Notes: generated by a model from the sequence alone, not told the origin. DNA of 64,000 nt from Solimonas soli DSM 21787 (GCF_000474945.1 NZ_KI440839.1:121857-185856), one strand, 5' to 3'; positions 1-64,000 are shown, counted from the stretch's first letter. Program-made: numbers and translations.

Positions 1-8
1 AACAGACT

Positions 9-271
9 CCCTCTCCCCGCTTGCGGGGAGAGGGTTGGGGTGAGGGGCGCTGTTGCCGTGGCTTTTGACTTTGGGCCCCTTTGCGAAGCGCCGAGAAGCG
101 CAGCCGGGCCGGGGCTGTCCGGCGCTGACTGTCTGAGCGGGCGCAGCCCGCGAGTTTCAGCGACGGCCGGCCCGGCGAGCATCACAGGGCACCCTCCGCG
201 CAGCGGAGGGCGCGAAAGCCAGGGTGTGCTTTCTTTTGGGTACTTTTCTTTGCACAAGCAAAGAAAAGTAC
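9..271. repeat. Dispersed palindromic repeat block at the left edge
   Basis: The first 403 bases hold no convincing gene. They contain three inverted repeats: CCCTCTCCCC/GGGGAGAGGG at 9-34, CCCTCCG/CGGAGGG at 192-210, and a perfect 14-bp arm pair GTACTTTTCTTTGC/GCAAAGAAAAGTAC at 240-271 with a 4-nt loop. This arrangement resembles the interspersed palindromic elements common between genes in GC-rich Gammaproteobacteria. It lies directly downstream of flgI, so the 240-271 hairpin could also stop or stabilise the flagellar transcript. flgJ, which usually follows flgI, is not within this window. Confidence 0.75.
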
Positions 272-403
272 CTCGCGCGACAGCGCGAAAGCGGAAAGCC
301 GGATCAATGGCTGCGCGCGCAGCCACAGCACCGCTAATTGCCCTCGCCGAACTTCCCTCGCGGCGAGAGACGGGGAGAATCCTGGAAGGAGACGAGGCGC
401 GCA

Positions 404-1543
404 TCAGATCACCACCAGCTCCGCGCGCAGCGCACCCGCTTCCTTCAGCGCCTCGAGGATGGCGACCAGATCGCCCGGCGCGGCGCCGACCTGGTTCACC
501 GCTTTCACCAGATCGTCGAGACTCACGCCGGCGTCGAACACGAACATGCGGCCGCTGCCCTCCTGCGTCACCTCGATCTGCGAGCGCGGCACCACCGTCG
601 TCTGGCCATCCGAGAACGGCGCCGGCTGGCTGACCTGCGGCTTCTCGGAAATCGTCACCGCCAGCGAGCCGTGCGAGACCGCGGCCGGCATCACGCGCAC
701 GCGGTTGCCGATCACCACGGTGCCGGTGCGCGAATTGATCACCACGCGCGCCGCGGCATCGCCCGGCGCGACCTCGATGTTCTCGACCACCGACAGGAAC
801 GTCACGCGCTGATCGGCGTCGGCCGGCGCGTCGACGCTGACCGTCACCGCGTCCTCGGCTTTCGCGAAGCTGCCGCCGAGCGTGGTGTTGATGCTCTGCG
901 CCATGTGCGCAGCGGTGGTGAAGTCCGGCGCGTTGAGATTGAAGCGCAGCGCCGGCGTCGCGGCGAAGCGGCTGGCGACCACGCGCTCGACCTGCGCGCC
1001 GTTCGGGATGCGGCCGGCGCTCGGCACGTTGATCGACACGCGCGAGCCGTCCTTGCCGGAAACGCCGAGGCCGCCGACCACGACGTTGCCCTGTGCGATC
1101 GCATAGGTCTGGCCGTCGGCGCCCTTCAGCGGCGTCATCAACAGCGCGCCGCCGCGCAGCGAGCCGGCGTTGCCGAGCGAGGACACGGTGACGTCGATCT
1201 GCTGGCCGGGCTTGGCGAAGGCCGGCAGCTCGGCGCTGACGGCGACGGCGGCGACGTTCTTCAGCTGCGGATTGACGTTGGCCGGCATGGTGATGCCGAG
1301 CTGCGCGAGCATGGACTTCAGGCTCTGCGTGGTGAACGGCGCCTGCGTGGTCTGGTCGCCGCTGCCGTCGAGGCCGACGACCAGGCCGTAGCCGATCAGC
1401 GGATTGCTGCGCACGCCTTCGACGCTCGCGAGATCCTTGACGCGCTCGGCGTGCGCCATGTCCGGCACCAGCATGAGCAGCGCGACCAGCGCCTGCTCGA
1501 TGTGGCGGAGGCGGTTCCTGCGGCGCATGAGCAGATGGCGCAT
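404..1543 (-). CDS. flgI: Flagellar P-ring protein FlgI
   Basis: FlgI forms the P ring around the flagellar rod in the peptidoglycan layer. The product is 379 residues and starts with a basic, hydrophobic signal peptide ending near MAHA at residue 32, followed by the typical mature start [13 protein letters not shown]. The mature length of about 347 matches the family. The conserved stretches [19 protein letters not shown] and the C-terminal [19 protein letters not shown] are present. I chose ATG 1543 because GGAAGGA lies 6 nt upstream. An in-frame ATG at 1561 that overlaps the flgH stop is possible. It is the last flagellar gene of the minus-strand operon in the window. Confidence 0.96.
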
Positions 1544-1560
1544 GACGGATCCTTCCCGCA

Positions 1561-2235
1561 TCAGAACGGGAACAGCACGGAGTTGAAGAAGCGCGCGAGC
1601 CAGCCCATGGCATTGGCGTCGGCGACCGCGCCGCTGCCGGCGTAGCTGATCTTGGCGGCGGCGACGCGGTCGGAGCTGACCGTGTTGTTGGTCGCGATGT
1701 CGACCGGCCGCACGATGCCTTCGAGCGCGACGCGCTCGCTGCCCTGGTTCAGCGCCAGCTGCTTCTCGCCGCGCACGACGAGATTGCCGTTCGGCAGCAC
1801 GCGCGTGACGAACACCGTCACCGAGCCGGACAGCGCGTTGGACTGCGTCGACGCGCCGCTGCCGGTGAAGGACTGGTCGGAACCGAGATCGAAGCCGAGC
1901 ACGCCGGTGCCCTTGACGCTCAGCGGCCGGCCGAACAGCGTCGGGTTGACGATGTCGTCGCTGGTCTTCTTCGCGGTGCTGGTGTTGGCTTTCTTCTCGG
2001 CGTTGGTCTTCTCGACCAGCAGCACCGTCAGCAGATCGCCGACGCGGTGCGCCTTCTGATCCTCGAACAGCGCCAGGCCGGCGCCCGCCGCGTAGATCGA
2101 GCCGTCGCCGGACGGCGCGACCGTGGCCGCGGCTTCCGGCGGCACGACGAGCGAATCGTCGCGCGCCGGCGCCATGGCGCATGCGGCGAGCGAGGTGGTG
2201 AAGGCGAGGAGCGCAATGCGGCGGCCTCCCCTCAC
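1561..2235 (-). CDS. flgH: Flagellar L-ring lipoprotein FlgH
   Basis: FlgH builds the outer-membrane L ring of the flagellar basal body. Starting at GTG 2235, the protein has 224 residues. Its signal is a short lipoprotein signal: basic RGGRR, hydrophobic [11 protein letters not shown], and lipobox LAAC with the lipidated Cys at residue 19. Family blocks for the L ring follow, including [17 protein letters not shown] and the C-terminal [16 protein letters not shown]. The frame is also open upstream to a GTG at 2325 that overlaps the flgG stop. That 30-residue extension is encoded by a GC-rich palindromic repeat and would push the lipobox Cys to residue 49, so I prefer the shorter start. Confidence 0.9.
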
Positions 2236-2275
2236 CCCACCGCTCTCCCGCTTCGCGGGCGAGGGACTTGCGTCG
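2226..2275. repeat. GC-rich palindromic repeat at the flgG-flgH junction
   Basis: This stretch has the same style as the repeats at 9-34 and 18500-18950: a CTCTCCCGC/GCGGGCGAGG hairpin with flanking CCCCTCACCCC. It sits just upstream of, and overlapping, the preferred flgH start, and it is open in the flgH frame. It therefore either lengthens the flgH leader or adds unusual residues to FlgH. Confidence 0.6.
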
Positions 2276-2321
2276 GCCGCCGAAGGCGGCCGTTGCCTGG
2301 CCAAGCGAAGCATGGCGCCGC

Positions 2322-3107
2322 TCACAGGTTCTGGGTGACGAACTGCAGCATCTGGTCGCTGGTGGCGATCGCCTTCGAATTCATTTCGTAGGCGCGCTGC
2401 GTTTCGATCATGTTCACCAGCTCCTCGACGACGTTGACGTTCGAGGACTCGAGCGCGCCCTGCTGCAGGGCGCCGAAGCCGCTCTGCGACGGCGCGCCGG
2501 TCTGCGGCGAGCCGCTGGCGGCGGTTTCGGTGTAAAGATTCTCGCCGCGCGCCTGCAGGCCGGCGGGATTGATGAAGTCGGCGGTCAGCAGCTGGCCGAC
2601 CTGCTGCGGCGCGCTGTTGCCGGCGACCTGCACGGAGACGATGCCATCGGTGCTGATCGAGATGCTCTGCGCGCCGGTCGGAATCTGGATGCCCGGCTGC
2701 ACCGGGTAGCCGCCCGCGGTGACGAGCTGGCCCTGGCTGTCGAGCTGGAAGCTGCCGTCACGCGTGTAGGCGAGCGTGCCGTCCGGCATCTGCACCTGGA
2801 AGAAGCCGCGGCCGTTGATGGCGACGTCGAGCGCGTTGCCGGTCTGCGACAGATTGCCCTGCGTGAAATTCTTGTCGGTGGCGACCACGCGCACGCCGGT
2901 GCCGAGCATCAGGCCGGTCGGCGACTGCGTCTGCTGCGAGGTCTGCGCGCCCGGCTGGCGCACCGTCTGGTAGAGCAGATCCTCGAAGGCGGCGCGGCCT
3001 TTCTTGAAACCGGTCGTGTTGACGTTGGCGAGATTGTTGGAGACGACGCTCATGCGCGTCTGCTGCGCATCGAGTCCGGTCTTGGCGACCCACAGGGCCT
3101 GGTTCAT
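2322..3107 (-). CDS. flgG: Flagellar distal rod protein FlgG
   Basis: FlgG forms the distal rod that passes through the P and L rings. The product has 261 residues, the standard length. It starts [19 protein letters not shown], carries the rod signature with [20 protein letters not shown] near residues 27-46, and ends with the paired C-terminal helix of axial proteins, including [20 protein letters not shown] and [13 protein letters not shown]. It is followed directly by flgH. A hairpin upstream (3114-3145) includes its Shine-Dalgarno sequence. Confidence 0.97.
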
Positions 3108-3113
3108 GGTTGG

Positions 3114-3145
3114 GCTCCCGACGGAAATCCGTCTGCTGCGGGAGC
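3114..3145 (-). promoter_or_regulatory. Hairpin that can hide the flgG ribosome binding site
   Basis: In the minus-strand transcript the arms GCTCCC and GGGAGC (outer) and GACGGA and TCCGTC (inner) can pair into a two-part stem ending 7 nt before the flgG ATG. The only good Shine-Dalgarno match for flgG, GGGAG, lies in the 3' outer arm. The structure could therefore limit flgG translation or act as a processing site between flgF and flgG. Confidence 0.45.
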
Positions 3146-3203
3146 TCTACAAGTTCCGGACCAGCGATCGGCGCGGCGCAATGCCGGCGCGCGAACGGCG
3201 CGG

Positions 3204-3947
3204 TCAGCCGGTCAGGCGGGCCAGCGTCGAGGACGCGGCGGCGTTGTCCTCGGCCGTCTTCATCAGCTTGGTCTGCAGCTCGAACTGCCGCGCCAGGCTG
3301 ATCATGTTGACCATCGCTTCCGGCAGGTTGACGTTGCTGCCTTCGAGCGCGCCGCTGGTGACGACGCTGCCGCTGGCGGCGTCGAGCGTGACGCCGGCCC
3401 TGGCCCGCATCAGGCCGTCCTCGCCGCGCTGCAGCTGCTCCGGCGTGGCGCGCACGACACGCAGGCGAGCGACCGCGGCGAGCGTTTCGCTGCCGCTGCC
3501 GAGCGGCTGGATGCTGACGGTGCCGTCGCCGCCGATGCTCAGGCCCTGGGCCTGCGGCAGCGTCAGCGGACCGCCGTCGCCGAGCACGGCGAGGCCGGAC
3601 GCGGTGCGCAGCTGGCCGTTGGCGTCGATCTGCAGATCACCGGCCTTGCTGTAGGCCTCGCCGCCGTCCGGCGCCTGCACGGCGAGCCAGGCGTCCTCGG
3701 TGAACGCCACGTCGAGATCGCGCCCGGTCTGCTGGATGCTGCCGCCGCGCGCGTCCCAGCCCTCGACGCCGTCGGTCGCGTTGACGCGCGTCGGCAGGCC
3801 CGGCCCCTGCACCGCCTGCGCGGCGCTGGCGAGCAGTTGCGCGCGAAAGCCGGTGGTCGAGGCGTTGGCGAGGTTGTGGTTGTTGATCGCCTGCTGGCGC
3901 AGCGTTTCGCTGGCGCCGGTCATCGCGACGTAGAGGGCGCGGTCCAT
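3204..3947 (-). CDS. flgF: Flagellar proximal rod protein FlgF
   Basis: FlgF is a rod protein of the flagellar basal body. The 247-residue product starts MDRALYVAMTGASETLRQQA, which I prefer over an upstream ATG at 4007 because GGAGAAG precedes it and the family starts here. The rod motif NHNLANASTTGF and the C-terminal axial helix with LEGSNVNLPEAMVNMISLAR are present. It is followed by a 256-nt step to the flgG stop region and preceded by a small inverted repeat and flgE. Confidence 0.95.
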   Translation of the reverse strand: MDRALYVAMTGASETLRQQAINNHNLANASTTGFRAQLLASAAQAVQGPGLPTRVNATDGVEGWDARGGSIQQTGRDLDVAFTEDAWLAVQAPDGGEAYSKAGDLQIDANGQLRTASGLAVLGDGGPLTLPQAQGLSIGGDGTVSIQPLGSGSETLAAVARLRVVRATPEQLQRGEDGLMRARAGVTLDAASGSVVTSGALEGSNVNLPEAMVNMISLARQFELQTKLMKTAEDNAAASSTLARLTG

Positions 3948-3966
3948 GTTCTTCTCCGTGATGCGT

Positions 3967-4012
3967 GATCGGTGATTCGTGACTGGCGACGCCCTTGCGC
4001 GAATCACCGATC
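3967..4012. repeat. Inverted repeat between flgE and flgF
   Basis: GATCGGTGATTCG at 3967-3979 and CGAATCACCGATC at 4000-4012 are perfect 13-bp arms around a 20-nt loop. The core TCGGTGATTCGYGACTG recurs at 27736-27752, so this is a dispersed intergenic element rather than a private flagellar site. As RNA it could act as a stop or processing hairpin between flgE and flgF. Confidence 0.65.
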
Positions 4013-4024
4013 AACCGGCACGAA

Positions 4025-5239
4025 TCACCGGATGTTGATGATGGTCTGCGTGATCTGGTCGGCGGTCGAGATCATCTGCGCGTTCGCCTGGTAGTTGCGC
4101 TGCGCCGTGATCATGTTGACCAGCTGCGCCGAGAGATCGACGTTCGAGCCCTCGAGCGCGCCGGACTGGATCGCGCCGAAGTTCGGCGAATCGCCGCTGC
4201 CGCGGATCGGCTGGCCGGCGGCGAACGTCTCGCCCCAGCTGGTGTCGCCGAGCTGCTGCAGGCCCTGCGGGTTCGGGAAGCGCGCCAGGGCGATCTCGCC
4301 GAGCGGCGTCGCCTGGCCGTTGGTGTAGCGCGCCTGCACGACGCCTTCGGCGGTGATCTCGATCGTCGTCAGCGAGCCGGTCGTGTAGCCGTCCTGCTTC
4401 AGCGAGTTGACGGCGAACTCGTCGCCGTACTGCGTCGAGGCACCGACGTCGAGCGTCAGGTTCATGGCCGCCGCGCCGGTGCCCGGCGTGTAGGCCGGCA
4501 GCGTGATCTTGCCGCCCGCCGGCGTCAGCAGCGTGCCGCTGTCGGAATAGCTCATCGTGCTGGTGCCGACGTCGGTGCCGTCGACCTGCACGTGCACGTC
4601 CCAGGTGTTGGCGGCCGCGCCCTTGACGAAGTACATCGACGCCTGGTGCGCGGTGCCGAGCGAGTCGTAGACCTGCACCGAGCGCGTGTCGTTGTAGCTG
4701 GTCGCGTCGTTCGCATCGAACGGCGTGGTCGCCGGCGCGCTGGCGCTCGACGGCAGGTTGACGTTCGCGGTGATGCTGGCGGAGGCCTGCGGCGGGTTGG
4801 TGGTGGTCGACAGCTGCAGGTCGGCGAGGCGCGCGGAGTCGAAGCCGCCGCCGCTGGTCGGCGGAAACACCTGCAGGCGCTGGCCGGCGGCGTTGACCAC
4901 GTAGCCGCTCTTGTCGGTGCCGAAGGCGCCGGCGCGGGTGTACACCATCGCGCCGTTGTCGGACAGCGTGAAGAAGCCTTCGCCGGAGATCGCCAGATCG
5001 AGCGTGTTGCCGGTGGTGTTGATCGAGCCCTGCGCGAGCTGCTGGGCGACGCGCGCGGTGCGCACGCCGACGCCGGTCGCCGTCGCGGCGAGGCCGTAGG
5101 CGGAAATCGGATAGAGATCGGCGAACTCGGCGCGCGACTGCTTGAAGCCGGTGGTGTTGACGTTGGCGATGTTGTTGGCGGTGACGTTGAGGTCGGCGGA
5201 GGCGGCGTTGAGGCCGGACAGCGCAATCTGGAATGGCAT
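4025..5239 (-). CDS. flgE: Flagellar hook protein FlgE
   Basis: FlgE polymerises into the flexible hook. The product has 404 residues and the expected axial-protein layout. The N-terminal helix MPFQIALSGLNAASADLNVT is followed by [22 protein letters not shown] variable central region is rich in Ala, Thr and Ser, and the C-terminal helix includes LEGSNVDLSAQLVNMITAQR and ISTADQITQTIINIR. It follows flgD with a 12-nt gap, consistent with one transcript. Confidence 0.97.
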   Translation of the reverse strand: MPFQIALSGLNAASADLNVTANNIANVNTTGFKQSRAEFADLYPISAYGLAATATGVGVRTARVAQQLAQGSINTTGNTLDLAISGEGFFTLSDNGAMVYTRAGAFGTDKSGYVVNAAGQRLQVFPPTSGGGFDSARLADLQLSTTTNPPQASASITANVNLPSSASAPATTPFDANDATSYNDTRSVQVYDSLGTAHQASMYFVKGAAANTWDVHVQVDGTDVGTSTMSYSDSGTLLTPAGGKITLPAYTPGTGAAAMNLTLDVGASTQYGDEFAVNSLKQDGYTTGSLTTIEITAEGVVQARYTNGQATPLGEIALARFPNPQGLQQLGDTSWGETFAAGQPIRGSGDSPNFGAIQSGALEGSNVDLSAQLVNMITAQRNYQANAQMISTADQITQTIINIR

Positions 5240-5251
5240 TGGAGGAATCCC

Positions 5252-5926
5252 TTAGAGAATCTGCATGACATCGCTGAGCGAAAAGGCCCCGAGGCCCTGC
5301 AGGTCGAGCGTCAGCCCGCTCGATCCGAATTGCACGCTTTGCACGGCACCGCGCGCGTAGGTGGTCAGCGCGGTTTCGCTCGTGCCCTGCACGAGCCGCG
5401 CCTGCAGCTTGTAGGCACCGGACGGCAGGCTTTCGCCCGCGCCGTTCTTGCCGTCCCAGGAGAAATCGACGACGCCGGCGCTCTGCGTGCCGAGATCGAG
5501 CGTGCGCACCACGGCGCCGCCGGCATCGAGCACGTCGACCTGCACGTCGCCGCCGCTGCCGGTGCTCACCGCGCCGTCGAGCGTGCCGTCGCTGCCGAGC
5601 CAGCCGGCGCTGCTCGGCACCAGCACGTCGTGGCCGACGAGCTGCGCCGCCTGCAGGGACTGGTAGCTGGACAGCGAGCTGGCGAGTCCGCTGAACGAGC
5701 TGTTGAGCTTGTCGATGCCGGACACCGTGCTGATCTGCGCGAGCTGGCCGAGGAAGGCGGTGTTGTCGACCGGATTCAGCGGATTCTGGTTCTGCAGCTG
5801 CGTGGTCAGCAGCTTGAGGAAGGCGTCCTGGCCCATCGCGTTGCCGCCGCTGCCCGCCGTCGACGACGTGCCGAGGCCGAGCGCCGCGTAGGGATTACTG
5901 TCGGTGACGCCGTTGGTGGTGCTCAT
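5252..5926 (-). CDS. flgD: Flagellar hook capping protein FlgD
   Basis: FlgD is the scaffold cap needed to assemble the hook and is lost afterwards. The 224-residue protein has the N-terminal hallmark QDAFLKLLTTQLQNQNPLNP near residues 33-52, followed by FLGQLAQIST. A FlgD Ig-like/tudor domain covers the second half, with VVDFSWDGKNGAGESLPSGAY. It lies between flgC and flgE in the usual order. Confidence 0.96.
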   Translation of the reverse strand: MSTTNGVTDSNPYAALGLGTSSTAGSGGNAMGQDAFLKLLTTQLQNQNPLNPVDNTAFLGQLAQISTVSGIDKLNSSFSGLASSLSSYQSLQAAQLVGHDVLVPSSAGWLGSDGTLDGAVSTGSGGDVQVDVLDAGGAVVRTLDLGTQSAGVVDFSWDGKNGAGESLPSGAYKLQARLVQGTSETALTTYARGAVQSVQFGSSGLTLDLQGLGAFSLSDVMQIL

Positions 5927-5944
5927 GAGCGTTCTCGCGCCTGC

Positions 5945-6352
5945 TTACTTGCCCAGCGTCAGCGTGCGCATCGCCAGTTCCTTGGCGGTGTTCATCACGT
6001 CGACGCTCGATTGATAGGACCGCGAGGCGGAGATCATGTTGACCATCTCCTCGACGACGTTGACGTTCGGCGCATAGACGTAGCCCTCGGCGTCGGCCAG
6101 CGGATGGCCGGGCTCGTAGCGCTTCTCCGGCGCCTTGCCGCTCTCGACGATGCCGAGCACCTGCACGCCGGCGCTGTCCTGGCTGCCGGGCTCGACCAGC
6201 GTCTTGAACACCGGCAGGCGCGCCTTGTAGACCTCGTCGGGATTGCCGGCGACGGCGTCGGCGTTGGCGAGGTTGCTGGCGACCGTGTTGAGGCGCGCCG
6301 ACTGCGCGCTCATGGCGCTGCCGGCGATGTCGAAGATGCGGAACGAGGACAT
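5945..6352 (-). CDS. flgC: Flagellar proximal rod protein FlgC
   Basis: FlgC is a proximal rod subunit. The 135-residue product has normal length. The N-terminal rod helix is FDIAGSAMSAQSARLNTVAS followed by NLANADA. A short central region with GYVYAPNVNVVEEMVNMISA precedes the C-terminal helix. It is 15 nt from flgB and 18 nt from flgD, consistent with co-transcription. Confidence 0.96.
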   Translation of the reverse strand: MSSFRIFDIAGSAMSAQSARLNTVASNLANADAVAGNPDEVYKARLPVFKTLVEPGSQDSAGVQVLGIVESGKAPEKRYEPGHPLADAEGYVYAPNVNVVEEMVNMISASRSYQSSVDVMNTAKELAMRTLTLGK

Positions 6353-6366
6353 GCGCTATCCCTTGC

Positions 6367-6741
6367 CTATTGCCCGCTCAGCGCGGTCATCAGGCTCTTG
6401 ATCTTGCCGTCGAGGAAATTGAGGCTGGCCTGGTAGCGCAGCGCCGCGTCGGCGTACTGGCCCTGTTCGACCTGCACGTCGACGGTGTTGCCGTCGACCG
6501 CCGGCTGCAGCGGCACGCGGTACTGCGGCGTCGCGCCGGGCAGGTTCTGCACGAGGCTGCCGTCGCCGGCGGCGGCCGTGGCGTTCTGCGCGTCGGCCAG
6601 CACCTTGCGGAAATCGACGTCGCGCGCCTGGAAGCCCGGCGTGTCGGCGTTGGCGATGTTGGCCGCGATCAGCTCCAGGCGGCGACGCTGCAGCTGCAGC
6701 GCCTGTTCCTGGATGCCGAACGATGCATCGGTGATGGCCAT
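6367..6741 (-). CDS. flgB: Flagellar proximal rod protein FlgB
   Basis: FlgB is the first rod subunit assembled onto the basal body. The 124-residue product is slightly shorter than the enterobacterial form but has the family hallmarks. The N-terminal helix contains QLQRRRLELIAANIANADTP, followed by GFQARDVDF, and the C-terminal part contains the hydrophobic helix NFLDGKIKSLMTALSGQ. It is the promoter-proximal gene of the operon, with a sigma-54-like promoter 50 nt upstream. Confidence 0.96.
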   Translation of the reverse strand: MAITDASFGIQEQALQLQRRRLELIAANIANADTPGFQARDVDFRKVLADAQNATAAAGDGSLVQNLPGATPQYRVPLQPAVDGNTVDVQVEQGQYADAALRYQASLNFLDGKIKSLMTALSGQ

Positions 6742-6790
6742 GCCTCGGGTCCTCGCGCCGGGACGATTCCCGGCCTCTGGCTCGGCCTAT

Positions 6791-6805
6791 ACAAGCCATG
6801 TGCCA
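6791..6805 (-). promoter_or_regulatory. Sigma-54-like promoter of the flgB operon
   Basis: Read on the minus strand the sequence is TGGCACATGGCTTGT. It matches the -24 box TGGCAC exactly and the -12 box TTGC with one mismatch (TTGT), with the required 10 bases between the GG and the G of the -12 box. It lies 50 nt upstream of flgB. The flgB operon is sigma-54 dependent in several gammaproteobacteria, which supports the assignment. Confidence 0.6.
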
Positions 6806-6903
6806 GACGGCGACGCCACCTGTGTCGCAATGACCGGCGGCGTGATCGGGCGCCGTCAGCGCGATGCATTTGCACGACCGGCGCCGGCCGAGGCGCCGCG
6901 CCG

Positions 6904-7851
6904 CTACGCGGCGGCGATCACCTCGTGCAGCCGCGCGAGCACGGCCTGGCCGAGATCGTCGGCATTGAACTTGGCGATGAAGTGGTCGGCACCGACTTTT
7001 TCGATCATCGCCTTGTTGAACACGCCCGACAGCGAGGTGTGCAGCAGCACATAGAGATCGCGCAGCTGCGGGTCGCGACGGATTTCCGTCGTCAGGCGGT
7101 AGCCGTCCAGCGTCGGCATCTCGATGTCGGAGATCACCATCAGCAGCTGCGCGCCGAGCGGGCCCTGCGCCGCCAGCGCGTGCAGCGTCGCCAGCGCCTC
7201 GGCGCCGTCGGTCGCCTCGATCGTCTCCAGGCCGAGCTGGCCGAGCACCTTGTCGATCTGCGCGCGCGCGACGCGCGAATCGTCGACCACCAGCACCTTC
7301 AGGCCGCCGGCGTCCATCTCCTGCGCCGAATCGCTGATCGCCGTCGACAGCGCGTGCGGCCCGCCGAGAATCTCGGCGAGCACCTTCTCGACGTCGATGA
7401 TGCCGACCGCTTGCTGCTGGTACGGCACGGTCGCCGTCAGATAACCGTCACGGTCGTCGGCGCCTTCATCCGGCGGCCGCAGCTCGGCGACGTCGAGATG
7501 CGCGATGCGGTCGACCTGCGCGACGTGAAAAGCCTGCACCGAGCGGTTGAATTCGGCGACGATCAGATGACCGCGGCCGGCGCGCGCATCCGCCGCGCTG
7601 CTGCCGGCGCCGATCGCCGCGGCCAGATCGATGACCGGCACGATGCGTCCGCGCAGCTCGGCGACGCCGCAGATCTGCGCATGCGCGCCCGGCATCTGCG
7701 TCAGCGGCGGCGTGCGGATCACTTCCTGCACCTTGAAGACGTTGATGCCAAAAACCCGCCGCGTGCCGAGGCGGAACAGCAGCAGCGCGAGCCGGTTGTG
7801 GCCGGCGAGCTGCGTACTGCGGTCTATGCTTTCGAGAAGTCCGGTGGCCAT
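6904..7851 (-). CDS. cheV: Chemotaxis coupling protein CheV
   Basis: CheV couples chemoreceptors to CheA through a CheW-like domain and adds a receiver domain that can be phosphorylated. The 315-residue protein has a CheW domain in about residues 20-165, with GINVFKVQEVI and RGRIVPVIDLAAAIG. A receiver domain follows from about residue 185, with the acidic pair in LKVLVVDDSRV, the phospho-accepting Asp in VISDIEMPTLDG and the switch region LLHTSLSG. It sits between flgB and the divergent flgA, as in Pseudomonas and Xanthomonas, and has its own sigma-28-like promoter. Confidence 0.94.
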   Translation of the reverse strand: MATGLLESIDRSTQLAGHNRLALLLFRLGTRRVFGINVFKVQEVIRTPPLTQMPGAHAQICGVAELRGRIVPVIDLAAAIGAGSSAADARAGRGHLIVAEFNRSVQAFHVAQVDRIAHLDVAELRPPDEGADDRDGYLTATVPYQQQAVGIIDVEKVLAEILGGPHALSTAISDSAQEMDAGGLKVLVVDDSRVARAQIDKVLGQLGLETIEATDGAEALATLHALAAQGPLGAQLLMVISDIEMPTLDGYRLTTEIRRDPQLRDLYVLLHTSLSGVFNKAMIEKVGADHFIAKFNADDLGQAVLARLHEVIAAA

Positions 7852-7873
7852 CGCTGCGCTCTGTACGCAGCTG

Positions 7874-7900
7874 CTATCGGCGCCTGGCGCGCCGACTTGA
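7874..7900 (-). promoter_or_regulatory. Sigma-28 (FliA) promoter of cheV
   Basis: On the minus strand TCAAGTCG, 11 bases, then GCCGATAG fits the sigma-28 consensus TAAAGTTT-N11-GCCGATAA with the right spacing and a nearly perfect -10 box. The -10 box ends 22 nt before the cheV ATG. Confidence 0.65.
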
Positions 7901-7922
7901 GGCCGGCCGCAAGCCGCGCCGC

Positions 7923-7937
7923 TGGCACAGGGCTTGC
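7923..7937 (+). promoter_or_regulatory. Sigma-54 promoter of flgA
   Basis: TGGCACAGGGCTTGC has both sigma-54 boxes intact: TGGCAC, five bases, TTGC. The -12 GC ends only 12 nt before the flgA ATG at 7950. Transcription normally starts about 12 nt downstream of the -12 element, so the transcript would begin almost at the start codon. Confidence 0.75.
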
Positions 7938-7949
7938 CTCGGGCCGCTC

Positions 7950-9053
7950 ATGTCGAACCGCCTGCTTCTGCCGATGGTGCACGGCCTCGCGCTCGCCGCG
8001 ACGCTCGGCGCCGGCGGCGCGCGCGCCCAGGACGCCGTCGAGCCGCCGGCGCGGCTGCGCGCGCTCGCCGAGCGGGCGGTGCGCCAGGACCTGCCGGCGA
8101 GCGCCGAGGTCAGCGCCGAAGGGCTCGATCCGCGCCTGCGCCTGCCGGCCTGCGCGCAGCCGCCCGCGGCCACCGCCGATCAGCGCCGCGGCGCGCGCGT
8201 CAGCGTCACCCTGCGCTGCGCGGCGCCGCAGGCCTGGACCCTGTACGTGCCGGTCGCGGTGCGCGACGTGCGCGAGGTGCCGGTGCTGGCGCGCGCCGTG
8301 CGCCGCGGCGAGGCCTTCGACGCCGGCGCCTTGCGCAGCGAGCGCCGCGACGTCGCGCAGCTGCCGTTCGGCTGGCTCGAACGATGGTCGAGCGATGCGC
8401 AGGCCTACGCCGAGGCCGAGTTCCGCCGGCCACTGGCCGCCGGCCAGGTGCCGGGGCCGGACGATCTGGCGCCACGGCGCTGCGTGCGCCGCGGCGACGC
8501 CGTCACGCTGATCGGCCGCGCCGCCGGCATCGAGGTCCGTGTCGAAGCCAGGGCCCTGGCCGACGGCGCGCGCGGCGAGCGCATCCAGGTCGAGAATGCG
8601 CGCTCGCGGCGCGTCGTGCCGGCCATCGTCACCGGCCCCGGCACGGTCGAAGCGCCGGCGTCCGGCGGCGCCGTGGCGGACGGGCCTAAAGTTCTGCCGG
8701 CCGCCGCCGCTAGTGGTTCAGAACTCCCATCCAGCAGGACGCGTGTGATGACCAGCAAGATCGATGGCAACCCGGTGGCTCCGGCCTATGTGCCGCCGAG
8801 CCGGCCGGCAACGCCGGCGAGCGGCGGCGGCAGCCCCGCTTCGGGCGGCACGGCGCCGCGCGGCGATTCCCTCAGCCTGACCGACGATGCCCTGCTGCTG
8901 CAGCAGACGGCCGCCGCGGCGAGCGCCGCGAGCGGCTTCGATCAGGCCAAGGTCGATGCCGTCAGCCGCGAGCTGGCGAGCGGCAGCTACAAGATCGATC
9001 CGCAGGCGATCGCCGCGCGGCTGGTGAAGACGGAAGCGGAGATCTACGGATGA
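7950..9053 (+). CDS. flgA: FlgA P-ring chaperone joined in frame to FlgM
   Basis: FlgA is the periplasmic chaperone for P-ring assembly. Residues 1-26 form a signal peptide ending ARAQ. Residues about 30-240 are a FlgA/SAF-type protein with VPVAVRDVREVPVLAR, a RRPLAAGQ segment and the usual ending VTGPGTVEAP. No stop codon follows. The frame continues through about 30 residues translated from promoter DNA and into FlgM, whose Met is residue 267. The full product would be 367 residues. It may be a true fusion exported to the periplasm, or the result of a lost flgA stop codon. The separate FlgM start is given in its own entry. An alternative FlgA start is ATG 7974. Confidence 0.85.
   Translation: MSNRLLLPMVHGLALAATLGAGGARAQDAVEPPARLRALAERAVRQDLPASAEVSAEGLDPRLRLPACAQPPAATADQRRGARVSVTLRCAAPQAWTLYVPVAVRDVREVPVLARAVRRGEAFDAGALRSERRDVAQLPFGWLERWSSDAQAYAEAEFRRPLAAGQVPGPDDLAPRRCVRRGDAVTLIGRAAGIEVRVEARALADGARGERIQVENARSRRVVPAIVTGPGTVEAPASGGAVADGPKVLPAAAASGSELPSSRTRVMTSKIDGNPVAPAYVPPSRPATPASGGGSPASGGTAPRGDSLSLTDDALLLQQTAAAASAASGFDQAKVDAVSRELASGSYKIDPQAIAARLVKTEAEIYG
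8687..8713 (+). promoter_or_regulatory. Sigma-28 promoter of flgM inside the flgA frame
   Basis: TAAAGTTC, 11 bases, then GCCGCTAG matches TAAAGTTT-N11-GCCGATAA with exact spacing. It lies 35 nt upstream of the flgM ATG. The same bases are translated as part of the linker in the joined flgA-flgM frame. Confidence 0.75.
8748..9053 (+). CDS. flgM: Anti-sigma-28 factor FlgM
   Basis: FlgM binds FliA (sigma-28) and holds late flagellar genes off until it is exported through the finished hook. The 101-residue product begins MTSKIDGNPVAPAYVPP. It has a Pro/Gly/Ser-rich, probably disordered N-terminal half and the helical C-terminal block VDAVSRELASGSYKIDPQAI near residues 73-92, followed by AARLV. 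AGGA lies 8 nt upstream of the ATG, and a sigma-28 promoter sits in front. The reading frame is open upstream into flgA. Its stop overlaps the flgN start. Confidence 0.92.
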   Translation: MTSKIDGNPVAPAYVPPSRPATPASGGGSPASGGTAPRGDSLSLTDDALLLQQTAAAASAASGFDQAKVDAVSRELASGSYKIDPQAIAARLVKTEAEIYG

Positions 9054-9523
9054 CTGCGGCGGCCGGCGGCACGCTGGCGACGCAGCTGCAAGGCAATCTG
9101 CAGGCGCAGCGCGACTGCGCGCAGCAGCTGCTCGACATCCTGCAGGCGGAACGCGCCGCGCTGACGGCGACTGACGTCGAACGCCTCGAGGCGCTGACCC
9201 GCAGCAAGGCCGAGGCCGCCGGCCTCCTGCAGAAACTCGGCGCCACCCTGGTGCAGCTGCGCGGCGCCGCCCGCATGCCCGATTTCAATAGTTGGTTCGC
9301 GCAGCTGCGCCTGCCCTCGCTGGCGGCGCTGTGGCAGGAACTGCTGGCGCTCGCCGAGCAGTGCCAGCGCGCCAATCTCGACAATGCCGTGCTGCTGAGC
9401 ACGCGCGAAGCGCAGCTCAAACAGACGCTGCGCGCCTTCCGTCCGGCCGGCGCGCCGGAGTTGTACGGCCGCAGCGGCTACGCGCCGCTGGATTTGCCGC
9501 CCCGTCATTTCGGCAGCGCCTGA
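9050..9523 (+). CDS. flgN: Flagellar export chaperone FlgN
   Basis: FlgN is the cytoplasmic chaperone for the hook-filament junction proteins FlgK and FlgL. The 157-residue protein is mostly helical. It has the FlgN-type pattern QLLDILQAERAALTATDVER followed by LEALTRSKAEAAGLLQKL, and a C-terminal helix around NAVLLSTREAQLKQTLRAF. Its ATG overlaps the flgM stop (ATGA), so the two are translationally coupled. Confidence 0.88.
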   Translation: MTAAAGGTLATQLQGNLQAQRDCAQQLLDILQAERAALTATDVERLEALTRSKAEAAGLLQKLGATLVQLRGAARMPDFNSWFAQLRLPSLAALWQELLALAEQCQRANLDNAVLLSTREAQLKQTLRAFRPAGAPELYGRSGYAPLDLPPRHFGSA

Positions 9524-9530
9524 CGCGGCC

Positions 9531-10262
9531 GTGCCGGCGCCCGACGAACTCGACGCGATGCAGGGCCTGCGCGAACTGCGCGGCAGCGACATCGATGCCG
9601 AGCTGCGTCGCCTGTGCCGCTATCACAGCCTGCTCACGGTGCGCCGCAGCGGCGACACGCGCAGCCATGCCAGCGCCGTGCTGGCGATACAGCGCGCTTA
9701 CAAGCAGCTGCTGCTCGACGCCCTGCCGGACGGCGAGATGGCGGCCGGTACCGCCCTGCACGTCTACACGCGCATCGACGGCGCCGAACTGGTGTTTTCG
9801 TGCACCGTCAGCGGCACGACCAGCTTCGCCGGTGAACCGGCGCTCGTGGTCAGCCTGCCGGACGCCATCCGCCGCCGCGACCGGCGCGCGGCGCGGCGCC
9901 TGCCGGTGGCCGTCGCCGCGCTGCCGCGCAGCACCGCGCGCCTGGATTGCGCGCCGACGCACATCAGCTTCGAGTTCGAGATCGTCGATCTCTCCACCGG
10001 CGGCGTCGGCGCGCGCCTGCGCCGCTCTCCCGGGCCGCTGCTGCCCGGCGACCGCCTCGAACTGCAGCTGCAGCTGCCGGCCCATCGCGTGCCGGTCAGC
10101 GCGACCTTGTGCGTGCACCGCACCGGGCCCGACGGCGGCGTGCGCCTCGGCATGGCCTTCGCCGAACTGCAGCCGCGCCAGCTCGACCAGCTGTCGGCGG
10201 CCCTGCTGCAGATCGAGCGCTACCGGCTGCGCAACCGCTTCGGCAGCCAGGACCTCGGCTGA
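9531..10262 (+). CDS. ycgR: YcgR-type flagellar brake protein with PilZ domain
   Basis: YcgR-type proteins bind cyclic di-GMP and slow the flagellar motor. The 243-residue product has an N-terminal YcgR-like domain (about 1-115) and a C-terminal PilZ domain (about 118-240). The c-di-GMP motif is visible as the Arg-rich RRRDRRAARRLP, followed by DLSTGGVG (D-x-S-x-x-G), and a later LGMAF. The start is GTG at 9531, 7 nt after flgN, so it is probably part of the flgA-flgM-flgN transcript. c-di-GMP control would then be coupled to flagellum assembly. Confidence 0.88.
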   Translation: MPAPDELDAMQGLRELRGSDIDAELRRLCRYHSLLTVRRSGDTRSHASAVLAIQRAYKQLLLDALPDGEMAAGTALHVYTRIDGAELVFSCTVSGTTSFAGEPALVVSLPDAIRRRDRRAARRLPVAVAALPRSTARLDCAPTHISFEFEIVDLSTGGVGARLRRSPGPLLPGDRLELQLQLPAHRVPVSATLCVHRTGPDGGVRLGMAFAELQPRQLDQLSAALLQIERYRLRNRFGSQDLG

Positions 10263-10263
10263 T

Positions 10264-10605
10264 TCAGGCGCGCGGCTTGCGCCCGTAGAGCCGACGCAGT
10301 TCGTCCTTGGCCTGCTCGAGCCGGCGCCGCTGCGCGCCGCGCAGATGATCGCCGGCACGGTTGATGAAGAAGGTCAGCATCGACATCGCCGAGCGGTAGG
10401 GCGAACTCTTGCGCCGCCCGCTGCGTTCCGCCGAGCGGCGCAAGGACCGCGCGATCGCCTTCGGGTCGGCGAGCTTGAACACGCCCTCGCGCAGGTCCAG
10501 GGCATCGCTGTGCTCGCTCACCTGCCGCGACCAGCGCCCGACGCCGCGCGCCTTCGACGCGGCGCGATGCCCGCCGCGTGGCGCCGCGTGCTTTCGCGTC
10601 GCCAT
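10264..10605 (-). CDS. DUF3175 domain protein
   Basis: This 113-residue basic protein has the DUF3175 pattern: [19 protein letters not shown], then [16 protein letters not shown] and [20 protein letters not shown]. The function of the family is unknown. The ATG lies 2 nt after the stop of the DUF6496 gene upstream, so the two are translationally close. It converges on ycgR with one base between stops. Confidence 0.82.
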
Positions 10606-10607
10606 GC

Positions 10608-11114
10608 TCAAGCCCTGCGCCGCGCCCGGGTTGCGGCGGCCTTGCGCGCCGCCCGCGAACGCCGCGCCGCGTCCTTGGTCCGCGATGCCTTGCGCGCCGC
10701 CGCGGCGCGCGCCGCCGGTCCGCGCCGCGCCGCGGCGGCGTGCGACTGGCGCGACAGCGCCGCGCGCGAGGCGGCGCGACGCGGCTTGCGCTTCAGGGCC
10801 GCCGTGCTCGCCGCCGAGCGCCGGCGCCGGCTGCCGCGGCTCTTCGACGGCGCGCCATGGCCGACTTCGCGGTCGCGCCCGGCCTTGCGCCGCGTCTCCG
10901 CCGACACGCCCTTGCCGGGCGCCGGCAGTTCGACACCGGCACGGCGCGCCTTCGACAGGCCGATGGCGATCGCCTGCCTGGCCGACGCCGCACCGTGCTC
11001 GCCGGCACGGATACGGTCGATCTCCTCGCGCACGAATTCGCCGGCCTGCGTGGTCGGCGCCTTGCCTTCGCGCCGGTCGCGACGCGCGCGTCTGATGGTC
11101 TTGCGTTCGGGCAT
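10608..11114 (-). CDS. DUF6496 domain protein with histone-like Ala/Arg tail
   Basis: The product has 168 residues. Its first 65 residues ([20 protein letters not shown], then [19 protein letters not shown]) match the small DUF6496 family. The rest is a low-complexity basic tail rich in Ala, Arg, Ser and Lys, resembling bacterial H1-like DNA-binding proteins. AGGAGG lies 5 nt before the ATG at 11114. The function is unknown; DNA or RNA binding is an inference from charge. Confidence 0.75.
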
Positions 11115-11240
11115 CCGGTCCTCCTCGCGCATCGCTGCGCCTGTCGTGCGAAAAATGGCGGACGCGCTCGGCGCCCCTCATTGCGACTGCACGAACGCGC
11201 GAGAGTTGCATCGCCGCCGCGGCGCGCGTGCAATGCCGGC

Positions 11241-11756
11241 ATGAACGCGAACCGAACGAAGCTCGTCGCGCGGCGGATCGACATCGCCACGCTGGCGCTC
11301 GACGCCATCGTCAACGCCGCCAACGAGAGCCTGCTCGGCGGCGGCGGCGTCGACGGTGCCATCCACCGCGTCGCCGGTCCCGGCCTGCTCGCCGAATGCC
11401 GCACGCTCGGCGGCTGCCCGACCGGCGAGGCACGCATCACCGGCGGCCATCGCCTGCCGGCGCGGCACGTGATCCACACGGTCGGGCCGGTCTGGCGGGG
11501 CGGCGCGCAGGGCGAGGCAGATCTGCTCGCAAGCTGCTACCGCAGCAGCCTCGCGCTGGCCGCCGCGCACGGCATCGAGACGCTCGCCTTCCCGGCGATC
11601 TCCTGCGGCGTCTACGGCTATCCCTGGGAAGAGGCGACGCGGATCGCCGTGCGCGAGGTGCGCGCGCACGCGGCGCCGGCCGGGCTGCGTGAAGTCATCT
11701 TCGCCTGCTTCAGCGCCGATATGCTGACGCTGTACGCGCGCCTGCTCGCCGAATAG
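11241..11756 (+). CDS. Macrodomain ADP-ribose binding protein (YmdB-like)
   Basis: Macrodomain proteins of this type bind or hydrolyse O-acetyl-ADP-ribose and ADP-ribosylated substrates. The 171-residue product is a single macrodomain. It has the substrate motifs [20 protein letters not shown] near residues 21-40, then VIHTVGP, and the phosphate-binding [13 protein letters not shown]. Length and motifs fit the E. coli YmdB group. It is encoded opposite the DUF6496 gene. Confidence 0.93.
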
Positions 11757-11802
11757 CGGCGTCGCGCCGGCGGCCGCGGTTTGAGACATGAGACAATGGC
11801 GC

Positions 11803-14109
11803 ATGTCCGTCCCTCCGCAAGATGCCCTACCGCTGTTCGTCACCTGTTCGCGCGGCGTCGAGGCGCTGCTCGTCGCCGAACTGACGGCACTCGGCGCGCA
11901 CGAGGCGCGCGAGAAGCGCGGCGGTGTCGCCTGCGCGGCCTCGCTCGAAACCGCCTACCGCGCCTGCCTGTGGTCGCGGCTCGCCAGCCGCGTGCTGCTG
12001 CCGCTGAAGACCTTCGCGCTGACGGACGCGCAATCGATCTACGACGCCGCCGGCGACATCGTCTGGCCCGATCTGTTCGCCGCGCACAGCCGCTTCGCGA
12101 TCGAGGTCGCCGGCCGCACGCCGGGCATCGCCAACACGCACTTCGCCGGCCTCAAGCTCAAGGACGCCGTCGTCGACGGCTTCCGCGCCGCCGGTCTTGA
12201 GCGCCCGAACGTCGATACCGACGATCCCGACATCCGCCTGCACCTGCATCTCGACCGCGAACAGGGTTCGCTGAGCCTCGACCTCGCCGGCGAAAGCCTG
12301 CACCGTCGCGGCTACCGCGCGCGCGGCGTCGAAGCGCCGCTGAAGGAGAACCTCGCCTGCGCGATCCTCGTGCGCGCCGGCTGGCCGGAGCTGATGACGC
12401 AGGCCGAGGCGCCGCTGGTCGACCCGATGTGCGGTTCCGGCACGCTGCTGATCGAAGGCGCCTGGATGGCCGCCGACATCGCGCCCGGCATCCTGCGCGC
12501 GCGCTGGGGTTTCGAGGCCTGGCTCGATCACAAGCCGCTGCTGTGGCAGCGCCTGCGCGAGGAGGCGCAGCAGCGCCGCGCCGCGGGCCTCGCGCAGCTG
12601 CAGCCACGCTTCTACGGCCGCGATCTCGAACCGCGCGCCATCGCCGCCGCCAAAGCCAACGCCGAGCGCGCCGGGCTCGCCGGCAAGCTGCGGCTCGAGA
12701 CCGGCGACGCGATCGCGGCGCGCGCACCGGGCACGACACCGGGCCTGGTCGTCACCAATCCGCCCTACGGCGAACGCCTCGCGCACGAAGCCGAGCTGGT
12801 CAAGCTGTACTCGCTGCTCGGCGTCACCCTGCAGCAGCAGTTCGCCGGCTGGCGCTTCGGCTTCTTCACCGCGCGCGACGATCTCGCGCAGCGCCTCGGC
12901 CTGCGCGCGACCAAGATCTCCTCGCTGTACAACGGCGCGATTGCCTGCAAGCTGCTGAGGTTCGACATTCCCGGCGGCACCGCGCCGCATGCCGACGGCG
13001 CGCCGCCGGCCGTCGTCGCCGAACCGGCCGAGGACTTCGCCAATCGCCTGCGCAAGAACGTCCGCCATCTCGGCAAGTGGGCCAAGCGCGCCGGCGTCAG
13101 CTGCTGGCGCGTCTACGACGCCGATCTGCCCGAGTACGCGGTCGCCGTCGATCTGTACGAAACCGCCGAGGGCGAGCGCCACGCGCACGTGCAGGAATAC
13201 GCGGCGCCGAAGACCGTCGATCCGGCGCGCGCCGAGAAACGCCTGCGCGGCGCGCTGGCCGGCGTGCAGTCGGTGCTGGAGATTCCGCCGGCGCGCCTGC
13301 ACTACAAGCTGCGCCAGTCGCAGAAGGGCGCGAGCCAGTATCAGCGCCAGAGCGAAGGCGAGAATTTCCACGTCATCGTCGAACACGATTGCGGGCTGTA
13401 CGTGAACTTCGACGATTACCTCGACACCGGCGTGTTCCTCGACCACCGGCCGATGCGCCTGCGCATCCAGAACGAGGCCGCCGGCAAGCGCTTCCTCAAC
13501 CTGTTCTGCTACACCGCCTCGGCCAGCGTGCACGCCGCGCGCGGCGGCGCGGCGAGCACGCTGTCGCTCGACATGTCGAACACGTATCTGGACTGGGCGC
13601 AACGCAACCTGCTGCTCAACGACTTCCACTCGCAGCAGTACGAGCGCCCGCCGCCGCCGGGCGTGAAGCTGTCGCGGCACGCGCTGGTGCGCGCCGACTG
13701 CCTCGCCTGGCTGGCCGAGCGCGCCGGGCTGCCGGCGCCGCCGCAGTTCGACCTGATCTTTCTCGATCCGCCGACCTTCTCGAACTCGAAGAAGATGGAG
13801 GGCACGCTCGACATCCAGCGCGACCACGCCGGCCTGATCCGCCAGACGATGGCGCTGCTGGCGCCGGGCGGCACCCTGTACTTCTCGACCAACCGCCACG
13901 GCTTCAAGCTCGACGCGCTGATCGCCGGCCAGTTCGAGGCGCACGACATCACCGCGCAGACGCTCGACGAGGACTTCAGGCGTCCGCCGCCGGCACACAA
14001 GTGCTGGGCGATCCGGCGCCGCGAAGGCGGCGGCCTGCCGACCTTCGCGCACGTCGCCGTCGGCGCCGGCGAGAGCGACGAGGACGACGACGATAGCGGC
14101 GCGCCATGA
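11803..14109 (+). CDS. rlmL: Bifunctional 23S rRNA methyltransferase RlmKL
   Basis: RlmKL methylates 23S rRNA at G2445 (N2, RlmL half) and G2069 (N7, RlmK half). The product has 768 residues from ATG 11803, somewhat longer than E. coli's 702. An in-frame ATG at 11788 is possible. The N-terminal half has a THUMP domain and the catalytic motif VVTNPPYGERL. SAM-binding is marked by VDPMCGSGTLLIEG. The C-terminal half carries LIFLDPPTFSNSKKMEG. The C terminus ends in an acidic run (SDEDDDDS). It overlaps the following MFS gene by ATGA. Confidence 0.95.
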   Translation: MSVPPQDALPLFVTCSRGVEALLVAELTALGAHEAREKRGGVACAASLETAYRACLWSRLASRVLLPLKTFALTDAQSIYDAAGDIVWPDLFAAHSRFAIEVAGRTPGIANTHFAGLKLKDAVVDGFRAAGLERPNVDTDDPDIRLHLHLDREQGSLSLDLAGESLHRRGYRARGVEAPLKENLACAILVRAGWPELMTQAEAPLVDPMCGSGTLLIEGAWMAADIAPGILRARWGFEAWLDHKPLLWQRLREEAQQRRAAGLAQLQPRFYGRDLEPRAIAAAKANAERAGLAGKLRLETGDAIAARAPGTTPGLVVTNPPYGERLAHEAELVKLYSLLGVTLQQQFAGWRFGFFTARDDLAQRLGLRATKISSLYNGAIACKLLRFDIPGGTAPHADGAPPAVVAEPAEDFANRLRKNVRHLGKWAKRAGVSCWRVYDADLPEYAVAVDLYETAEGERHAHVQEYAAPKTVDPARAEKRLRGALAGVQSVLEIPPARLHYKLRQSQKGASQYQRQSEGENFHVIVEHDCGLYVNFDDYLDTGVFLDHRPMRLRIQNEAAGKRFLNLFCYTASASVHAARGGAASTLSLDMSNTYLDWAQRNLLLNDFHSQQYERPPPPGVKLSRHALVRADCLAWLAERAGLPAPPQFDLIFLDPPTFSNSKKMEGTLDIQRDHAGLIRQTMALLAPGGTLYFSTNRHGFKLDALIAGQFEAHDITAQTLDEDFRRPPPAHKCWAIRRREGGGLPTFAHVAVGAGESDEDDDDSGAP

Positions 14110-15743
14110 GCGCGCCGTCGATCTTCGCGCCGCTGAAGCACGCGACCTTCCGCAACATCTGGATCAGCAGCACGGTGTCGAACACCGGCAGCCTGATCCA
14201 GGGCGTGGCGGCAGCGTGGACGATGGCGAAGATCGCCGGCGCCGACATGGTGGCGCTGGTGCAGGCCGCGACCTTCCTGCCGATCGCGCTGCTGGCGATT
14301 CCGGCCGGCGCGTTCGCCGATCTCTACGATCGCCGCAAGGTGCAGATGGCGGCGCTCGGTTTCGCCTTCGTCGCCAGCGCCCTCCTGGTCTGCGCTTCGC
14401 TGCTCGACTGGCTGGCGCCGTGGACGCTGCTCGGCTTCTGCTTCCTCGTCGCCACCGGCGGCGCCCTGTACGCGCCGGCGCGCGGCGCCTCGCTCGGCGA
14501 GCAGGTGCCGAAGGAGCAGATCCCGCAGGCCGTCGGCCTCAACAACATCAGCTACAACCTCGCGCGCAGCGTCGGCCCGGCGATCGGCGGCGTGATCGTC
14601 GCCACGCTCGGCGCCGCGGTCGCCTTCGCCGCCAATGCGCTCTCCTATCTGCCGATGCTGTGGGTGCTGCAGCGCTGGAAGCGCGCGCCGGAGACTTCGC
14701 GGTTGCCGCCGGAGGGCCTGCTGCGCTCGGTGAACTCGGGCCTGCGCTACATCGCCCACCTGCAGCCGGCGCGGCGCGCGGTGCTGCGCACCTTCCTCAC
14801 CTCGTCGCTGGCCGCCGCGCTGCACAGCCTGATGCCGCTGATCGCGCGCGATCTGCTCGACGGCGGCGCGCGCACCTTCGGCGTGCTGCTCGGCTTCTTC
14901 GGCGCCGGCGCGGTATCGGGCATCTTCGTGCTGCAGCCGATGCGCACGAAGATCGGCAACGAGCGCACGGTCTCGGCCTGCTGTCTGGCCCTGGGGCTGG
15001 CGCTGGCGACGCTCGCCTTCAGCCGCGTGCTTGCGCTCGACCTCGTCGCGCTGCTGCTCGCCGGCGTGGCCTGGATGGTGCTGGTGACGACGGTCAGCAT
15101 CGCCGTGCAGATGTCGGTGCCGCGCTGGGTGATGGGCCGCGCCATCGCCACCTGGAGCGCGCTCAACGCCCTCGGCATCGCCGCCGGCTCCTGGCTCTGG
15201 GGCCATCTCGCCGAACGCTACGGCGTGGCCTTCGCGTTCGAGATCGCCGCCGGCGCGCTGCTGCTGTCGCCGCTGCTCGGCCTGGTGCTGCGCATCGACG
15301 ATCGCAGCACCTCGATCGAAGCCGACGAGCGCACGCCCGCCGAGCCCGACGTGAAGCTGCCGATCAGCGGCCGCAGCGGGCCGATCAGCATCGAGCTGCA
15401 ATACCGCATCGCCAGTGAGCGCGCGCGCGAGTTCTATCACCTGATGCGCGAAATCCAGCGCATCCGCACGCGCAACGGCGCCTACGACTGGTCGCTGTCG
15501 CGCAACATCGCCAATCCCGACGAGTGGTCGGAACGCTTCCGCTGCGCGACCTGGGACGACTACCTGCGCCTGCGCAACCGCCGCACGCTCGACGACAGCG
15601 CCCTGCATCAGCGCGCCTACGCCATGCACATCGGCCTCGAACCGATCCGCGTGCAGCGCTGGCTCGATCGCCCGTCCGGCTCGGTGCGCTGGCGCGACGA
15701 CGTGCCGGACCGCGGCGACGACTCGGCGCGGCTGCAGGTCTGA
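14106..15743 (+). CDS. MFS transporter with C-terminal monooxygenase-like domain
   Basis: This 545-residue protein of the MFS_3 (EntS-like) group has about 12 hydrophobic segments in residues 1-405, with the inner loop motif GAFADLYDRRKVQ after TM2. Residues about 420-545 form a soluble tail (REFYHLMREIQRIRTRNGAY, then RFRCATWDDYLR). That tail resembles the antibiotic biosynthesis monooxygenase-like domain fused to some members of this family. The substrate is unknown. It starts within the rlmL stop, so it is likely co-translated. Confidence 0.85.
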   Translation: MSAPSIFAPLKHATFRNIWISSTVSNTGSLIQGVAAAWTMAKIAGADMVALVQAATFLPIALLAIPAGAFADLYDRRKVQMAALGFAFVASALLVCASLLDWLAPWTLLGFCFLVATGGALYAPARGASLGEQVPKEQIPQAVGLNNISYNLARSVGPAIGGVIVATLGAAVAFAANALSYLPMLWVLQRWKRAPETSRLPPEGLLRSVNSGLRYIAHLQPARRAVLRTFLTSSLAAALHSLMPLIARDLLDGGARTFGVLLGFFGAGAVSGIFVLQPMRTKIGNERTVSACCLALGLALATLAFSRVLALDLVALLLAGVAWMVLVTTVSIAVQMSVPRWVMGRAIATWSALNALGIAAGSWLWGHLAERYGVAFAFEIAAGALLLSPLLGLVLRIDDRSTSIEADERTPAEPDVKLPISGRSGPISIELQYRIASERAREFYHLMREIQRIRTRNGAYDWSLSRNIANPDEWSERFRCATWDDYLRLRNRRTLDDSALHQRAYAMHIGLEPIRVQRWLDRPSGSVRWRDDVPDRGDDSARLQV

Positions 15744-15752
15744 GGCGGCCTC

Positions 15753-16013
15753 TCAGCGTCCCGCCGCGGTGCGCGTGCGCCAGCGGTGGAAGTGGTTGGC
15801 GATCGGCATGCCGCCCGGCGCGGCGCCGCGCACGACGGCGGCGAAGCCGGCATGGAAGCCCGGGCTGACCGGCGCATGGCCGAGCAGGAGCAGGCCGGCG
15901 ACCACGTTCACGAGGCCCCGGGAAACGTTCAGCAACGGATGAAAGAACGGGTCGTGGGAGCCGACAGGCTGTCGCAACGCTCGCGCCGCGCAACGGCCGG
16001 CGCGCGCCGTCAT
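15753..16013 (-). CDS. Possible small membrane protein
   Basis: An 86-residue frame fills most of the gap between two MFS genes. It has one hydrophobic segment (GLVNVVAGLLLLGHAPVSPG, near residues 33-52) and a C terminus with GGMPIANHFHRWRTR. Composition is protein-like rather than the Arg/Ala-rich pattern of shadow frames. No clear ribosome binding site precedes the ATG. I do not recognise the family. Confidence 0.35.
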   Translation of the reverse strand: MTARAGRCAARALRQPVGSHDPFFHPLLNVSRGLVNVVAGLLLLGHAPVSPGFHAGFAAVVRGAAPGGMPIANHFHRWRTRTAAGR

Positions 16014-16039
16014 CCGGCGATCGGCGCGGTTCAGGCATC

Positions 16040-17317
16040 ATGCCGGCCTTGCCGCAACGCACCTTCGAGAGGCTCTCCGTGTCTTCGCCTGTCTATGGCG
16101 GCCGTCGCGCCGCCATCGCTTTCATCTTCGTTACGGCGGTGATCGACGTCATCGCCATGGGCATCGTCATCCCGGTGCTGCCGGCGCTGATCGAGCAGTT
16201 CAGCGGCTCGAACGCGCGTGCCGGCGAGATCAACGGCCTGTTCGTCGCGCTGTGGGCCGGCATGCAGTTCGTCGCCTCGCCGATCATCGGCTCGCTGTCG
16301 GACCGCTACGGACGGCGGCCGGTGATCCTGCTGTCGGCCGCGGGCCTGGCCTGCGATTACCTGCTGATGGCGGTCGCGCCGAATCTCTGGTGGCTGGCGC
16401 TCGGCCGCCTCATCGCCGGCGTGACCTCGGCGAGCTTCACGACCGTGTTCGCCTACATGGCTGACATCACGCCGCCGGAAGGCCGTGCGCGCGCCTACGG
16501 CCTGATCGGCGCCGCCTTCAGCGGCGGCTTCGTGCTCGGCCCGCTGTTCGGCGGCGTGCTCGGCGAGATCTCGCCGCGCGCGCCGTTCTGGGCGGCGGCG
16601 GCGCTGTCCGGCCTGGCCTTGCTCTACGGCGCCTTCATCCTGCCCGAATCGCTGCCGCGCGAACGGCGCATGGCCTTCTCGTGGTCGCGCGCCAATCCCT
16701 TCGGCGCGCTGCGTCTGCTGCGCTCGCATCCCGAGCTGTCGGGCCTCGCCGTCGTCAACTTCCTGCTGTACTTCGCGCACCACGTGTTCTCGGCGGTGTT
16801 CGTGCTCTACGCCGGCTACCGCTACGGCTGGAGCGCCTGGGAGGTCGGCGTGCTGCTCGCCGGTGTCGGCGCGCTCGACATGCTCGTGCAGGGCGTGCTG
16901 GTCGGCCGTGTCGTCGAGCGCTTCGGCGACCGCGCGACGATGATCGCCGGCCTGTTCGGCGGCGCGCTCGGCATCGCCGTCATGGGCCTCGCGCCGAGCG
17001 GCGCGTGGTTCGTCGCCGCCATGCTGCCCAACGCGCTCTGGGGCCTGGCGATGCCGACCCTGCAGTCGATCATGACCCGGCACGTCTCCGAATCCGAGCA
17101 GGGTCAGCTGCAGGGCGCGACGATGAGCGTCGGCAGCATCGCCGGCGTGATCTCGCCGCTGTTCTTCGGCTGGGTCTACGCGCAGTCGGTCGGCGAATCG
17201 CCGGCGCTGCCGACGCCCGGCGCCGCGTTCCTGATCGCCGCGCTGGTGCTGCTCGCCGCGGCGCTGATCGGCTGGGCCGTCGCGCGGCAGGCCGAGCGCC
17301 AGGCCGCGGCCGCTTGA
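16040..17317 (+). CDS. MFS drug transporter, TetA-like
   Basis: This 425-residue major facilitator has 12 predicted membrane segments. Motif A is SLSDRYGRRPVILLS after TM2, and motif C is GPLFGGVLGEISPRAPFW in TM5. These resemble tetracycline/multidrug proton antiporters of the TetA group, where the best sequence match in my memory lies. The substrate cannot be told from sequence. A GTG at 16079 preceded by GAGAGG is an alternative start that removes a 13-residue soluble leader. Confidence 0.88.
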   Translation: MPALPQRTFERLSVSSPVYGGRRAAIAFIFVTAVIDVIAMGIVIPVLPALIEQFSGSNARAGEINGLFVALWAGMQFVASPIIGSLSDRYGRRPVILLSAAGLACDYLLMAVAPNLWWLALGRLIAGVTSASFTTVFAYMADITPPEGRARAYGLIGAAFSGGFVLGPLFGGVLGEISPRAPFWAAAALSGLALLYGAFILPESLPRERRMAFSWSRANPFGALRLLRSHPELSGLAVVNFLLYFAHHVFSAVFVLYAGYRYGWSAWEVGVLLAGVGALDMLVQGVLVGRVVERFGDRATMIAGLFGGALGIAVMGLAPSGAWFVAAMLPNALWGLAMPTLQSIMTRHVSESEQGQLQGATMSVGSIAGVISPLFFGWVYAQSVGESPALPTPGAAFLIAALVLLAAALIGWAVARQAERQAAAA

Positions 17318-17318
17318 T

Positions 17319-17831
17319 TCAGCGCGGCGCGTCGAGCACGCGCTGCAGCATCCACACGTCGAGCACGGCGCCGAACTTCACGCCGCAGCGCCGCATCAGG
17401 CCGATGCGCTCGTAGCCGAGCGCCTCGTGCAGCGCGAGGCTGGCCGGATTGCCGTCGACGATGCGGGCGATCAGGGTCAGCACGCCGATCTGCGGCGCGA
17501 GCCGCAGCAGTTCTTCGAGCAGCGCGCGGCCGATGCCGCGGCCGCGCGCGTCGGCGCGCACGTAGACGGCGTTTTCGGCGCTGCGGTCGTAGGCCGGCCG
17601 CGGCGACCACTGGTAGAGCCGGCCCCAGCCGACGACACCGGATTCGTCTTCGGCGACGACGATCGGATAACGGCCGCCAGGGTTGGTGCGAAACCAGTCG
17701 AGGCGTTCGGCTTCGCTCTTCGGCACGGTGTCGAAGGTCGCCGTGCCGTGCAGCACCTGTTCGTCGTAGATGGCGAAGATCGCCGCGAGATCGGCCTCGG
17801 TGGCGGCGCGCAGCGTCGGCGCCGGCGTCAC
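17319..17831 (-). CDS. GNAT acetyltransferase
   Basis: This 170-residue protein is a single GNAT domain resembling phosphinothricin/methionine-sulfoximine N-acetyltransferases. It has LRAATEADLAAIFAIYDEQV at the N terminus, the acetyl-CoA loop ADARGRGIGRALLEELL, and NPASLALHEALGYERIGLM near the C terminus. The GTG start at 17831 overlaps the marC stop, which indicates coupling. The acceptor substrate is not certain. Confidence 0.88.
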   Translation of the reverse strand: MTPAPTLRAATEADLAAIFAIYDEQVLHGTATFDTVPKSEAERLDWFRTNPGGRYPIVVAEDESGVVGWGRLYQWSPRPAYDRSAENAVYVRADARGRGIGRALLEELLRLAPQIGVLTLIARIVDGNPASLALHEALGYERIGLMRRCGVKFGAVLDVWMLQRVLDAPR

Positions 17832-18427
17832 GGCTTGTGCGCGTTCCAGAACTGCAGCACGCCGCCCATCATCATCTCGACGGCGATCGTCACCAGCAGC
17901 AGGCCCATCAGGCGCTCGACGGCGGTGAGGCCGCGCGTGCCGAGCACGTTCCGCAGCCCGGTGCTGGCGAGCATGATCGGCAGACAACCGCCCCAGGCCA
18001 GCAGCACGGCGCCGATCCAGGTCATCCAGCGCTCCGGTTCGCGGCTCATCATCAGCAGCACGGTGGCCAGCGCCGACGGACCGGCGACGTAGGGAATCGC
18101 CAGCGGCACGAGGAAGGGCTCGGCCATCGTCGCCTCCTCCTCGAGCGAGTGTTCGCGCGAGGGGAAGATCATGCGCAGCGCGATCAGCATCAGGATCACG
18201 CCGCCGGCGACGGTCAGCGCCGGCGGCGACAGGCCGAGCAGGCGCAGCAGATGGCCGCCGCCGAGCAGGAAGATGAGCAGGATCGCCAGCGCGAACAGCA
18301 TCTCGCGCAGGATCACCTGGCGCTGCCGCGCCATCGGCACGTGCTTGAGCGCCGACAGGAACAGCGGCACGTTGCCGAGCGGGTCCATGACGAGGAACAG
18401 CAGCACGGCGGCGGAGAGGAAGGTCAT
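17828..18427 (-). CDS. MarC family integral membrane protein
   Basis: The 199-residue product is a MarC/UPF0056 protein with six hydrophobic segments and the family motifs LVMDPLGNVPLFLSAL near the N terminus and PLAIPYVAGPSALATVLLM in the middle. The function of the family is unsettled. It starts at ATG 18427, directly beside a repeat-rich stretch, and overlaps the GNAT gene downstream. Confidence 0.92.
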   Translation of the reverse strand: MTFLSAAVLLFLVMDPLGNVPLFLSALKHVPMARQRQVILREMLFALAILLIFLLGGGHLLRLLGLSPPALTVAGGVILMLIALRMIFPSREHSLEEEATMAEPFLVPLAIPYVAGPSALATVLLMMSREPERWMTWIGAVLLAWGGCLPIMLASTGLRNVLGTRGLTAVERLMGLLLVTIAVEMMMGGVLQFWNAHKP

Positions 18428-18504
18428 GCGGCTATGGTAAGGGCCCCGCCAGCACGCAGATACGGTGGAAAGCCCCAGGGCGCCGTCGCGATCGGAAAGT
18501 GCAG

Positions 18505-18950
18505 GCGCCCGACGCTGACGCCCACCTCCCCCGGCCCCTCCCCCCCGCGAGCGGGCGGAGGGGAGAACAAAAGCAAAGCTCGCGAAAGACCTCTGCTCCT
18601 CTCCCGCAGGTAGCTGGAAGGGAAAACCGGAGCGATGCGCTTGCAGCACACCTCGCGCCTCTCCGCCCTTGGGGCGGAGAGGCCGGGTGAGGTGGGGCGT
18701 GCGGCGCGCGTTGCGCCGGATGCAATGCAGCACAGCGCCCGACGCCGACCCCAACCCCTCCCCTCCGCCAGCGGGCGGAAGGAGAAGAGAAGAAAAACAT
18801 CCGCTCCTCTCCGCCCTTGGGGCGGAGAGGCCGGGTGAGGTGGGGCGTGCGGCGCGCGTTGCGCCGGATGCAATGCAGCACGGCGCCCGACGCCGACCCC
18901 CACCTCCCCGACCCCTCCCCTCCGCCGGCGGGCGGAGGGAGAAGAAGAAA
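18505..18950. repeat. Tandem 147-bp repeat with nested palindromes
   Basis: The 538 bases between marC and purC carry no credible gene. Two direct copies of a 147-bp unit start at 18659 and 18806. Each opens with CTCTCCGCCC-TTG-GGGCGGAGAG and later has a CCTCCGCC-GGCGGGCGGAGG-type palindrome. A partial, diverged third copy lies at about 18505-18610. Long open frames here are by-products of the repeat. The unit resembles the blocks at 9-34 and 2226-2275. Confidence 0.85.
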
Positions 18951-18965
18951 GGTCGCGAGTCCGGC

Positions 18966-19874
18966 CTACGCGCCGATGAGCAGGCGCTGCGCCTCGCGGT
19001 ACTTCGCCGCCGATTTCTCGATGATCTCGGCCGGCAGCATCGGGCCCGGCGCCTTCTTGTCCCAGTCCAGCGTCTCGAGGTAGTCGCGCACGAACTGCTT
19101 GTCGAAGCTCGGCGGGCTGATGCCGGGCCTGTAGGTGTCGGCCGGCCAGAAGCGCGAGGAATCCGGCGTCAGCGCCTCGTCGATCAGGTGCAGCGTGCCG
19201 TGCTCGTCGACGCCGAACTCGAACTTGGTGTCGGCGATGATGATGCCGCGCGTGCGCGCGTACTCGGAGGCTTCACGGTAGATGCGCAGCGTGATGTCGC
19301 GCACCTGCGCGGCGAGGTCCTTGCCGATGCGCGCTTCGACATCGGCATAGCCGATGTTCTCGTCGTGCTGGCCGACCGGCGCCTTGTCGGCCGGCGTGAA
19401 GATCGGCTCCGGCAGCCGGTCGGCCAGCTGCAAGCCGGCCGGCAGCGCGATGCCGCAGATGGCGCCGGTCTTCTGGTAGTCCTTCCAGCCGCTGCCGATG
19501 ATGTAGCCGCGCGCGACGGCCTCGATCGGCAGCGCCTTGAGCTTGCGCACGACGTTGCTGCGGCCGGCGACCTGCGCCAGCTCGGCCGGCGTCAGGTACT
19601 TGGCGAGATCGACGTCCGGCGCGAGGTGGTTGGGCAGCAGATGCGTGAAGCGCGCCATCCAGAAATTGGAGACGGCGGTGAGCACGGCGCCCTTGCCGGG
19701 AATCGGCTGCGGCAGGATCACGTCGAAGGCCGACAGGCGATCGGAGGTGACGATCAGCATGTGCGCGTCGCCGAGCGCGTAGATGTCGCGGACCTTGCCG
19801 CGGTGAATGCGCGGCACGCTGGTCAGCGTCGATTCGTAGAGGGCGGCGACAGGCGCTGATTGGGGCGCGGACAT
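18966..19874 (-). CDS. purC: SAICAR synthetase PurC
   Basis: PurC joins CAIR with aspartate using ATP in purine synthesis. The 302-residue product belongs to the longer class of SAICAR synthetases. It has the phosphate-binding [15 protein letters not shown] near the N terminus, [19 protein letters not shown], the loop [18 protein letters not shown], and [18 protein letters not shown] 19874 begins the family-like N terminus ([17 protein letters not shown]). The frame stays open upstream to 19961 without homology. Confidence 0.96.
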
Positions 19875-20007
19875 GGGTGAGCGTCGGCTGGCAATGAGGC
19901 GCGCATTGTGGAGAAGCCGCATTGGGGGGTAAAGCCGGCCGGCCGCGCCGGGCCCATCCATCTGCGATAATCGCGCCCCTCCCGCTCAACGCCGCCCGGT
20001 CGCCCGC

Positions 20008-20709
20008 ATGGCCAAGCTCGCTCCGCTGATCGCTCCCAGCATCCTGTCCGCCGATCTCGCCCGCCTCGGCGACGAGGTCAGGAACGTGCTCGCGGCCGGC
20101 GCCGACATCGTCCACTTCGACGTGATGGACAACCATTACGTGCCGAACCTGACCTTCGGGCCGATGATCGCCGAAGCGCTGCGCAAGTACGGCATCAGCG
20201 CGCCGATCGACGTGCACCTGATGGTCGAGCCGGTCGACGAGCTCGCCGCGCTGTTCGCCAAGGCCGGCGCCACGTACATCACCTTCCACCCGGAAGCGAC
20301 GCGCCACGTCGACCGCAGCCTGCAGGCGATCAAGGCCGCCGGCTGCAAGGCCGGCCTCGTGTTCAACCCGGCGACGCCGCTCGACGCGCTGAAGTACGTG
20401 ATGGACAAGGTCGACATGGTGCTGCTGATGTCGGTCAACCCCGGCTTCGGCGGCCAGAGCTTCATCCCGGCCGCGCTGAACAAGCTCGCCGAGGCGCGCG
20501 CGCTGATCGACGCCTACGTGGCCAAGAACCCGGGCCGCGAGATCCGCCTGGAGATCGACGGCGGCGTGAAGACCGACAACATCCAGGCGATCGCCGCCGC
20601 CGGTGCCGACACCTTCGTCGCCGGCAGCGCGATCTTCGGCGCCAGCGACTACGCGGCGACGATCGCTTTGATGAAGGCGGAGATCGCCAAGGCCGGTCGA
20701 GGCGCCTGA
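20008..20709 (+). CDS. rpe: Ribulose-phosphate 3-epimerase
   Basis: Rpe interconverts ribulose-5-phosphate and xylulose-5-phosphate in the pentose phosphate pathway. The 233-residue TIM barrel shows [17 protein letters not shown], the metal-site segment [41 protein letters not shown] and the phosphate-binding end IDGGVKTDN then GSAIFG. Length and motifs are normal. It diverges from purC across 133 nt. Confidence 0.97.
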
Positions 20710-20715
20710 CGGTGC

Positions 20716-21891
20716 CTACCGGTTCGCGCCCGGCTGCAGCCGTCGCGCCAAACGCATGATCATCGCCAGCGCCAGCGCACACAGCAGGGCCGCGGCGACA
20801 TAGACCGGGCGGTAGTCCTGCGCGAGCACCAGGAGCCCGCCGAGCGGTCCGGCGAGGCTCATCGCCACGTCGCTGAACACCGTGTAGAGGCCCAGCGCGG
20901 CGCCGCGATTTTCGTCCGGGATGCGGCGCAGCGCCTCGACCGCCAGCGCCGGAAAAATCAGCGCGAAGCCGCTGCCGGCGAGCGCCGCGCCGAGCGTCGT
21001 CAGCCAGGCCGAAGCGGCGAACGCGACGAGCGCGAGCCCGATCGTCTCGACCGCGAAGGAGATCGACGCGACGCGATAGCCGCCGCGGCGGCGGATCGCA
21101 TCGCTGAACAGCAGGCGCACGGCGATCATCGCCGCCGTGAACGCCGACAGGGCCAGCGCCGCACCGCTCCAGCCACGGCTCGCGAAATGCAGCACGATGA
21201 AGCTGGCGATCACGCCGAAGCCGGCACCGCCGAAGGCGAGCCCCATGCCGAACGGCGCGATGCGCGACAGCAGCCGGCCGAAAGGCAGCGGCCGGCCGGG
21301 CACGACCGCGACCGCGGCGCTGCGGCTCGCCAGACCGTGCATCGCCAGCGCGACGGCGATGCAGACCACGCCCACCGCCGGCAGTCCGCAAGCGCCGTCG
21401 AGCAGCACGCCGAGCGGCGCGCCGATGCCCATCGCGCCGTAGGTGGAAATGCCATTCCAGGAAATCGCCGTCGCCATCGATTGCGGACCGGCGCGGCGCG
21501 TCGCCCACATGATCGCCGCGGTGGCGACGAAGCTCTCGCCGACGCCCAGCGTCAGCCGGGCGGCGAGCAGCGCGGCGAGCGCCAGCGGCGGGCTGGCGAC
21601 CAGCAGCGGCGCCAGCGTCAGCAGCGCGCCGCTGACGCTCACGCCGAGCAGGCCGCGCAGCGCGGCGTGCTTCGGGCCGTCGCGATCGACGAGCGTGCCG
21701 ACGAAGCCGCGGCTGATCAGCGTCGCGAGGTATTGCGCGCCGATCACCACGCCGACCGTCACCGTGCCGTAGCCGAGCCGGAAGTGCACGAAGCCCGGCA
21801 GCGCGGCGAGCTGCAGGCCGATGATCAGATACGCGGTGAAGGTGCACAGCAGCGGCACGACGCTGCTGGACGGCGGGAGCACATGGCGCAT
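20716..21891 (-). CDS. MFS transporter (YfcJ/YhhS-like)
   Basis: This product of about 391 residues has 12 hydrophobic segments and the MFS loop ISRGFVGTLVDRDGPKHAAL after TM2. It resembles the arabinose/multidrug exporters YhhS and YfcJ. The substrate is not determined. The frame starts at ATG 21891 (MRHVLPPSSSVVPLL); upstream ATGs at 21903 and 21921 are possible. Its stop lies 6 nt from the convergent rpe stop. Confidence 0.82.
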   Translation of the reverse strand: MRHVLPPSSSVVPLLCTFTAYLIIGLQLAALPGFVHFRLGYGTVTVGVVIGAQYLATLISRGFVGTLVDRDGPKHAALRGLLGVSVSGALLTLAPLLVASPPLALAALLAARLTLGVGESFVATAAIMWATRRAGPQSMATAISWNGISTYGAMGIGAPLGVLLDGACGLPAVGVVCIAVALAMHGLASRSAAVAVVPGRPLPFGRLLSRIAPFGMGLAFGGAGFGVIASFIVLHFASRGWSGAALALSAFTAAMIAVRLLFSDAIRRRGGYRVASISFAVETIGLALVAFAASAWLTTLGAALAGSGFALIFPALAVEALRRIPDENRGAALGLYTVFSDVAMSLAGPLGGLLVLAQDYRPVYVAAALLCALALAMIMRLARRLQPGANR

Positions 21892-22007
21892 GGATGAACG
21901 CATGCCGCGCGCGGCGCGCACGGTCGTGGAGGAACGCGCCTACTCTAGCCGAGCGGCCTTGCGCGCAGGTGAAGCGGCCCGCCGGTGATCGGCAGGTCGG
22001 CTTCGCG

Positions 22008-22013
22008 TATAGT
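22008..22013 (+). promoter_or_regulatory. Possible -10 box before the Trp leader
   Basis: TATAGT lies 38 nt upstream of the Trp leader peptide. A matching -35 box is weak. No clear TrpR operator is visible. Confidence 0.3.
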
Positions 22014-22050
22014 GCGGCCCGATCCGATTGTCCCGGTGAGAGACCGACCC

Positions 22051-22107
22051 ATGCTTCAGTCCCCGCAATGGACCGCGTACCCGCGCGGATGGTGGCGATG
22101 GCGCTGA
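22051..22107 (+). CDS. trpL: Trp leader peptide upstream of trpE
   Basis: An 18-codon frame encodes [18 protein letters not shown]. It contains four Trp residues (positions 7, 14, 15 and 17) and ends 73 nt before trpE. Four Trp in 18 residues is far from chance and is the hallmark of a transcription-attenuation leader, where stalling on Trp codons chooses between two RNA folds. A weak purine-rich GTGAGAG lies upstream as a ribosome site. Confidence 0.85.
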
Positions 22108-22115
22108 TGCGCGCC

Positions 22116-22131
22116 GCGGCCGTCCGGCCGC
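22116..22131 (+). terminator. Likely trp attenuator stem
   Basis: GCGGCCG-TC-CGGCCGC is a perfect 7-bp stem starting 9 nt after the leader-peptide stop, followed by a pyrimidine-rich CCCGTCCCCTTCCCTT. The upstream GGCGC/GCGCC pair at 22100-22115 could form the competing fold. The tail is not a clean run of T, so termination strength is uncertain. Confidence 0.55.
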
Positions 22132-22180
22132 CCGTCCCCTTCCCTTGCTCCGTTTGCTCGCTGTCCCAGGACTGAAGACC

Positions 22181-23632
22181 ATGACGCAATACAACCGCAT
22201 CGCGCTGACGCGCGAGCTGCCCGGCGACCTCGACACGCCGGTCGGCGCCTATCTCAAGCTCGCACACCGGCCCCACGCCCGGGGGTATTCCTTCCTGCTC
22301 GAATCGATGGTCGGCGGCGAGCAGTGGGGCCGCTACTCGTTCATCGGCCTGCCCTCGCGCGAAGTGCTGCGCGTGGTCGGCCATGACATCACGGTGACGC
22401 GCGACGGCGAAACCGTCGAGACCGCACAGGTCGCCGACCCGCTGCCGTGGATCCGCGCCTACGCTGCCCGCCACCGCGTGCGGCCGGACGCGGCGCTGCC
22501 GCGCTTCTCCGGCGGCCTGGTCGGCTACTTCGGCTACGACTGCGTGCGCTACTTCGAGCCGAAGCTGGCGGCCACCAACCAGGACGATCCGCTCGGCGTG
22601 CCGGACATCCTGCTGATGCGCGCCGAAGAGCTGGTCGTGTTCGACACGCTGCGCGCGACCTTGACCATCATCACGCACGCCGATCCCGGCGACGCGGCCG
22701 ACGTCGCGCGCGCAACGCAGCGGCTCGACGACATCGAGGCGCTGCTCGCGCGTCCGCTCGCGCAGCCGCCGCCGGCGCCGGCCGCCGGCGCAGGCGCGCT
22801 GCCGTTCACCTCGAGCTTCGGCGAGGAGCCGTTCAGGAAGGCGGTGCGCAGGATCCAGGACTACATCGCCGCCGGCGACTGCATGCAGGTGGTGCCGTCG
22901 CAGCGCCTGAGCGCGCCGTTCAGCGCCGACCCGGTGCAGCTGTATCGCGCGATCCGCCGCCTCAATCCCTCGCCCTACCTGTACTGCATGGACCTCGGCG
23001 ATCACCACGTGGTCGGCGCCTCGCCGGAAGTGCTGGCGCGCGTCGAGAACGGCCTCGTCACCGTGCGGCCGATCGCCGGCACGCGCAAGCGCGGCAGGAA
23101 CGTCGAGGAAGACGCCGCGCTCGCCGCCGAGCTGCTCGCCGACCCGAAGGAGACTGCCGAGCACCTGATGCTGATCGACCTCGGCCGCAACGACGTCGGC
23201 CGCGTCTCGCAAACGGGCAGCGTGCGGCTCACCGAGAAGATGGTGATCGAGCGCTACAGCCACGTGATGCACATCGTCAGCAACGTCACCGGCCAGCTCA
23301 AGCCCGGCCTCGACGCGCTCGATGCGCTCGCCGCGATCTTCCCGGCCGGCACGCTGTCCGGCGCGCCGAAGGTGCGCGCGATGGAAATCATCGACGAGCT
23401 CGAGCCGGTCAAGCGCGGCATCTACGGCGGCGCCGTCGGCTATCTCGGCTGGGACGGCAACATGGACACCGCGATCGCCATCCGCACCGCCGTCATCAAG
23501 GACGGCCAGGTTCATGTGCAGGCCGGTGCCGGCATCGTCGCCGATTCCGATCCGCAGTCGGAATGGGACGAGACGATGAACAAGGCGGCGGCGATGCTGC
23601 GCGCGGCGGCGTCCGTGTCGGTGTCCGGCTGA
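22181..23632 (+). CDS. trpE: Anthranilate synthase component I
   Basis: TrpE converts chorismate to anthranilate with the glutaminase subunit TrpG. The 483-residue product has the N-terminal Trp-binding domain with [17 protein letters not shown] and the chorismate-binding C-terminal half. That half contains [66 protein letters not shown] and [18 protein letters not shown]. It starts at ATG 22181, following a Trp leader peptide. Its partner trpG lies about 36.6 kb downstream. Confidence 0.97.
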
Positions 23633-23657
23633 GCGTCGGCGCGCACGCCGCGTCGCC

Positions 23658-24017
23658 ATGCGCAAACGGCTACTCGTCGCGATCGCCATCCTGCTCGCCG
23701 CCGCGGCGGCCGCGGCGGCTTACCGGCATTGGCGCGGCGCGCCCGTGGCGGCATCGGTGTTCATCGGCGCGCGGACCTGCGGCGTCGAGCTGCGGGGCGC
23801 GGCGCTGATCGAAGCCATGCGCTGCGCCGAGGTCGTGCCGTATCTGCGCGCGCATCTCGCCGGCAGCGGCGCGGATGTCGCGCTCGGCTACGTCGAAGGT
23901 CGCGACGATGCACGCGCCCGCGAGCTGTCCGCCGCCCTGCAGGCGGCGGGATACCGTCAAGCGATCACCACGGCGATCGACACCCCCTCTCCCGCCGGCA
24001 GCGCGACACCGCCCTGA
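23658..24017 (+). CDS. Hypothetical protein with N-terminal membrane anchor
   Basis: This 119-residue product begins MRKRLLVAIAILLAAAAAAA, a signal anchor or signal peptide. A small, probably periplasmic domain follows, with two Cys (in ARTCGVEL and AMRCAEVV) that could form a disulfide. I do not recognise a family. It follows trpE by 25 nt in the same direction and may share its transcript. Confidence 0.55.
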   Translation: MRKRLLVAIAILLAAAAAAAAYRHWRGAPVAASVFIGARTCGVELRGAALIEAMRCAEVVPYLRAHLAGSGADVALGYVEGRDDARARELSAALQAAGYRQAITTAIDTPSPAGSATPP

Positions 24018-24050
24018 ACGGCCGCGGCGCTGACGGCACCGCGCGCCGGG

Positions 24051-24518
24051 CTACGGCCGTCCGGCCAGCATGCGCTTGGCGGTATAGACGAGCACCTGCT
24101 CGCCGCGCGTGTTGTGCACCTCGATCTCGCTCGTCACCACGGCGCGGTTGCCCTTCGACGTCGGCTTGACGTCGGTGATGGTGACGATCGCCCAGATTGT
24201 GTCGCCGACCCGCACCGGCTTGAGCGCCTTCAGCGACATCTCCAGCAGCGCGAGGCCGGTGCCCTGGATCATGGTCTGGAACAGAAGGCCCTCGATGAGG
24301 CCCTGCGTGAGGGCCGCCGGCACGGCGCGGCCGCTCATCGCCGCGCCCTCGAATTCGGCGTCGATGAAAATCGCCTCGAGCATGCCGGTGACCGAGATGA
24401 AGTTGACCAGGTCGGTTTCGGTCACCGTGCGGCGGATGGTGCGGAAGCGCTGGCCGGCGTGAATGTCCTGCCAGTAGAAGCCCTGGCCGAGCGGGGTCGG
24501 TTCTGCGGTGGCGCTCAC
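24051..24518 (-). CDS. MaoC-like hot-dog fold protein
   Basis: This 155-residue protein has a MaoC dehydratase-like hot-dog domain. FYWQDIHAGQRFRTIRRTVT and ETDLVNFISVTG near the N terminus are the usual MaoC opening, and LKALKPVRVGDTIWAIVTIT follows. Homologues hydrate enoyl-CoA thioesters or act as thioesterases. The catalytic Asp/His pair of hydratases is not clear: FISVTG replaces FA.LTGD.H. The activity is therefore uncertain. Confidence 0.8.
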   Translation of the reverse strand: MSATAEPTPLGQGFYWQDIHAGQRFRTIRRTVTETDLVNFISVTGMLEAIFIDAEFEGAAMSGRAVPAALTQGLIEGLLFQTMIQGTGLALLEMSLKALKPVRVGDTIWAIVTITDVKPTSKGNRAVVTSEIEVHNTRGEQVLVYTAKRMLAGRP

Positions 24519-24590
24519 GTCGGTTCCTTTGCGCTGTGCTGCCGTGGTTGGGCTGCCGGATCGCGGCGGCGATGCGGCCGCGGGCCGCCG

Positions 24591-25580
24591 CTATGATCGC
24601 ATCGTCGCGGCGGCCGGCGCCGCGCCGAAGCACAGCCGCAGTTCACCGCCGTGCAGGGTCAGCGACAGCGGCTCCTCGTCGAGCAGCAAGGCCAGGGTGG
24701 CGACGACCGCGGCAGTGCTCGGCGGCCGGCCGCCCCACTCGAAGCCGCCGGCTTCGGCATCCGCCGGCGGCGCGTCGCGAATGCGCAGGACCGGCGCCGG
24801 CGCGGAGGCCAGCCATTCCGCGCGCAGTTCCTGCCGCGCCCCGGACAGGCCATCGCAGGCGAGCAGCAAGGCGGCGATGATGGCCAGCTCGACGTGCGCC
24901 GCCACGCGCGGCGGGCCGCTGCCTTCGAGCGCGTCGAGCGCATCGGCATGCAGGCGGATGTCGTGCAGCGAACCGTAGTTGCGCACCATGCGCAGCGCCG
25001 CGGCCACGATCGCCGCCATGTCGCTCTCGCCGCCCGGGCCCGGCGCTGCGAGCCACAGGGCGACCAGCGCATCCTGGCGCGCGGCGAGGTCGCGCTGGCG
25101 TTCGCGGATCACGCGGGCGCTGGCGTTCGCGCGTTCCACCGAATCGGGCATGGCGATCAGCCGGCCGAGCAGATCGGCGTGCAGCGACAGGGCGTTCATC
25201 GGATTGCGTAGCTCGTGCAGCAGCTGCGAGGCGAGGCGCTCGGCGAGCTGGCGGCGCAAGCGCATGAAACTGCAGCGGCGGCTCTCGCTGAGCGCCTGCG
25301 CGGCCCATAGCGCCACGGACGCGGGCGCGGCGACGCGACGCAGACGCCAGGTCGCGTCATGGCCGCGCGCCAGCAGCGTGTCGCCGATCGCCGCGCCGCG
25401 CATGCGCGCCAGCAGCGCGGTCGAGGGCTGCAGCGCGGCGGCGCCGTCGAGCGGCAGCAGCCCATCGTCCGTGACCAGATGGCAGGCGGCATCGGGCATC
25501 GCCGCGGCACGCCAGTGCGCGGGCACCGTCTCGTCGTCCGCGTAAGACTCCAGGGCCTGCAACATCGCGCGCATCGTCAT
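24591..25580 (-). CDS. Degenerate sensor-kinase-like protein
   Basis: This product of about 329 residues has a recognisable HisKA segment, SQLLHELRNPMNALSLHADL, with the phospho-accepting His near residue 122. It lacks transmembrane segments. The C-terminal region sits where an ATPase domain should be, but the N box (N-x-x-x-N) and DxGxG motifs are absent, so it may not autophosphorylate. It could be a phosphotransfer or control partner for the NtrC-type regulator just upstream. AAGGAG precedes two close ATGs at 25580 and 25574; either could be the start. Confidence 0.75.
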   Translation of the reverse strand: MTMRAMLQALESYADDETVPAHWRAAAMPDAACHLVTDDGLLPLDGAAALQPSTALLARMRGAAIGDTLLARGHDATWRLRRVAAPASVALWAAQALSESRRCSFMRLRRQLAERLASQLLHELRNPMNALSLHADLLGRLIAMPDSVERANASARVIRERQRDLAARQDALVALWLAAPGPGGESDMAAIVAAALRMVRNYGSLHDIRLHADALDALEGSGPPRVAAHVELAIIAALLLACDGLSGARQELRAEWLASAPAPVLRIRDAPPADAEAGGFEWGGRPPSTAAVVATLALLLDEEPLSLTLHGGELRLCFGAAPAAATMRS

Positions 25581-25600
25581 CGGCTCCTTGCGCATCCCGC

Positions 25601-27013
<1,413 letters not shown>

Positions 27014-27026
27014 GGCGGCACTCGGT

Positions 27027-27050
27027 AATTTTCCGGACGAGTCGGAAATT
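27027..27050. promoter_or_regulatory. Inverted repeat between the NtrC-type gene and the BON operon
   Basis: AATTTTCCG and CGGAAATT face each other around a 7-nt centre, 14 nt upstream of the regulator start and about 115 nt upstream of the sigma-54 promoter at 27166. Position and symmetry fit an upstream activator site for the divergent NtrC-type protein. No second copy is obvious. Confidence 0.4.
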
Positions 27051-27165
27051 CTTACACGCCATTCTTACCGCGTTACCGCGGCGGCGGGCAAGCCCGGTGC
27101 CGCGAGGAAAGCGCAAGTCCATGTAGCGCCGATATTTTCCCGGGCGGCCCGGCAATGCATTGACG

Positions 27166-27180
27166 TGGCACATGCCCTGC
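27166..27180 (+). promoter_or_regulatory. Sigma-54 promoter of the BON lipoprotein operon
   Basis: TGGCACATGCCCTGC has a perfect -24 TGGCAC and a -12 CTGC (consensus TTGC) at correct spacing. It lies 45 nt before the BON gene ATG and beside a sigma-54 activator gene. Confidence 0.7.
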
Positions 27181-27225
27181 TCTTTTTCCTGTGTCCCACC
27201 TTACTGGCGCAACGAGGAGTCCATC

Positions 27226-27549
27226 ATGGATGAGAAGCTGCTGCACCGTGTCCTGCTTTCCGCTTTTGTCGCCTGCACCCTGCTCGCGAGCAGCGGCTGC
27301 GCCGTGACCCGCGGCCAGTCGACGGCCGGCGAATACGTCGACGACGCGACCATCACCACCAAGGTCAAGGCGAAGTTCGCCGAAGACGCCACGGTGAGCG
27401 CGATGGCGATCAGCGTCGAAACGCTGCAGGGCGTCGTCCAGCTGTCGGGCTTCGCCAAGAACCAGGCCGAGAAGGACCGCGCCGCGCAGCTCGCCAGCTC
27501 GACCGTAGGCGTGAAGTCGGTCAAGAACGCCATCGTCGTCAAGAGCTGA
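27226..27549 (+). CDS. BON domain lipoprotein
   Basis: This 107-residue lipoprotein has a lipobox ending LLASSGC with lipidated Cys25, followed by one BON domain (about residues 40-106: DATITTKVKAKFAEDATVSA, then VQLSGFAKNQAEKDRAAQLA). BON proteins such as OsmY are envelope stress proteins thought to bind membranes. GAGGAG lies 7 nt upstream of the ATG. Expression probably depends on sigma-54 and the divergent NtrC-type regulator. Confidence 0.92.
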   Translation: MDEKLLHRVLLSAFVACTLLASSGCAVTRGQSTAGEYVDDATITTKVKAKFAEDATVSAMAISVETLQGVVQLSGFAKNQAEKDRAAQLASSTVGVKSVKNAIVVKS

Positions 27550-27563
27550 GCCGGGAGCACGCC

Positions 27564-27728
27564 ATGTTCTATTGGGCTGCCGTCTTTCTCGTCATTGCCG
27601 TCGTTTCCGCTTTGCTCGGTTTCGGCGGCGTCGCCGGCATTTCGCAGGAGATCGCCTGGACCCTGGCGATCGCCGGCATCGTCCTCGCGGTGGTGTCGTT
27701 CCTTCTGGGACGGCGCCGCATCGAGTGA
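27564..27728 (+). CDS. DUF1328 small membrane protein
   Basis: This 54-residue membrane protein begins MFYWAAVFLVIAVVSALLGF and has two hydrophobic segments separated by GGVAGISQEIAW, with an RRR-containing C terminus. That is the whole YtjA/DUF1328 family. The function is unknown; members are often induced by stress. It lies 14 nt after the BON gene, in the same operon. Confidence 0.9.
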   Translation: MFYWAAVFLVIAVVSALLGFGGVAGISQEIAWTLAIAGIVLAVVSFLLGRRRIE

Positions 27729-27735
27729 TGCGGCG

Positions 27736-27752
27736 TCGGTGATTCGCGACTG
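27736..27752. repeat. Second copy of the flgE-flgF intergenic element
   Basis: TCGGTGATTCGCGACTG matches the sequence at 3969-3985 at 16 of 17 positions. It lies just after the DUF1328 stop. Here the opposite arm of the inverted repeat is missing. Confidence 0.5.
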
Positions 27753-27791
27753 AGCGTTACGCAGCTGGACCACAGGAAAAGGATTTCCACC

Positions 27792-28277
27792 ATGCTCGAC
27801 GCAATCGATGTGACACCCGTGTACCAGCAGGTCGCCTACGAGGTCGCACCTTCCGCGTACACGCATGCAGCGAAGGGAAGCGCTGTGCCGCACATCGCGG
27901 TGGGAGCGGACACTCAGGCGCGGGTCACCGACGTACGCATTCATTGCGTGGTGAGCAACGCGAGCCGCGGGGAGGTCGCCGTGTGCGACAACGCCACGCT
28001 GATTTCGCTGGCGCACGCGCCGGGCGCGGTCGCGCGCCCCGCCGCGCTGCGGCAGGCGGCCGACGACCTCGGCGCGGCCCTGGACGGCAGCGCCGGACCG
28101 GCGCCGGCGGCCTACATCGTGTCGCGGGACGAGGACCCCAAGGCCTTGCTGGCCTACGAATCGCCGACGCGCCGCTGGCTGGCCGACCTGCTGCTCACGG
28201 CCGCCATCGGCCTGCTGCTGGTCAGCTGCTTTCTGTTCATCACCTCGCGCATCCCGCTGCCGGAACGGCCGCGCTGA
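27792..28277 (+). CDS. Hypothetical protein with C-terminal membrane anchor
   Basis: This 161-residue protein of unknown family has a soluble N-terminal portion of about 130 residues and one hydrophobic segment near the C terminus (WLADLLLTAAIGLLLVSCFL). That layout predicts a tail-anchored or single-pass inner membrane protein. GGAAAAGGA lies upstream. It follows the BON/DUF1328 pair and may belong to the same stress operon. Confidence 0.6.
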   Translation: MLDAIDVTPVYQQVAYEVAPSAYTHAAKGSAVPHIAVGADTQARVTDVRIHCVVSNASRGEVAVCDNATLISLAHAPGAVARPAALRQAADDLGAALDGSAGPAPAAYIVSRDEDPKALLAYESPTRRWLADLLLTAAIGLLLVSCFLFITSRIPLPERPR

Positions 28278-28315
28278 GCGCACTCATCCGCAATCGCTAC
28301 TCAGGAGGATCAGGC

Positions 28316-28501
28316 ATGACCATTGAACAGTTCGCCCGGCGTCGCCGCATGATTTCCGAGTATCTCGACCATATCTTCAGCGAGCGCGACCGGCTCGACT
28401 GGGTCGGCGCCAAGGGAATGACGAATCCCAAGTTCCGCGACGTGGTCGCGGCGCAGGAGCGCCTGCTGAACGCCATGGAGGAGATGCTCCATGCGCGCTG
28501 A
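28316..28501 (+). CDS. Hypothetical small soluble protein
   Basis: This 61-residue protein (MTIEQFARRRRMISEYLDHI then FSERDRLDWVGAKG) is helical and charged, with no recognised domain. A strong AGGAGG lies 9 nt upstream, which makes translation likely. Its stop overlaps the next gene. Confidence 0.65.
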   Translation: MTIEQFARRRRMISEYLDHIFSERDRLDWVGAKGMTNPKFRDVVAAQERLLNAMEEMLHAR

Positions 28502-28922
28502 GCCCCTGGCCGTGACGGCGGCGCTCGATGATCGCAAGCGCCTGCTCGATCTGCTGCAGGCCTTCGCCGTCGAGCCGGTCGCCGGCCACCGCCGCGACCT
28601 GCTGCGCCTGGCCATCGACCTGTTCGACATCAACCAGCATTTCGAGACGCCGGTCGATGCCGGCCAGCGCGCCGAACTCGACGCCCTGTTCGATCTGATC
28701 GAGATCGTCGAGATGAGCGACCCGCGGTCGCGTCTGTTCGTCACCCGCGGCCTGGAACTCAAGGGCCACCTCGAGCGCTATCTGCATGCGCGGCCCCTGT
28801 CGCTCGCCGCGCCGCCGGCCGACGCCGAGCCGGCCTTGCTGGCGCGCTGCGAACGCCTGCGCGAACGCGCCGACCTGCTGCTCGAACGCTTCGCGCCCGC
28901 CACTCTGGCGATTGCCGCATAA
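28491..28922 (+). CDS. Hypothetical helical protein
   Basis: This 143-residue, mostly helical protein begins MRAEPLAVTAALDDRKRLLD. Leu- and Arg-rich helices continue to the C terminus, with a low-complexity Ala-rich linker near residue 105. I recognise no family. Its start overlaps the preceding small gene, so the two are probably coupled. It lies directly before a hybrid kinase gene. Confidence 0.6.
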   Translation: MRAEPLAVTAALDDRKRLLDLLQAFAVEPVAGHRRDLLRLAIDLFDINQHFETPVDAGQRAELDALFDLIEIVEMSDPRSRLFVTRGLELKGHLERYLHARPLSLAAPPADAEPALLARCERLRERADLLLERFAPATLAIAA

Positions 28923-28979
28923 GCGCCTCGCCGCTTCGTCGTTCGTTCATCGCCATCCGACCCGGGAACGCCCCTCGCC

Positions 28980-30992
<2,013 letters not shown>

Positions 30993-31007
30993 GCGGCGCC
31001 GCGAGGC

Positions 31008-31712
<705 letters not shown>

Positions 31713-31726
31713 CGTGCGCGCTCCAT

Positions 31727-33190
31727 TCAGTCCTTGCGTGAGACCGCCGTCGCCGGCGTCGCGTTCCAGCCGCCGCCGAGCGATTTGTACAGCGCGACCA
31801 GCGAGGTCGCCGTCCGCGTGCGTGCCTGCGCCAGCGCGTCCTCGGCTTCGAGCTGGCTGCGCTCGGCATCGAGCACGTCGATGAAATCGGCGGCGCCGGC
31901 CTCGAAGCGCACGCGCGCCAGCTGCACGGCGCGCGTGCTGGCCTGCGCGCCGGCGTCGAGCAGATCGAGCTTGCGGCGGTTTTCGCCGTAGGCGACCAGC
32001 GTGTTCGAGGTTTCCTCGAGCGCCTGCAGCACGCTCTGCTCGTAGCGCGCCAGCGCCGCATCGGCGCCGGCGCGGCGCTGCGCGACGCGCGCCCTGACGC
32101 GGCCGAGATCGAAGGCTGCCCAGCTGATGCTGGGGCCGAAGCTGTAGGCGTCGCTGCCGCCGTCGCCGACCGAACTCAGGTGCGCGACCGAGAAACCCGC
32201 TTCGCCGGTGAAGCTCACGCGCGGGAAATAGTCGGCGGTGGCGATGCCGATGCCGGCGGTCGCCGCGGCCAGTTGCCGCTCGGCGCTGGCGACGTCGGGA
32301 CGCCGGCGCAGCAGATCCTCCGGCTTGCCGATCTGCACCAGGCGCGGCAGCGCCGGCAGCGCGGCCGCATCGACCAGCTCGGCATGCAGCGCCGTCGGTT
32401 CCAGACCGCTGAGCACGGCGAGGCGATGCTCGGCGTTGGCGAGCGCGATCTTCAGATCCGGAATGCGCGCGCGCGTCGCCGCCAGCTGCGCCTTGGCGCG
32501 CGCCTGGTCGAGCTCGGTGCCGCGGCCGTAGTTGAGGCGCGCCTCGGTGTAGTTCAGCGTACCGAGCTGGTTGTCGGCGTTGCCGAGCGCGACCGCGAGC
32601 CGCGCCTGCGTGCCGCGCAGTTCGAAGTAGGTGCGCGCGACTTCGGCGGCGACGCTGAGCTGCGCGGCGCGCAGGTCGGCGGCGAGCGCCTCCTCGTTGG
32701 CGCGGCTCGCCTCGTTCTCGCGGCGCACGCGGCCGAACAGATCGAGCTCCCAGGCGGCGTCGAAGCCGCCGCCGTACAGCTCGCTGCGACGCTGCTCGCG
32801 CGTCTCGCCCGGCAGCTGATCGGCGCTCTGCTGCGTCTTCGCCCAGCCGGCCCCGGCCGTCACCGTCGGCAGATCATCGAGGAACACTTCGCGGCGCAAC
32901 GCGCGCGCCTGGTTGAGATGGGCGAGCGCGATGCGCAGATCGTGATTCGCCGACAGCGCGCGCGCCTCGAGCGCATCGAGCCCGGCATCGCCGAACACCG
33001 ACCAGAACTGCGCCGGCGGTTCGCCGGCGTCGTAGAGGGAGACGTCGACGCCGGCATCGGCGCGCGCCGCCGGCAGCTGCGGCGCCTGATAGTCGGGGCC
33101 GGCGCTGCAGGCCGCCAGCGCGGCGCCGGCGAGCAGGGTCAGAAGCGCTTTGGACGCGCGGCGCGCGTCAGGGCCAGGATGCCTGTTCAT
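31727..33190 (-). CDS. Outer-membrane efflux channel lipoprotein (NodT/OprM family)
   Basis: This 487-residue TolC-like channel has a lipobox ALAAC with Cys28 and the repeated alpha-hairpin pattern of the family. The double repeat includes LRIALAHLNQARALRREVFL in the first half and RRPDVASAERQLAAATAGIG in the second. It would form the outer-membrane exit for the RND pump upstream in the same operon. Its start overlaps the OYE gene stop by ATGA. Confidence 0.93.
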   Translation of the reverse strand: MNRHPGPDARRASKALLTLLAGAALAACSAGPDYQAPQLPAARADAGVDVSLYDAGEPPAQFWSVFGDAGLDALEARALSANHDLRIALAHLNQARALRREVFLDDLPTVTAGAGWAKTQQSADQLPGETREQRRSELYGGGFDAAWELDLFGRVRRENEASRANEEALAADLRAAQLSVAAEVARTYFELRGTQARLAVALGNADNQLGTLNYTEARLNYGRGTELDQARAKAQLAATRARIPDLKIALANAEHRLAVLSGLEPTALHAELVDAAALPALPRLVQIGKPEDLLRRRPDVASAERQLAAATAGIGIATADYFPRVSFTGEAGFSVAHLSSVGDGGSDAYSFGPSISWAAFDLGRVRARVAQRRAGADAALARYEQSVLQALEETSNTLVAYGENRRKLDLLDAGAQASTRAVQLARVRFEAGAADFIDVLDAERSQLEAEDALAQARTRTATSLVALYKSLGGGWNATPATAVSRKD

Positions 33191-34284
33191 GCGAGGGCAG
33201 GTTCGTCGAGAGACGTCGGCTCGAGCGCGGGATAGTCGATGTAGCCGCGCGGGCCCGGCGTGTAGAGCAGCGAGAAATCCGCCTGCGCGAGCGGCGCGTT
33301 CTTGCGCAGCCGTTCCACGAGGTCCGGATTGGCGATGAAGGCCTTGCCGTAGATGATCGCATCGGCGCGGCCGCGCGCGAGTTCGGCGCTGCCGCTGTCG
33401 CGGTCGTAGCCGCCATTGCGCAGCACGAGGCCGCGGTAATGCAGGCGCAGGATGTCGTAGAGCGCCTCTTCCGCGGGCGCGTCATGGCGATCGTGGCGGA
33501 AGTCGAGGAAGGCGACGGCGCGCCGCTCGATCTCCTGCGCGAGGTATTGCAGCAGTGCGGGCGGGTTCGAGTCGCTGATGTCGTTGAACGCCACCAGCGG
33601 CGAGATGCGCAGGCCGACGCGGCCGGAGCCGAATACGGCGATCGCCTCGTCGAGCACGGCGAGCAGCAGGCGCGCGCGCTTCTCGATCGAGCCGCCGTAT
33701 TCATCATCGCGATCGTTGACGCTGTCGCGCAGGAACTGGTCGAGCAGATAGCCGTGCGCGCCGTGCACCTCGACGGCATCGAAGCCGGCGCGGCGCGCGT
33801 TCTCGAACGCGTGGCGGAACTGCGTGATCACCTGGCCGACCTCGGCGGTCGTCAGGCGGCGTGGCGTGTCATAGCCCTTGCCGGCCGCCCGCTCCTCGTC
33901 ACTGGCGCGGATCGCGCGGTCAGTCGATGACACCGGCTGCACGCCGTCGTTCATCGCCGCATGGCTGGCGCGGCCCGGATGGAAGGCCTGCAGGGCGATG
34001 CGGCCGCCGGCGTGATGCACGGCGTCGACGACCCGCTTCCAGCCGGCCACCTGCGCCTCGCTGTAGATGCCTGGCTCGTTCATGTAGGCACTGCTGCCGG
34101 GCGCGACCAGCGTCGCCTCGGCGATGATCAGGCCGGCCGTGGCACGCTGCGCGTAGTGCGTCGCCATCAGCGCGCCCGGCACGTGACCGGGTTCTGCCCG
34201 CGTGCGTGTCAGCGGCGACATGATGATGCGGTTCGGCAGCTGAAGATCGCCGAGCTGCAAGGGGGAAAAAAGCGTCGTCGTCAT
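33187..34284 (-). CDS. Old yellow enzyme family ene-reductase (NemA-like)
   Basis: OYE family members reduce C=C bonds of electrophilic enones and nitro-compounds with NAD(P)H and FMN. The 365-residue protein begins TLFSPLQLGDLQLPNRIIMS. It has the catalytic His pair in VEVHGAHGYLLDQFL, the motif NDRDDEYGGSIEKRARL, and a C-terminal YIDYP. These match NemA/XenA-type enzymes of alkene detoxification. It lies between thioredoxin and the outer-membrane channel genes, and I infer a role in electrophile clearance together with the efflux pump. Confidence 0.93.
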   Translation of the reverse strand: MTTTLFSPLQLGDLQLPNRIIMSPLTRTRAEPGHVPGALMATHYAQRATAGLIIAEATLVAPGSSAYMNEPGIYSEAQVAGWKRVVDAVHHAGGRIALQAFHPGRASHAAMNDGVQPVSSTDRAIRASDEERAAGKGYDTPRRLTTAEVGQVITQFRHAFENARRAGFDAVEVHGAHGYLLDQFLRDSVNDRDDEYGGSIEKRARLLLAVLDEAIAVFGSGRVGLRISPLVAFNDISDSNPPALLQYLAQEIERRAVAFLDFRHDRHDAPAEEALYDILRLHYRGLVLRNGGYDRDSGSAELARGRADAIIYGKAFIANPDLVERLRKNAPLAQADFSLLYTPGPRGYIDYPALEPTSLDEPALA

Positions 34285-34353
34285 GGGGATGTCCTTATTT
34301 GTGGTCCGGATGCGGTCTCATGCGGCGCGCGGCAGGGCCGCGCGCCGCGCCGG

Positions 34354-34698
34354 TCAGGCGGCCGCCTCGATATGCGGCGCGACGAAGGCGGCGAGCTGCG
34401 ACTTCGGCACCGCGCCGACCTGGGTCGCCGCCAGCTCGCCATCCTTGAACAGCATCAGGGTCGGAATGCCGCGAATACCGAGCGAAGCCGGAATCTGCGG
34501 GTTCTCGTCGACGTTGAGCTTGACGATCTTCAGGCGTTCGCCGTTCTCGCTGGCGAGCTGGTCGAGCGCCGGTGCCACCATGCGACAGGGGCCGCACCAT
34601 TCGGCCCAGAAATCGACGAGCACCGGCTGCACGTTGCTCGCCTGCCTGACGTCCTGCTCGAAGCTGGCGTCGGTGACGTGGGAAATGCGTTCGTTCAT
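34354..34698 (-). CDS. Thioredoxin
   Basis: This 114-residue thioredoxin has the active site WAEWCGPCRM (C35 and C38), cis-Pro in GIPTLMLFKDG, and the TrxA length. It reduces protein disulfides in the cytoplasm. Because it lies in an efflux/ene-reductase operon instead of next to rho, it is probably a paralogue dedicated to stress. Confidence 0.95.
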   Translation of the reverse strand: MNERISHVTDASFEQDVRQASNVQPVLVDFWAEWCGPCRMVAPALDQLASENGERLKIVKLNVDENPQIPASLGIRGIPTLMLFKDGELAATQVGAVPKSQLAAFVAPHIEAAA

Positions 34699-34743
34699 GA
34701 CTCTGCTCCTGTGTCCAAAAAGGCGGAGAAGCGGTGCCGGCGC

Positions 34744-35028
34744 CTACGAGGCGAGGGCCGCTTCGTCGACGACGACGTCGAGATGGCCGTGGCGACGGAC
34801 GATCTGCTGCTTGGCGGCCGTCAGCGCCGTTGCGTCGCGGCGCTCCAGATGCAGCGCCTCCGCCGACAGGCCTTCGAGCTGCAGGCGCAGGGCGGCATCG
34901 ACCGCCTTCGCCCATTCCGGCGCGGCAACCACGACATGCAGGCCCTGTCGCGCCAGCGCCCGCGCCTGGGCGAAACGTTCGTCGCGCTGCGCGTCGGTGA
35001 TCAATGCAATCTTTTCCGTGGACTTCAT
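34744..35028 (-). CDS. Truncated, degenerate SDR-like protein
   Basis: The 94-residue product looks like the first third of a short-chain dehydrogenase. KIALITDAQRDERFAQARAL sits where TG-x3-G-x-G would be, and HGHLDVVVDEAA where the NNAG motif would be. The nucleotide-binding Gly are replaced and the catalytic Tyr-Lys region is missing, because the frame stops. It may be a decayed remnant or a repurposed small protein. It keeps its place in the operon between the RND pump and thioredoxin. Confidence 0.6.
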   Translation of the reverse strand: MKSTEKIALITDAQRDERFAQARALARQGLHVVVAAPEWAKAVDAALRLQLEGLSAEALHLERRDATALTAAKQQIVRRHGHLDVVVDEAALAS

Positions 35029-35137
35029 CGTCGACTCCTGTGCGGTCCCGCGACCGCGTCTTGCGTAACTCTCCGGGGGCTTACCAGGGCAGCACGTCGC
35101 CGCGGTGGATCAGCTTGCCGTTCCTTGAATGTCTGTC

Positions 35138-38100
35138 TCAGTGCGAAGCGGCGGGCTCGACGGCCGGCGGCACGGTGGCAGGCGCCGGCTGCGCACGGCG
35201 CCGCGCGAGCTTGCCCAGCACCACGTAGAACAGCGGCGTGAAGAACAGGCCGAAGAAGGTCACGCCGATCATGCCGGCGAACACCGCGATGCCCATCGCC
35301 TGCTGCATCTCGGCGCCGGCGCCGCTCGCCGCGGCGAGCGGCAGCACGCCGAAGATGAACGCGAACGAGGTCATCAGGATCGGCCGCAGACGCAGGCGGC
35401 AGGCTTCGAGCGCCGCATCGAACGTGCTCATGCCGCGCGCCTCCAGCTCGCGCGCGAACTCGACGATGAGGATCGCGTTCTTCGCGGCGAGCGCGACCAG
35501 CACGAACAGGCCGATCTGCGTGAAGATGTTGATCTCGCTCTTCATCAGGAAGACGCCGGCGAGCGCCGACAGCATCGTCATCGGCACGATCAGGATCACC
35601 GCCAGCGGCAGCACCAGGCTCTCGTACTGCGCGGCGAGCACCAGGAACACGAACAGCACGGCCAGCGGCAGCACGATGGCGAGCGCCTGCGCCGCGCCGA
35701 TCTGCTGGAACGCGAGCTCGGTCCATTCGATGCCCACGCCCGGCGGCAGTGTTTCCTGCGCGACGCGCTCCAGCGCCGCCATCGCCTGGCCCGAGCTGTA
35801 GCCGGGCGCCGGGCCGCCGTTGATGTCGGCACTCGGGAAGCCGTCGTAGCGCTCGGCCATGTTCGGACCGAAGCTTTCCTTCAGCTGCATGATCGAACCG
35901 AGCGGCACCATCTCGCCCTCGGCGTTGCGCGTCTTCAGCAGCAGTGCGTCCTGCGGCCGCACGCGGTACGGCTCGTCGGCCTGCGCGATGACGCGGAAGG
36001 TGCGCCCGAACTGGTTGAAGTCGTTGATGTAGTACGAGCCCAGATAGACCTGCATGGTGCGGAACACGGCGTCGAGGTCGATGCCGAGGCGCTTGGCCTT
36101 GACGCGGTCGATGTCGGCGTACAGCTGCGGCGCGTTGATGTCGTAGGTCGAGAACACGCGCGCCAGCTCCGGCGTCTGCCGCAGCTTGCCGACGAAGGCC
36201 TGCGCCGTGTCGTACAGCGCCGCCGGACCGGCGTTGTTGCGGTCGACCAGGCGTGCCTTGAAACCGCCCGAGGTGCCGAGGCCGAGAATGGCCGGCGGCA
36301 GCACGGCGATCACCAGCGCGTCGTCGATCGCGCCGAGCTTCTGGTTCAGCTGCGCGGCGATCTGCGGACCGCGCAGGCCCTTGCGCTCCTTGAAGTCCTT
36401 GAGCGGGAAGAACACGACGGCGGCGTCCGAGGAGCGCGTGAAGCCGTTGATCGACAGGCCGGGGAACTGCACGGCGTGCTCGATGCCCGCCTGCGTCAGG
36501 CCGATCTCGCCGATACGCTTGACGACCGCCTCGGTGCGCTCGATCGACGAGCCCGGCGGCAGCTGGATCACGGTGACCAGATACCCCTTGTCCTGGGCCG
36601 GGATGAAGCCGTTCGGCACCTTCATGAAGCCGACGCCGGTCAGCAGCAACAGGCCGCCGTAGAGGACGAGGCTGATGGTGCCGAAACGCAGGACCTTGCG
36701 CACGCCACGCTGGTAGCCGCTCGCCGACTTGTCGAAGAAGCGGTTGAACGGACGGAACAGCCAGCCGAAGCTGCCGTCGATGATGCGCTGCAGCCGGTCC
36801 GGCGCCTCGCCATGCCGGCGCAGCAGCAGCGCCGCGACCGCCGGCGACAGGGTCAGCGAGTTGAAGGCCGAGATGATCGACGCGAAGGCGATCACCAGCG
36901 CGAACTGCCGGTAGAACTGGCCGTTGAAGCCGCCGACGAAGGCCGGCGGCACGAACACCGCGCACAGCACCAGCGAGATGGCGATGATCGGTCCGGCCAC
37001 TTCGTCCATCGAGCGGTGCGCGGCGGCGCGCGGCGTCAGCCCTTCGGCGATGCCACGCTCGATGTTCTCGACGACGACGATGGCGTCGTCGACCACGATG
37101 CCGACCGCGAGCACCAGACCGAACAGGGTCAGCGTGTTGATCGAGAAGCCGAAGGCCGACATCGCCGCGAAGCTGCCGATGATGGCGACCGGCACGGCGA
37201 TGATCGGGATCAGCGCCGCGCGCCAGGTCTGCAGGAACAGCACGACGACGATGACGACGAGCAGCAGCGCCTCGAGCAGCGTTTCGATGACGGCGTGGAT
37301 CGACTGGCGCACGAACACCGTCGGGTCGTAGACGATCGAATAGTCGACGCCCTGCGGGAACTGCTTCTTCAGCTCGGCCATCGTCGCACGCACGCCATCG
37401 GCGAGTTCGAGCGCGTTGGCGCCCGGCTGCAGGAAGACCGGCAGCGCGACTGCCGAGCGGTTGTCGAGCAATGAGCGCAGCGCGTATTCGCCGGCGCCGA
37501 GTTCGATGCGCGCGACATCGGCGAGGCGCGTGATCTCGCCGTCGGCGCCGCTCTTGATGACGATGTCGCCGAACTGGCGCTCGTCCTGCAGGCGGCCGCG
37601 CGCGTCGATCGTCAGCTGGAAGGCCGGGTTGCCGCCGAGCGGCGGCGCGCCGACGCTGCCGGCCGCGACCTGCACGTTCTGCTCGCGCACCGCCTTGACG
37701 ACGTCGTCGACGGTGAGATCGCACGAAGCCAGCTTCTGCGGATCGAGCCACAGGCGCATGGCGTAGTCGCCGGCGCCGAAGATGCGCACATCGCCGGCGC
37801 CCGGCAGGCGCGCCAGGCGGTCGCGCACCTGGATCACCGCGTAGTTGCGCAGGTACAGGCCGTCGTAGCGGCCGTCCGGCGAGAACAGATGCACGACCAT
37901 CGTCAGGTTTGGCGAGCTCTTGCGCGTGGTGACGCCGGCATTGCGAACCTCTTCCGGCAGGCGCGGCAGCGCCTGCGAGACGCGGTTCTGCACCTGCACC
38001 TGGGCACGATCGATGTCGGTACCGAGCTTGAACGTCACCGTCAGCTGCAGCGTGCCGTCCTGCTGCGCCTGCGAGTTCATGTACAGCATGTCCTCGACGC

Positions 38101-38317
38101 CGACGATCTCCTGCTCGAGCGGCGTGGCGATGGTTTCCGACAGCGTCTGCGCCGTCGCGCCCGGATAGCTGGCGGTGACGACGACGGTCGGCGGCACCAC
38201 TTGCGGCAGCTCGGAGATCGGCAGGCGGAACACCGCGATCAGCCCGGCAACGAAGACCAGGAAAGAGAGCACGCCGGCGAAGATCGGCCGCTCGATGAAG
38301 AAATGGGTGAGCTTCAT
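35138..38317 (-). CDS. RND multidrug efflux permease (HAE1 family)
   Basis: This 1059-residue inner-membrane pump has the AcrB/MexF architecture. TM1 is followed by the porter domain with VPPTVVVTASYPGATAQTLS. TM4 carries the paired Asp of the proton relay in AVGIVVDDAIVVVENIERG. A second half ends FGLFFTPLFYVVLGKLARRR. It exports drugs or small hydrophobic molecules with the adaptor and channel of this operon. The order MFP-RND-SDR fragment-Trx-OYE-OMF-GST is unusual; the substrate is unknown. Confidence 0.96.
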   Translation of the reverse strand: MKLTHFFIERPIFAGVLSFLVFVAGLIAVFRLPISELPQVVPPTVVVTASYPGATAQTLSETIATPLEQEIVGVEDMLYMNSQAQQDGTLQLTVTFKLGTDIDRAQVQVQNRVSQALPRLPEEVRNAGVTTRKSSPNLTMVVHLFSPDGRYDGLYLRNYAVIQVRDRLARLPGAGDVRIFGAGDYAMRLWLDPQKLASCDLTVDDVVKAVREQNVQVAAGSVGAPPLGGNPAFQLTIDARGRLQDERQFGDIVIKSGADGEITRLADVARIELGAGEYALRSLLDNRSAVALPVFLQPGANALELADGVRATMAELKKQFPQGVDYSIVYDPTVFVRQSIHAVIETLLEALLLVVIVVVLFLQTWRAALIPIIAVPVAIIGSFAAMSAFGFSINTLTLFGLVLAVGIVVDDAIVVVENIERGIAEGLTPRAAAHRSMDEVAGPIIAISLVLCAVFVPPAFVGGFNGQFYRQFALVIAFASIISAFNSLTLSPAVAALLLRRHGEAPDRLQRIIDGSFGWLFRPFNRFFDKSASGYQRGVRKVLRFGTISLVLYGGLLLLTGVGFMKVPNGFIPAQDKGYLVTVIQLPPGSSIERTEAVVKRIGEIGLTQAGIEHAVQFPGLSINGFTRSSDAAVVFFPLKDFKERKGLRGPQIAAQLNQKLGAIDDALVIAVLPPAILGLGTSGGFKARLVDRNNAGPAALYDTAQAFVGKLRQTPELARVFSTYDINAPQLYADIDRVKAKRLGIDLDAVFRTMQVYLGSYYINDFNQFGRTFRVIAQADEPYRVRPQDALLLKTRNAEGEMVPLGSIMQLKESFGPNMAERYDGFPSADINGGPAPGYSSGQAMAALERVAQETLPPGVGIEWTELAFQQIGAAQALAIVLPLAVLFVFLVLAAQYESLVLPLAVILIVPMTMLSALAGVFLMKSEINIFTQIGLFVLVALAAKNAILIVEFARELEARGMSTFDAALEACRLRLRPILMTSFAFIFGVLPLAAASGAGAEMQQAMGIAVFAGMIGVTFFGLFFTPLFYVVLGKLARRRAQPAPATVPPAVEPAASH

Positions 38318-38352
38318 GGGAGCCTTTGGCTCGTCTCGCGGACGCGCCTCAA

Positions 38353-39573
38353 TTAGTTGACGGCGAACGCCCTGACGTCGCGCGCGTCGGCGGTCGGCTG
38401 CGGCGCGGCTTCGACGCGCGCCGTCACCGCCGCGCCCGGTTGCACGCGCTGCTGGCCGGCGACGATCACGCGCTCACCCGGCTTCACGCCGTCGCGGATC
38501 ACGCGCAGGCCGTCATGCACGCCGCCCAGCGTCACCGCGCGATACTCGACCTTGTTCTGCCCGTCGACGACGTAGACGAACTTCTTGCTCTGGTCGGTGC
38601 CGATGGCGCGCTCGTCGAGCAGCGTCGCCGCGTAGCGGCCGCTGCCGACCAGCTGCAGGCGGGCGAACAGGCCCGGCGTGAAGCGGCCGTCCGGGTTCGG
38701 CAGCACGGCGCGGGCGCGGATCGTGCCGGTCTGCGGGTCGAGCGCATTGTCGAGGAAATCGATCTTGCCGGCGTGCGGGAAACCCTCCTCGTTGGCGAGT
38801 CCGACGAACACCGGCAGCGCCGCTTCGCGCTCGCTCGGCCGCTCGCCGCGGCTCGCCTGCTCGGCGTACTTCAGGTAGCTCTGCTCGTCGCCGTTGAAGT
38901 AGACGTAGATCGGATCGACGGAGACGACCGAGGTCAGCACCGTCTGCCCGGCCGTCACATAGTTGCCGGCGGTGACCGCGGCGCGCGACACGCGGCCGGC
39001 GATCGGCGCGGTGACACGCGTGAACTCGAGATCGAGCCGCGCCGCTTCGACGGCGGCGCGCGCGGCGCGCAGGTTGGCGGTCATCTGGCCGCGATTGCTG
39101 ACGCGCGCGTCGTACTCCTCCCTGGAGATGGCATGCGCCTGCAGCAGGTTCTCGGCGCGTGCCGATTCGCTGGCGGCCAGCTCGCTCTGCGCGACGGCGC
39201 GCGCCAGCTCGGCTTCGGCCTGGTCGAGGCGCGCCTGGTACGGGCGCGGGTCGATCTTGAACAGCAGGTCGCCCTTCTTGACGAGCTTGCCTTCGTCGTA
39301 GGCAACCCGGTCGATGTAGCCGGTCACGCGCGGCCGCAGCTCGACGCGCTCCACGGCCTCGAAGCGGCCGCTGTACTGATCCCAGTCGACGATCTGCTGC
39401 TGCACGGCGGCGCGCACCGTGACTTCCGGCGCGGCCGGTGCCTGCGCGGCGTCGGCCTGCGACTGGCAGCCGGACAGGCCGATCGCGGCGAATACCAGCA
39501 GCGCCAGCGGCAGCAGGCTCAGCGTAGAATTGCTGATGGTGCGGCTGATGAAAGGACGGACTTGCGAGCTCAT
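38353..39573 (-). CDS. RND periplasmic adaptor lipoprotein (AcrA/MexE-like)
   Basis: This 406-residue membrane-fusion lipoprotein has a lipobox ending IGLSGC with Cys36. It contains a barrel-sandwich region (VELRPRVTGYIDRVAYDEGK), a coiled-coil hairpin, a beta-barrel, and the membrane-proximal domain near the C terminus. It couples the RND permease to the outer-membrane channel. It is the first gene of the operon, and TetR-type operators lie upstream. Confidence 0.94.
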   Translation of the reverse strand: MSSQVRPFISRTISNSTLSLLPLALLVFAAIGLSGCQSQADAAQAPAAPEVTVRAAVQQQIVDWDQYSGRFEAVERVELRPRVTGYIDRVAYDEGKLVKKGDLLFKIDPRPYQARLDQAEAELARAVAQSELAASESARAENLLQAHAISREEYDARVSNRGQMTANLRAARAAVEAARLDLEFTRVTAPIAGRVSRAAVTAGNYVTAGQTVLTSVVSVDPIYVYFNGDEQSYLKYAEQASRGERPSEREAALPVFVGLANEEGFPHAGKIDFLDNALDPQTGTIRARAVLPNPDGRFTPGLFARLQLVGSGRYAATLLDERAIGTDQSKKFVYVVDGQNKVEYRAVTLGGVHDGLRVIRDGVKPGERVIVAGQQRVQPGAAVTARVEAAPQPTADARDVRAFAVN

Positions 39574-39683
39574 GCTACGTCTCCAACAAGCTGGAGCGCC
39601 GGCGGGCGCACCCCGGGGATGGGTCTGGCAGCCTTCCGTGCCGTCCGGTTGACGTCCGTGTCGAAACGGGAGAAGCTGCGTGC

Positions 39684-39699
39684 GTTACCGGTCAGTAAC
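39684..39699. promoter_or_regulatory. TetR operator copy 1
   Basis: GTTACCGGTCAGTAAC has the palindromic ends GTTAC/GTAAC. It recurs three more times in the window, always between a TetR-type regulator and its divergent neighbour. Confidence 0.75.
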
Positions 39700-39710
39700 G
39701 TTTGATGTAC

Positions 39711-39726
39711 GTTACCGGCCAGTAAC
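39711..39726. promoter_or_regulatory. TetR operator copy 2
   Basis: GTTACCGGCCAGTAAC lies 27 bp after copy 1 and differs at one position. Both lie between the efflux adaptor and the first TetR gene, so the regulator probably controls itself and the pump operon. Confidence 0.75.
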
Positions 39727-39779
39727 ATCCTCTGTCAAGAAGTCCGGTGCGGTTTTTTAGGCGGAAGAGGTAAAAAGTT

Positions 39780-40427
39780 ATGAGCGAAGACAAATCGCGG
39801 TCGTCGGCGGCGCCGGAAGGCGGCGGTCGCGTCCGTGATCGCATCTTCCAGACGGCCCGTGAGCTGTTCTATCGGCAGGGCATCCGCGCCGTCGGCGTCG
39901 ACGCCATCGCCTGCGGCGCCGGCACCAACAAGATGAGCTTCTACCGCAGCTTTCCGTCCAAGGACGATCTCGTCGCCGAGTGCCTCAAGGCGCAGGTCGC
40001 CGAATCGTGGGAGCGCTGGGACGCGGCGATCGCCCCATACGCCGGCAATCCGCGCCGCCAGATCGAAGCGATCTTCGAGATGATCATGAACAAGGCCTGC
40101 GGCGACGATGCCTGCGGCTGCCCGCTCAGCAACGCCGCCGTCGAGCTGCGCGAGGCCGAGCATCCCGGTCATCAGGTGATCCGCGGCCACAAGACCGAGG
40201 TGCGCCGCCGCCTGCGCGCGCTCGCCGCCGAAGCCAAGGCCAGCGATCCCGACTCGCTCGGCGACGCCTTGATGCTGCTGCTCGAAGGCAGTACGACGAC
40301 CCGCCTCACCTTCGCCGGTCGCAGCGGCCCGCTCAGCAACGCCCTGAACGCCGTGCGTACCCTGCTCGATGCCTATGTGCCACCCACCGCGACGGCGGCA
40401 AAGAAGCGGAGCAAGGCCGCCGCCTGA
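39780..40427 (+). CDS. TetR family regulator 1
   Basis: This 215-residue TetR repressor has an N-terminal HTH (RVRDRIFQTARELFYRQGIR, then AGTNKMSFYRSFPSKDDLV as recognition and cap helices) and a ligand domain of about 150 residues. Several Cys lie in the ligand domain (CGDDACGCPLSNAA), as in redox-sensing NemR- or AcuR-like proteins. It diverges from the RND operon across a paired operator. It is 215 residues long, like its paralogue at 42917, and the HTH is nearly identical. Electrophile or redox sensing is inferred, not shown. Confidence 0.9.
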   Translation: MSEDKSRSSAAPEGGGRVRDRIFQTARELFYRQGIRAVGVDAIACGAGTNKMSFYRSFPSKDDLVAECLKAQVAESWERWDAAIAPYAGNPRRQIEAIFEMIMNKACGDDACGCPLSNAAVELREAEHPGHQVIRGHKTEVRRRLRALAAEAKASDPDSLGDALMLLLEGSTTTRLTFAGRSGPLSNALNAVRTLLDAYVPPTATAAKKRSKAAA

Positions 40428-40450
40428 CCCAGGGCGGCGCGTCAGACGAA

Positions 40451-40479
40451 AGCCGGCTGCGTCAGTAGCCGGCTTTTTT
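40451..40479 (+). terminator. Rho-independent terminator after TetR 1
   Basis: A perfect 8-bp stem AGCCGGCT/AGCCGGCT with an 8-nt loop is followed by a run of T (40475-40479). It ends the first TetR transcript and isolates the broken-gene stretch that follows. Confidence 0.9.
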
Positions 40480-40497
40480 GTTTCCCGCGACGATCGA

Positions 40498-40779
40498 ATG
40501 AAGCGTCTGCCCGCGTCCAAGCGCAGCAGCCTGGCTGCTGCGGCGCTCATCTGCTTTGCCGTCGACCAGCCGGCCCTTGCCCGGTACACCGCGTCCGACA
40601 CGCCGAAGCCGCCGCGACGCAGCGGAATCGTCCGCCGGCATCGCCGCGATCATCGTCACTTCGCAGCATCGCGAAAAAAAGCTGAAGGACGTACCGATCG
40701 CCGTCACCGCCGCCACTGCCGAGCAGATGCAGGCGCAGGGCGTCAGCAATGCCTTCGACACTGGCCGCAAGGTCGGCAC
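40498..40779 (+). pseudogene. Broken 5' fragment of a TonB-dependent receptor gene
   Basis: An ATG at 40498 opens a signal-peptide-like frame (MKRLPASKRSSLAAAALICF, then ALA). Another frame from about 40620 reads IIVTSQHREKKLKDVPIAVT, then AEQMQAQGV, which is the TonB box and plug start of a TonB-dependent receptor. The two parts are joined only across a frameshift near 40605-40620. The barrel is absent, and the sequence runs into a different gene remnant at about 40780. The gene is dead. Confidence 0.7.
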
Positions 40780-41475
40780 GGGCCGGTGCGCATGGAAGGC
40801 GCTGCCGGCGATCCGCTGACGCTCGACGACGGGCGTGCGGTCGTCATCGCCGAAGATCGCCTGCAGGTCATGCTCGACGCCAAGCGCACGGTCCGCTCGA
40901 TCAGCGCGAATCGCGAGATCGCGTCGCTTCAGGATCTCGTCGGTCGTCCGTCGATCGACGGTCTGCGCGGCGCCATCGCGGAAGCGCTGTCCGGCGAAGC
41001 CGCGGCGGGCGCGCCCTATACACGCTCATCGGCGCCCTCGCTCGTACACCTGGACGATCCGCTCGGCTGGCATGCGCTTCCGCCGGGCCGCGGCATGGAC
41101 CACTGCCGCTACCGCCGCATCGACGCGTGGATCGAACACGATCTTATCCGCGTCGACTCGATGACCCAGGACAGCGCCGCCGCGCCCGACGATGCGCGGG
41201 AGGCGGCGCACGAATGCGCGCTGCAGGCGACGACCGATGCGCGACGCGAGAGCCGATCGCGGTCGACGCCCGGCCGCACATCCTGCCGTATCGCGAATGT
41301 CCCGGCGCCGTCGGCAATCTGCAGCGAGTCGTCGGCGCACCGCTGAACGGGCTGCGCGCACCTGCTCGGAACCTTGCGCCGCACGGACGGCTGCACGCAC
41401 CTCAATGACGCGACACGCGCACTGGCGGAGATCCCGCAACTGCTGCGAGCGCCGCGTGACGCCGGGCCGGCGTAG
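40780..41475 (+). pseudogene. Frameshifted DUF2889-like remnant
   Basis: Fragments in several frames match the long DUF2889-type pattern as I remember it: GPVRMEG at 40780, LTLDDGRAVVIAEDRLQVML, DDPLGWHALPPGRGM, RIDAWIEHDLIRVDSM, RPHILPYRECPGAVGNLQRV, and, in another frame, RRTDGCTHLNDATRAL up to the stop at 41475. Frameshifts are needed at least near 41020 and 41350, so no intact product is encoded. The family is often found near steroid or lipid degradation genes. The naming is moderate confidence; the decay is clear. Confidence 0.6.
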
Positions 41476-41497
41476 GCGCTTCCGGCGCGTTTCGCGC

Positions 41498-42673
41498 TCA
41501 GAGATCGTGCGAGAGCACGAGTCCACCCCACAGCATCGAGCGATCGCCGGGCTCGCGCTTGAGCTCGGAAGTCTGGTAGCGCACCACCCACGACAGCCGG
41601 TACTCCTCGTACAGCTGCGCGGTGACGCCGATCCACCCTTCGCCGATCAGCGGCCGCACGTCGCTCTCGCCGTAGTCGAGATCGCTGTCGCGGAACTGGC
41701 CCTGCAGGAAACTGTTGTAGAGGCGCGCGTGCAGCTTCACGCCGCCCCACACGTAGAACTCGCGCGAACCCGGATTCATGACGCTGCCGCCGGTCGACGG
41801 CGCCGGCTCGGCAATGTACTCGACGCGGTCGGGCGGACCCGCCCACCACGGCGTGTTGATGCGCCCCCAGCGCCAGGACAGCGCGGCGGTGCCTTCGGTC
41901 AGGTAACCGACGCTGCCGGCGGCGGCGCTCTTCACCTCGTAGCGCGTGCCGCCGCCGGTCGTACCGGCGAAGCGCAGGTCCTGCCGTGTCAGCGTGTAGC
42001 GGAAGGTCGGCTCGCCGCCGTCGGCGATCTGATGATCCCAGCCGCGTGGCTTGCGCGCGCCGATCATCTCGTGGAAGCGGTCCTGAAACTCGGGCACCAG
42101 ATGCGTGCCGAGCACGCCGACCGACAAGCTCGTGTGATAGACGGTGCTTTCGTCTCCGGTGATGTAGCTGCGGCCGTTGGCCACATAGGCGAGGCTCGCG
42201 TAAGGCCGGTCGCCGTCGCGCAGCTCGGCGTCGGCGATGTCGCCCGGCGTGAAGGCCAGCGCCCCGAACTGGATGCTGTGCAGCTGGAAGGCACGGCCGG
42301 CGGTCGGGACGAACAGGTTGTCGATCCAGCCGAGCGGCTTGTCGAGCGACAGCCACATCGTCTGCGCGCGGCGGCCGGCGAGCGTGACGGCGATGCCGCC
42401 GGTGTAGTCCTCGTCGCGCTCGGTCGGCGTCAGCGTGTCGTTGTCGAAATAGAAGGTCCAGCCGGTGTCGGCACGTTCGCGGCCGGTTTCGTCGAGCACC
42501 ACGCCCTTCAGCGGTTCGCTGTTCGGAGGCTCGATCTCGCCGTTGCTCGCCTGCGCGCCGTGCGGCGCCGCCCACGCCAGCACCAGCAGCAGCGCGGTAC
42601 CGCGCAAGGCGCGGCGCAGACCGGCGGCGGCCGGTGACGAAGCTGCATCCTGCTCCTCTTGTCCGGATTTCAT
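41498..42673 (-). CDS. LpxR-like outer-membrane lipid A deacylase family protein
   Basis: This 391-residue protein starts at ATG 42673 and has a signal peptide ending AQASN. The mature part has a beta-barrel pattern and the LpxR (DUF2219) signature FYFDNDTLTPTERDEDYTGG. It also has DRPYASLAYVANGRSY and the C-terminal barrel strand ending LVLSHDL. LpxR removes the 3'-acyloxyacyl chain of lipid A. The catalytic Asn/Asp equivalents are present in the first motif. It diverges from the second TetR gene across two copies of the shared operator, so it is probably repressed by it. Confidence 0.85.
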   Translation of the reverse strand: MKSGQEEQDAASSPAAAGLRRALRGTALLLVLAWAAPHGAQASNGEIEPPNSEPLKGVVLDETGRERADTGWTFYFDNDTLTPTERDEDYTGGIAVTLAGRRAQTMWLSLDKPLGWIDNLFVPTAGRAFQLHSIQFGALAFTPGDIADAELRDGDRPYASLAYVANGRSYITGDESTVYHTSLSVGVLGTHLVPEFQDRFHEMIGARKPRGWDHQIADGGEPTFRYTLTRQDLRFAGTTGGGTRYEVKSAAAGSVGYLTEGTAALSWRWGRINTPWWAGPPDRVEYIAEPAPSTGGSVMNPGSREFYVWGGVKLHARLYNSFLQGQFRDSDLDYGESDVRPLIGEGWIGVTAQLYEEYRLSWVVRYQTSELKREPGDRSMLWGGLVLSHDL

Positions 42674-42805
42674 TTTCAGTTTCTCCGCATCCGGTGTACC
42701 CGTTCCGTGGCCCGGCGCTGCGCGAGGCTGCGGGTCTGCTGCCGCCCTCGCGTCTTGACGCCCGGACCGATCAGCGGAACCCGCTAAGAAAATCGGGGTC
42801 GGCGA

Positions 42806-42821
42806 GTGACCGGTCAGTAAC
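42806..42821. promoter_or_regulatory. TetR operator copy 3
   Basis: GTGACCGGTCAGTAAC differs from copy 1 at a single base. It lies between lpxR-like and TetR 2. A TATAAA at 42829-42834 lies between copies 3 and 4 and could be a -10 box. Confidence 0.75.
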
Positions 42822-42834
42822 ATTATGGTATAAA

Positions 42835-42850
42835 GTTACCGATCGGTAAC
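42835..42850. promoter_or_regulatory. TetR operator copy 4
   Basis: GTTACCGATCGGTAAC is a perfect 16-bp palindrome, the strongest of the four operator copies. It lies 29 bp after copy 3 and 67 bp before TetR 2. Confidence 0.8.
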
Positions 42851-42916
42851 GCTCAAGTCAACGGGCACTGTCACCGGGCACTGTCAGGCCGGACACCACG
42901 GCAGGAGGTCACCGCC

Positions 42917-43564
42917 ATGAGCCAGCACAAACCGCCGCCGCACGACGCGGCGCCGGCCGGCGAGCGCGTGCGCGACCGCATCTTCAGAACGGCGCGCGAG
43001 CTGTTCTATCGGCAAGGCATCCGCGCCGTCGGCGTCGATGCGATCGCCAGCGAAGCCGGCACCAACAAGATGAGCTTCTACCGGAGCTTCGCCTCTAAAG
43101 ACGAACTCGTCGCTGAATGCCTGCGGGCGCAGGAGGACGAGTACTGGTTGTGGTGGAACACGGTCACGGCGCCGCACGCCGGCGACCCGCGCGCGCAGAT
43201 CGAGGCGCTGTTCGCCGCCAATGCCGAGCGCTCGCGCCGGATCGAGAGCTGTGGCTGCGCCATCAACAACGCCGCGGTCGAGCTGCGCGACGAAATGCAC
43301 CCGGGTCACATCATCATCCTGGAGCACAAGGCGGAAGTGCGCCGTCGCCTGCGCGCCCTCGCCGCGGCCGCCGGCGCCGAAGACGCCGACACCCTGGGCG
43401 ATGCCCTGATGCTGCTGCTCGAAGGCAGCGCCGCGACGCGGCTTACCTTCGACGACTGTGACAGCGCACCGCTGTGCAAGGCCTCGGCCGGCGCCCGCGC
43501 GCTGCTCGATGCCTATCTGCCGGCGGCCGGCGAGCGGGCCGCCAAGCGACGCGGCGCCGCCTAG
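42917..43564 (+). CDS. TetR family regulator 2
   Basis: This 215-residue paralogue of TetR 1 has an almost identical HTH (RELFYRQGIRAVGVDAIA and AGTNKMSFYRSF) and the same ligand-domain layout with GCAINNAAVELRDEMHPGH. The Cys pair near residue 118 (ESCGC) is partly conserved. It diverges from the lpxR-like gene across two shared-type operators, which predicts binding to the same DNA motif as TetR 1 and possible cross-regulation. Confidence 0.9.
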   Translation: MSQHKPPPHDAAPAGERVRDRIFRTARELFYRQGIRAVGVDAIASEAGTNKMSFYRSFASKDELVAECLRAQEDEYWLWWNTVTAPHAGDPRAQIEALFAANAERSRRIESCGCAINNAAVELRDEMHPGHIIILEHKAEVRRRLRALAAAAGAEDADTLGDALMLLLEGSAATRLTFDDCDSAPLCKASAGARALLDAYLPAAGERAAKRRGAA

Positions 43565-43587
43565 GACCGGCGAACGCCACGGCCGCG

Positions 43588-44301
43588 TCAGGCGGCGCGG
43601 CCGCAGCGCAGGTTCGCCGGCACCGCAATGTCCATCAGCTTCGGCGAGGCGAGCCTGAGGTTGTTCATGATCGCCACATACTCGTCGGCGCTGTTCACCT
43701 GCAGACGCGGGTTGTGCGCACGCTCCTCGGCGATCGTCGACACCGTGTGGCCGCGATAATCGTGCGCCGGATAGACGAAGGTATCGTCCGGCAGGCACAG
43801 CAGCTTGTTGAAGATCGAATCGTAGGAGCGGTTCGGGTCGCCATTCTGGAAATCGGTGCGGCCGGTGCCGCGAATCAGCAGCACGTCGCCGGTGAAGACG
43901 CGCGCCGCGTTCGCCGCGTCGCCTTCGTAGTGCAGGCTGAACGATTCGTCGGTGTGGCCCGGTGTATAGATGGCGCGCAGATGCAGGCCGTCGATGGCGA
44001 TCCGCTCGCCGTCGCGAAAACGCGTCGTCACGCATTCGGCGCGGCTCTGCTCGCCCATCGCCGTCACGCAGGCGGTCGCGTCGCGCAGCGCGCCGAGCGC
44101 GGTGACGTGATCGGCGTGCGTGTGCGTGTCGATCGCCAGCACCAGCCTCAGACCGAGCTCGTCGATCAGCTGCAACAGCTCCTCGGTCTTTTCCAGCACC
44201 GGATCGATGATCAGCGCCTCGCCACCGGCGCGCGAGGCCAGCAGATAGGTGTAGGTGCTCGACTCGCGCTCGAACAGCTGCCGGAAGATCATGCCTTTCA
44301 T
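43588..44301 (-). CDS. Persulfide dioxygenase-like metallo-beta-lactamase
   Basis: This 237-residue protein is an MBL-fold enzyme of the ETHE1/Blh persulfide dioxygenase group. The iron ligands are in DTHTHADHVTALGAL. IYTPGHTDESFSLHYEGD, VFTGDVLLIRGTGRTDF and YPAHDYRGHTVSTI are typical. It oxidises glutathione persulfide to sulfite. ATG 44292 is an alternative start. It is encoded downstream of the two YeeE/YedE halves, the classic sulfide-detoxification arrangement. Confidence 0.92.
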   Translation of the reverse strand: MKGMIFRQLFERESSTYTYLLASRAGGEALIIDPVLEKTEELLQLIDELGLRLVLAIDTHTHADHVTALGALRDATACVTAMGEQSRAECVTTRFRDGERIAIDGLHLRAIYTPGHTDESFSLHYEGDAANAARVFTGDVLLIRGTGRTDFQNGDPNRSYDSIFNKLLCLPDDTFVYPAHDYRGHTVSTIAEERAHNPRLQVNSADEYVAIMNNLRLASPKLMDIAVPANLRCGRAA

Positions 44302-44320
44302 CTCGGAGGGAACGAGTCGC

Positions 44321-44782
44321 TCAACCGCACGCGGCGTCGCCGTCGCTCGCCTGCGGCGCGCGCTTCGACGCGCGGCGCGGCGCGCAGCGCGACGCCAGGC
44401 GCATGCCGATCGCCATGGCCAGCACGAAGACGATCGCGCCGAGACTGCCGCCGCTGGCGACCACCAGTACCGGTCCCGGGCAGAGCCCCGACAGTCCCCA
44501 GCCGATGCCGAACAAGGTCGCGCCGACCAGCAGCTGCGGCGTCAGCGGCGAGCGCGGCGGCAGCACGATCGGCTGCGCGCCGATCAGCGTGCGCGGATGG
44601 CGCCGTGCATACGCGAAGGCCGGCAAGGCGATCGCCAGTGCCGCCGCCATGACGAAGGCCAGCGACGGATCCCAGGCGCGGGTCACGTCGAGGAAGGCCA
44701 GCACCTTGTGCGGATCGGCCATGCCGGACACCAGCATGCCGGCACCGAACAGCAGGCCGGCGACCAGCGGTACGAGCCTCAT
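44321..44782 (-). CDS. YeeE/YedE (DUF6691) transporter, second half
   Basis: This 153-residue membrane protein has four hydrophobic segments and the conserved Cys motif GWGLSGLCPGPVLVVASGG. It matches the DUF6691/PmpB half of split YeeE/YedE sulfur transporters, which move thiosulfate or related sulfur compounds. Its basic C-terminal tail is short. It overlaps the preceding half by ATGA and probably forms a complex with it. Confidence 0.88.
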   Translation of the reverse strand: MRLVPLVAGLLFGAGMLVSGMADPHKVLAFLDVTRAWDPSLAFVMAAALAIALPAFAYARRHPRTLIGAQPIVLPPRSPLTPQLLVGATLFGIGWGLSGLCPGPVLVVASGGSLGAIVFVLAMAIGMRLASRCAPRRASKRAPQASDGDAACG

Positions 44783-45207
44783 GCCAGACCGCCGAAGCCG
44801 AGCGCGACGACCAGCGCGGCGACGCCCATGAAGATCAGCGTCGCCGTCAGGCTGCGCGGCGACAGGTTGGCGATACCGCAGATGCCGTGACCGCTGGTGC
44901 AGCCGGTGCCGATGTTCGTGCCAATGCCGACCAGCAGGCCGGCGAAAACCAGCTTCGGCCACACCGGATCGGCCAGAAAATCCGGCCGCGTCCAGAACCC
45001 GGCGAAACTCGCCAGCCAGGGCGCGGCGAGCAGGCCGACGATGAACCACAGCGCGACCGGCGTCGCCCGCCCGGTGACGAGCGAGCCGAACAGGCCGCTG
45101 ATGCCGGCGATGCGCCCGCTGCCGAGCAGCAGCACCGAGACCGCAGCGCCGATCAGCACGCCGCCGATCAGCGCGTGAATGACGGAATCCGTCGTCATTC
45201 CCATCAT
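44779..45207 (-). CDS. YeeE/YedE transporter, first half
   Basis: This 142-residue membrane protein has four hydrophobic segments and the Cys motif GTNIGTGCTSGHGICGIANL. It matches the PmpA half of split YeeE/YedE transporters. The start ATG 45207 has AAGGAG 9 nt upstream; ATG 45198 is also possible. The operon pmpA-pmpB-persulfide dioxygenase imports or releases sulfur species and oxidises persulfides. Confidence 0.88.
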   Translation of the reverse strand: MMGMTTDSVIHALIGGVLIGAAVSVLLLGSGRIAGISGLFGSLVTGRATPVALWFIVGLLAAPWLASFAGFWTRPDFLADPVWPKLVFAGLLVGIGTNIGTGCTSGHGICGIANLSPRSLTATLIFMGVAALVVALGFGGLA

Positions 45208-45268
45208 CACGACTCTCTCCTTCACGGTGACGGCATCTTGCCGCCGCACCATCGTCGAACCGGAGCGC

Positions 45269-47677
45269 TCAGAAGTCCAGATTGAGCCGCACGCCCCAGG
45301 TGCGCGGCGGCGCCAGCGAGTCCTGCCGGCCGAAGTCGGTATGGAACTGCGCGAGGTTGTAGCGCTCGTCGCCGAGATTGTCGCCGAACAGCGTGATGCG
45401 CGCGCCGTAGCGGCGATACAGGTAGCTGATGCGCGCGTTGATGATGTCGTAGGCGTCCTCGAAGGTATCCGGCGTGTTCTGCGCGAGGTAGTAGTAGCCC
45501 GAATTGTAGTACCAGTCGCCGGCGATCTCGAACTGGCCGCCCGGCACCTCGAAGCTCTGGCTGATCGACGCCGAGCCGCTGAACTTCGGGGTGCGCACGA
45601 TGCGGTTGCCGGAGAAGTCGTGGCAGGTCGTGAGCGTCGGATCGTAATCACCTTGCGCGTCGCGGCAGTCGCTGCGGTACGCGATGCCGAGACTGCCGAA
45701 GCCGCGGCCATTCTCGTAGTCCAGATACTTGGCATTCAACCAGCTCGCATTGCCGCTGATCAGCAGGCCCGGATCGAAGGACGGCAGCGGCTGCCAGATC
45801 GTCTCCAGCTCGGCGCCGCGGATGCGCGCCTTGCCGGCGTTTTCCAGGTTGATCGCGCCGCCGGAGGTGAACGACATGAAGCCGGTCTGCAGATCCTTGA
45901 TGTCATTCTGGAACAGCGCGGCGTTGAGACGCAGGGTGCGGTCCAGCCATTCCGACTTCAGGCCGAGCTCGTAGGCCGTGACCTTCTCCGGCTCCACGTA
46001 CTCCGGCTGCACGAAGATGTTGATGATGTTGTACGTGCCGCTCTTGAAGCCCTGCTGGAAGGAGGCGTACAGCAGCAGATCCTTCAGCGGCCGGAAATCG
46101 AGCGAGACCTTCGGCGAGAAATTGCTCGCGCTGGTTTCCTCGGGCGAGAACGAATAGCCGAGCAGCGCGTCGTGCACGCCGACGTCGACGTCGGATTGCG
46201 CGAGGCGGCGCTGCTCGCGCTGCCAGCGGCCACCGAGCGTGATGTCGAACCAGTCGGTGACGCTCGCCGTGCTCTGCAGATAGGCCGAATACGATTCGGT
46301 CTCGAGCAGGCCGGTGAAGTAGAAGGTCAGCGACTGCGGCAGACCGAGCCTGCCGATCAGCTGGCCGAGCGGATTGCCGAGCGCGGGCGGCAGCGCCGAG
46401 ACGATGCTGTCGAGCGGCAGGCGCACGACATCGAGCAGGCGCAGATAGCCGGGATCATAGCCGCCCTCGCTCCTGAGGTAGTACAGGCCGCCGACCCACT
46501 TCAGCCAGCTCGAACCCCAGCTGTCCTCGTTCGAGGTGAACTGCAGCTCGCTGGTGTAGAAGCGCTGGTATTCGTCGTCGGCGCCGTAGGTGGCGATCGG
46601 CTGGCGCGTGTCGTCGAAGTCGTAGACGTAGTGGTAGGCGCGCACGAAGTACCAGCTGCCGAGCAGCTTGGTGTCGACGCCCGGGTGGTTCCAGTTGAGG
46701 ATCGCGTAGGCGGCGCGCGAGTCGGTCGTCAGCTTCGGCTCGGAATTGGCGGTGACGACGTACTCGCGCGTCTCCGCCGGCAACGTCGCGCCGAGCACCG
46801 CGGTCGGCTCGACGTTGGCCGAAGCGGTCGTGCTGGTGCCGCGCTGCTGGGCGACGAAGCCGGCGAGCTGCAGCGATACTTCGTCGCTGAAATCGATGCC
46901 GATCTTCAGGCGCGCGCCCTTGCCGATCTCCGGCGGCAGATGATCGCCGGTGCCGTTGTCGAGCTTGTAGACGTTGTCGGCGCGGTTGTAGTACGCCGAC
47001 AGGCTGGCGGCGAGCCCGGAAGCGACCGGCAGGTTGGTGTAGACGCGCGTGCGCGTGTCGTCGAAGCGTGGCGCATAGCTGGTCTGGATCGAGGTCTCGG
47101 CCTGCGCGCCCGGCGTCTTGCTCCAGATCGACACGGCGCCGCCGGTGGAGTTGCGGCCGAACAGCGTGCCCTGCGGGCCCTTCAGCACTTCGATGTGATC
47201 GATCGCGCCGAAGGACTGCGCGAGGCTGTGGCCGGAGGGGAAATACACGCCGTCGATGTAGGTCGCGACGCTCGGCTCGGACGACGGAATGAAGATGTCG
47301 GTGCCGATGCCGCGCAGATAGATCATGTTGTAGCCGCCGAGATCGGTGACGGTCAGGCCCGGCACCACCTGCTGCAGATCGCGCACATCGTCGAGGCCGC
47401 GCGCGTCGAGCTGATCGCCCGAGAACGCCGACACCGAGACCGGCACGTCCTGCACCGGCTCCTTGCGCTTGCGCGCGGTGACGATCACTTCTTCGAGCGC
47501 GCGCCTGTCGGCGGCCGGCGCGGGCGTCTCGAGCGGCGGCGGCGCCTCGGGCGGCAGGGCGATCGTTTCGAGTCCGCCGTCGGCCGGCGGCGGCGCGTCG
47601 CTCGGCGCCTCGCTCTGCGCCCAGGCGCTCGGCAAGACCAGCAGCAAGGAAGCGCCGAAGCGGCGCCAGCGATTCAT
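45269..47677 (-). CDS. TonB-dependent outer-membrane receptor
   Basis: This 802-residue receptor (from ATG 47677) begins with a signal peptide ending AWAQ. The TonB box and plug follow: EEVIVTARKRKEPVQDVPVS, VVPGLTVTDLGGYNMIYLRG and EVLKGPQGTLFGRNSTGGAV. A 22-strand barrel with NINARISYLYRRYGARITLF-type strands ends in Phe (GVRLNLDF). It resembles receptors for organic ligands of unknown type more than ferric siderophore receptors with clear ligands. It is the last gene of the MbnP/MbnH cluster, which suggests uptake of the cluster's metal or metal complex. Confidence 0.93.
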   Translation of the reverse strand: MNRWRRFGASLLLVLPSAWAQSEAPSDAPPPADGGLETIALPPEAPPPLETPAPAADRRALEEVIVTARKRKEPVQDVPVSVSAFSGDQLDARGLDDVRDLQQVVPGLTVTDLGGYNMIYLRGIGTDIFIPSSEPSVATYIDGVYFPSGHSLAQSFGAIDHIEVLKGPQGTLFGRNSTGGAVSIWSKTPGAQAETSIQTSYAPRFDDTRTRVYTNLPVASGLAASLSAYYNRADNVYKLDNGTGDHLPPEIGKGARLKIGIDFSDEVSLQLAGFVAQQRGTSTTASANVEPTAVLGATLPAETREYVVTANSEPKLTTDSRAAYAILNWNHPGVDTKLLGSWYFVRAYHYVYDFDDTRQPIATYGADDEYQRFYTSELQFTSNEDSWGSSWLKWVGGLYYLRSEGGYDPGYLRLLDVVRLPLDSIVSALPPALGNPLGQLIGRLGLPQSLTFYFTGLLETESYSAYLQSTASVTDWFDITLGGRWQREQRRLAQSDVDVGVHDALLGYSFSPEETSASNFSPKVSLDFRPLKDLLLYASFQQGFKSGTYNIINIFVQPEYVEPEKVTAYELGLKSEWLDRTLRLNAALFQNDIKDLQTGFMSFTSGGAINLENAGKARIRGAELETIWQPLPSFDPGLLISGNASWLNAKYLDYENGRGFGSLGIAYRSDCRDAQGDYDPTLTTCHDFSGNRIVRTPKFSGSASISQSFEVPGGQFEIAGDWYYNSGYYYLAQNTPDTFEDAYDIINARISYLYRRYGARITLFGDNLGDERYNLAQFHTDFGRQDSLAPPRTWGVRLNLDF

Positions 47678-47742
47678 GTCCCCAGGCATCGTCAAAACCC
47701 CGTCTTTATGTTTATGTCCCTGCGTACCGCCATCGGCGCCGC

Positions 47743-48837
47743 TCAGCGGTACTGATCGAGCAAGGCGGCGCCAGCGCAGGCGACGCGCGCGCCCGCCGGC
47801 GCGCCGCGCACGGCGATCGTCTCGCCCTGCGCGGCGACGACGCGTACCGCGCGTCGCGTGAAATGCTCCGGCGCGTCATGCACCCAGATCCAGGCCTCGT
47901 CGCCGGCGCCGCGCACGCTGCCGCGCGGCAGCAGCACGGTGTCGGCGCCGCCGGCGACGATCGGCGCGCGCAGGCCCAGGTCGACGAGCGCGCCGGGCGT
48001 CAGGGCCGGCGCCGCGCCGTCGAAATCGAACCAGAGCGTCCAGCCGGCTTCCGGCAAGGCCGGCGCCTGCGCCACCGCGTGCAGCGCGTAGCTCTGTCCG
48101 TCCACCGCCAGGCGCGCGGCGCCGGCACCGCGTGCCAGCGCCGCATCGTAGACACGCACGGCGAGGCGCGGTCGCGCGACCGCCAGCTCGAACAGCGTCT
48201 GGCCACGACCGACCACCTCGCCCGCCGCCACCGCGACGCGCTGCAGGCGGCCGGCGCCCGCCGCGCGAATCTCGACGCGGCCATCGAGGCTCTGCTCGCC
48301 AAGCTCGATCTGCCGACGCAGCGTCTCGTATTCGGCTTGCGCCTGCTCGCGATAGGTGTTGCCTTCGGCGCCGATGCCGCTCATGCGCTGCTGCAGGTCG
48401 AGGCGCTCGACGTTGACCTGCGCGATGCCGAGCTTCTGGCGCAGGCCGGCGATCTCGACCTGGCGCTGCGCACGCTCGCGCTCGCTGAGCGCCGGCCGCA
48501 GCAGCGCCAGCAACTGCCCGGCGGCGACGTTCTGCCCGGCCACGGGCCAGGCCTCGGCCGCGGCCTGCAGGCGGCCGGCTTCCGGCGCCTGCAGGCGCCA
48601 GCCGGCCTCGGGGCGCGGCAGCACCTCGGCGACCGCCTGCAGCGGCGCGCCCTCGTCGAGCGGCGTGGCGCGCACCGTCGTGATCGCCAGCGCGCGCTGC
48701 AGCGGCTTGGCGAGGCTCAAGGCCGCGGGCCGCGATGCGGAAGGCGCCGGCGCGTCGTCGCCGTGCGCGGCGGCGGCCAGGGGCAGCAACCACAGGCTGG
48801 CGCGCAGCAGGCGCGCGACCGCCGCGGCGCGGCTCAT
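47743..48837 (-). CDS. Periplasmic adaptor protein 1 (HlyD-like)
   Basis: This 364-residue secreted protein begins with a signal peptide ending AAAHG. It has two lipoyl-like halves (GWRLQAPEAGRLQAAAEAWP, then VEIRAAGAGRLQRVAVAAGE) flanking a coiled coil of about 70 residues, then a beta-barrel. That is the efflux adaptor fold. It has no lipobox. It follows a second adaptor gene by ATGA overlap, so the pump at 54512 would have two different adaptors and no outer-membrane channel gene nearby. Confidence 0.82.
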   Translation of the reverse strand: MSRAAAVARLLRASLWLLPLAAAAHGDDAPAPSASRPAALSLAKPLQRALAITTVRATPLDEGAPLQAVAEVLPRPEAGWRLQAPEAGRLQAAAEAWPVAGQNVAAGQLLALLRPALSERERAQRQVEIAGLRQKLGIAQVNVERLDLQQRMSGIGAEGNTYREQAQAEYETLRRQIELGEQSLDGRVEIRAAGAGRLQRVAVAAGEVVGRGQTLFELAVARPRLAVRVYDAALARGAGAARLAVDGQSYALHAVAQAPALPEAGWTLWFDFDGAAPALTPGALVDLGLRAPIVAGGADTVLLPRGSVRGAGDEAWIWVHDAPEHFTRRAVRVVAAQGETIAVRGAPAGARVACAGAALLDQYR

Positions 48838-49853
48838 GGCGGCACCTGCCGCAGCAGCGCGCCGGCGTCGACGACCACGCGATCGCCGGGCCGCAAGCCG
48901 TCCGTCACTTCGAGCTGCTGCTCGTCGAAAGCGGCCGTGCGCACGGCGCGCGCCTCGAAGTCCTCGCTGCCCTGATGCACCCAGACCCGGGTGCGACCGT
49001 CGCGCTCGAACGTGCTGCGCCGCGGAATGCGCAGCACCGGGCGCGCCAACGGCACGCGGAGCTCGACGGTCTCGCCCGGCGCCCAGGCGAGCGCCGCGTC
49101 GGCGGCGTACACCGCGCGCGCCGCGCGCAGCGTCGTGTCGTAGCTGTCGCCGATCAGGCGCAAGGGCGTCGCGCCGCTGCACGCCGCGTCGAGCCGCAGC
49201 GGCGCGTCGGCCTCGTGCAGCAGCTCGACGACGATGGCCTCGGCGGCGGCGCCCTCGAACAGCGCGTCGCCCGGCGCCGCCAGCTGTCCGCGCTGCGCGA
49301 GGCTGGCGAGCAGCACGCCGGCCGCCGGCGCGCGCAGCGCCACGCGGTCCTGCAAGGCGCGATCGAGCGCCGCGCCGCGCAGCTGCGCGGCGTGATAGTC
49401 GGCGACGATCTGGATCGACGGCGTCGGCAGGCTGATGTCGATGTCCTTCTCGGCGTCGATGTCGAAACGGCGAATCTGCACCTGCGCGAGATCGAAGTCG
49501 CGCTGCTCGGCGCGCCGCGCCGACTGCAGATCGCGCCGCTCCGGCGCGCTCATCGCCGGACGCAGCCAGGCCAGCACCTGTCCGGCGGCGACACGCTGGC
49601 CGGCCAGCGGAAAGCCGCCGGCCGGCGGCTCGAGCACGCCGGGCTGATCGCTCATCGCGCGCCAGCGCCGTCGCGGATCGACCAGCACGCGCGCCGGCAG
49701 CGTGCGCGCCGCCACCTGCTCGGGCAGCGTGGTGACGATGGCGAGCTGCCGCTGCTGCGGCTTGCCGAGCTGCACGCGCAATGGCGCCTCCGCCGCCGCG
49801 CGCGCGGCGAGCGGCAACAGGGCACAGAGCGCGAGGAGAAGCGCGACGCGCAT
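48834..49853 (-). CDS. Periplasmic adaptor protein 2 (HlyD/CusB-like)
   Basis: This 339-residue secreted protein begins with a signal peptide ending ARAA. A biotinyl-lipoyl region follows (GGFPLAGQRVAAGQVLAWLR), then a short helical hairpin and a beta-barrel. A C-terminal domain ends VTDGLRPGDRVVVDAGALL, as in RND adaptors. It overlaps adaptor 1 and is followed upstream by the ankyrin lipoprotein. CusB-like Met-rich sites are not apparent. Confidence 0.82.
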   Translation of the reverse strand: MRVALLLALCALLPLAARAAAEAPLRVQLGKPQQRQLAIVTTLPEQVAARTLPARVLVDPRRRWRAMSDQPGVLEPPAGGFPLAGQRVAAGQVLAWLRPAMSAPERRDLQSARRAEQRDFDLAQVQIRRFDIDAEKDIDISLPTPSIQIVADYHAAQLRGAALDRALQDRVALRAPAAGVLLASLAQRGQLAAPGDALFEGAAAEAIVVELLHEADAPLRLDAACSGATPLRLIGDSYDTTLRAARAVYAADAALAWAPGETVELRVPLARPVLRIPRRSTFERDGRTRVWVHQGSEDFEARAVRTAAFDEQQLEVTDGLRPGDRVVVDAGALLRQVPP

Positions 49854-49860
49854 CGCCGCT

Positions 49861-50469
49861 TCAGGGCACCGCGGCCGGCCTGGCTTCGAGCAGGGCGACG
49901 ATGTTCTTCAGGCCGCGCACCTGTGCGACGCGCAAGGGCGTGTAGCCGTTCTTCGAGGCGATCGACGGATCGGCGCCCCTGGCGAGCAACAGCTGCACCT
50001 GCGGCTCGTGGCCGGCGGCGCTGGCCAGATACAGGGCCGTCAGGCCGCGGTCGTTCTGCGCGTTGATGTTGGCGCCGCGCGCCAGCAGCAGCTCGATGAT
50101 CTGCGTGTCGCTGCCGAAGTAGGCGGCGTGGATCAGCGGCGACCAGCCGGCGTGATCGGCCAGATTGACGTCGGCGCCGGCGTCGAGCAACCGCGCGACG
50201 CAGGCGACCTGGTTCTGCGCGATGGCGGCGAGCAGCGGCGTCTGGTCGAGCGTGTCGAAGCCGTCGATCGACGCCCCGGCCTTCACCTCGGACGCGATCT
50301 GCTCGCACTTGCCGTGGCGGATGTCGTTGACGAACAGTGCAAAGCGTTCCGCCGTGTACGGCTCCGGCGACGCGGCGTGCGGGGCGACAGGCGCCTGCGC
50401 GCAGGCGGCGAGCAGCGCGGCGACGAACGCGGGCGCGGCGGCACGGACGATCGAAGGGGCGGCGCTCAT
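49861..50469 (-). CDS. Ankyrin-repeat lipoprotein
   Basis: This 202-residue protein has the lipobox ALLAAC with Cys23 and about four ankyrin repeats in residues 65-195 (for example TPLLAAIAQNQVACVARLLD then AGADVNLADHAGWSPLIHAA). It probably displays a protein-binding surface in the periplasm. It overlaps the parvulin stop by ATGA, so it belongs to the cluster. Its partner could be the secreted 943-residue protein or the adaptors; that is an inference. Confidence 0.85.
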   Translation of the reverse strand: MSAAPSIVRAAAPAFVAALLAACAQAPVAPHAASPEPYTAERFALFVNDIRHGKCEQIASEVKAGASIDGFDTLDQTPLLAAIAQNQVACVARLLDAGADVNLADHAGWSPLIHAAYFGSDTQIIELLLARGANINAQNDRGLTALYLASAAGHEPQVQLLLARGADPSIASKNGYTPLRVAQVRGLKNIVALLEARPAAVP

Positions 50470-51371
50470 TGGCCGCTCCGCGCGGTGGCGCTGCCGGCGG
50501 CGCCGGGGCCGGTGACCTTGGCGTTCTTGCTCAGCTGCGCGGTCAGTTCCTCGATCTTCAGCTGCGCGGTGCGCTGGCGCAGCGCCTCGCGTGCGCTGTC
50601 GTCGAGCGCGTCGTAGGGCTGCGGCTTGGCGACCGGGCGCGGTCCTTCCTCGAGCTTGATGACGTGCCAGCCGTAGCGGCTGCGCACCGGCGTCTTGCTG
50701 TACTCGCCCTTCTTCAGGCTTTCGACCGCGTCGCTGAAATGATGGTCGACGAAGATGTCCGGCCGGAACCAGCCGAGATCGCCGCCGTTCTCCTGGCCGC
50801 CGGGATCCAGCGTGTAGCGCTTGGCGACGGCGGCGAAATCCTCGCCCTTGTCGAGGGCGGCGAGCGCCGCCTGCGCGTCGGCGAGCTTGCCGGTGAGAAT
50901 GTGGCGCACGTGGTACTCGCGGATCTTGCCGTTGGCGCGGTTCCATTCGTACGCGGCGCGCAGCGTGTCGTCATTGATCGGCTGCGCGGTGAAATAGTCC
51001 TCGAGATAGGCGCGCGACAGGATCAGGCGCTGCTGGTAGGCCAGCTGGTCGGCGATCTCGGGCTTCCTGTCGAGGCCCTTCTTGCGCGCCGCCTGCGCCA
51101 GCACTTCCTCGGTGATCAGCTCGGCGCGCGCGGCATTGCGCGACTCCTCGCTGCCGGCCTGGCGCGGATCCTTCTGCTGCTGACCGATGCCGGCCGCCAT
51201 CAGGCTGACGTGGTTGACGCTGATCGGCTGGCCGTTGACGTAGAGGTCGGCGGCGAGACCGCCGTTGTCGCCGGCGGCGCCCGGGGTCTTGTCCCGCGCC
51301 TTGTCGGCCGCGGCCGCGACGCCGGTCGCGAGCACGGCGGCGAAGGCCAGGGGTTTTGCATATCGGAACAC
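50466..51371 (-). CDS. Periplasmic parvulin-type peptidyl-prolyl isomerase
   Basis: This 301-residue PpiC/SurA-like protein folds other secreted proteins. From GTG 51371 it has a signal peptide ending VAAAA. An N-terminal helical chaperone region is followed by a parvulin domain (about 145-245: EYHVRHILTGKLADAQAALA, then NGGDLGWFRPD and RYGWHVIKLEEG). GTG 51371 has AGAGGAA 5 nt upstream; the frame is also open to ATG 51401. It is encoded directly after the 943-residue secreted protein, whose folding it may assist. Confidence 0.9.
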   Translation of the reverse strand: MFRYAKPLAFAAVLATGVAAAADKARDKTPGAAGDNGGLAADLYVNGQPISVNHVSLMAAGIGQQQKDPRQAGSEESRNAARAELITEEVLAQAARKKGLDRKPEIADQLAYQQRLILSRAYLEDYFTAQPINDDTLRAAYEWNRANGKIREYHVRHILTGKLADAQAALAALDKGEDFAAVAKRYTLDPGGQENGGDLGWFRPDIFVDHHFSDAVESLKKGEYSKTPVRSRYGWHVIKLEEGPRPVAKPQPYDALDDSAREALRQRTAQLKIEELTAQLSKNAKVTGPGAAGSATARSGQ

Positions 51372-51420
51372 GTAAATTCCTCTTCTCTGCGTGCTGCTCA
51401 TTAATGCGTGAAAGCCGCAG

Positions 51421-51448
51421 CGCTCCTGCCGTACCGCTGGCAGGAGCG
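51421..51448 (-). other. Hairpin between the 943-residue gene and the parvulin gene
   Basis: CGCTCCTGCC and GGCAGGAGCG pair perfectly around an 8-nt loop. There is no T-run. It could be a partial terminator or an RNA-stability element that sets the relative level of the two products. Confidence 0.45.
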
Positions 51449-51473
51449 CCGGGCTGCAAGGGACCGCGTGCTC

Positions 51474-54305
51474 TTACAGATCGCCGTCCGGATTGACCGG
51501 CGCGGCCGGGAAGTAGCCCGGACCGAACAGGTTGGCGCCGTCACGCTCGAAGATCGCCGCGTGCGGCTTGGCGCCACCCTTGGCGCCACGCGCGCCGGGC
51601 CACAGCCATGCATCGCGCGCCGCCGAGTCGAAGTCCAGGCACGGCGTGCCGAGCAGCTCGTCGGTGAACGAGGTGTCGAGCACCGTGGCGCCGGTGTTGC
51701 GATCGACCTTGCCGAGGCAGACCGTGCGGTCGCCGTCCGACCCGGTGCCCGGCAGCGGCACGTGATTCAGCTCGACGAAGTACTGGATGAACAGGAAGCG
51801 TTCGCTGCCCGTCACCGGCGGCTTGCCGATCACCTGGTCGCGCGGCGTCTTCGACGCGCTCGGCGTGAGGTCCTTGTAGCCACCCTCGCCCGACGGCGTC
51901 GCCTGATAGCCGACGCGATCGAAGTTGGTGAAGTGCGGACCGCCGTGCGTGTAGAGGTTCTGCAGCGAGTTGAGATTGCCGCTGCCCGGACCGCCGCCCG
52001 TCGTGCCCGAAGGTTCGCCACCCGCGTGCGCGTCGGTCACCAGGATGCCCTGCGGCGTCAGCGCGCGGACTTCGGTCACCGCTTCGGCGAGACGGATGTA
52101 GCCGACGCCGGTCTGGCTGACGTTCGACGACGCCGTGGTCGCCAGGCCGACGCCGGTCGGGCCGGTCTCGAACTGGCCGATCGCGCCACGGATGCGCGGG
52201 CAGTCGTCCGCCTCGTTGTTGTGCTTGAGCACGTTGAACGCGGCGCTGACGCCGCCCGACAGATCGGCGCGCCTGGCCTTGATGCCGAGCGAGGTGTTGG
52301 CGGTGCGGCTCGGATCGGCCTCCGGGAAATCGCAGGCGATCGCCGTCGCGACGGTGCCGGCAGTGCCCTTGGCGAACAGCGGACGAACGTCGAGCGTCAG
52401 GATGCGGCGGCTGTGCTCGCGCGGATAGTCGCGATCGAAGTCGATGCTGCCGGCGGCGTCGATCGACTTCGGACTTTCGATGCCCGAGATCGGCAGGATC
52501 AGGAAGCGATCATCGTCGGTCAGCTGGAAGTAGCCGACGCCCGTGCACGGACCGGCGTCGTAGACGGCACGCCAGTAGGGGCCCTTGCCGCCGAACACAT
52601 TGGTCTCGTCGCCGCTGATCGTGAGATCCGGGCTGTAGTACAGCACGCCGCCGCACATGCTCGCCGCGAAGGCGCCCTTGTGCGGCACGTAGTCGGCGCT
52701 GCCTTCGCTGCAGCTGTCGGCCGTCTTCGTGCTGGCCGCGTTGGCGGCGACGCCGCTGGCGCTGACCGCCTTGTCGAAACTCGGATCGCCGCTGTTGATC
52801 CAGCCTTTCTGTCCGACGCAGTGATGCGACTGGTGCGGCGTGCCGAAGCCCATCAGACCCTCGTTCTCCTCGTGGATGAGGATCGGCTCCTGACGCGGAC
52901 CGTCCGGCACGGCGCTGACCGAGCGCAGGTACGGATTGCCCTGGTAGACGCCGGCTTCCTTGAGCGAGTCCTTGGTCTTGCCGTGCGTGTAGCTGCCGCT
53001 GGTCTCCCAGACGCGCACCGACGAACCGAAGCTCGACCCGCAGATGCCGAGCGGGCCGATGCCGGTGCCGGTGCCGCCATTGGCCTGGCTGCCGCACAGC
53101 TCGCCGAGCGCGCCGTTGATGGCGGCCGCGCCGATCGACGCGGCGACCGCGTAGTCGGACGTCGCCAGGTACTTGCCGTCATAGGTCAAGGCCATGCCGT
53201 GCGGCACGGATTCGAGGCCGGCGTCCTTGTTGCCGAGGAAGAACAGGCCCTGGTTGGCGGTGCGGGTCTGCCGCGTGTCCGGCGAGCTGGTGTACGCGGT
53301 CGGGTTGCGCGGCTGGTCCGCGCGCACCGCGCCGACGTACTCGGTGATGCCCTTGTGGCCGAGCAGCGGATTGTCGTCGGCACCGACGCCGAGATTGGCG
53401 ATCAGGCCGAACTGCGCGAGATTCTCCAGCGCGCCGGTCACCGACGGCACCGACGGCAGGCAGGCGCCGAGCGCGGTCGGCGCGACGCGGTCCGGATCGA
53501 TTTCCGTCACCGTGCCGCCCGGGCCGTACACGTAGTTGCTCATGTACGTGTAGAGGATCTTGTGGCCGCCGGTGTTCGACGGCATGACGACGAAATCGTC
53601 GGTCAGCGACGAACGCCGCGGCTGCGTGCCGCACACCGCGATGTCGGCCCTGCCGACGCCGCGCACGCTGGTGATGTCGTAACGGAACACGTTCTTCGAG
53701 ATCACGCCGCCGGCGAAGGTGTACTTGTGGCCGGCCTTGAGGCCGTCGCTGCCGTCGGAGATGTACGAGGTGTACGACAGCATGTGATGCGGATCGTTGT
53801 GCGCGTCCGAGGCCAGCGCACCGGCGATGTTGCCGGCCACGTTCGAGGCCAGCACGCTCGGCAGCTCGGCGGTCCAGATCACGTTGCCGTAGGTCGTCGA
53901 GTTCGGTTCGGCGTCGACCACGGCGAGGAAATCCTGCGCGGTCTTCGGATTGCACAGCGGCGTCGAGCAGCCGTCGCCGGTCCAGATCAGCAGCACCGTG
54001 CCGTTCGGAATCTGCGCGCCGGTGTACTTGTTGATCGCCGGCGGCGCGCTGCCGCCGGTCGCCGCCGCCGCGGCGTCGCGCGTGCTCAGCACGTTGGTGA
54101 CGGACTGCGCGGTGTTCTGCACGATGCCGGTGGTGGTGTTGACGACGTTGCCGAGCAGGCCTTCGGTGACCAGCGGCACGCCGGCGGTCGCCGCCGGGGC
54201 CGACAGCAGCGACGCCGCCGCCAGACCCGCCGACGCCGCGGCGAGCGCCAGCGGACGCAGGCGCGCCCCGCAGCCGGGCGGACGCAATAATCCAAACAGA
54301 CTCAT
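51474..54305 (-). CDS. Large secreted protein, possibly SBP56/methanethiol-oxidase-like
   Basis: This 943-residue protein begins with a signal peptide ending PAATA near residue 41. A low-complexity helix with Asn/Thr/Val (residues 46-75) follows. Four or more repeat-like beta blocks follow, including QDFLAVVDAEPNSTTYGNVI, DPHHMLSYTSY (His173-His174), HGMALTYDGKYLATSDY and FLFIQYFVELNHVPLPG. Their order recalls SBP56 copper-dependent methanethiol oxidases, including the His-His pair, but overall identity cannot be judged by eye. It may be a copper enzyme or beta-propeller protein. AAGGAG lies before the ATG. It is encoded between the RND pump and the parvulin. Confidence 0.75.
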   Translation of the reverse strand: MSLFGLLRPPGCGARLRPLALAAASAGLAAASLLSAPAATAGVPLVTEGLLGNVVNTTTGIVQNTAQSVTNVLSTRDAAAAATGGSAPPAINKYTGAQIPNGTVLLIWTGDGCSTPLCNPKTAQDFLAVVDAEPNSTTYGNVIWTAELPSVLASNVAGNIAGALASDAHNDPHHMLSYTSYISDGSDGLKAGHKYTFAGGVISKNVFRYDITSVRGVGRADIAVCGTQPRRSSLTDDFVVMPSNTGGHKILYTYMSNYVYGPGGTVTEIDPDRVAPTALGACLPSVPSVTGALENLAQFGLIANLGVGADDNPLLGHKGITEYVGAVRADQPRNPTAYTSSPDTRQTRTANQGLFFLGNKDAGLESVPHGMALTYDGKYLATSDYAVAASIGAAAINGALGELCGSQANGGTGTGIGPLGICGSSFGSSVRVWETSGSYTHGKTKDSLKEAGVYQGNPYLRSVSAVPDGPRQEPILIHEENEGLMGFGTPHQSHHCVGQKGWINSGDPSFDKAVSASGVAANAASTKTADSCSEGSADYVPHKGAFAASMCGGVLYYSPDLTISGDETNVFGGKGPYWRAVYDAGPCTGVGYFQLTDDDRFLILPISGIESPKSIDAAGSIDFDRDYPREHSRRILTLDVRPLFAKGTAGTVATAIACDFPEADPSRTANTSLGIKARRADLSGGVSAAFNVLKHNNEADDCPRIRGAIGQFETGPTGVGLATTASSNVSQTGVGYIRLAEAVTEVRALTPQGILVTDAHAGGEPSGTTGGGPGSGNLNSLQNLYTHGGPHFTNFDRVGYQATPSGEGGYKDLTPSASKTPRDQVIGKPPVTGSERFLFIQYFVELNHVPLPGTGSDGDRTVCLGKVDRNTGATVLDTSFTDELLGTPCLDFDSAARDAWLWPGARGAKGGAKPHAAIFERDGANLFGPGYFPAAPVNPDGDL

Positions 54306-54511
54306 CTTTCACTCCTTGACTAAGCGATCGTTGGCTTAACCGATGCGGGTGGGTCCGCACCGCCTCGTCTCGAGGCCCGCCGGGTTATCTTTTTTCGCTT
54401 CCCCGTCCCGGCAGTGCGCGCAACGATACACTCGCAAAGCCATGTTGGTTCCCAGGCAATTAGAACTTTTCAGGAGTTTTTCGAAGAGTTCTTTCATAAG
54501 AACCGGCGTTT

Positions 54512-57500
54512 CTAAAATTCGTAGGAAATCTCCGAACGCGCTGTCAGCATTGCGGGCAGCCAACGGTCGAGCAGCAGCGGCGTCACGAAGCTGTCGAGCA
54601 GCGTGCCGCCGATCAGGCCGCCGAAGATCACCAGCGCGACCGGATGCAGGATCTCCTTGCCGGGCGCGTCCGCCGCCCACAGCAGCGGCGCCAGCGCCAG
54701 CGCCGCGACCAGCGCCGTCATCAGCACCGGCAGCAGACGCTCGCTGCAGGCGCGCAGCACCAGCGCGCGATGTGCAGGCAGCGGCGCCTGCGCGGAGAGG
54801 CGCAGGCAGTGGCCCAGCTTGAGCAGCGTGTTGCGCGCGGCGATGCCGAACAGCGTGATGAAGCCGATCGCGCTCGCCGCGCTCAGCGGCGTCGCCGTCA
54901 GCCAGAGCGCGGCGATGCCGCCGATCGCCGACAGCGGCACGATGCCCATGACGATCGCCGTGGCGCGGCGATCGCGGAAGCGCGCATGGACCACGGCGCT
55001 CATCAGCAGCAGCGACAGCGCACCGAGTCCCAGCAGGCGCCACAGTGCGGCGCGCTGCTCGGCGCCCTCGCCCTCGATGCGCGCCTCGTAGCCGGCCGGC
55101 AACTGCAGCGTGGCGACCGCGTCGCGCACGGCGTCGGCGGCGGCGTCGAGCGTGCCGGCGGCGAACACGGCGACGACCAGGCGCCGGCGCAATGCCTCGC
55201 GCTCGATGCGGCTCTCGCCCTCGCGCAGGCCGACGTCGGCGATCGCCGCCAGCGGCACGGTGCCGTTCGGCGATTCGATCAGCAGCGACGGCAGCGCCTT
55301 GCTCGTGCGTTGCGCTTCCGGCAGGCGCAGCACCAGATCGAAGCGCCGCTCGCCGTCGATCACCGCTCCGAGCGTCTCGCCGCCGGCGAGGATGCCGATC
55401 TGCTCCTGCACGCGCGGCGGCGACAGGCCCCACAACGCCGCGCGCCGCGTATCGACGCGCGCCTGCCATTGCCGCACCCGCTGCTGCGCGTCGGGCGTCG
55501 CGCCGGCGATGCGCGGGTCGTCGCGCAGCCGCGCCGCCAGCGTTTCGCCCAGCTGCCGCAGGGTGTCGAGGTCGTCGCCGACCAGCTTCACCGCGAGCGG
55601 CGCCTGCACGCCGGACAGCACATGATCGAGGCGATGCGCGATCGGCGCGCCGATCGACCAGCTGCCCGGCAGGCCGGCGAGCGCCGCCGCCACGCGCGGC
55701 CGCACTTCCGCCGCGCGGGCGCCGTCGGCCAGCGTCACTTCGAACTCCGAGTAATGCACGCCCTCGGCGTGTTCGTCGGCTTCGGCGCGACCGCTGCGGT
55801 GCGCCGCGCGCCGCACGCCCGGCACGGCGAGCAGGCGCCGCTCGGCGGCAAGCGCGACGCGCTGCGATCCGGACAGCGCGACGCCGGGCCGCAGCAGCAG
55901 GTTGACGGTCAGCGTGCGCTCGGCGAACGGCGGCAGCAGTTCGCGCGGCAGGCGCGTGGCGCCGAGCACGGCGAGCGCGACGAGCAGGGCCGTCGCGCCG
56001 AGCAGCCAGTGCGGTCGGCGCAGCGCCTGCGCCAGCCCGCGCTCGTAGCGGGCGCGCAGCACCTGCACGAAGGCGCGCTCGCGCGGCGCCGCGGCGCCGC
56101 GCAGGCCGAGCGCGCACAGCACCGGGGTCACGGTCAGCGCGACGAGCAGGCTGGCGGCGATCGCCGCCACATAGGCGGAGGCCAGCGGCGTGAACAGGCG
56201 GCCGGCGAGGCCGCCGAGCGCCAGCACCGGCGCGATGCCGAGCACGACGATGAGCGTCGCCACCAGGATGCCGGCGCGCACCTCGCTGACCGCCGCGACG
56301 ATCACCGTGGCGGCGCTCGAGCCGGCGTCACGCTCGCGCAGGCGGCGCACGATGTTGTCGACACCGACCACGGCGTCGTCGACGAGCTCGCCGATGGCGA
56401 TCGCCAGCCCGCCGAGCGTCATCGTGTCGATGCTCAGACCACAGGCCTGCAGGATCAGGATCGCCGCGACCAGCGACAGGGGAATCGCCACCACCGCCGC
56501 GGCGGTCGCGCGCGCGCTGCCGAGGAACAGCAGCAGCACCGCGGCGGCGATCAGCGCGCCGTGCAGCAGCGCGTCGCGCACGTTGCCGACCGAGGCGCGG
56601 ATGAAGTCGGCCTGACGGAACACCGGCTCGATCACGGCGTCGCCCGGCATGCCGCCGCGCAGTTCGCGCAGGCGCGCCTCGATCGCCGCGCCGAGGCGCA
56701 GGCTGTCGACACCCGGCTGCTTCTGCACGGAGAGGATCACGGCCGGCTCGCCGTCGACGCCGGCGTCGCCGCGCTTCAGGCGCTGCCCTTCGCCGACCTC
56801 GGCGACCTGGCCGAGACGGATCGCCGCATCGCCGCGCCAGGCGACGGCGAGATCGCGCAGCGCGTCGAGCTGCAACGGCCGGCCGATCGTGCGCAGCAGG
56901 CGTTCGTCGCCATCTTCCTCGACGATGCCGCCGCCGGCGTTGCCGCCGTAGCCACGCAGCGCCTGTTCGATCTGCGCCAGCGTCACGCCGGCGAGGCGCA
57001 GGCGCTGCAGATCCGGACGCACTTCGTACTGGCGCAAGGCGCCGCCGATGGGCAGCACCTGCGCGACGCCGGGCAGCGCCAGCAGCGCCGGCCGCGCCGA
57101 CCAGTCGGCCCATTCGCGCAGCGCGGCCGGCGTCACGCTGCCCTGCGGCGAGCGCAGGCCGAGCAGCATCACCTCGCCCATCAGCGAGGTGATGGGCCCG
57201 AGCCGCGCCTGCAAGCCGGGTGGCAGGCTGGCACGCGCGGCATCGATGCGCTCGGCGACGAGCTGGCGCTGGCGCAGCAGATCGCTGCCCCAGGCGAATT
57301 CGATCTGCAGCAGCGCAAGGCCGGCGGTGGAGGTCGAGCGCAGGCGCTGCAGGCCCGGCAGCCCGGCCAGCGCCGCTTCGAGCGGATAGCTGACCAGCGC
57401 CTCGACGTCCTCGGCGGCGAGCTGCGGCGCCTCGACCTGCACCGTCACCGTCGGCCGCGTCAGGTCGGGCAGCACGTCGACCGGCATTTGCGGCAGACGC

Positions 57501-57586
57501 AGCAGGCCGTACACCAGCAGCGCCAGCGCGGCGGCGAGCACCACGAAGCGCTCGCGCAGGCTCCAGGCGACGATGTGCGCGATCAT
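54512..57586 (-). CDS. Heavy-metal-type RND efflux permease (CusA/CzcA-like)
   Basis: This 1024-residue membrane pump has the HME-RND layout: TM1, two porter halves, and 12 membrane segments. TM4 carries the proton-relay acidic residues in GELVDDAVVGVDN. The second half has FITLFGIAARNTLLKLGHCL, which is the HME signature in place of the HAE1 form. This points to metal-ion export, most often Cu/Ag or Zn/Co/Cd, but the selectivity cannot be read off. Its start overlaps the preceding His-rich gene by ATGA. Confidence 0.9.
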   Translation of the reverse strand: MIAHIVAWSLRERFVVLAAALALLVYGLLRLPQMPVDVLPDLTRPTVTVQVEAPQLAAEDVEALVSYPLEAALAGLPGLQRLRSTSTAGLALLQIEFAWGSDLLRQRQLVAERIDAARASLPPGLQARLGPITSLMGEVMLLGLRSPQGSVTPAALREWADWSARPALLALPGVAQVLPIGGALRQYEVRPDLQRLRLAGVTLAQIEQALRGYGGNAGGGIVEEDGDERLLRTIGRPLQLDALRDLAVAWRGDAAIRLGQVAEVGEGQRLKRGDAGVDGEPAVILSVQKQPGVDSLRLGAAIEARLRELRGGMPGDAVIEPVFRQADFIRASVGNVRDALLHGALIAAAVLLLFLGSARATAAAVVAIPLSLVAAILILQACGLSIDTMTLGGLAIAIGELVDDAVVGVDNIVRRLRERDAGSSAATVIVAAVSEVRAGILVATLIVVLGIAPVLALGGLAGRLFTPLASAYVAAIAASLLVALTVTPVLCALGLRGAAAPRERAFVQVLRARYERGLAQALRRPHWLLGATALLVALAVLGATRLPRELLPPFAERTLTVNLLLRPGVALSGSQRVALAAERRLLAVPGVRRAAHRSGRAEADEHAEGVHYSEFEVTLADGARAAEVRPRVAAALAGLPGSWSIGAPIAHRLDHVLSGVQAPLAVKLVGDDLDTLRQLGETLAARLRDDPRIAGATPDAQQRVRQWQARVDTRRAALWGLSPPRVQEQIGILAGGETLGAVIDGERRFDLVLRLPEAQRTSKALPSLLIESPNGTVPLAAIADVGLREGESRIEREALRRRLVVAVFAAGTLDAAADAVRDAVATLQLPAGYEARIEGEGAEQRAALWRLLGLGALSLLLMSAVVHARFRDRRATAIVMGIVPLSAIGGIAALWLTATPLSAASAIGFITLFGIAARNTLLKLGHCLRLSAQAPLPAHRALVLRACSERLLPVLMTALVAALALAPLLWAADAPGKEILHPVALVIFGGLIGGTLLDSFVTPLLLDRWLPAMLTARSEISYEF

Positions 57587-58137
57587 CGCGCGCGCCGCGT
57601 GCGGCGGCGCCACAGCACCAGCGCGCCGCCGAACAGCACGGCCGCGCCGAGCGCGGCCGGCAGCCTGCGGCGCCACGGCCCATGCTCCTGCGCCGCGCGC
57701 GGCGGCGGCCGCGGCAGGCGGCCGGCGAAGCGCTCGTCCCAGCCCTCGCCGCGCACGCTCAGCGCGAGCACGACATCGCCCGGCGCGCCGCCGAGCAGGT
57801 CGGCCGGCACGCGATAGGTGCCCGGTTCGCTCTCCTGCGCCTGCACGGTCGCCGCGCCGACCTGTGCCGCCACGGCGAGGCCGGACAGCGGACGGTTGCT
57901 CGCGTAATCGTCGATCCACACGACCAGGCCCTGCCCGTCGAGCGCGGCGACCGCCTCGAGGCGCGCCGACTGCCAGCTCAGGCTCGTCGCCGGCGCCGCG
58001 GCCGGCGCGATCTCGTGCGCGACGTGTTCATGGCCCTCGTGCGCGGCGGCGACGCCGTCGGCGCCGAGCGCGGCGAGCAGCAGCGCCAGACACGCGGCGC
58101 GCTCAGCGCGACGCGGCTTCCGAGAATCGGCGGTCAT
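57583..58137 (-). CDS. His-rich periplasmic protein with C-terminal membrane anchor
   Basis: This 184-residue protein (from ATG 58137) has a signal peptide, then the metal-binding-looking stretch HEGHEHVAHE just after it. A beta-rich domain follows (VVWIDDYASNRPLSGLAVAA, then GTYRVPADLLGG), and a hydrophobic C-terminal segment ends in RRRTRRAR. It resembles the N-terminal domains or accessory proteins of heavy-metal RND systems, and could deliver a metal to the pump encoded next. The family is not recognised for certain. Confidence 0.7.
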   Translation of the reverse strand: MTADSRKPRRAERAACLALLLAALGADGVAAAHEGHEHVAHEIAPAAAPATSLSWQSARLEAVAALDGQGLVVWIDDYASNRPLSGLAVAAQVGAATVQAQESEPGTYRVPADLLGGAPGDVVLALSVRGEGWDERFAGRLPRPPPRAAQEHGPWRRRLPAALGAAVLFGGALVLWRRRTRRAR

Positions 58138-59149
58138 GGACGAAACGCTCGTCAGTGAGAGTCTGGAGAAAGGCGATGATGTCTTCGGCCTCGGCGGCAC
58201 CGACGCTCGTCGCTTCGCGCAGCAGCGGCTCGTCGCGCAGCGCGTCCGGCACGCCGCTGCGGTAGTGCGCGAGCACTTGTTCGAGCGTGTCGAAGCGGCC
58301 GTCGTGCATGTACGGCGCGGTCAGCGCGACGTTGCGCAGGCTCGGCACGCGGAAGCGGCCACGGTCCGCCGCGTTGCCGCTGATCGCCGCGCGGCCCGCG
58401 TCGTCGCCCCGCAAGCCGTTGCGCCGATAGCGGTAATCGGTGAACAGGGGTTCGACGTGGCACGCGCTGCAGTGCGTGCGGAAGGCGGCGAGCCCGCGCG
58501 TCTCGGCGTCGCTGAAGGTCGCGCGGCCGGCGCGATAGCGGTCGTAGCGCGAGTCGTCGGAGATCATCGTCACGAGGAACTGCGTCAGCGCGCGCAGGAA
58601 GCGCTGGCTGTCGATCGGCCCCTCGTCACCGCCGGGTCCGAAGGCCCGCGCGAACAGCCGCGGGTAGTCGGGATCGGCGCGCAGCCGCGCGAGCACGGCC
58701 GGCAGCGTCTCGCCCATCTCGACCGGGTTGGTCAGCGGAGCCAGCGGCTGCAGTTCGAGATGGGCGACGGCGCCGTCCCACATGAAGTCCGGCTGCCAGG
58801 CCAGGTTGAACAGGCCCGGCGCGTTGCGCGTGCCGTTGGCGCCGTGCAGGCCATGGCTGACGCGATGATCGAAATGCGCGAAGGCGGCGAACTGCTGATG
58901 GCAGCTCGCGCAGGCGATGCTGCCGTCCTGCGACAGCCGCGGGTCGTAGAACAGCTTGCGGCCAAGCGCGAAGCCCGCCGCCGTCGGCGGGTTGCGCTGG
59001 ATGTCGTAGACCGGCGCCGGCCAGCCCGCCGGGCGGTGCAGCTGCGGCGTGCGCGACGGCCACCAGCAGGCCGCGCCGGCCGCGCCGCCGGCGACGAGCA
59101 GCAGCGCGAACGCGGCGAACAGCCGGCGGCGTGGCGGGCGACGCGGCAT
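58103..59149 (-). CDS. mbnH: MbnH/MauG-like di-heme c-type cytochrome
   Basis: This 348-residue periplasmic protein has a signal peptide (residues 1-28) and two heme-binding CxxCH motifs: CASCH at 80-84 and CSACH at 227-231. It also has the peroxidase-family segments ALGRKLFYDPRLSQDGSIAC, GTRNAPGLFNLAWQPDFMWD and FRVPSLRNVALTAPYMHDGR. MbnH proteins oxidise a Trp of MbnP to kynurenine. It is encoded directly after mbnP (10-nt gap) and overlaps the His-rich gene. Its place beside MbnP is the main support for the name. Confidence 0.88.
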   Translation of the reverse strand: MPRRPPRRRLFAAFALLLVAGGAAGAACWWPSRTPQLHRPAGWPAPVYDIQRNPPTAAGFALGRKLFYDPRLSQDGSIACASCHQQFAAFAHFDHRVSHGLHGANGTRNAPGLFNLAWQPDFMWDGAVAHLELQPLAPLTNPVEMGETLPAVLARLRADPDYPRLFARAFGPGGDEGPIDSQRFLRALTQFLVTMISDDSRYDRYRAGRATFSDAETRGLAAFRTHCSACHVEPLFTDYRYRRNGLRGDDAGRAAISGNAADRGRFRVPSLRNVALTAPYMHDGRFDTLEQVLAHYRSGVPDALRDEPLLREATSVGAAEAEDIIAFLQTLTDERFVHDRRFSEAASR

Positions 59150-59158
59150 GGGCGGACT

Positions 59159-59947
59159 TCAGCGGCGCGGCTCGTGGTGCACGTGGTCGACGCGGAAGGC
59201 TGTCGCGTAGCGGTCGGCGATCGCCGCGCCGCCGGCCGGATCCATCAGCGCCTCGTGCCCGGCGACGCGCAGGGGCTCGCCGGCGAGCAGCGCGGCGGCG
59301 ACATCGGCGTGCAGGTGCACCGTGCTGACGATGTCCGGCGCCAGGCGCAGCGGCCTGGGCAGCGGCAGATAGACGGTGCGCGCGTTGGGGCTGCCGCCGA
59401 CGTGCCAGCTCACGCGCTGCCCGGGTGTCGTCGCCTGCGGCGAGCGGCCTTCGAGCTTCAGGAAGATGTAGCCGCTGTTCCAGGTCCAGAACATGCCGAG
59501 CGCCGGATCGAGCGCGCCGGTCTGCGCGCCGGCGCTGTTGCGCGCGGCGTCGACACCGATCAGAAACTCGACGCCCTCGTACTCGCCCGGCGCGAAGCCG
59601 GCGACCTCGAAGCTGCGCGAGGCCGGCTGCGCCTCGTCGACGAGAACGTAGCCGCGCGCGTCGCTGTCGCTGCGCGCCGCCGCCGACCAGCTGCGGTCAT
59701 GGCGGCGCAGGCGGAAGTTGCTGAGGTAGTAGCGCAGGCGATCGATGCGCAGGGCGTCGCCGTCGTCCAGCGTGTATTCGGTCTCGCCAAGCTGCAGCGG
59801 CTGCGTGCCGACCCGATGGCTGATTTCGACGCGCAGGGGCAGGCCGCTCGCGTCGCCGCCGTGGCAGGCGGCCAGCAGCAGCGACGCGGCGCCGGTCGCG
59901 GCGATCGCCACGGCGCGAACGCGCCGTCGCCTGAGGGCGGCAGTCAT
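59159..59947 (-). CDS. mbnP: MbnP-like copper-binding lipoprotein
   Basis: MbnP proteins bind copper through a site that includes a kynurenine made by MbnH. The 262-residue product has a lipobox LLAAC with Cys28 and the family segments RIDRLRYYLSNFRLRR, YVLVDEAQPASRSF, then GEYEGVEFLIGVDAARNSAG, and AQTGALDPALGMFWTWNSGY with Trp154 and Trp156. The C terminus is His-rich (FRVDHVHHEPRR). The methanobactin operon itself is not visible, so this is the non-methanobactin type of mbnPH pair. It heads the cluster of transport and secreted proteins downstream. Confidence 0.9.
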   Translation of the reverse strand: MTAALRRRRVRAVAIAATGAASLLLAACHGGDASGLPLRVEISHRVGTQPLQLGETEYTLDDGDALRIDRLRYYLSNFRLRRHDRSWSAAARSDSDARGYVLVDEAQPASRSFEVAGFAPGEYEGVEFLIGVDAARNSAGAQTGALDPALGMFWTWNSGYIFLKLEGRSPQATTPGQRVSWHVGGSPNARTVYLPLPRPLRLAPDIVSTVHLHADVAAALLAGEPLRVAGHEALMDPAGGAAIADRYATAFRVDHVHHEPRR

Positions 59948-60245
59948 CCCTTTCTGCTCCCGATTTGTGGAGGGAAAGCCGGCAATCTAGGAACGCGCCC
60001 CGGCCTTGTGAAGGAATGATTCGCCCTAGGCTTATAACCAAACGTCGCGCCGCGGCCTGACAGCGGCGGTCCGATTCAGTAAAGTGGCGGCCCCGACTCA
60101 GGCACCCGCGGCACCGGCAATGACCCTGCACCCGAAGAACTGGCGACGCTGAAGCGAACGCCTAGCGTCAACACCACCGGGTATCACTCGGGCCGCGCAT
60201 TCTCTTCCGCGCCTCGCCCGACAGAAACACAGAAGGGTTAGCTCC

Positions 60246-60827
<582 letters not shown>

Positions 60828-60840
60828 GGCCCGCCCGTCC

Positions 60841-61881
60841 ATGAGCAACATCACGCCCCAGGAAGCGCTGCAGCGCACGATCGAGCACCGCGAGATCTTC
60901 CACGACGAGATGATCGGCCTGATGCGGCAGATCATGCGCGGCGAGGTTTCGCCGGTGATGACCGCGGCGATCCTCACCGGCCTGCGCGTCAAGAAGGAAA
61001 CGGTCGGCGAGATCGCCGCCGCCGCGCAGGTCATGCGCGAGCTGTCGAACAAGGTCGAGACGCCGGCCTACGAGCACTTCGTCGACATCGTCGGCACCGG
61101 CGGCGACGGCGCGCACAGCTTCAACATCTCGACCGCCGCGATGTTCGTCGCCGCCGCCGCCGGCTGCCGCATCGCCAAGCACGGCAACCGCAGCGTGTCG
61201 AGCAAGTCCGGCAGCGCCGACGTGCTCGAAGCCTTCGGCGCCGTCATCGATCTGGCGCCGGCGCAGGTCGCGCAGAGCATCGCCGACTGCGGCGTCGGTT
61301 TCATGTTCGCGCCGAACCATCATCCGGCGATGAAGGCCGTCGCGGCGGTGCGCAAGGAAATGGGCGTGCGCACCATGTTCAACATCCTCGGCCCGCTGAC
61401 CAATCCGGCCGGCGCGCCGAACATCCTGATGGGCGTCTTCCATCCGGACCTCGTCGGCATCCAGGTGCGCGTGCTGCAGCGCCTCGGCGCGCAGAACGCG
61501 CTGGTGGTCTGGGGCAAGGACAACATGGACGAGATCACGCTCGGCGCCGGCACGCTGGTCGGCGAGCTGCGCGACGGCGTGGTGCGCGAATACGAAATCC
61601 ATCCGGAAGACTTCGGCATCGCCATGGCCGGCAGCCAGAACCTGCGCGTCGCCGATGCCGGGGAATCGAAGGCCCGCGTGCTCGAGGCGCTCGGCAACAA
61701 GCCCGGCGTCGCGCGCGACATCGTCGCGCTCAACGCCGGCGCGGCGATCTACGCGGCGCGGCGCGTCGGCTCGATCGCCGACGGCATCGCGCTGGCGCGG
61801 CACGCGCTCGCCGACGGTTCGGCGCGCGCCTGCCTCGATCAGTTCGTCGCCACCACGCGGCGCCTCAAGAACGCCGCCTGA
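60841..61881 (+). CDS. trpD: Anthranilate phosphoribosyltransferase
   Basis: TrpD joins anthranilate to PRPP. The 346-residue product has the glycine-rich [19 protein letters not shown], the PRPP loop [20 protein letters not shown], and [34 protein letters not shown] and [14 protein letters not shown]. Length and motifs are standard. It is in tight order between trpG and trpC. Confidence 0.97.
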
Positions 61882-61901
61882 CCGCCACTCGACCGCTGCT
61901 C

Positions 61902-62699
61902 ATGGCCGACATCCTCGACACGATCCTCGCCCGCAAGCGCCTCGAGATCGACCTGCTCAACAAGCGCTACGCGCGCGGCACGCTGGAAGATCTCGCGCGC
62001 GCCGCCGACGCGCCGCGCGGCTTCATCCGCGCGCTGCGCGACAAGGTGACGGCCGGCGGCGCCGGCGTGATCGCCGAGGTCAAGCGCGCCTCGCCGAGCA
62101 AGGGCCTGATCCGCGAGGATTTCGATCCGGCGTGGATCGCCCGCGAATATGCCGCCGGCGGCGCCGCCTGCCTGTCGGTGCTGACCGACGAAAAGTTCTT
62201 CCAGGGCCACAACGCGTTCCTGCTGCAGGCGCGCGCGGCCTGTGCGCTGCCGGCGATCCGCAAGGACTTCATCATCGACGAGATGCAGGTGATCGAAGCG
62301 CGCGCGATCGGCGCCGATGCCATCCTGCTGATCGCCGCCGCGCTGGCGCCGGCGCGCCTGAAGGAACTCCACGAGGAAGCGCGCCGCTGGCAGCTCGACG
62401 TGCTGGTCGAGGTGCACGACGGCGCCGAGCTCGAGCAGGTGCTGCGGCTCGGCCTGTCCGGCGGCTGGCTACTCGGCGTCAACAACCGCAGCCTGCGCAG
62501 CTTCGAAACGCGGCTGGAGACGACGCTCGATCTGCTGCCGCGCGTACCGACCGGCGTGCCGGTCGTCACCGAGAGCGGCATCGCCACGCCCGCCGACGTC
62601 GCGCGCATGCGCGCGCACGGCGTGCATCATTTCCTGATCGGCGAATCGCTGATGCGGCAGGACAGCCCGGCGGCGGCGCTGCGCGCCCTGATCGGCTGA
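61902..62699 (+). CDS. trpC: Indole-3-glycerol phosphate synthase
   Basis: TrpC closes the indole ring of indole-3-glycerol phosphate. The 265-residue TIM barrel has AEVKRASPSKGLIREDFDPA, CLSVLTDEKFFQGH, PAIRKDFIIDEMQVIEARAI, GVNNRSLRSFET and the phosphate-binding VTESGIATPADVARM. It is monofunctional, with no TrpF domain. It follows trpD by 20 nt and ends 60 nt before the convergent crp gene. Confidence 0.97.
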   Translation: MADILDTILARKRLEIDLLNKRYARGTLEDLARAADAPRGFIRALRDKVTAGGAGVIAEVKRASPSKGLIREDFDPAWIAREYAAGGAACLSVLTDEKFFQGHNAFLLQARAACALPAIRKDFIIDEMQVIEARAIGADAILLIAAALAPARLKELHEEARRWQLDVLVEVHDGAELEQVLRLGLSGGWLLGVNNRSLRSFETRLETTLDLLPRVPTGVPVVTESGIATPADVARMRAHGVHHFLIGESLMRQDSPAAALRALIG

Positions 62700-62711
62700 G
62701 CCGCCGCCACG

Positions 62712-62735
62712 AAAAAGCCCGCCGCGGGGACGGGC
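62712..62735 (-). terminator. Terminator of crp
   Basis: On the minus strand GCCCG-N9-CGGGC is followed by TTTTT (62716-62712). It lies 28 nt past the crp stop and before the end of trpC, so it ends the crp transcript. Confidence 0.75.
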
Positions 62736-62762
62736 CTCGGGCATCCGCCGCCGGCGCGGCGC

Positions 62763-63401
62763 TCAGGCGGCGACCGGCTTGTAGACGTTGAGGATCAGGA
62801 TGCTGCGCCCCTGCGTCGCCACGATGCCGTCCTCCTCCAGCTTCTTCAGCACGCGGCCGGCCATCTCGCGCGAGCAGCCGACCAGGCGCGCCAGTTCCTG
62901 GCGGCTGGTGCGGATCAGCGTGCCGCGCGCATGCGCCTGCGCTTCGCGCTTCTTCGACAGGTCGAGCAGGATGCGCGCCATGCGGCCGGCGACGTCGAGG
63001 AACGCCAGGTCGGCGAGCCGGCGCGTGGTGTCGCGCAGGCGGCTGGCGAGCTGGCCGGCGATCTCGAACATGATGTCCGGATACTGCCGGTAGAACGTGA
63101 GGAAAGCCTGGTAGCTCAGCTCGCAGGCCAGGGTCGGCGTGCGCGTGCGGACGATCGCGGTGCGCGCCTGCTGTTCGGGGAACAGGCACAGCTCGCCGAA
63201 GAAATCGCCGGGCCCGAGATAGGCGAGCACGATCTCGCGGCCGTTCGCGTCCTCGAGCAGGATGCTGACCGAGCCTTCGAGAATCAGGTAGAGCGACTGC
63301 GGCGGATCACCGGCATGCAGGAGCGTGTGCTTCGGCGAAAAGCTGCGCTTGTGCGCCTGTTGGATGAAGGCCTGGATGACCGGCTTGGCCAGCATGGACA
63401 T
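62763..63401 (-). CDS. crp: Crp/Clp-type cyclic nucleotide-binding regulator
   Basis: This 212-residue protein has an N-terminal cNMP-binding domain with GSVSILLEDANGREIVLAYL, the phosphate pocket GDFFGELCLFPEQQARTAIV, and a C-terminal HTH with RTSRQELARLVGCSREMAGR then VLKKLEEDG. In Xanthomonas the homologue Clp binds c-di-GMP, and in other gammaproteobacteria Crp binds cAMP; I cannot decide between them. The Arg of the pocket (QQARTA) is present, which favours nucleotide binding. It starts at ATG 63401 with GGGAG upstream and diverges from osmC. Confidence 0.94.
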   Translation of the reverse strand: MSMLAKPVIQAFIQQAHKRSFSPKHTLLHAGDPPQSLYLILEGSVSILLEDANGREIVLAYLGPGDFFGELCLFPEQQARTAIVRTRTPTLACELSYQAFLTFYRQYPDIMFEIAGQLASRLRDTTRRLADLAFLDVAGRMARILLDLSKKREAQAHARGTLIRTSRQELARLVGCSREMAGRVLKKLEEDGIVATQGRSILILNVYKPVAA

Positions 63402-63484
63402 CGACTCGCTCCCTGAAACGATTGCCGAATGCGCGATTGCTGCGAAAATAGCACAACCCCGCCGCCCACCGTGGAGAGAAATCC

Positions 63485-63907
63485 TTGAAAGCACGTGTCA
63501 AATGGACCGAAAACGCCGTCTTCGTGGCCGAGAGCGGCAGCGGTCACGCCATCGTGCTCGACGGCCCGCCGGAGATCGGCGGCCGCAATCTCGGTCCGCG
63601 GCCGATGGAGATGGTGCTGATGGGCGTCGGCGCCTGCTCGGCCGTCGACGTCACGCTGATTCTCAAGAAAGCCCGCCAGCAGGTCAGCGACTGCTGGGTC
63701 GAGCTGGAAGCCGAACGCGCCGAGACCGAGCCCAAGGTCTTCACCCGCATCCACATGCAGTTCGTCGTGACCGGCAAGAACCTCGCCGAGAACCACGTGA
63801 AGCGCGCCGTCGAGCTGTCGGCGGAGAAGTACTGCTCGGCGTCGATCATGCTGGCGCGCGGCGGCGTGGCGATCAGCCACGGCTACGAGATCCGCGAAGC
63901 GGCCTGA
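63485..63907 (+). CDS. OsmC family peroxide-resistance protein
   Basis: OsmC proteins reduce organic hydroperoxides. The 140-residue product has the N-terminal MKARVKWTENAVFVAESGSG, then RPMEMVLMGVGACSAVDVTL with the peroxidatic Cys, and a second Cys in AEKYCSASIMLARG. It starts with TTG at 63485, preceded by GGAGAG. It is divergently encoded from crp by 83 nt. A stem GGCGACCG/CGGTCGCC at 63915-63939 follows. Confidence 0.93.
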   Translation: MKARVKWTENAVFVAESGSGHAIVLDGPPEIGGRNLGPRPMEMVLMGVGACSAVDVTLILKKARQQVSDCWVELEAERAETEPKVFTRIHMQFVVTGKNLAENHVKRAVELSAEKYCSASIMLARGGVAISHGYEIREAA

Positions 63908-64000
63908 AGCGCGCGGCGACCGGCCGTCGGGCGGTCGCCGGAGCGTCACGCAACGGTGATCGTTTTGGCGCATAATCCGCGCCTTTCGAAATGGGCCGCG

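Follow-up and report, generated by a model that had tools for sequence, protein, structure and literature searches.

MbnH converts a tryptophan of its partner protein, MbnP, to kynurenine, and MbnP thereby becomes able to bind copper. Pairs of this kind (GenProp0940) are found with or without methanobactin genes and occur far beyond methanobactin producers (PMC3621798). A comparable arrangement is described for MopE/SACCP and CorA/CorB of methanotrophs, in which a kynurenine-containing copper protein is accompanied by a di-heme peroxidase-type partner and the kynurenine chemistry of CorA is established (PMC3912023). Copper is also required by the periplasmic methanethiol oxidase MtoX, a member of the SBP56 family (PMC5739008), in which the copper histidines are residues 89, 90, 140 and 412 (PMC5739008, PMC10362175). 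Some MtoX enzymes yield sulfane sulfur (PMC10936201), and SCO1/senC and mauG come after mtoX in Hyphomicrobium as well as in many others (PMC5739008).

We have analysed a locus in Solimonas soli DSM 21787 that shares elements with both of these systems, within a stretch of 64,000 nucleotides referred to here as the window. Ten genes, all on the minus strand, lie between positions 45269 and 59947, and gene calls together with Pfam and NCBIfam searches bear out the ten genes and the order given to them in an initial annotation made from the sequence. The features of the locus, including accessory genes further downstream, are as follows.

59159-59947, minus strand: mbnP, encoding a lipoprotein-like MbnP-family copper-binding protein (PF20243, 160 bits, cut-off 27), W154xW156 invariant
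58103-59149, minus strand: mbnH, encoding a MauG-like di-heme enzyme with two CxxCH motifs (PF03150, CCP_MauG, 185 bits)
57583-58137, minus strand: His-rich anchor, secreted, with an N-terminal AHEGHEH and a C-terminal membrane helix; no family
54512-57586, minus strand: HME-type RND permease, a CusA/ZneA relative (PF00873, ACR_tran, 696 bits)
51474-54305, minus strand: gene for a secreted giant protein of 943 residues, judged by profile comparison a distant homologue of SBP56 (MtoX/SELENBP1)
51420-51449, minus strand: terminator-like hairpin with a perfect stem of 11 bp, directly 3' of the giant gene
50466-51401, minus strand: parvulin-type peptidyl-prolyl isomerase with a signal peptide (PF13616, 68 bits; PF00639, Rotamase, 64 bits)
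49861-50469, minus strand: ankyrin-repeat lipoprotein (PF12796, 87 bits) with the lipobox LLAAC in its sequence
48834-49853, minus strand: RND periplasmic adaptor A (TIGR00999, 62 bits, below cut-off)
47743-48837, minus strand: RND periplasmic adaptor B (TIGR00999, 40 bits, below cut-off; HlyD_3, 23.7 bits)
45269-47689, minus strand: TonB-dependent receptor, accessory (barrel PF00593, 124 bits; plug PF07715, 63 bits)
44321-45189, minus strand: two half-size YeeE/YedE-type sulfur-transport genes, accessory (PF20398, 130 bits; PF04143, 36 and 26 bits, the latter just below the cut-off of 27)
43588-44301, minus strand: MBL-fold hydrolase, accessory (PF00753, 52 bits; Blh NF040641, 93 bits, cut-off 625)

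Neither the anchor nor the 943-residue protein matches a Pfam or NCBIfam family above cut-off, and both adaptors resemble RND adaptors weakly in these searches. Like the mtoX-SCO1/senC-mauG operon, the cassette combines an SBP56-type protein with a MauG-like di-heme gene and a copper-binding partner; it differs in having MbnP in place of SCO1, in adding an RND pump, two adaptors, a parvulin and an ankyrin lipoprotein, and in being confined to one family of bacteria. No SCO1/SenC gene lies near the cassette, the genome's own SCO1 being on contigs C1 and C6 only. Upstream and divergent from mbnP, genes resembling trpG, trpD and trpC (60246-62699) are ordinary, and the region downstream of the cassette (31727-43564) holds a separate multidrug-type RND set of OEP channel, permease and adaptor, TetR-type regulators and an LpxR-like outer-membrane protein. 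No RNA family was detected within the window.

The cassette is tightly conserved and was found within one family. Among 146 genomes searched, 27, including that of the window, encode the 943-residue protein at 65-85% identity, and all of them belong to the Solimonas/Nevskia/Hydrocarboniphaga family. Comparison of 20 neighbourhoods from relatives indicated that the order mbnP, mbnH, (anchor), RND permease, giant gene, parvulin, ankyrin, adaptor A, adaptor B is kept in 20/20, as far as the contigs reach. All eight non-anchor genes are present in 17 of these loci, the anchor gene being absent from four of the 17, which are Nevskia-type; the parvulin, the ankyrin lipoprotein and both adaptors are kept in every complete locus, and mbnH is found wherever the contig extends that far. 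The giant protein is the most conserved product, with a median identity to the window of 69.6% compared with 36-62% for the other eight. In the 58 genomes of the family, the giant gene and MbnP occur together in 27, MbnP occurs by itself in five, the giant gene by itself in none and neither in 26 (Fisher p ~8e-12, a statistic that ignores relatedness). The initial annotation had named absence of co-occurrence elsewhere as a ground for refutation; MbnP accompanies the giant gene in 27/27 family genomes that have it, a strong result in favour of a conserved system of the kind proposed, in which a large secreted protein is joined by an MbnP/MbnH pair, a metal-type RND pump, a parvulin and adaptors.

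Outside this family the set was not encountered. None of 11 other gammaproteobacterial MbnP/MbnH loci carries it, although at one of them an RND permease and an adaptor, apparently unrelated, lie several kb off; MbnP occurs there without the giant protein, which in the family genomes is never found without MbnP. A scan of ~85,000 genomes with two conserved peptides returned 24 loci, which, where named to genus level, belong to Solimonas, Hydrocarboniphaga, Nevskia, Panacagrimonas and Stenotrophobium, a few bearing doubtful metagenome names. The giant-protein profile (alignment A1) matched only the window's own genome among 398 genomes of the phylum, and a plasmid search did not find the cassette. 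The initial annotation knew of no described system with this exact set, and none was found in the literature searched.

Several variations were observed at individual loci. In Solimonas aquatica (L004/L023, G010:C9) the giant gene contains one in-frame TAG, either a broken gene or a sequence error, while the remaining cassette looks intact. Several small secreted or outer-membrane proteins, conserved among the genomes concerned, adjoin the cassette in the Solimonas fluminis group (L038, 14977-18285; L040, 1336-4690), a secreted GloVer tandem-repeat protein adjoins adaptor B at two loci (L032, 3289-4506; L033, near 3419-4615; 71% identical), and several loci (L023, 3545-4924, and relatives) encode an FAD/NAD(P)-binding protein (PF13454) close to the cassette, with ~35-41% identity across lineages.

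The organisation of the genes indicates that the giant gene has a position of its own. ATGA-type overlaps of 4 bp are present at three junctions, anchor/RND permease, parvulin/ankyrin and adaptor A/adaptor B, but none adjoins the giant gene, so that the "many" overlaps of the initial annotation were a generous count. The giant gene is instead preceded by a gap of 206 bp and followed by one of 72 bp, and the block need therefore not be one transcript. Perfect stems of 10-19 bp directly follow the giant gene in 18/21 loci, differing in sequence between lineages and sometimes accompanied by a T run; stems that long are rare after other cassette genes, most of whose ends have none, and a gap of 200-370 bp precedes the giant gene in most loci. 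The hairpin after the gene and the gap before it suggest that it is expressed separately and strongly rather than from the middle of one even operon.

The relationship of the giant protein to SBP56 emerges at the level of profiles. A phmmer search of the PDB with the single sequence gave no match, whereas a profile search gave one, the SBP56 structure 2ece (E 0.09). Pfam SBP56 (PF05694) is matched weakly by 18/18 orthologues (best E 3.3e-4) and is the sole family matched by all of them, no other being consistent; the window protein scores 13.3 bits, below the curated cut-off of 34. Alignment of the giant-protein orthologues with 19 SBP56 proteins by hhalign gave a probability of 96.7% (E 3.9e-10); shuffling or reversing the SBP56 columns, or substituting nine other cassette alignments, gave control values of 0.1-0.8%, and comparison of the profile with its own reverse gave 11%. 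Combined, these results indicate, at the profile level, that the 943-residue protein is a distant and greatly enlarged SBP56 homologue that falls outside the Pfam family in its curated sense. The confident part of the profile alignment is limited to the first blade (residues 87-211, ~85 columns); the joint alignment, which beyond this blade is a MAFFT alignment with large insertions in the giant protein, reaches the C-terminal end and also places the C-terminal His and GGP motifs.

Like MtoX, the giant protein has an HH motif and a C-terminal histidine, although it is very divergent and about twice as long as SBP56 proteins. In our mapping, H173/H174 align with MtoX His89/His90 (SELENBP1 H73/H74) and H915 with His412, and all three residues are invariant across the giant orthologues and SBP56; MtoX His140 has no clear partner in the alignment, H248 and D236 being candidates. 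A tryptophan pair, W900-x-W902, is likewise invariant among the orthologues. The giant protein does not keep the tryptophans conserved in SBP56 (W265 and W402 of alignment A5), and a TTQ cofactor at these positions was therefore rejected. AlphaFold models were unusable, with a mean pLDDT of 28.7 for 18 orthologues and 37.3 with SBP56 rows added; a fold search with the latter placed 2ece first by a wide margin (E 1.6e-3), a result that is partly circular as SBP56 rows were in the input, and weak matches to propellers of the nitrous-oxide-reductase and thiocyanate-dehydrogenase type were also returned for this low-confidence model.

MbnP and MbnH of the cassette are divergent members of their families. 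MbnP scores 41 bits against TIGR04052 (cut-off 140) and matches 7l6g in the PDB (E 4.7e-9); MbnH scores 232 bits against TIGR04039 (cut-off 363), with the di-heme enzyme 6e1c as its best PDB match (E 5.5e-47). Thus, the pair resembles other MbnP/MbnH pairs in its PF20243 domain, its MauG-like partner and its WxW motif but falls below the cut-offs of the equivalogs and is not accompanied by an MbnB-type gene. W154 and W156 are invariant in 20 MbnP sequences, two outgroups among them (alignment A2), and both CxxCH motifs of MbnH are kept (alignment A3), the former invariance making kynurenine formation plausible at the predicted site W154/W156. The predicted kynurenine and the di-heme partner are shared with MopE/SACCP and CorA/CorB, which are, however, reported as surface copper-binding proteins of methanotrophs, with no RND pump, parvulin or SBP56-type protein described in the accessible portion of the source (PMC3912023). 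A methanobactin locus was rejected, as the methanobactin MbnB-type gene (PF05114) has no match in the genome. The anchor has at most weak matches outside the cassette; its residues D76, D77, N81 and P83 are invariant (alignment A4).

Full-length alignment with CusA (E 9.5e-106) and ZneA, its nearest relatives among solved structures, characterises the RND permease, which scores 605 bits against TIGR00914 (cut-off 701) and retains the CusA-like acidic residues D and D/E of TM4. These features are shared with CusCBA/CzcCBA, from which the cassette differs in having two divergent adaptors and no outer-membrane channel. The periplasmic methionine triad of CusA is not present in the permease, other residues occupying those positions, one of them the conserved H655 (in RLDH). 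The TonB receptor, which the initial annotation had counted in the set, was rejected as a core part, as an ortholog accompanies the cassette at only 2/20 other loci (64-68% identity) and a distant one at a third (37%), unrelated receptors or none being present at the remaining loci.

Genes of sulfur metabolism recur next to the cassette. An MBL-fold hydrolase similar to the Blh sulfur dioxygenase domain follows the cassette and receptor, on their strand, both in the window and at two loci of Hydrocarboniphaga, with 75-77% identity beside the cassette in L041 and L022; the window and one Hydrocarboniphaga also have sulfur-transport genes between receptor and hydrolase (same position in L041/L021). 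In the Solimonas fluminis group the gene immediately upstream of mbnP, in the same orientation, encodes CysB; CysB and a receptor adjoin the cassette in three Nevskia-type loci, and cysK lies near it in Solimonas aquatica. The cassette CysB exceeds the NCBI CysB cut-off of 436 (518 and 496 bits for two tested directly), and all seven genomes with such a copy encode a further CysB elsewhere. In the CysB tree, the cassette copies fall in two separate places, indicating that CysB was recruited at least twice; two rows in the wrong frame (G041, G045) were disregarded, and the two cassette clades are independent of them. These neighbours vary by lineage and were spotted post hoc, yet they agree across lineages, and they suggest that the cassette may work on organosulfur compounds rather than on copper uptake itself.

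We consider that the cassette may encode a giant periplasmic copper enzyme acting on an organosulfur compound together with its own maturation genes, a reading to which we give a probability of about one half and in which the activity, the substrate and the copper are putative. The giant protein would be exported unfolded and fold with the aid of the parvulin. MbnH would convert a tryptophan of MbnP to kynurenine, allowing MbnP to bind copper and presumably pass it to the giant protein, much in the way proposed for SCO1 and MauG with MtoX; MbnH would take the role of MauG and MbnP that of the copper chaperone. The pump, two adaptors and His-rich anchor may expel copper in excess or some other toxic ligand. 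Once mature, the enzyme would oxidatively cleave its substrate, and the Blh-like hydrolase, sulfur transporters or CysK encoded nearby would oxidise, import or assimilate the sulfur set free, a process placed under a dedicated CysB in two lineages. MtoX would be its counterpart in organosulfur metabolism, a link drawn here through the neighbouring genes. It was initially proposed that the large protein is loaded with copper, and the distant homology to the copper enzyme SBP56/MtoX makes this more plausible, the metal itself being presumed. An extension that we regard as quite improbable is that MbnH also modifies the giant enzyme, for example at W900-x-W902, a short distance along the chain from H915, the putative C-terminal copper ligand; a cofactor of kynurenine or quinone type would then define a new class of copper oxidase, and the cassette would be a dedicated assembly line for obtaining organosulfur sulfur.

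Uptake of copper or a copper complex, which the initial annotation saw as the purpose of the system, is the weaker reading. In a system for copper acquisition and homeostasis, the receptor would import copper or its complex, MbnP and MbnH would store it, the giant protein would be a copper store or a copper-loaded enzyme and the pump would remove excess. MbnP/MbnH are indeed tied to copper in methanobactin producers and in MopE/CorA-type proteins (PMC3621798, PMC3912023), and the similarity of the pump to CusA and ZneA points in the same direction. We nevertheless consider this unlikely, as conservation does not extend to the receptor, an MbnB-type gene is lacking from the genome, the pump does not have the CusA methionine triad, the neighbours are sulfur genes and the giant protein is the most conserved part. 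The centre of the system is the giant SBP56-like protein, probably a copper enzyme of organosulfur metabolism.

The alternatives to such an enzyme concern the giant protein itself. It could be an SBP56 homologue without catalysis, a thiol- or selenium-binding sensor or carrier from which the pump exports a bound sulfur or metal compound, as the known copper site is clearly kept only in part and the protein, which carries large insertions, has about double the size of SBP56. Invariance of the HH pair and the C-terminal histidine across orthologues and SBP56, and the constant presence of a MauG-like enzyme as in MtoX operons, make this unlikely. Less probable again, and in our view doubtful, is that only the first blade is SBP56-like and the remainder a different copper propeller (nitrous-oxide-reductase/thiocyanate-dehydrogenase type) or an unrelated fold. 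This would be consistent with the restriction of the confident alignment to residues 87-211 and with the weak propeller matches of the low-confidence model, but the C-terminal His and GGP motifs likewise find a place in the joint alignment, and 2ece leads the fold matches widely, if in part circularly.

A copper enzyme of organosulfur metabolism remains the reading that we prefer. In this family, one MbnP/MbnH pair is invariably linked to a specific client, which is highly conserved and looks like a copper enzyme, so that the purpose of MbnP/MbnH copper can be tested directly in cultured strains, Hydrocarboniphaga effusa and Solimonas fluminis among them. If true, this reading would add to the methanethiol oxidase family giant members that have a pump and a folding factor of their own, and would connect copper proteins based on kynurenine with the metabolism of sulfur.
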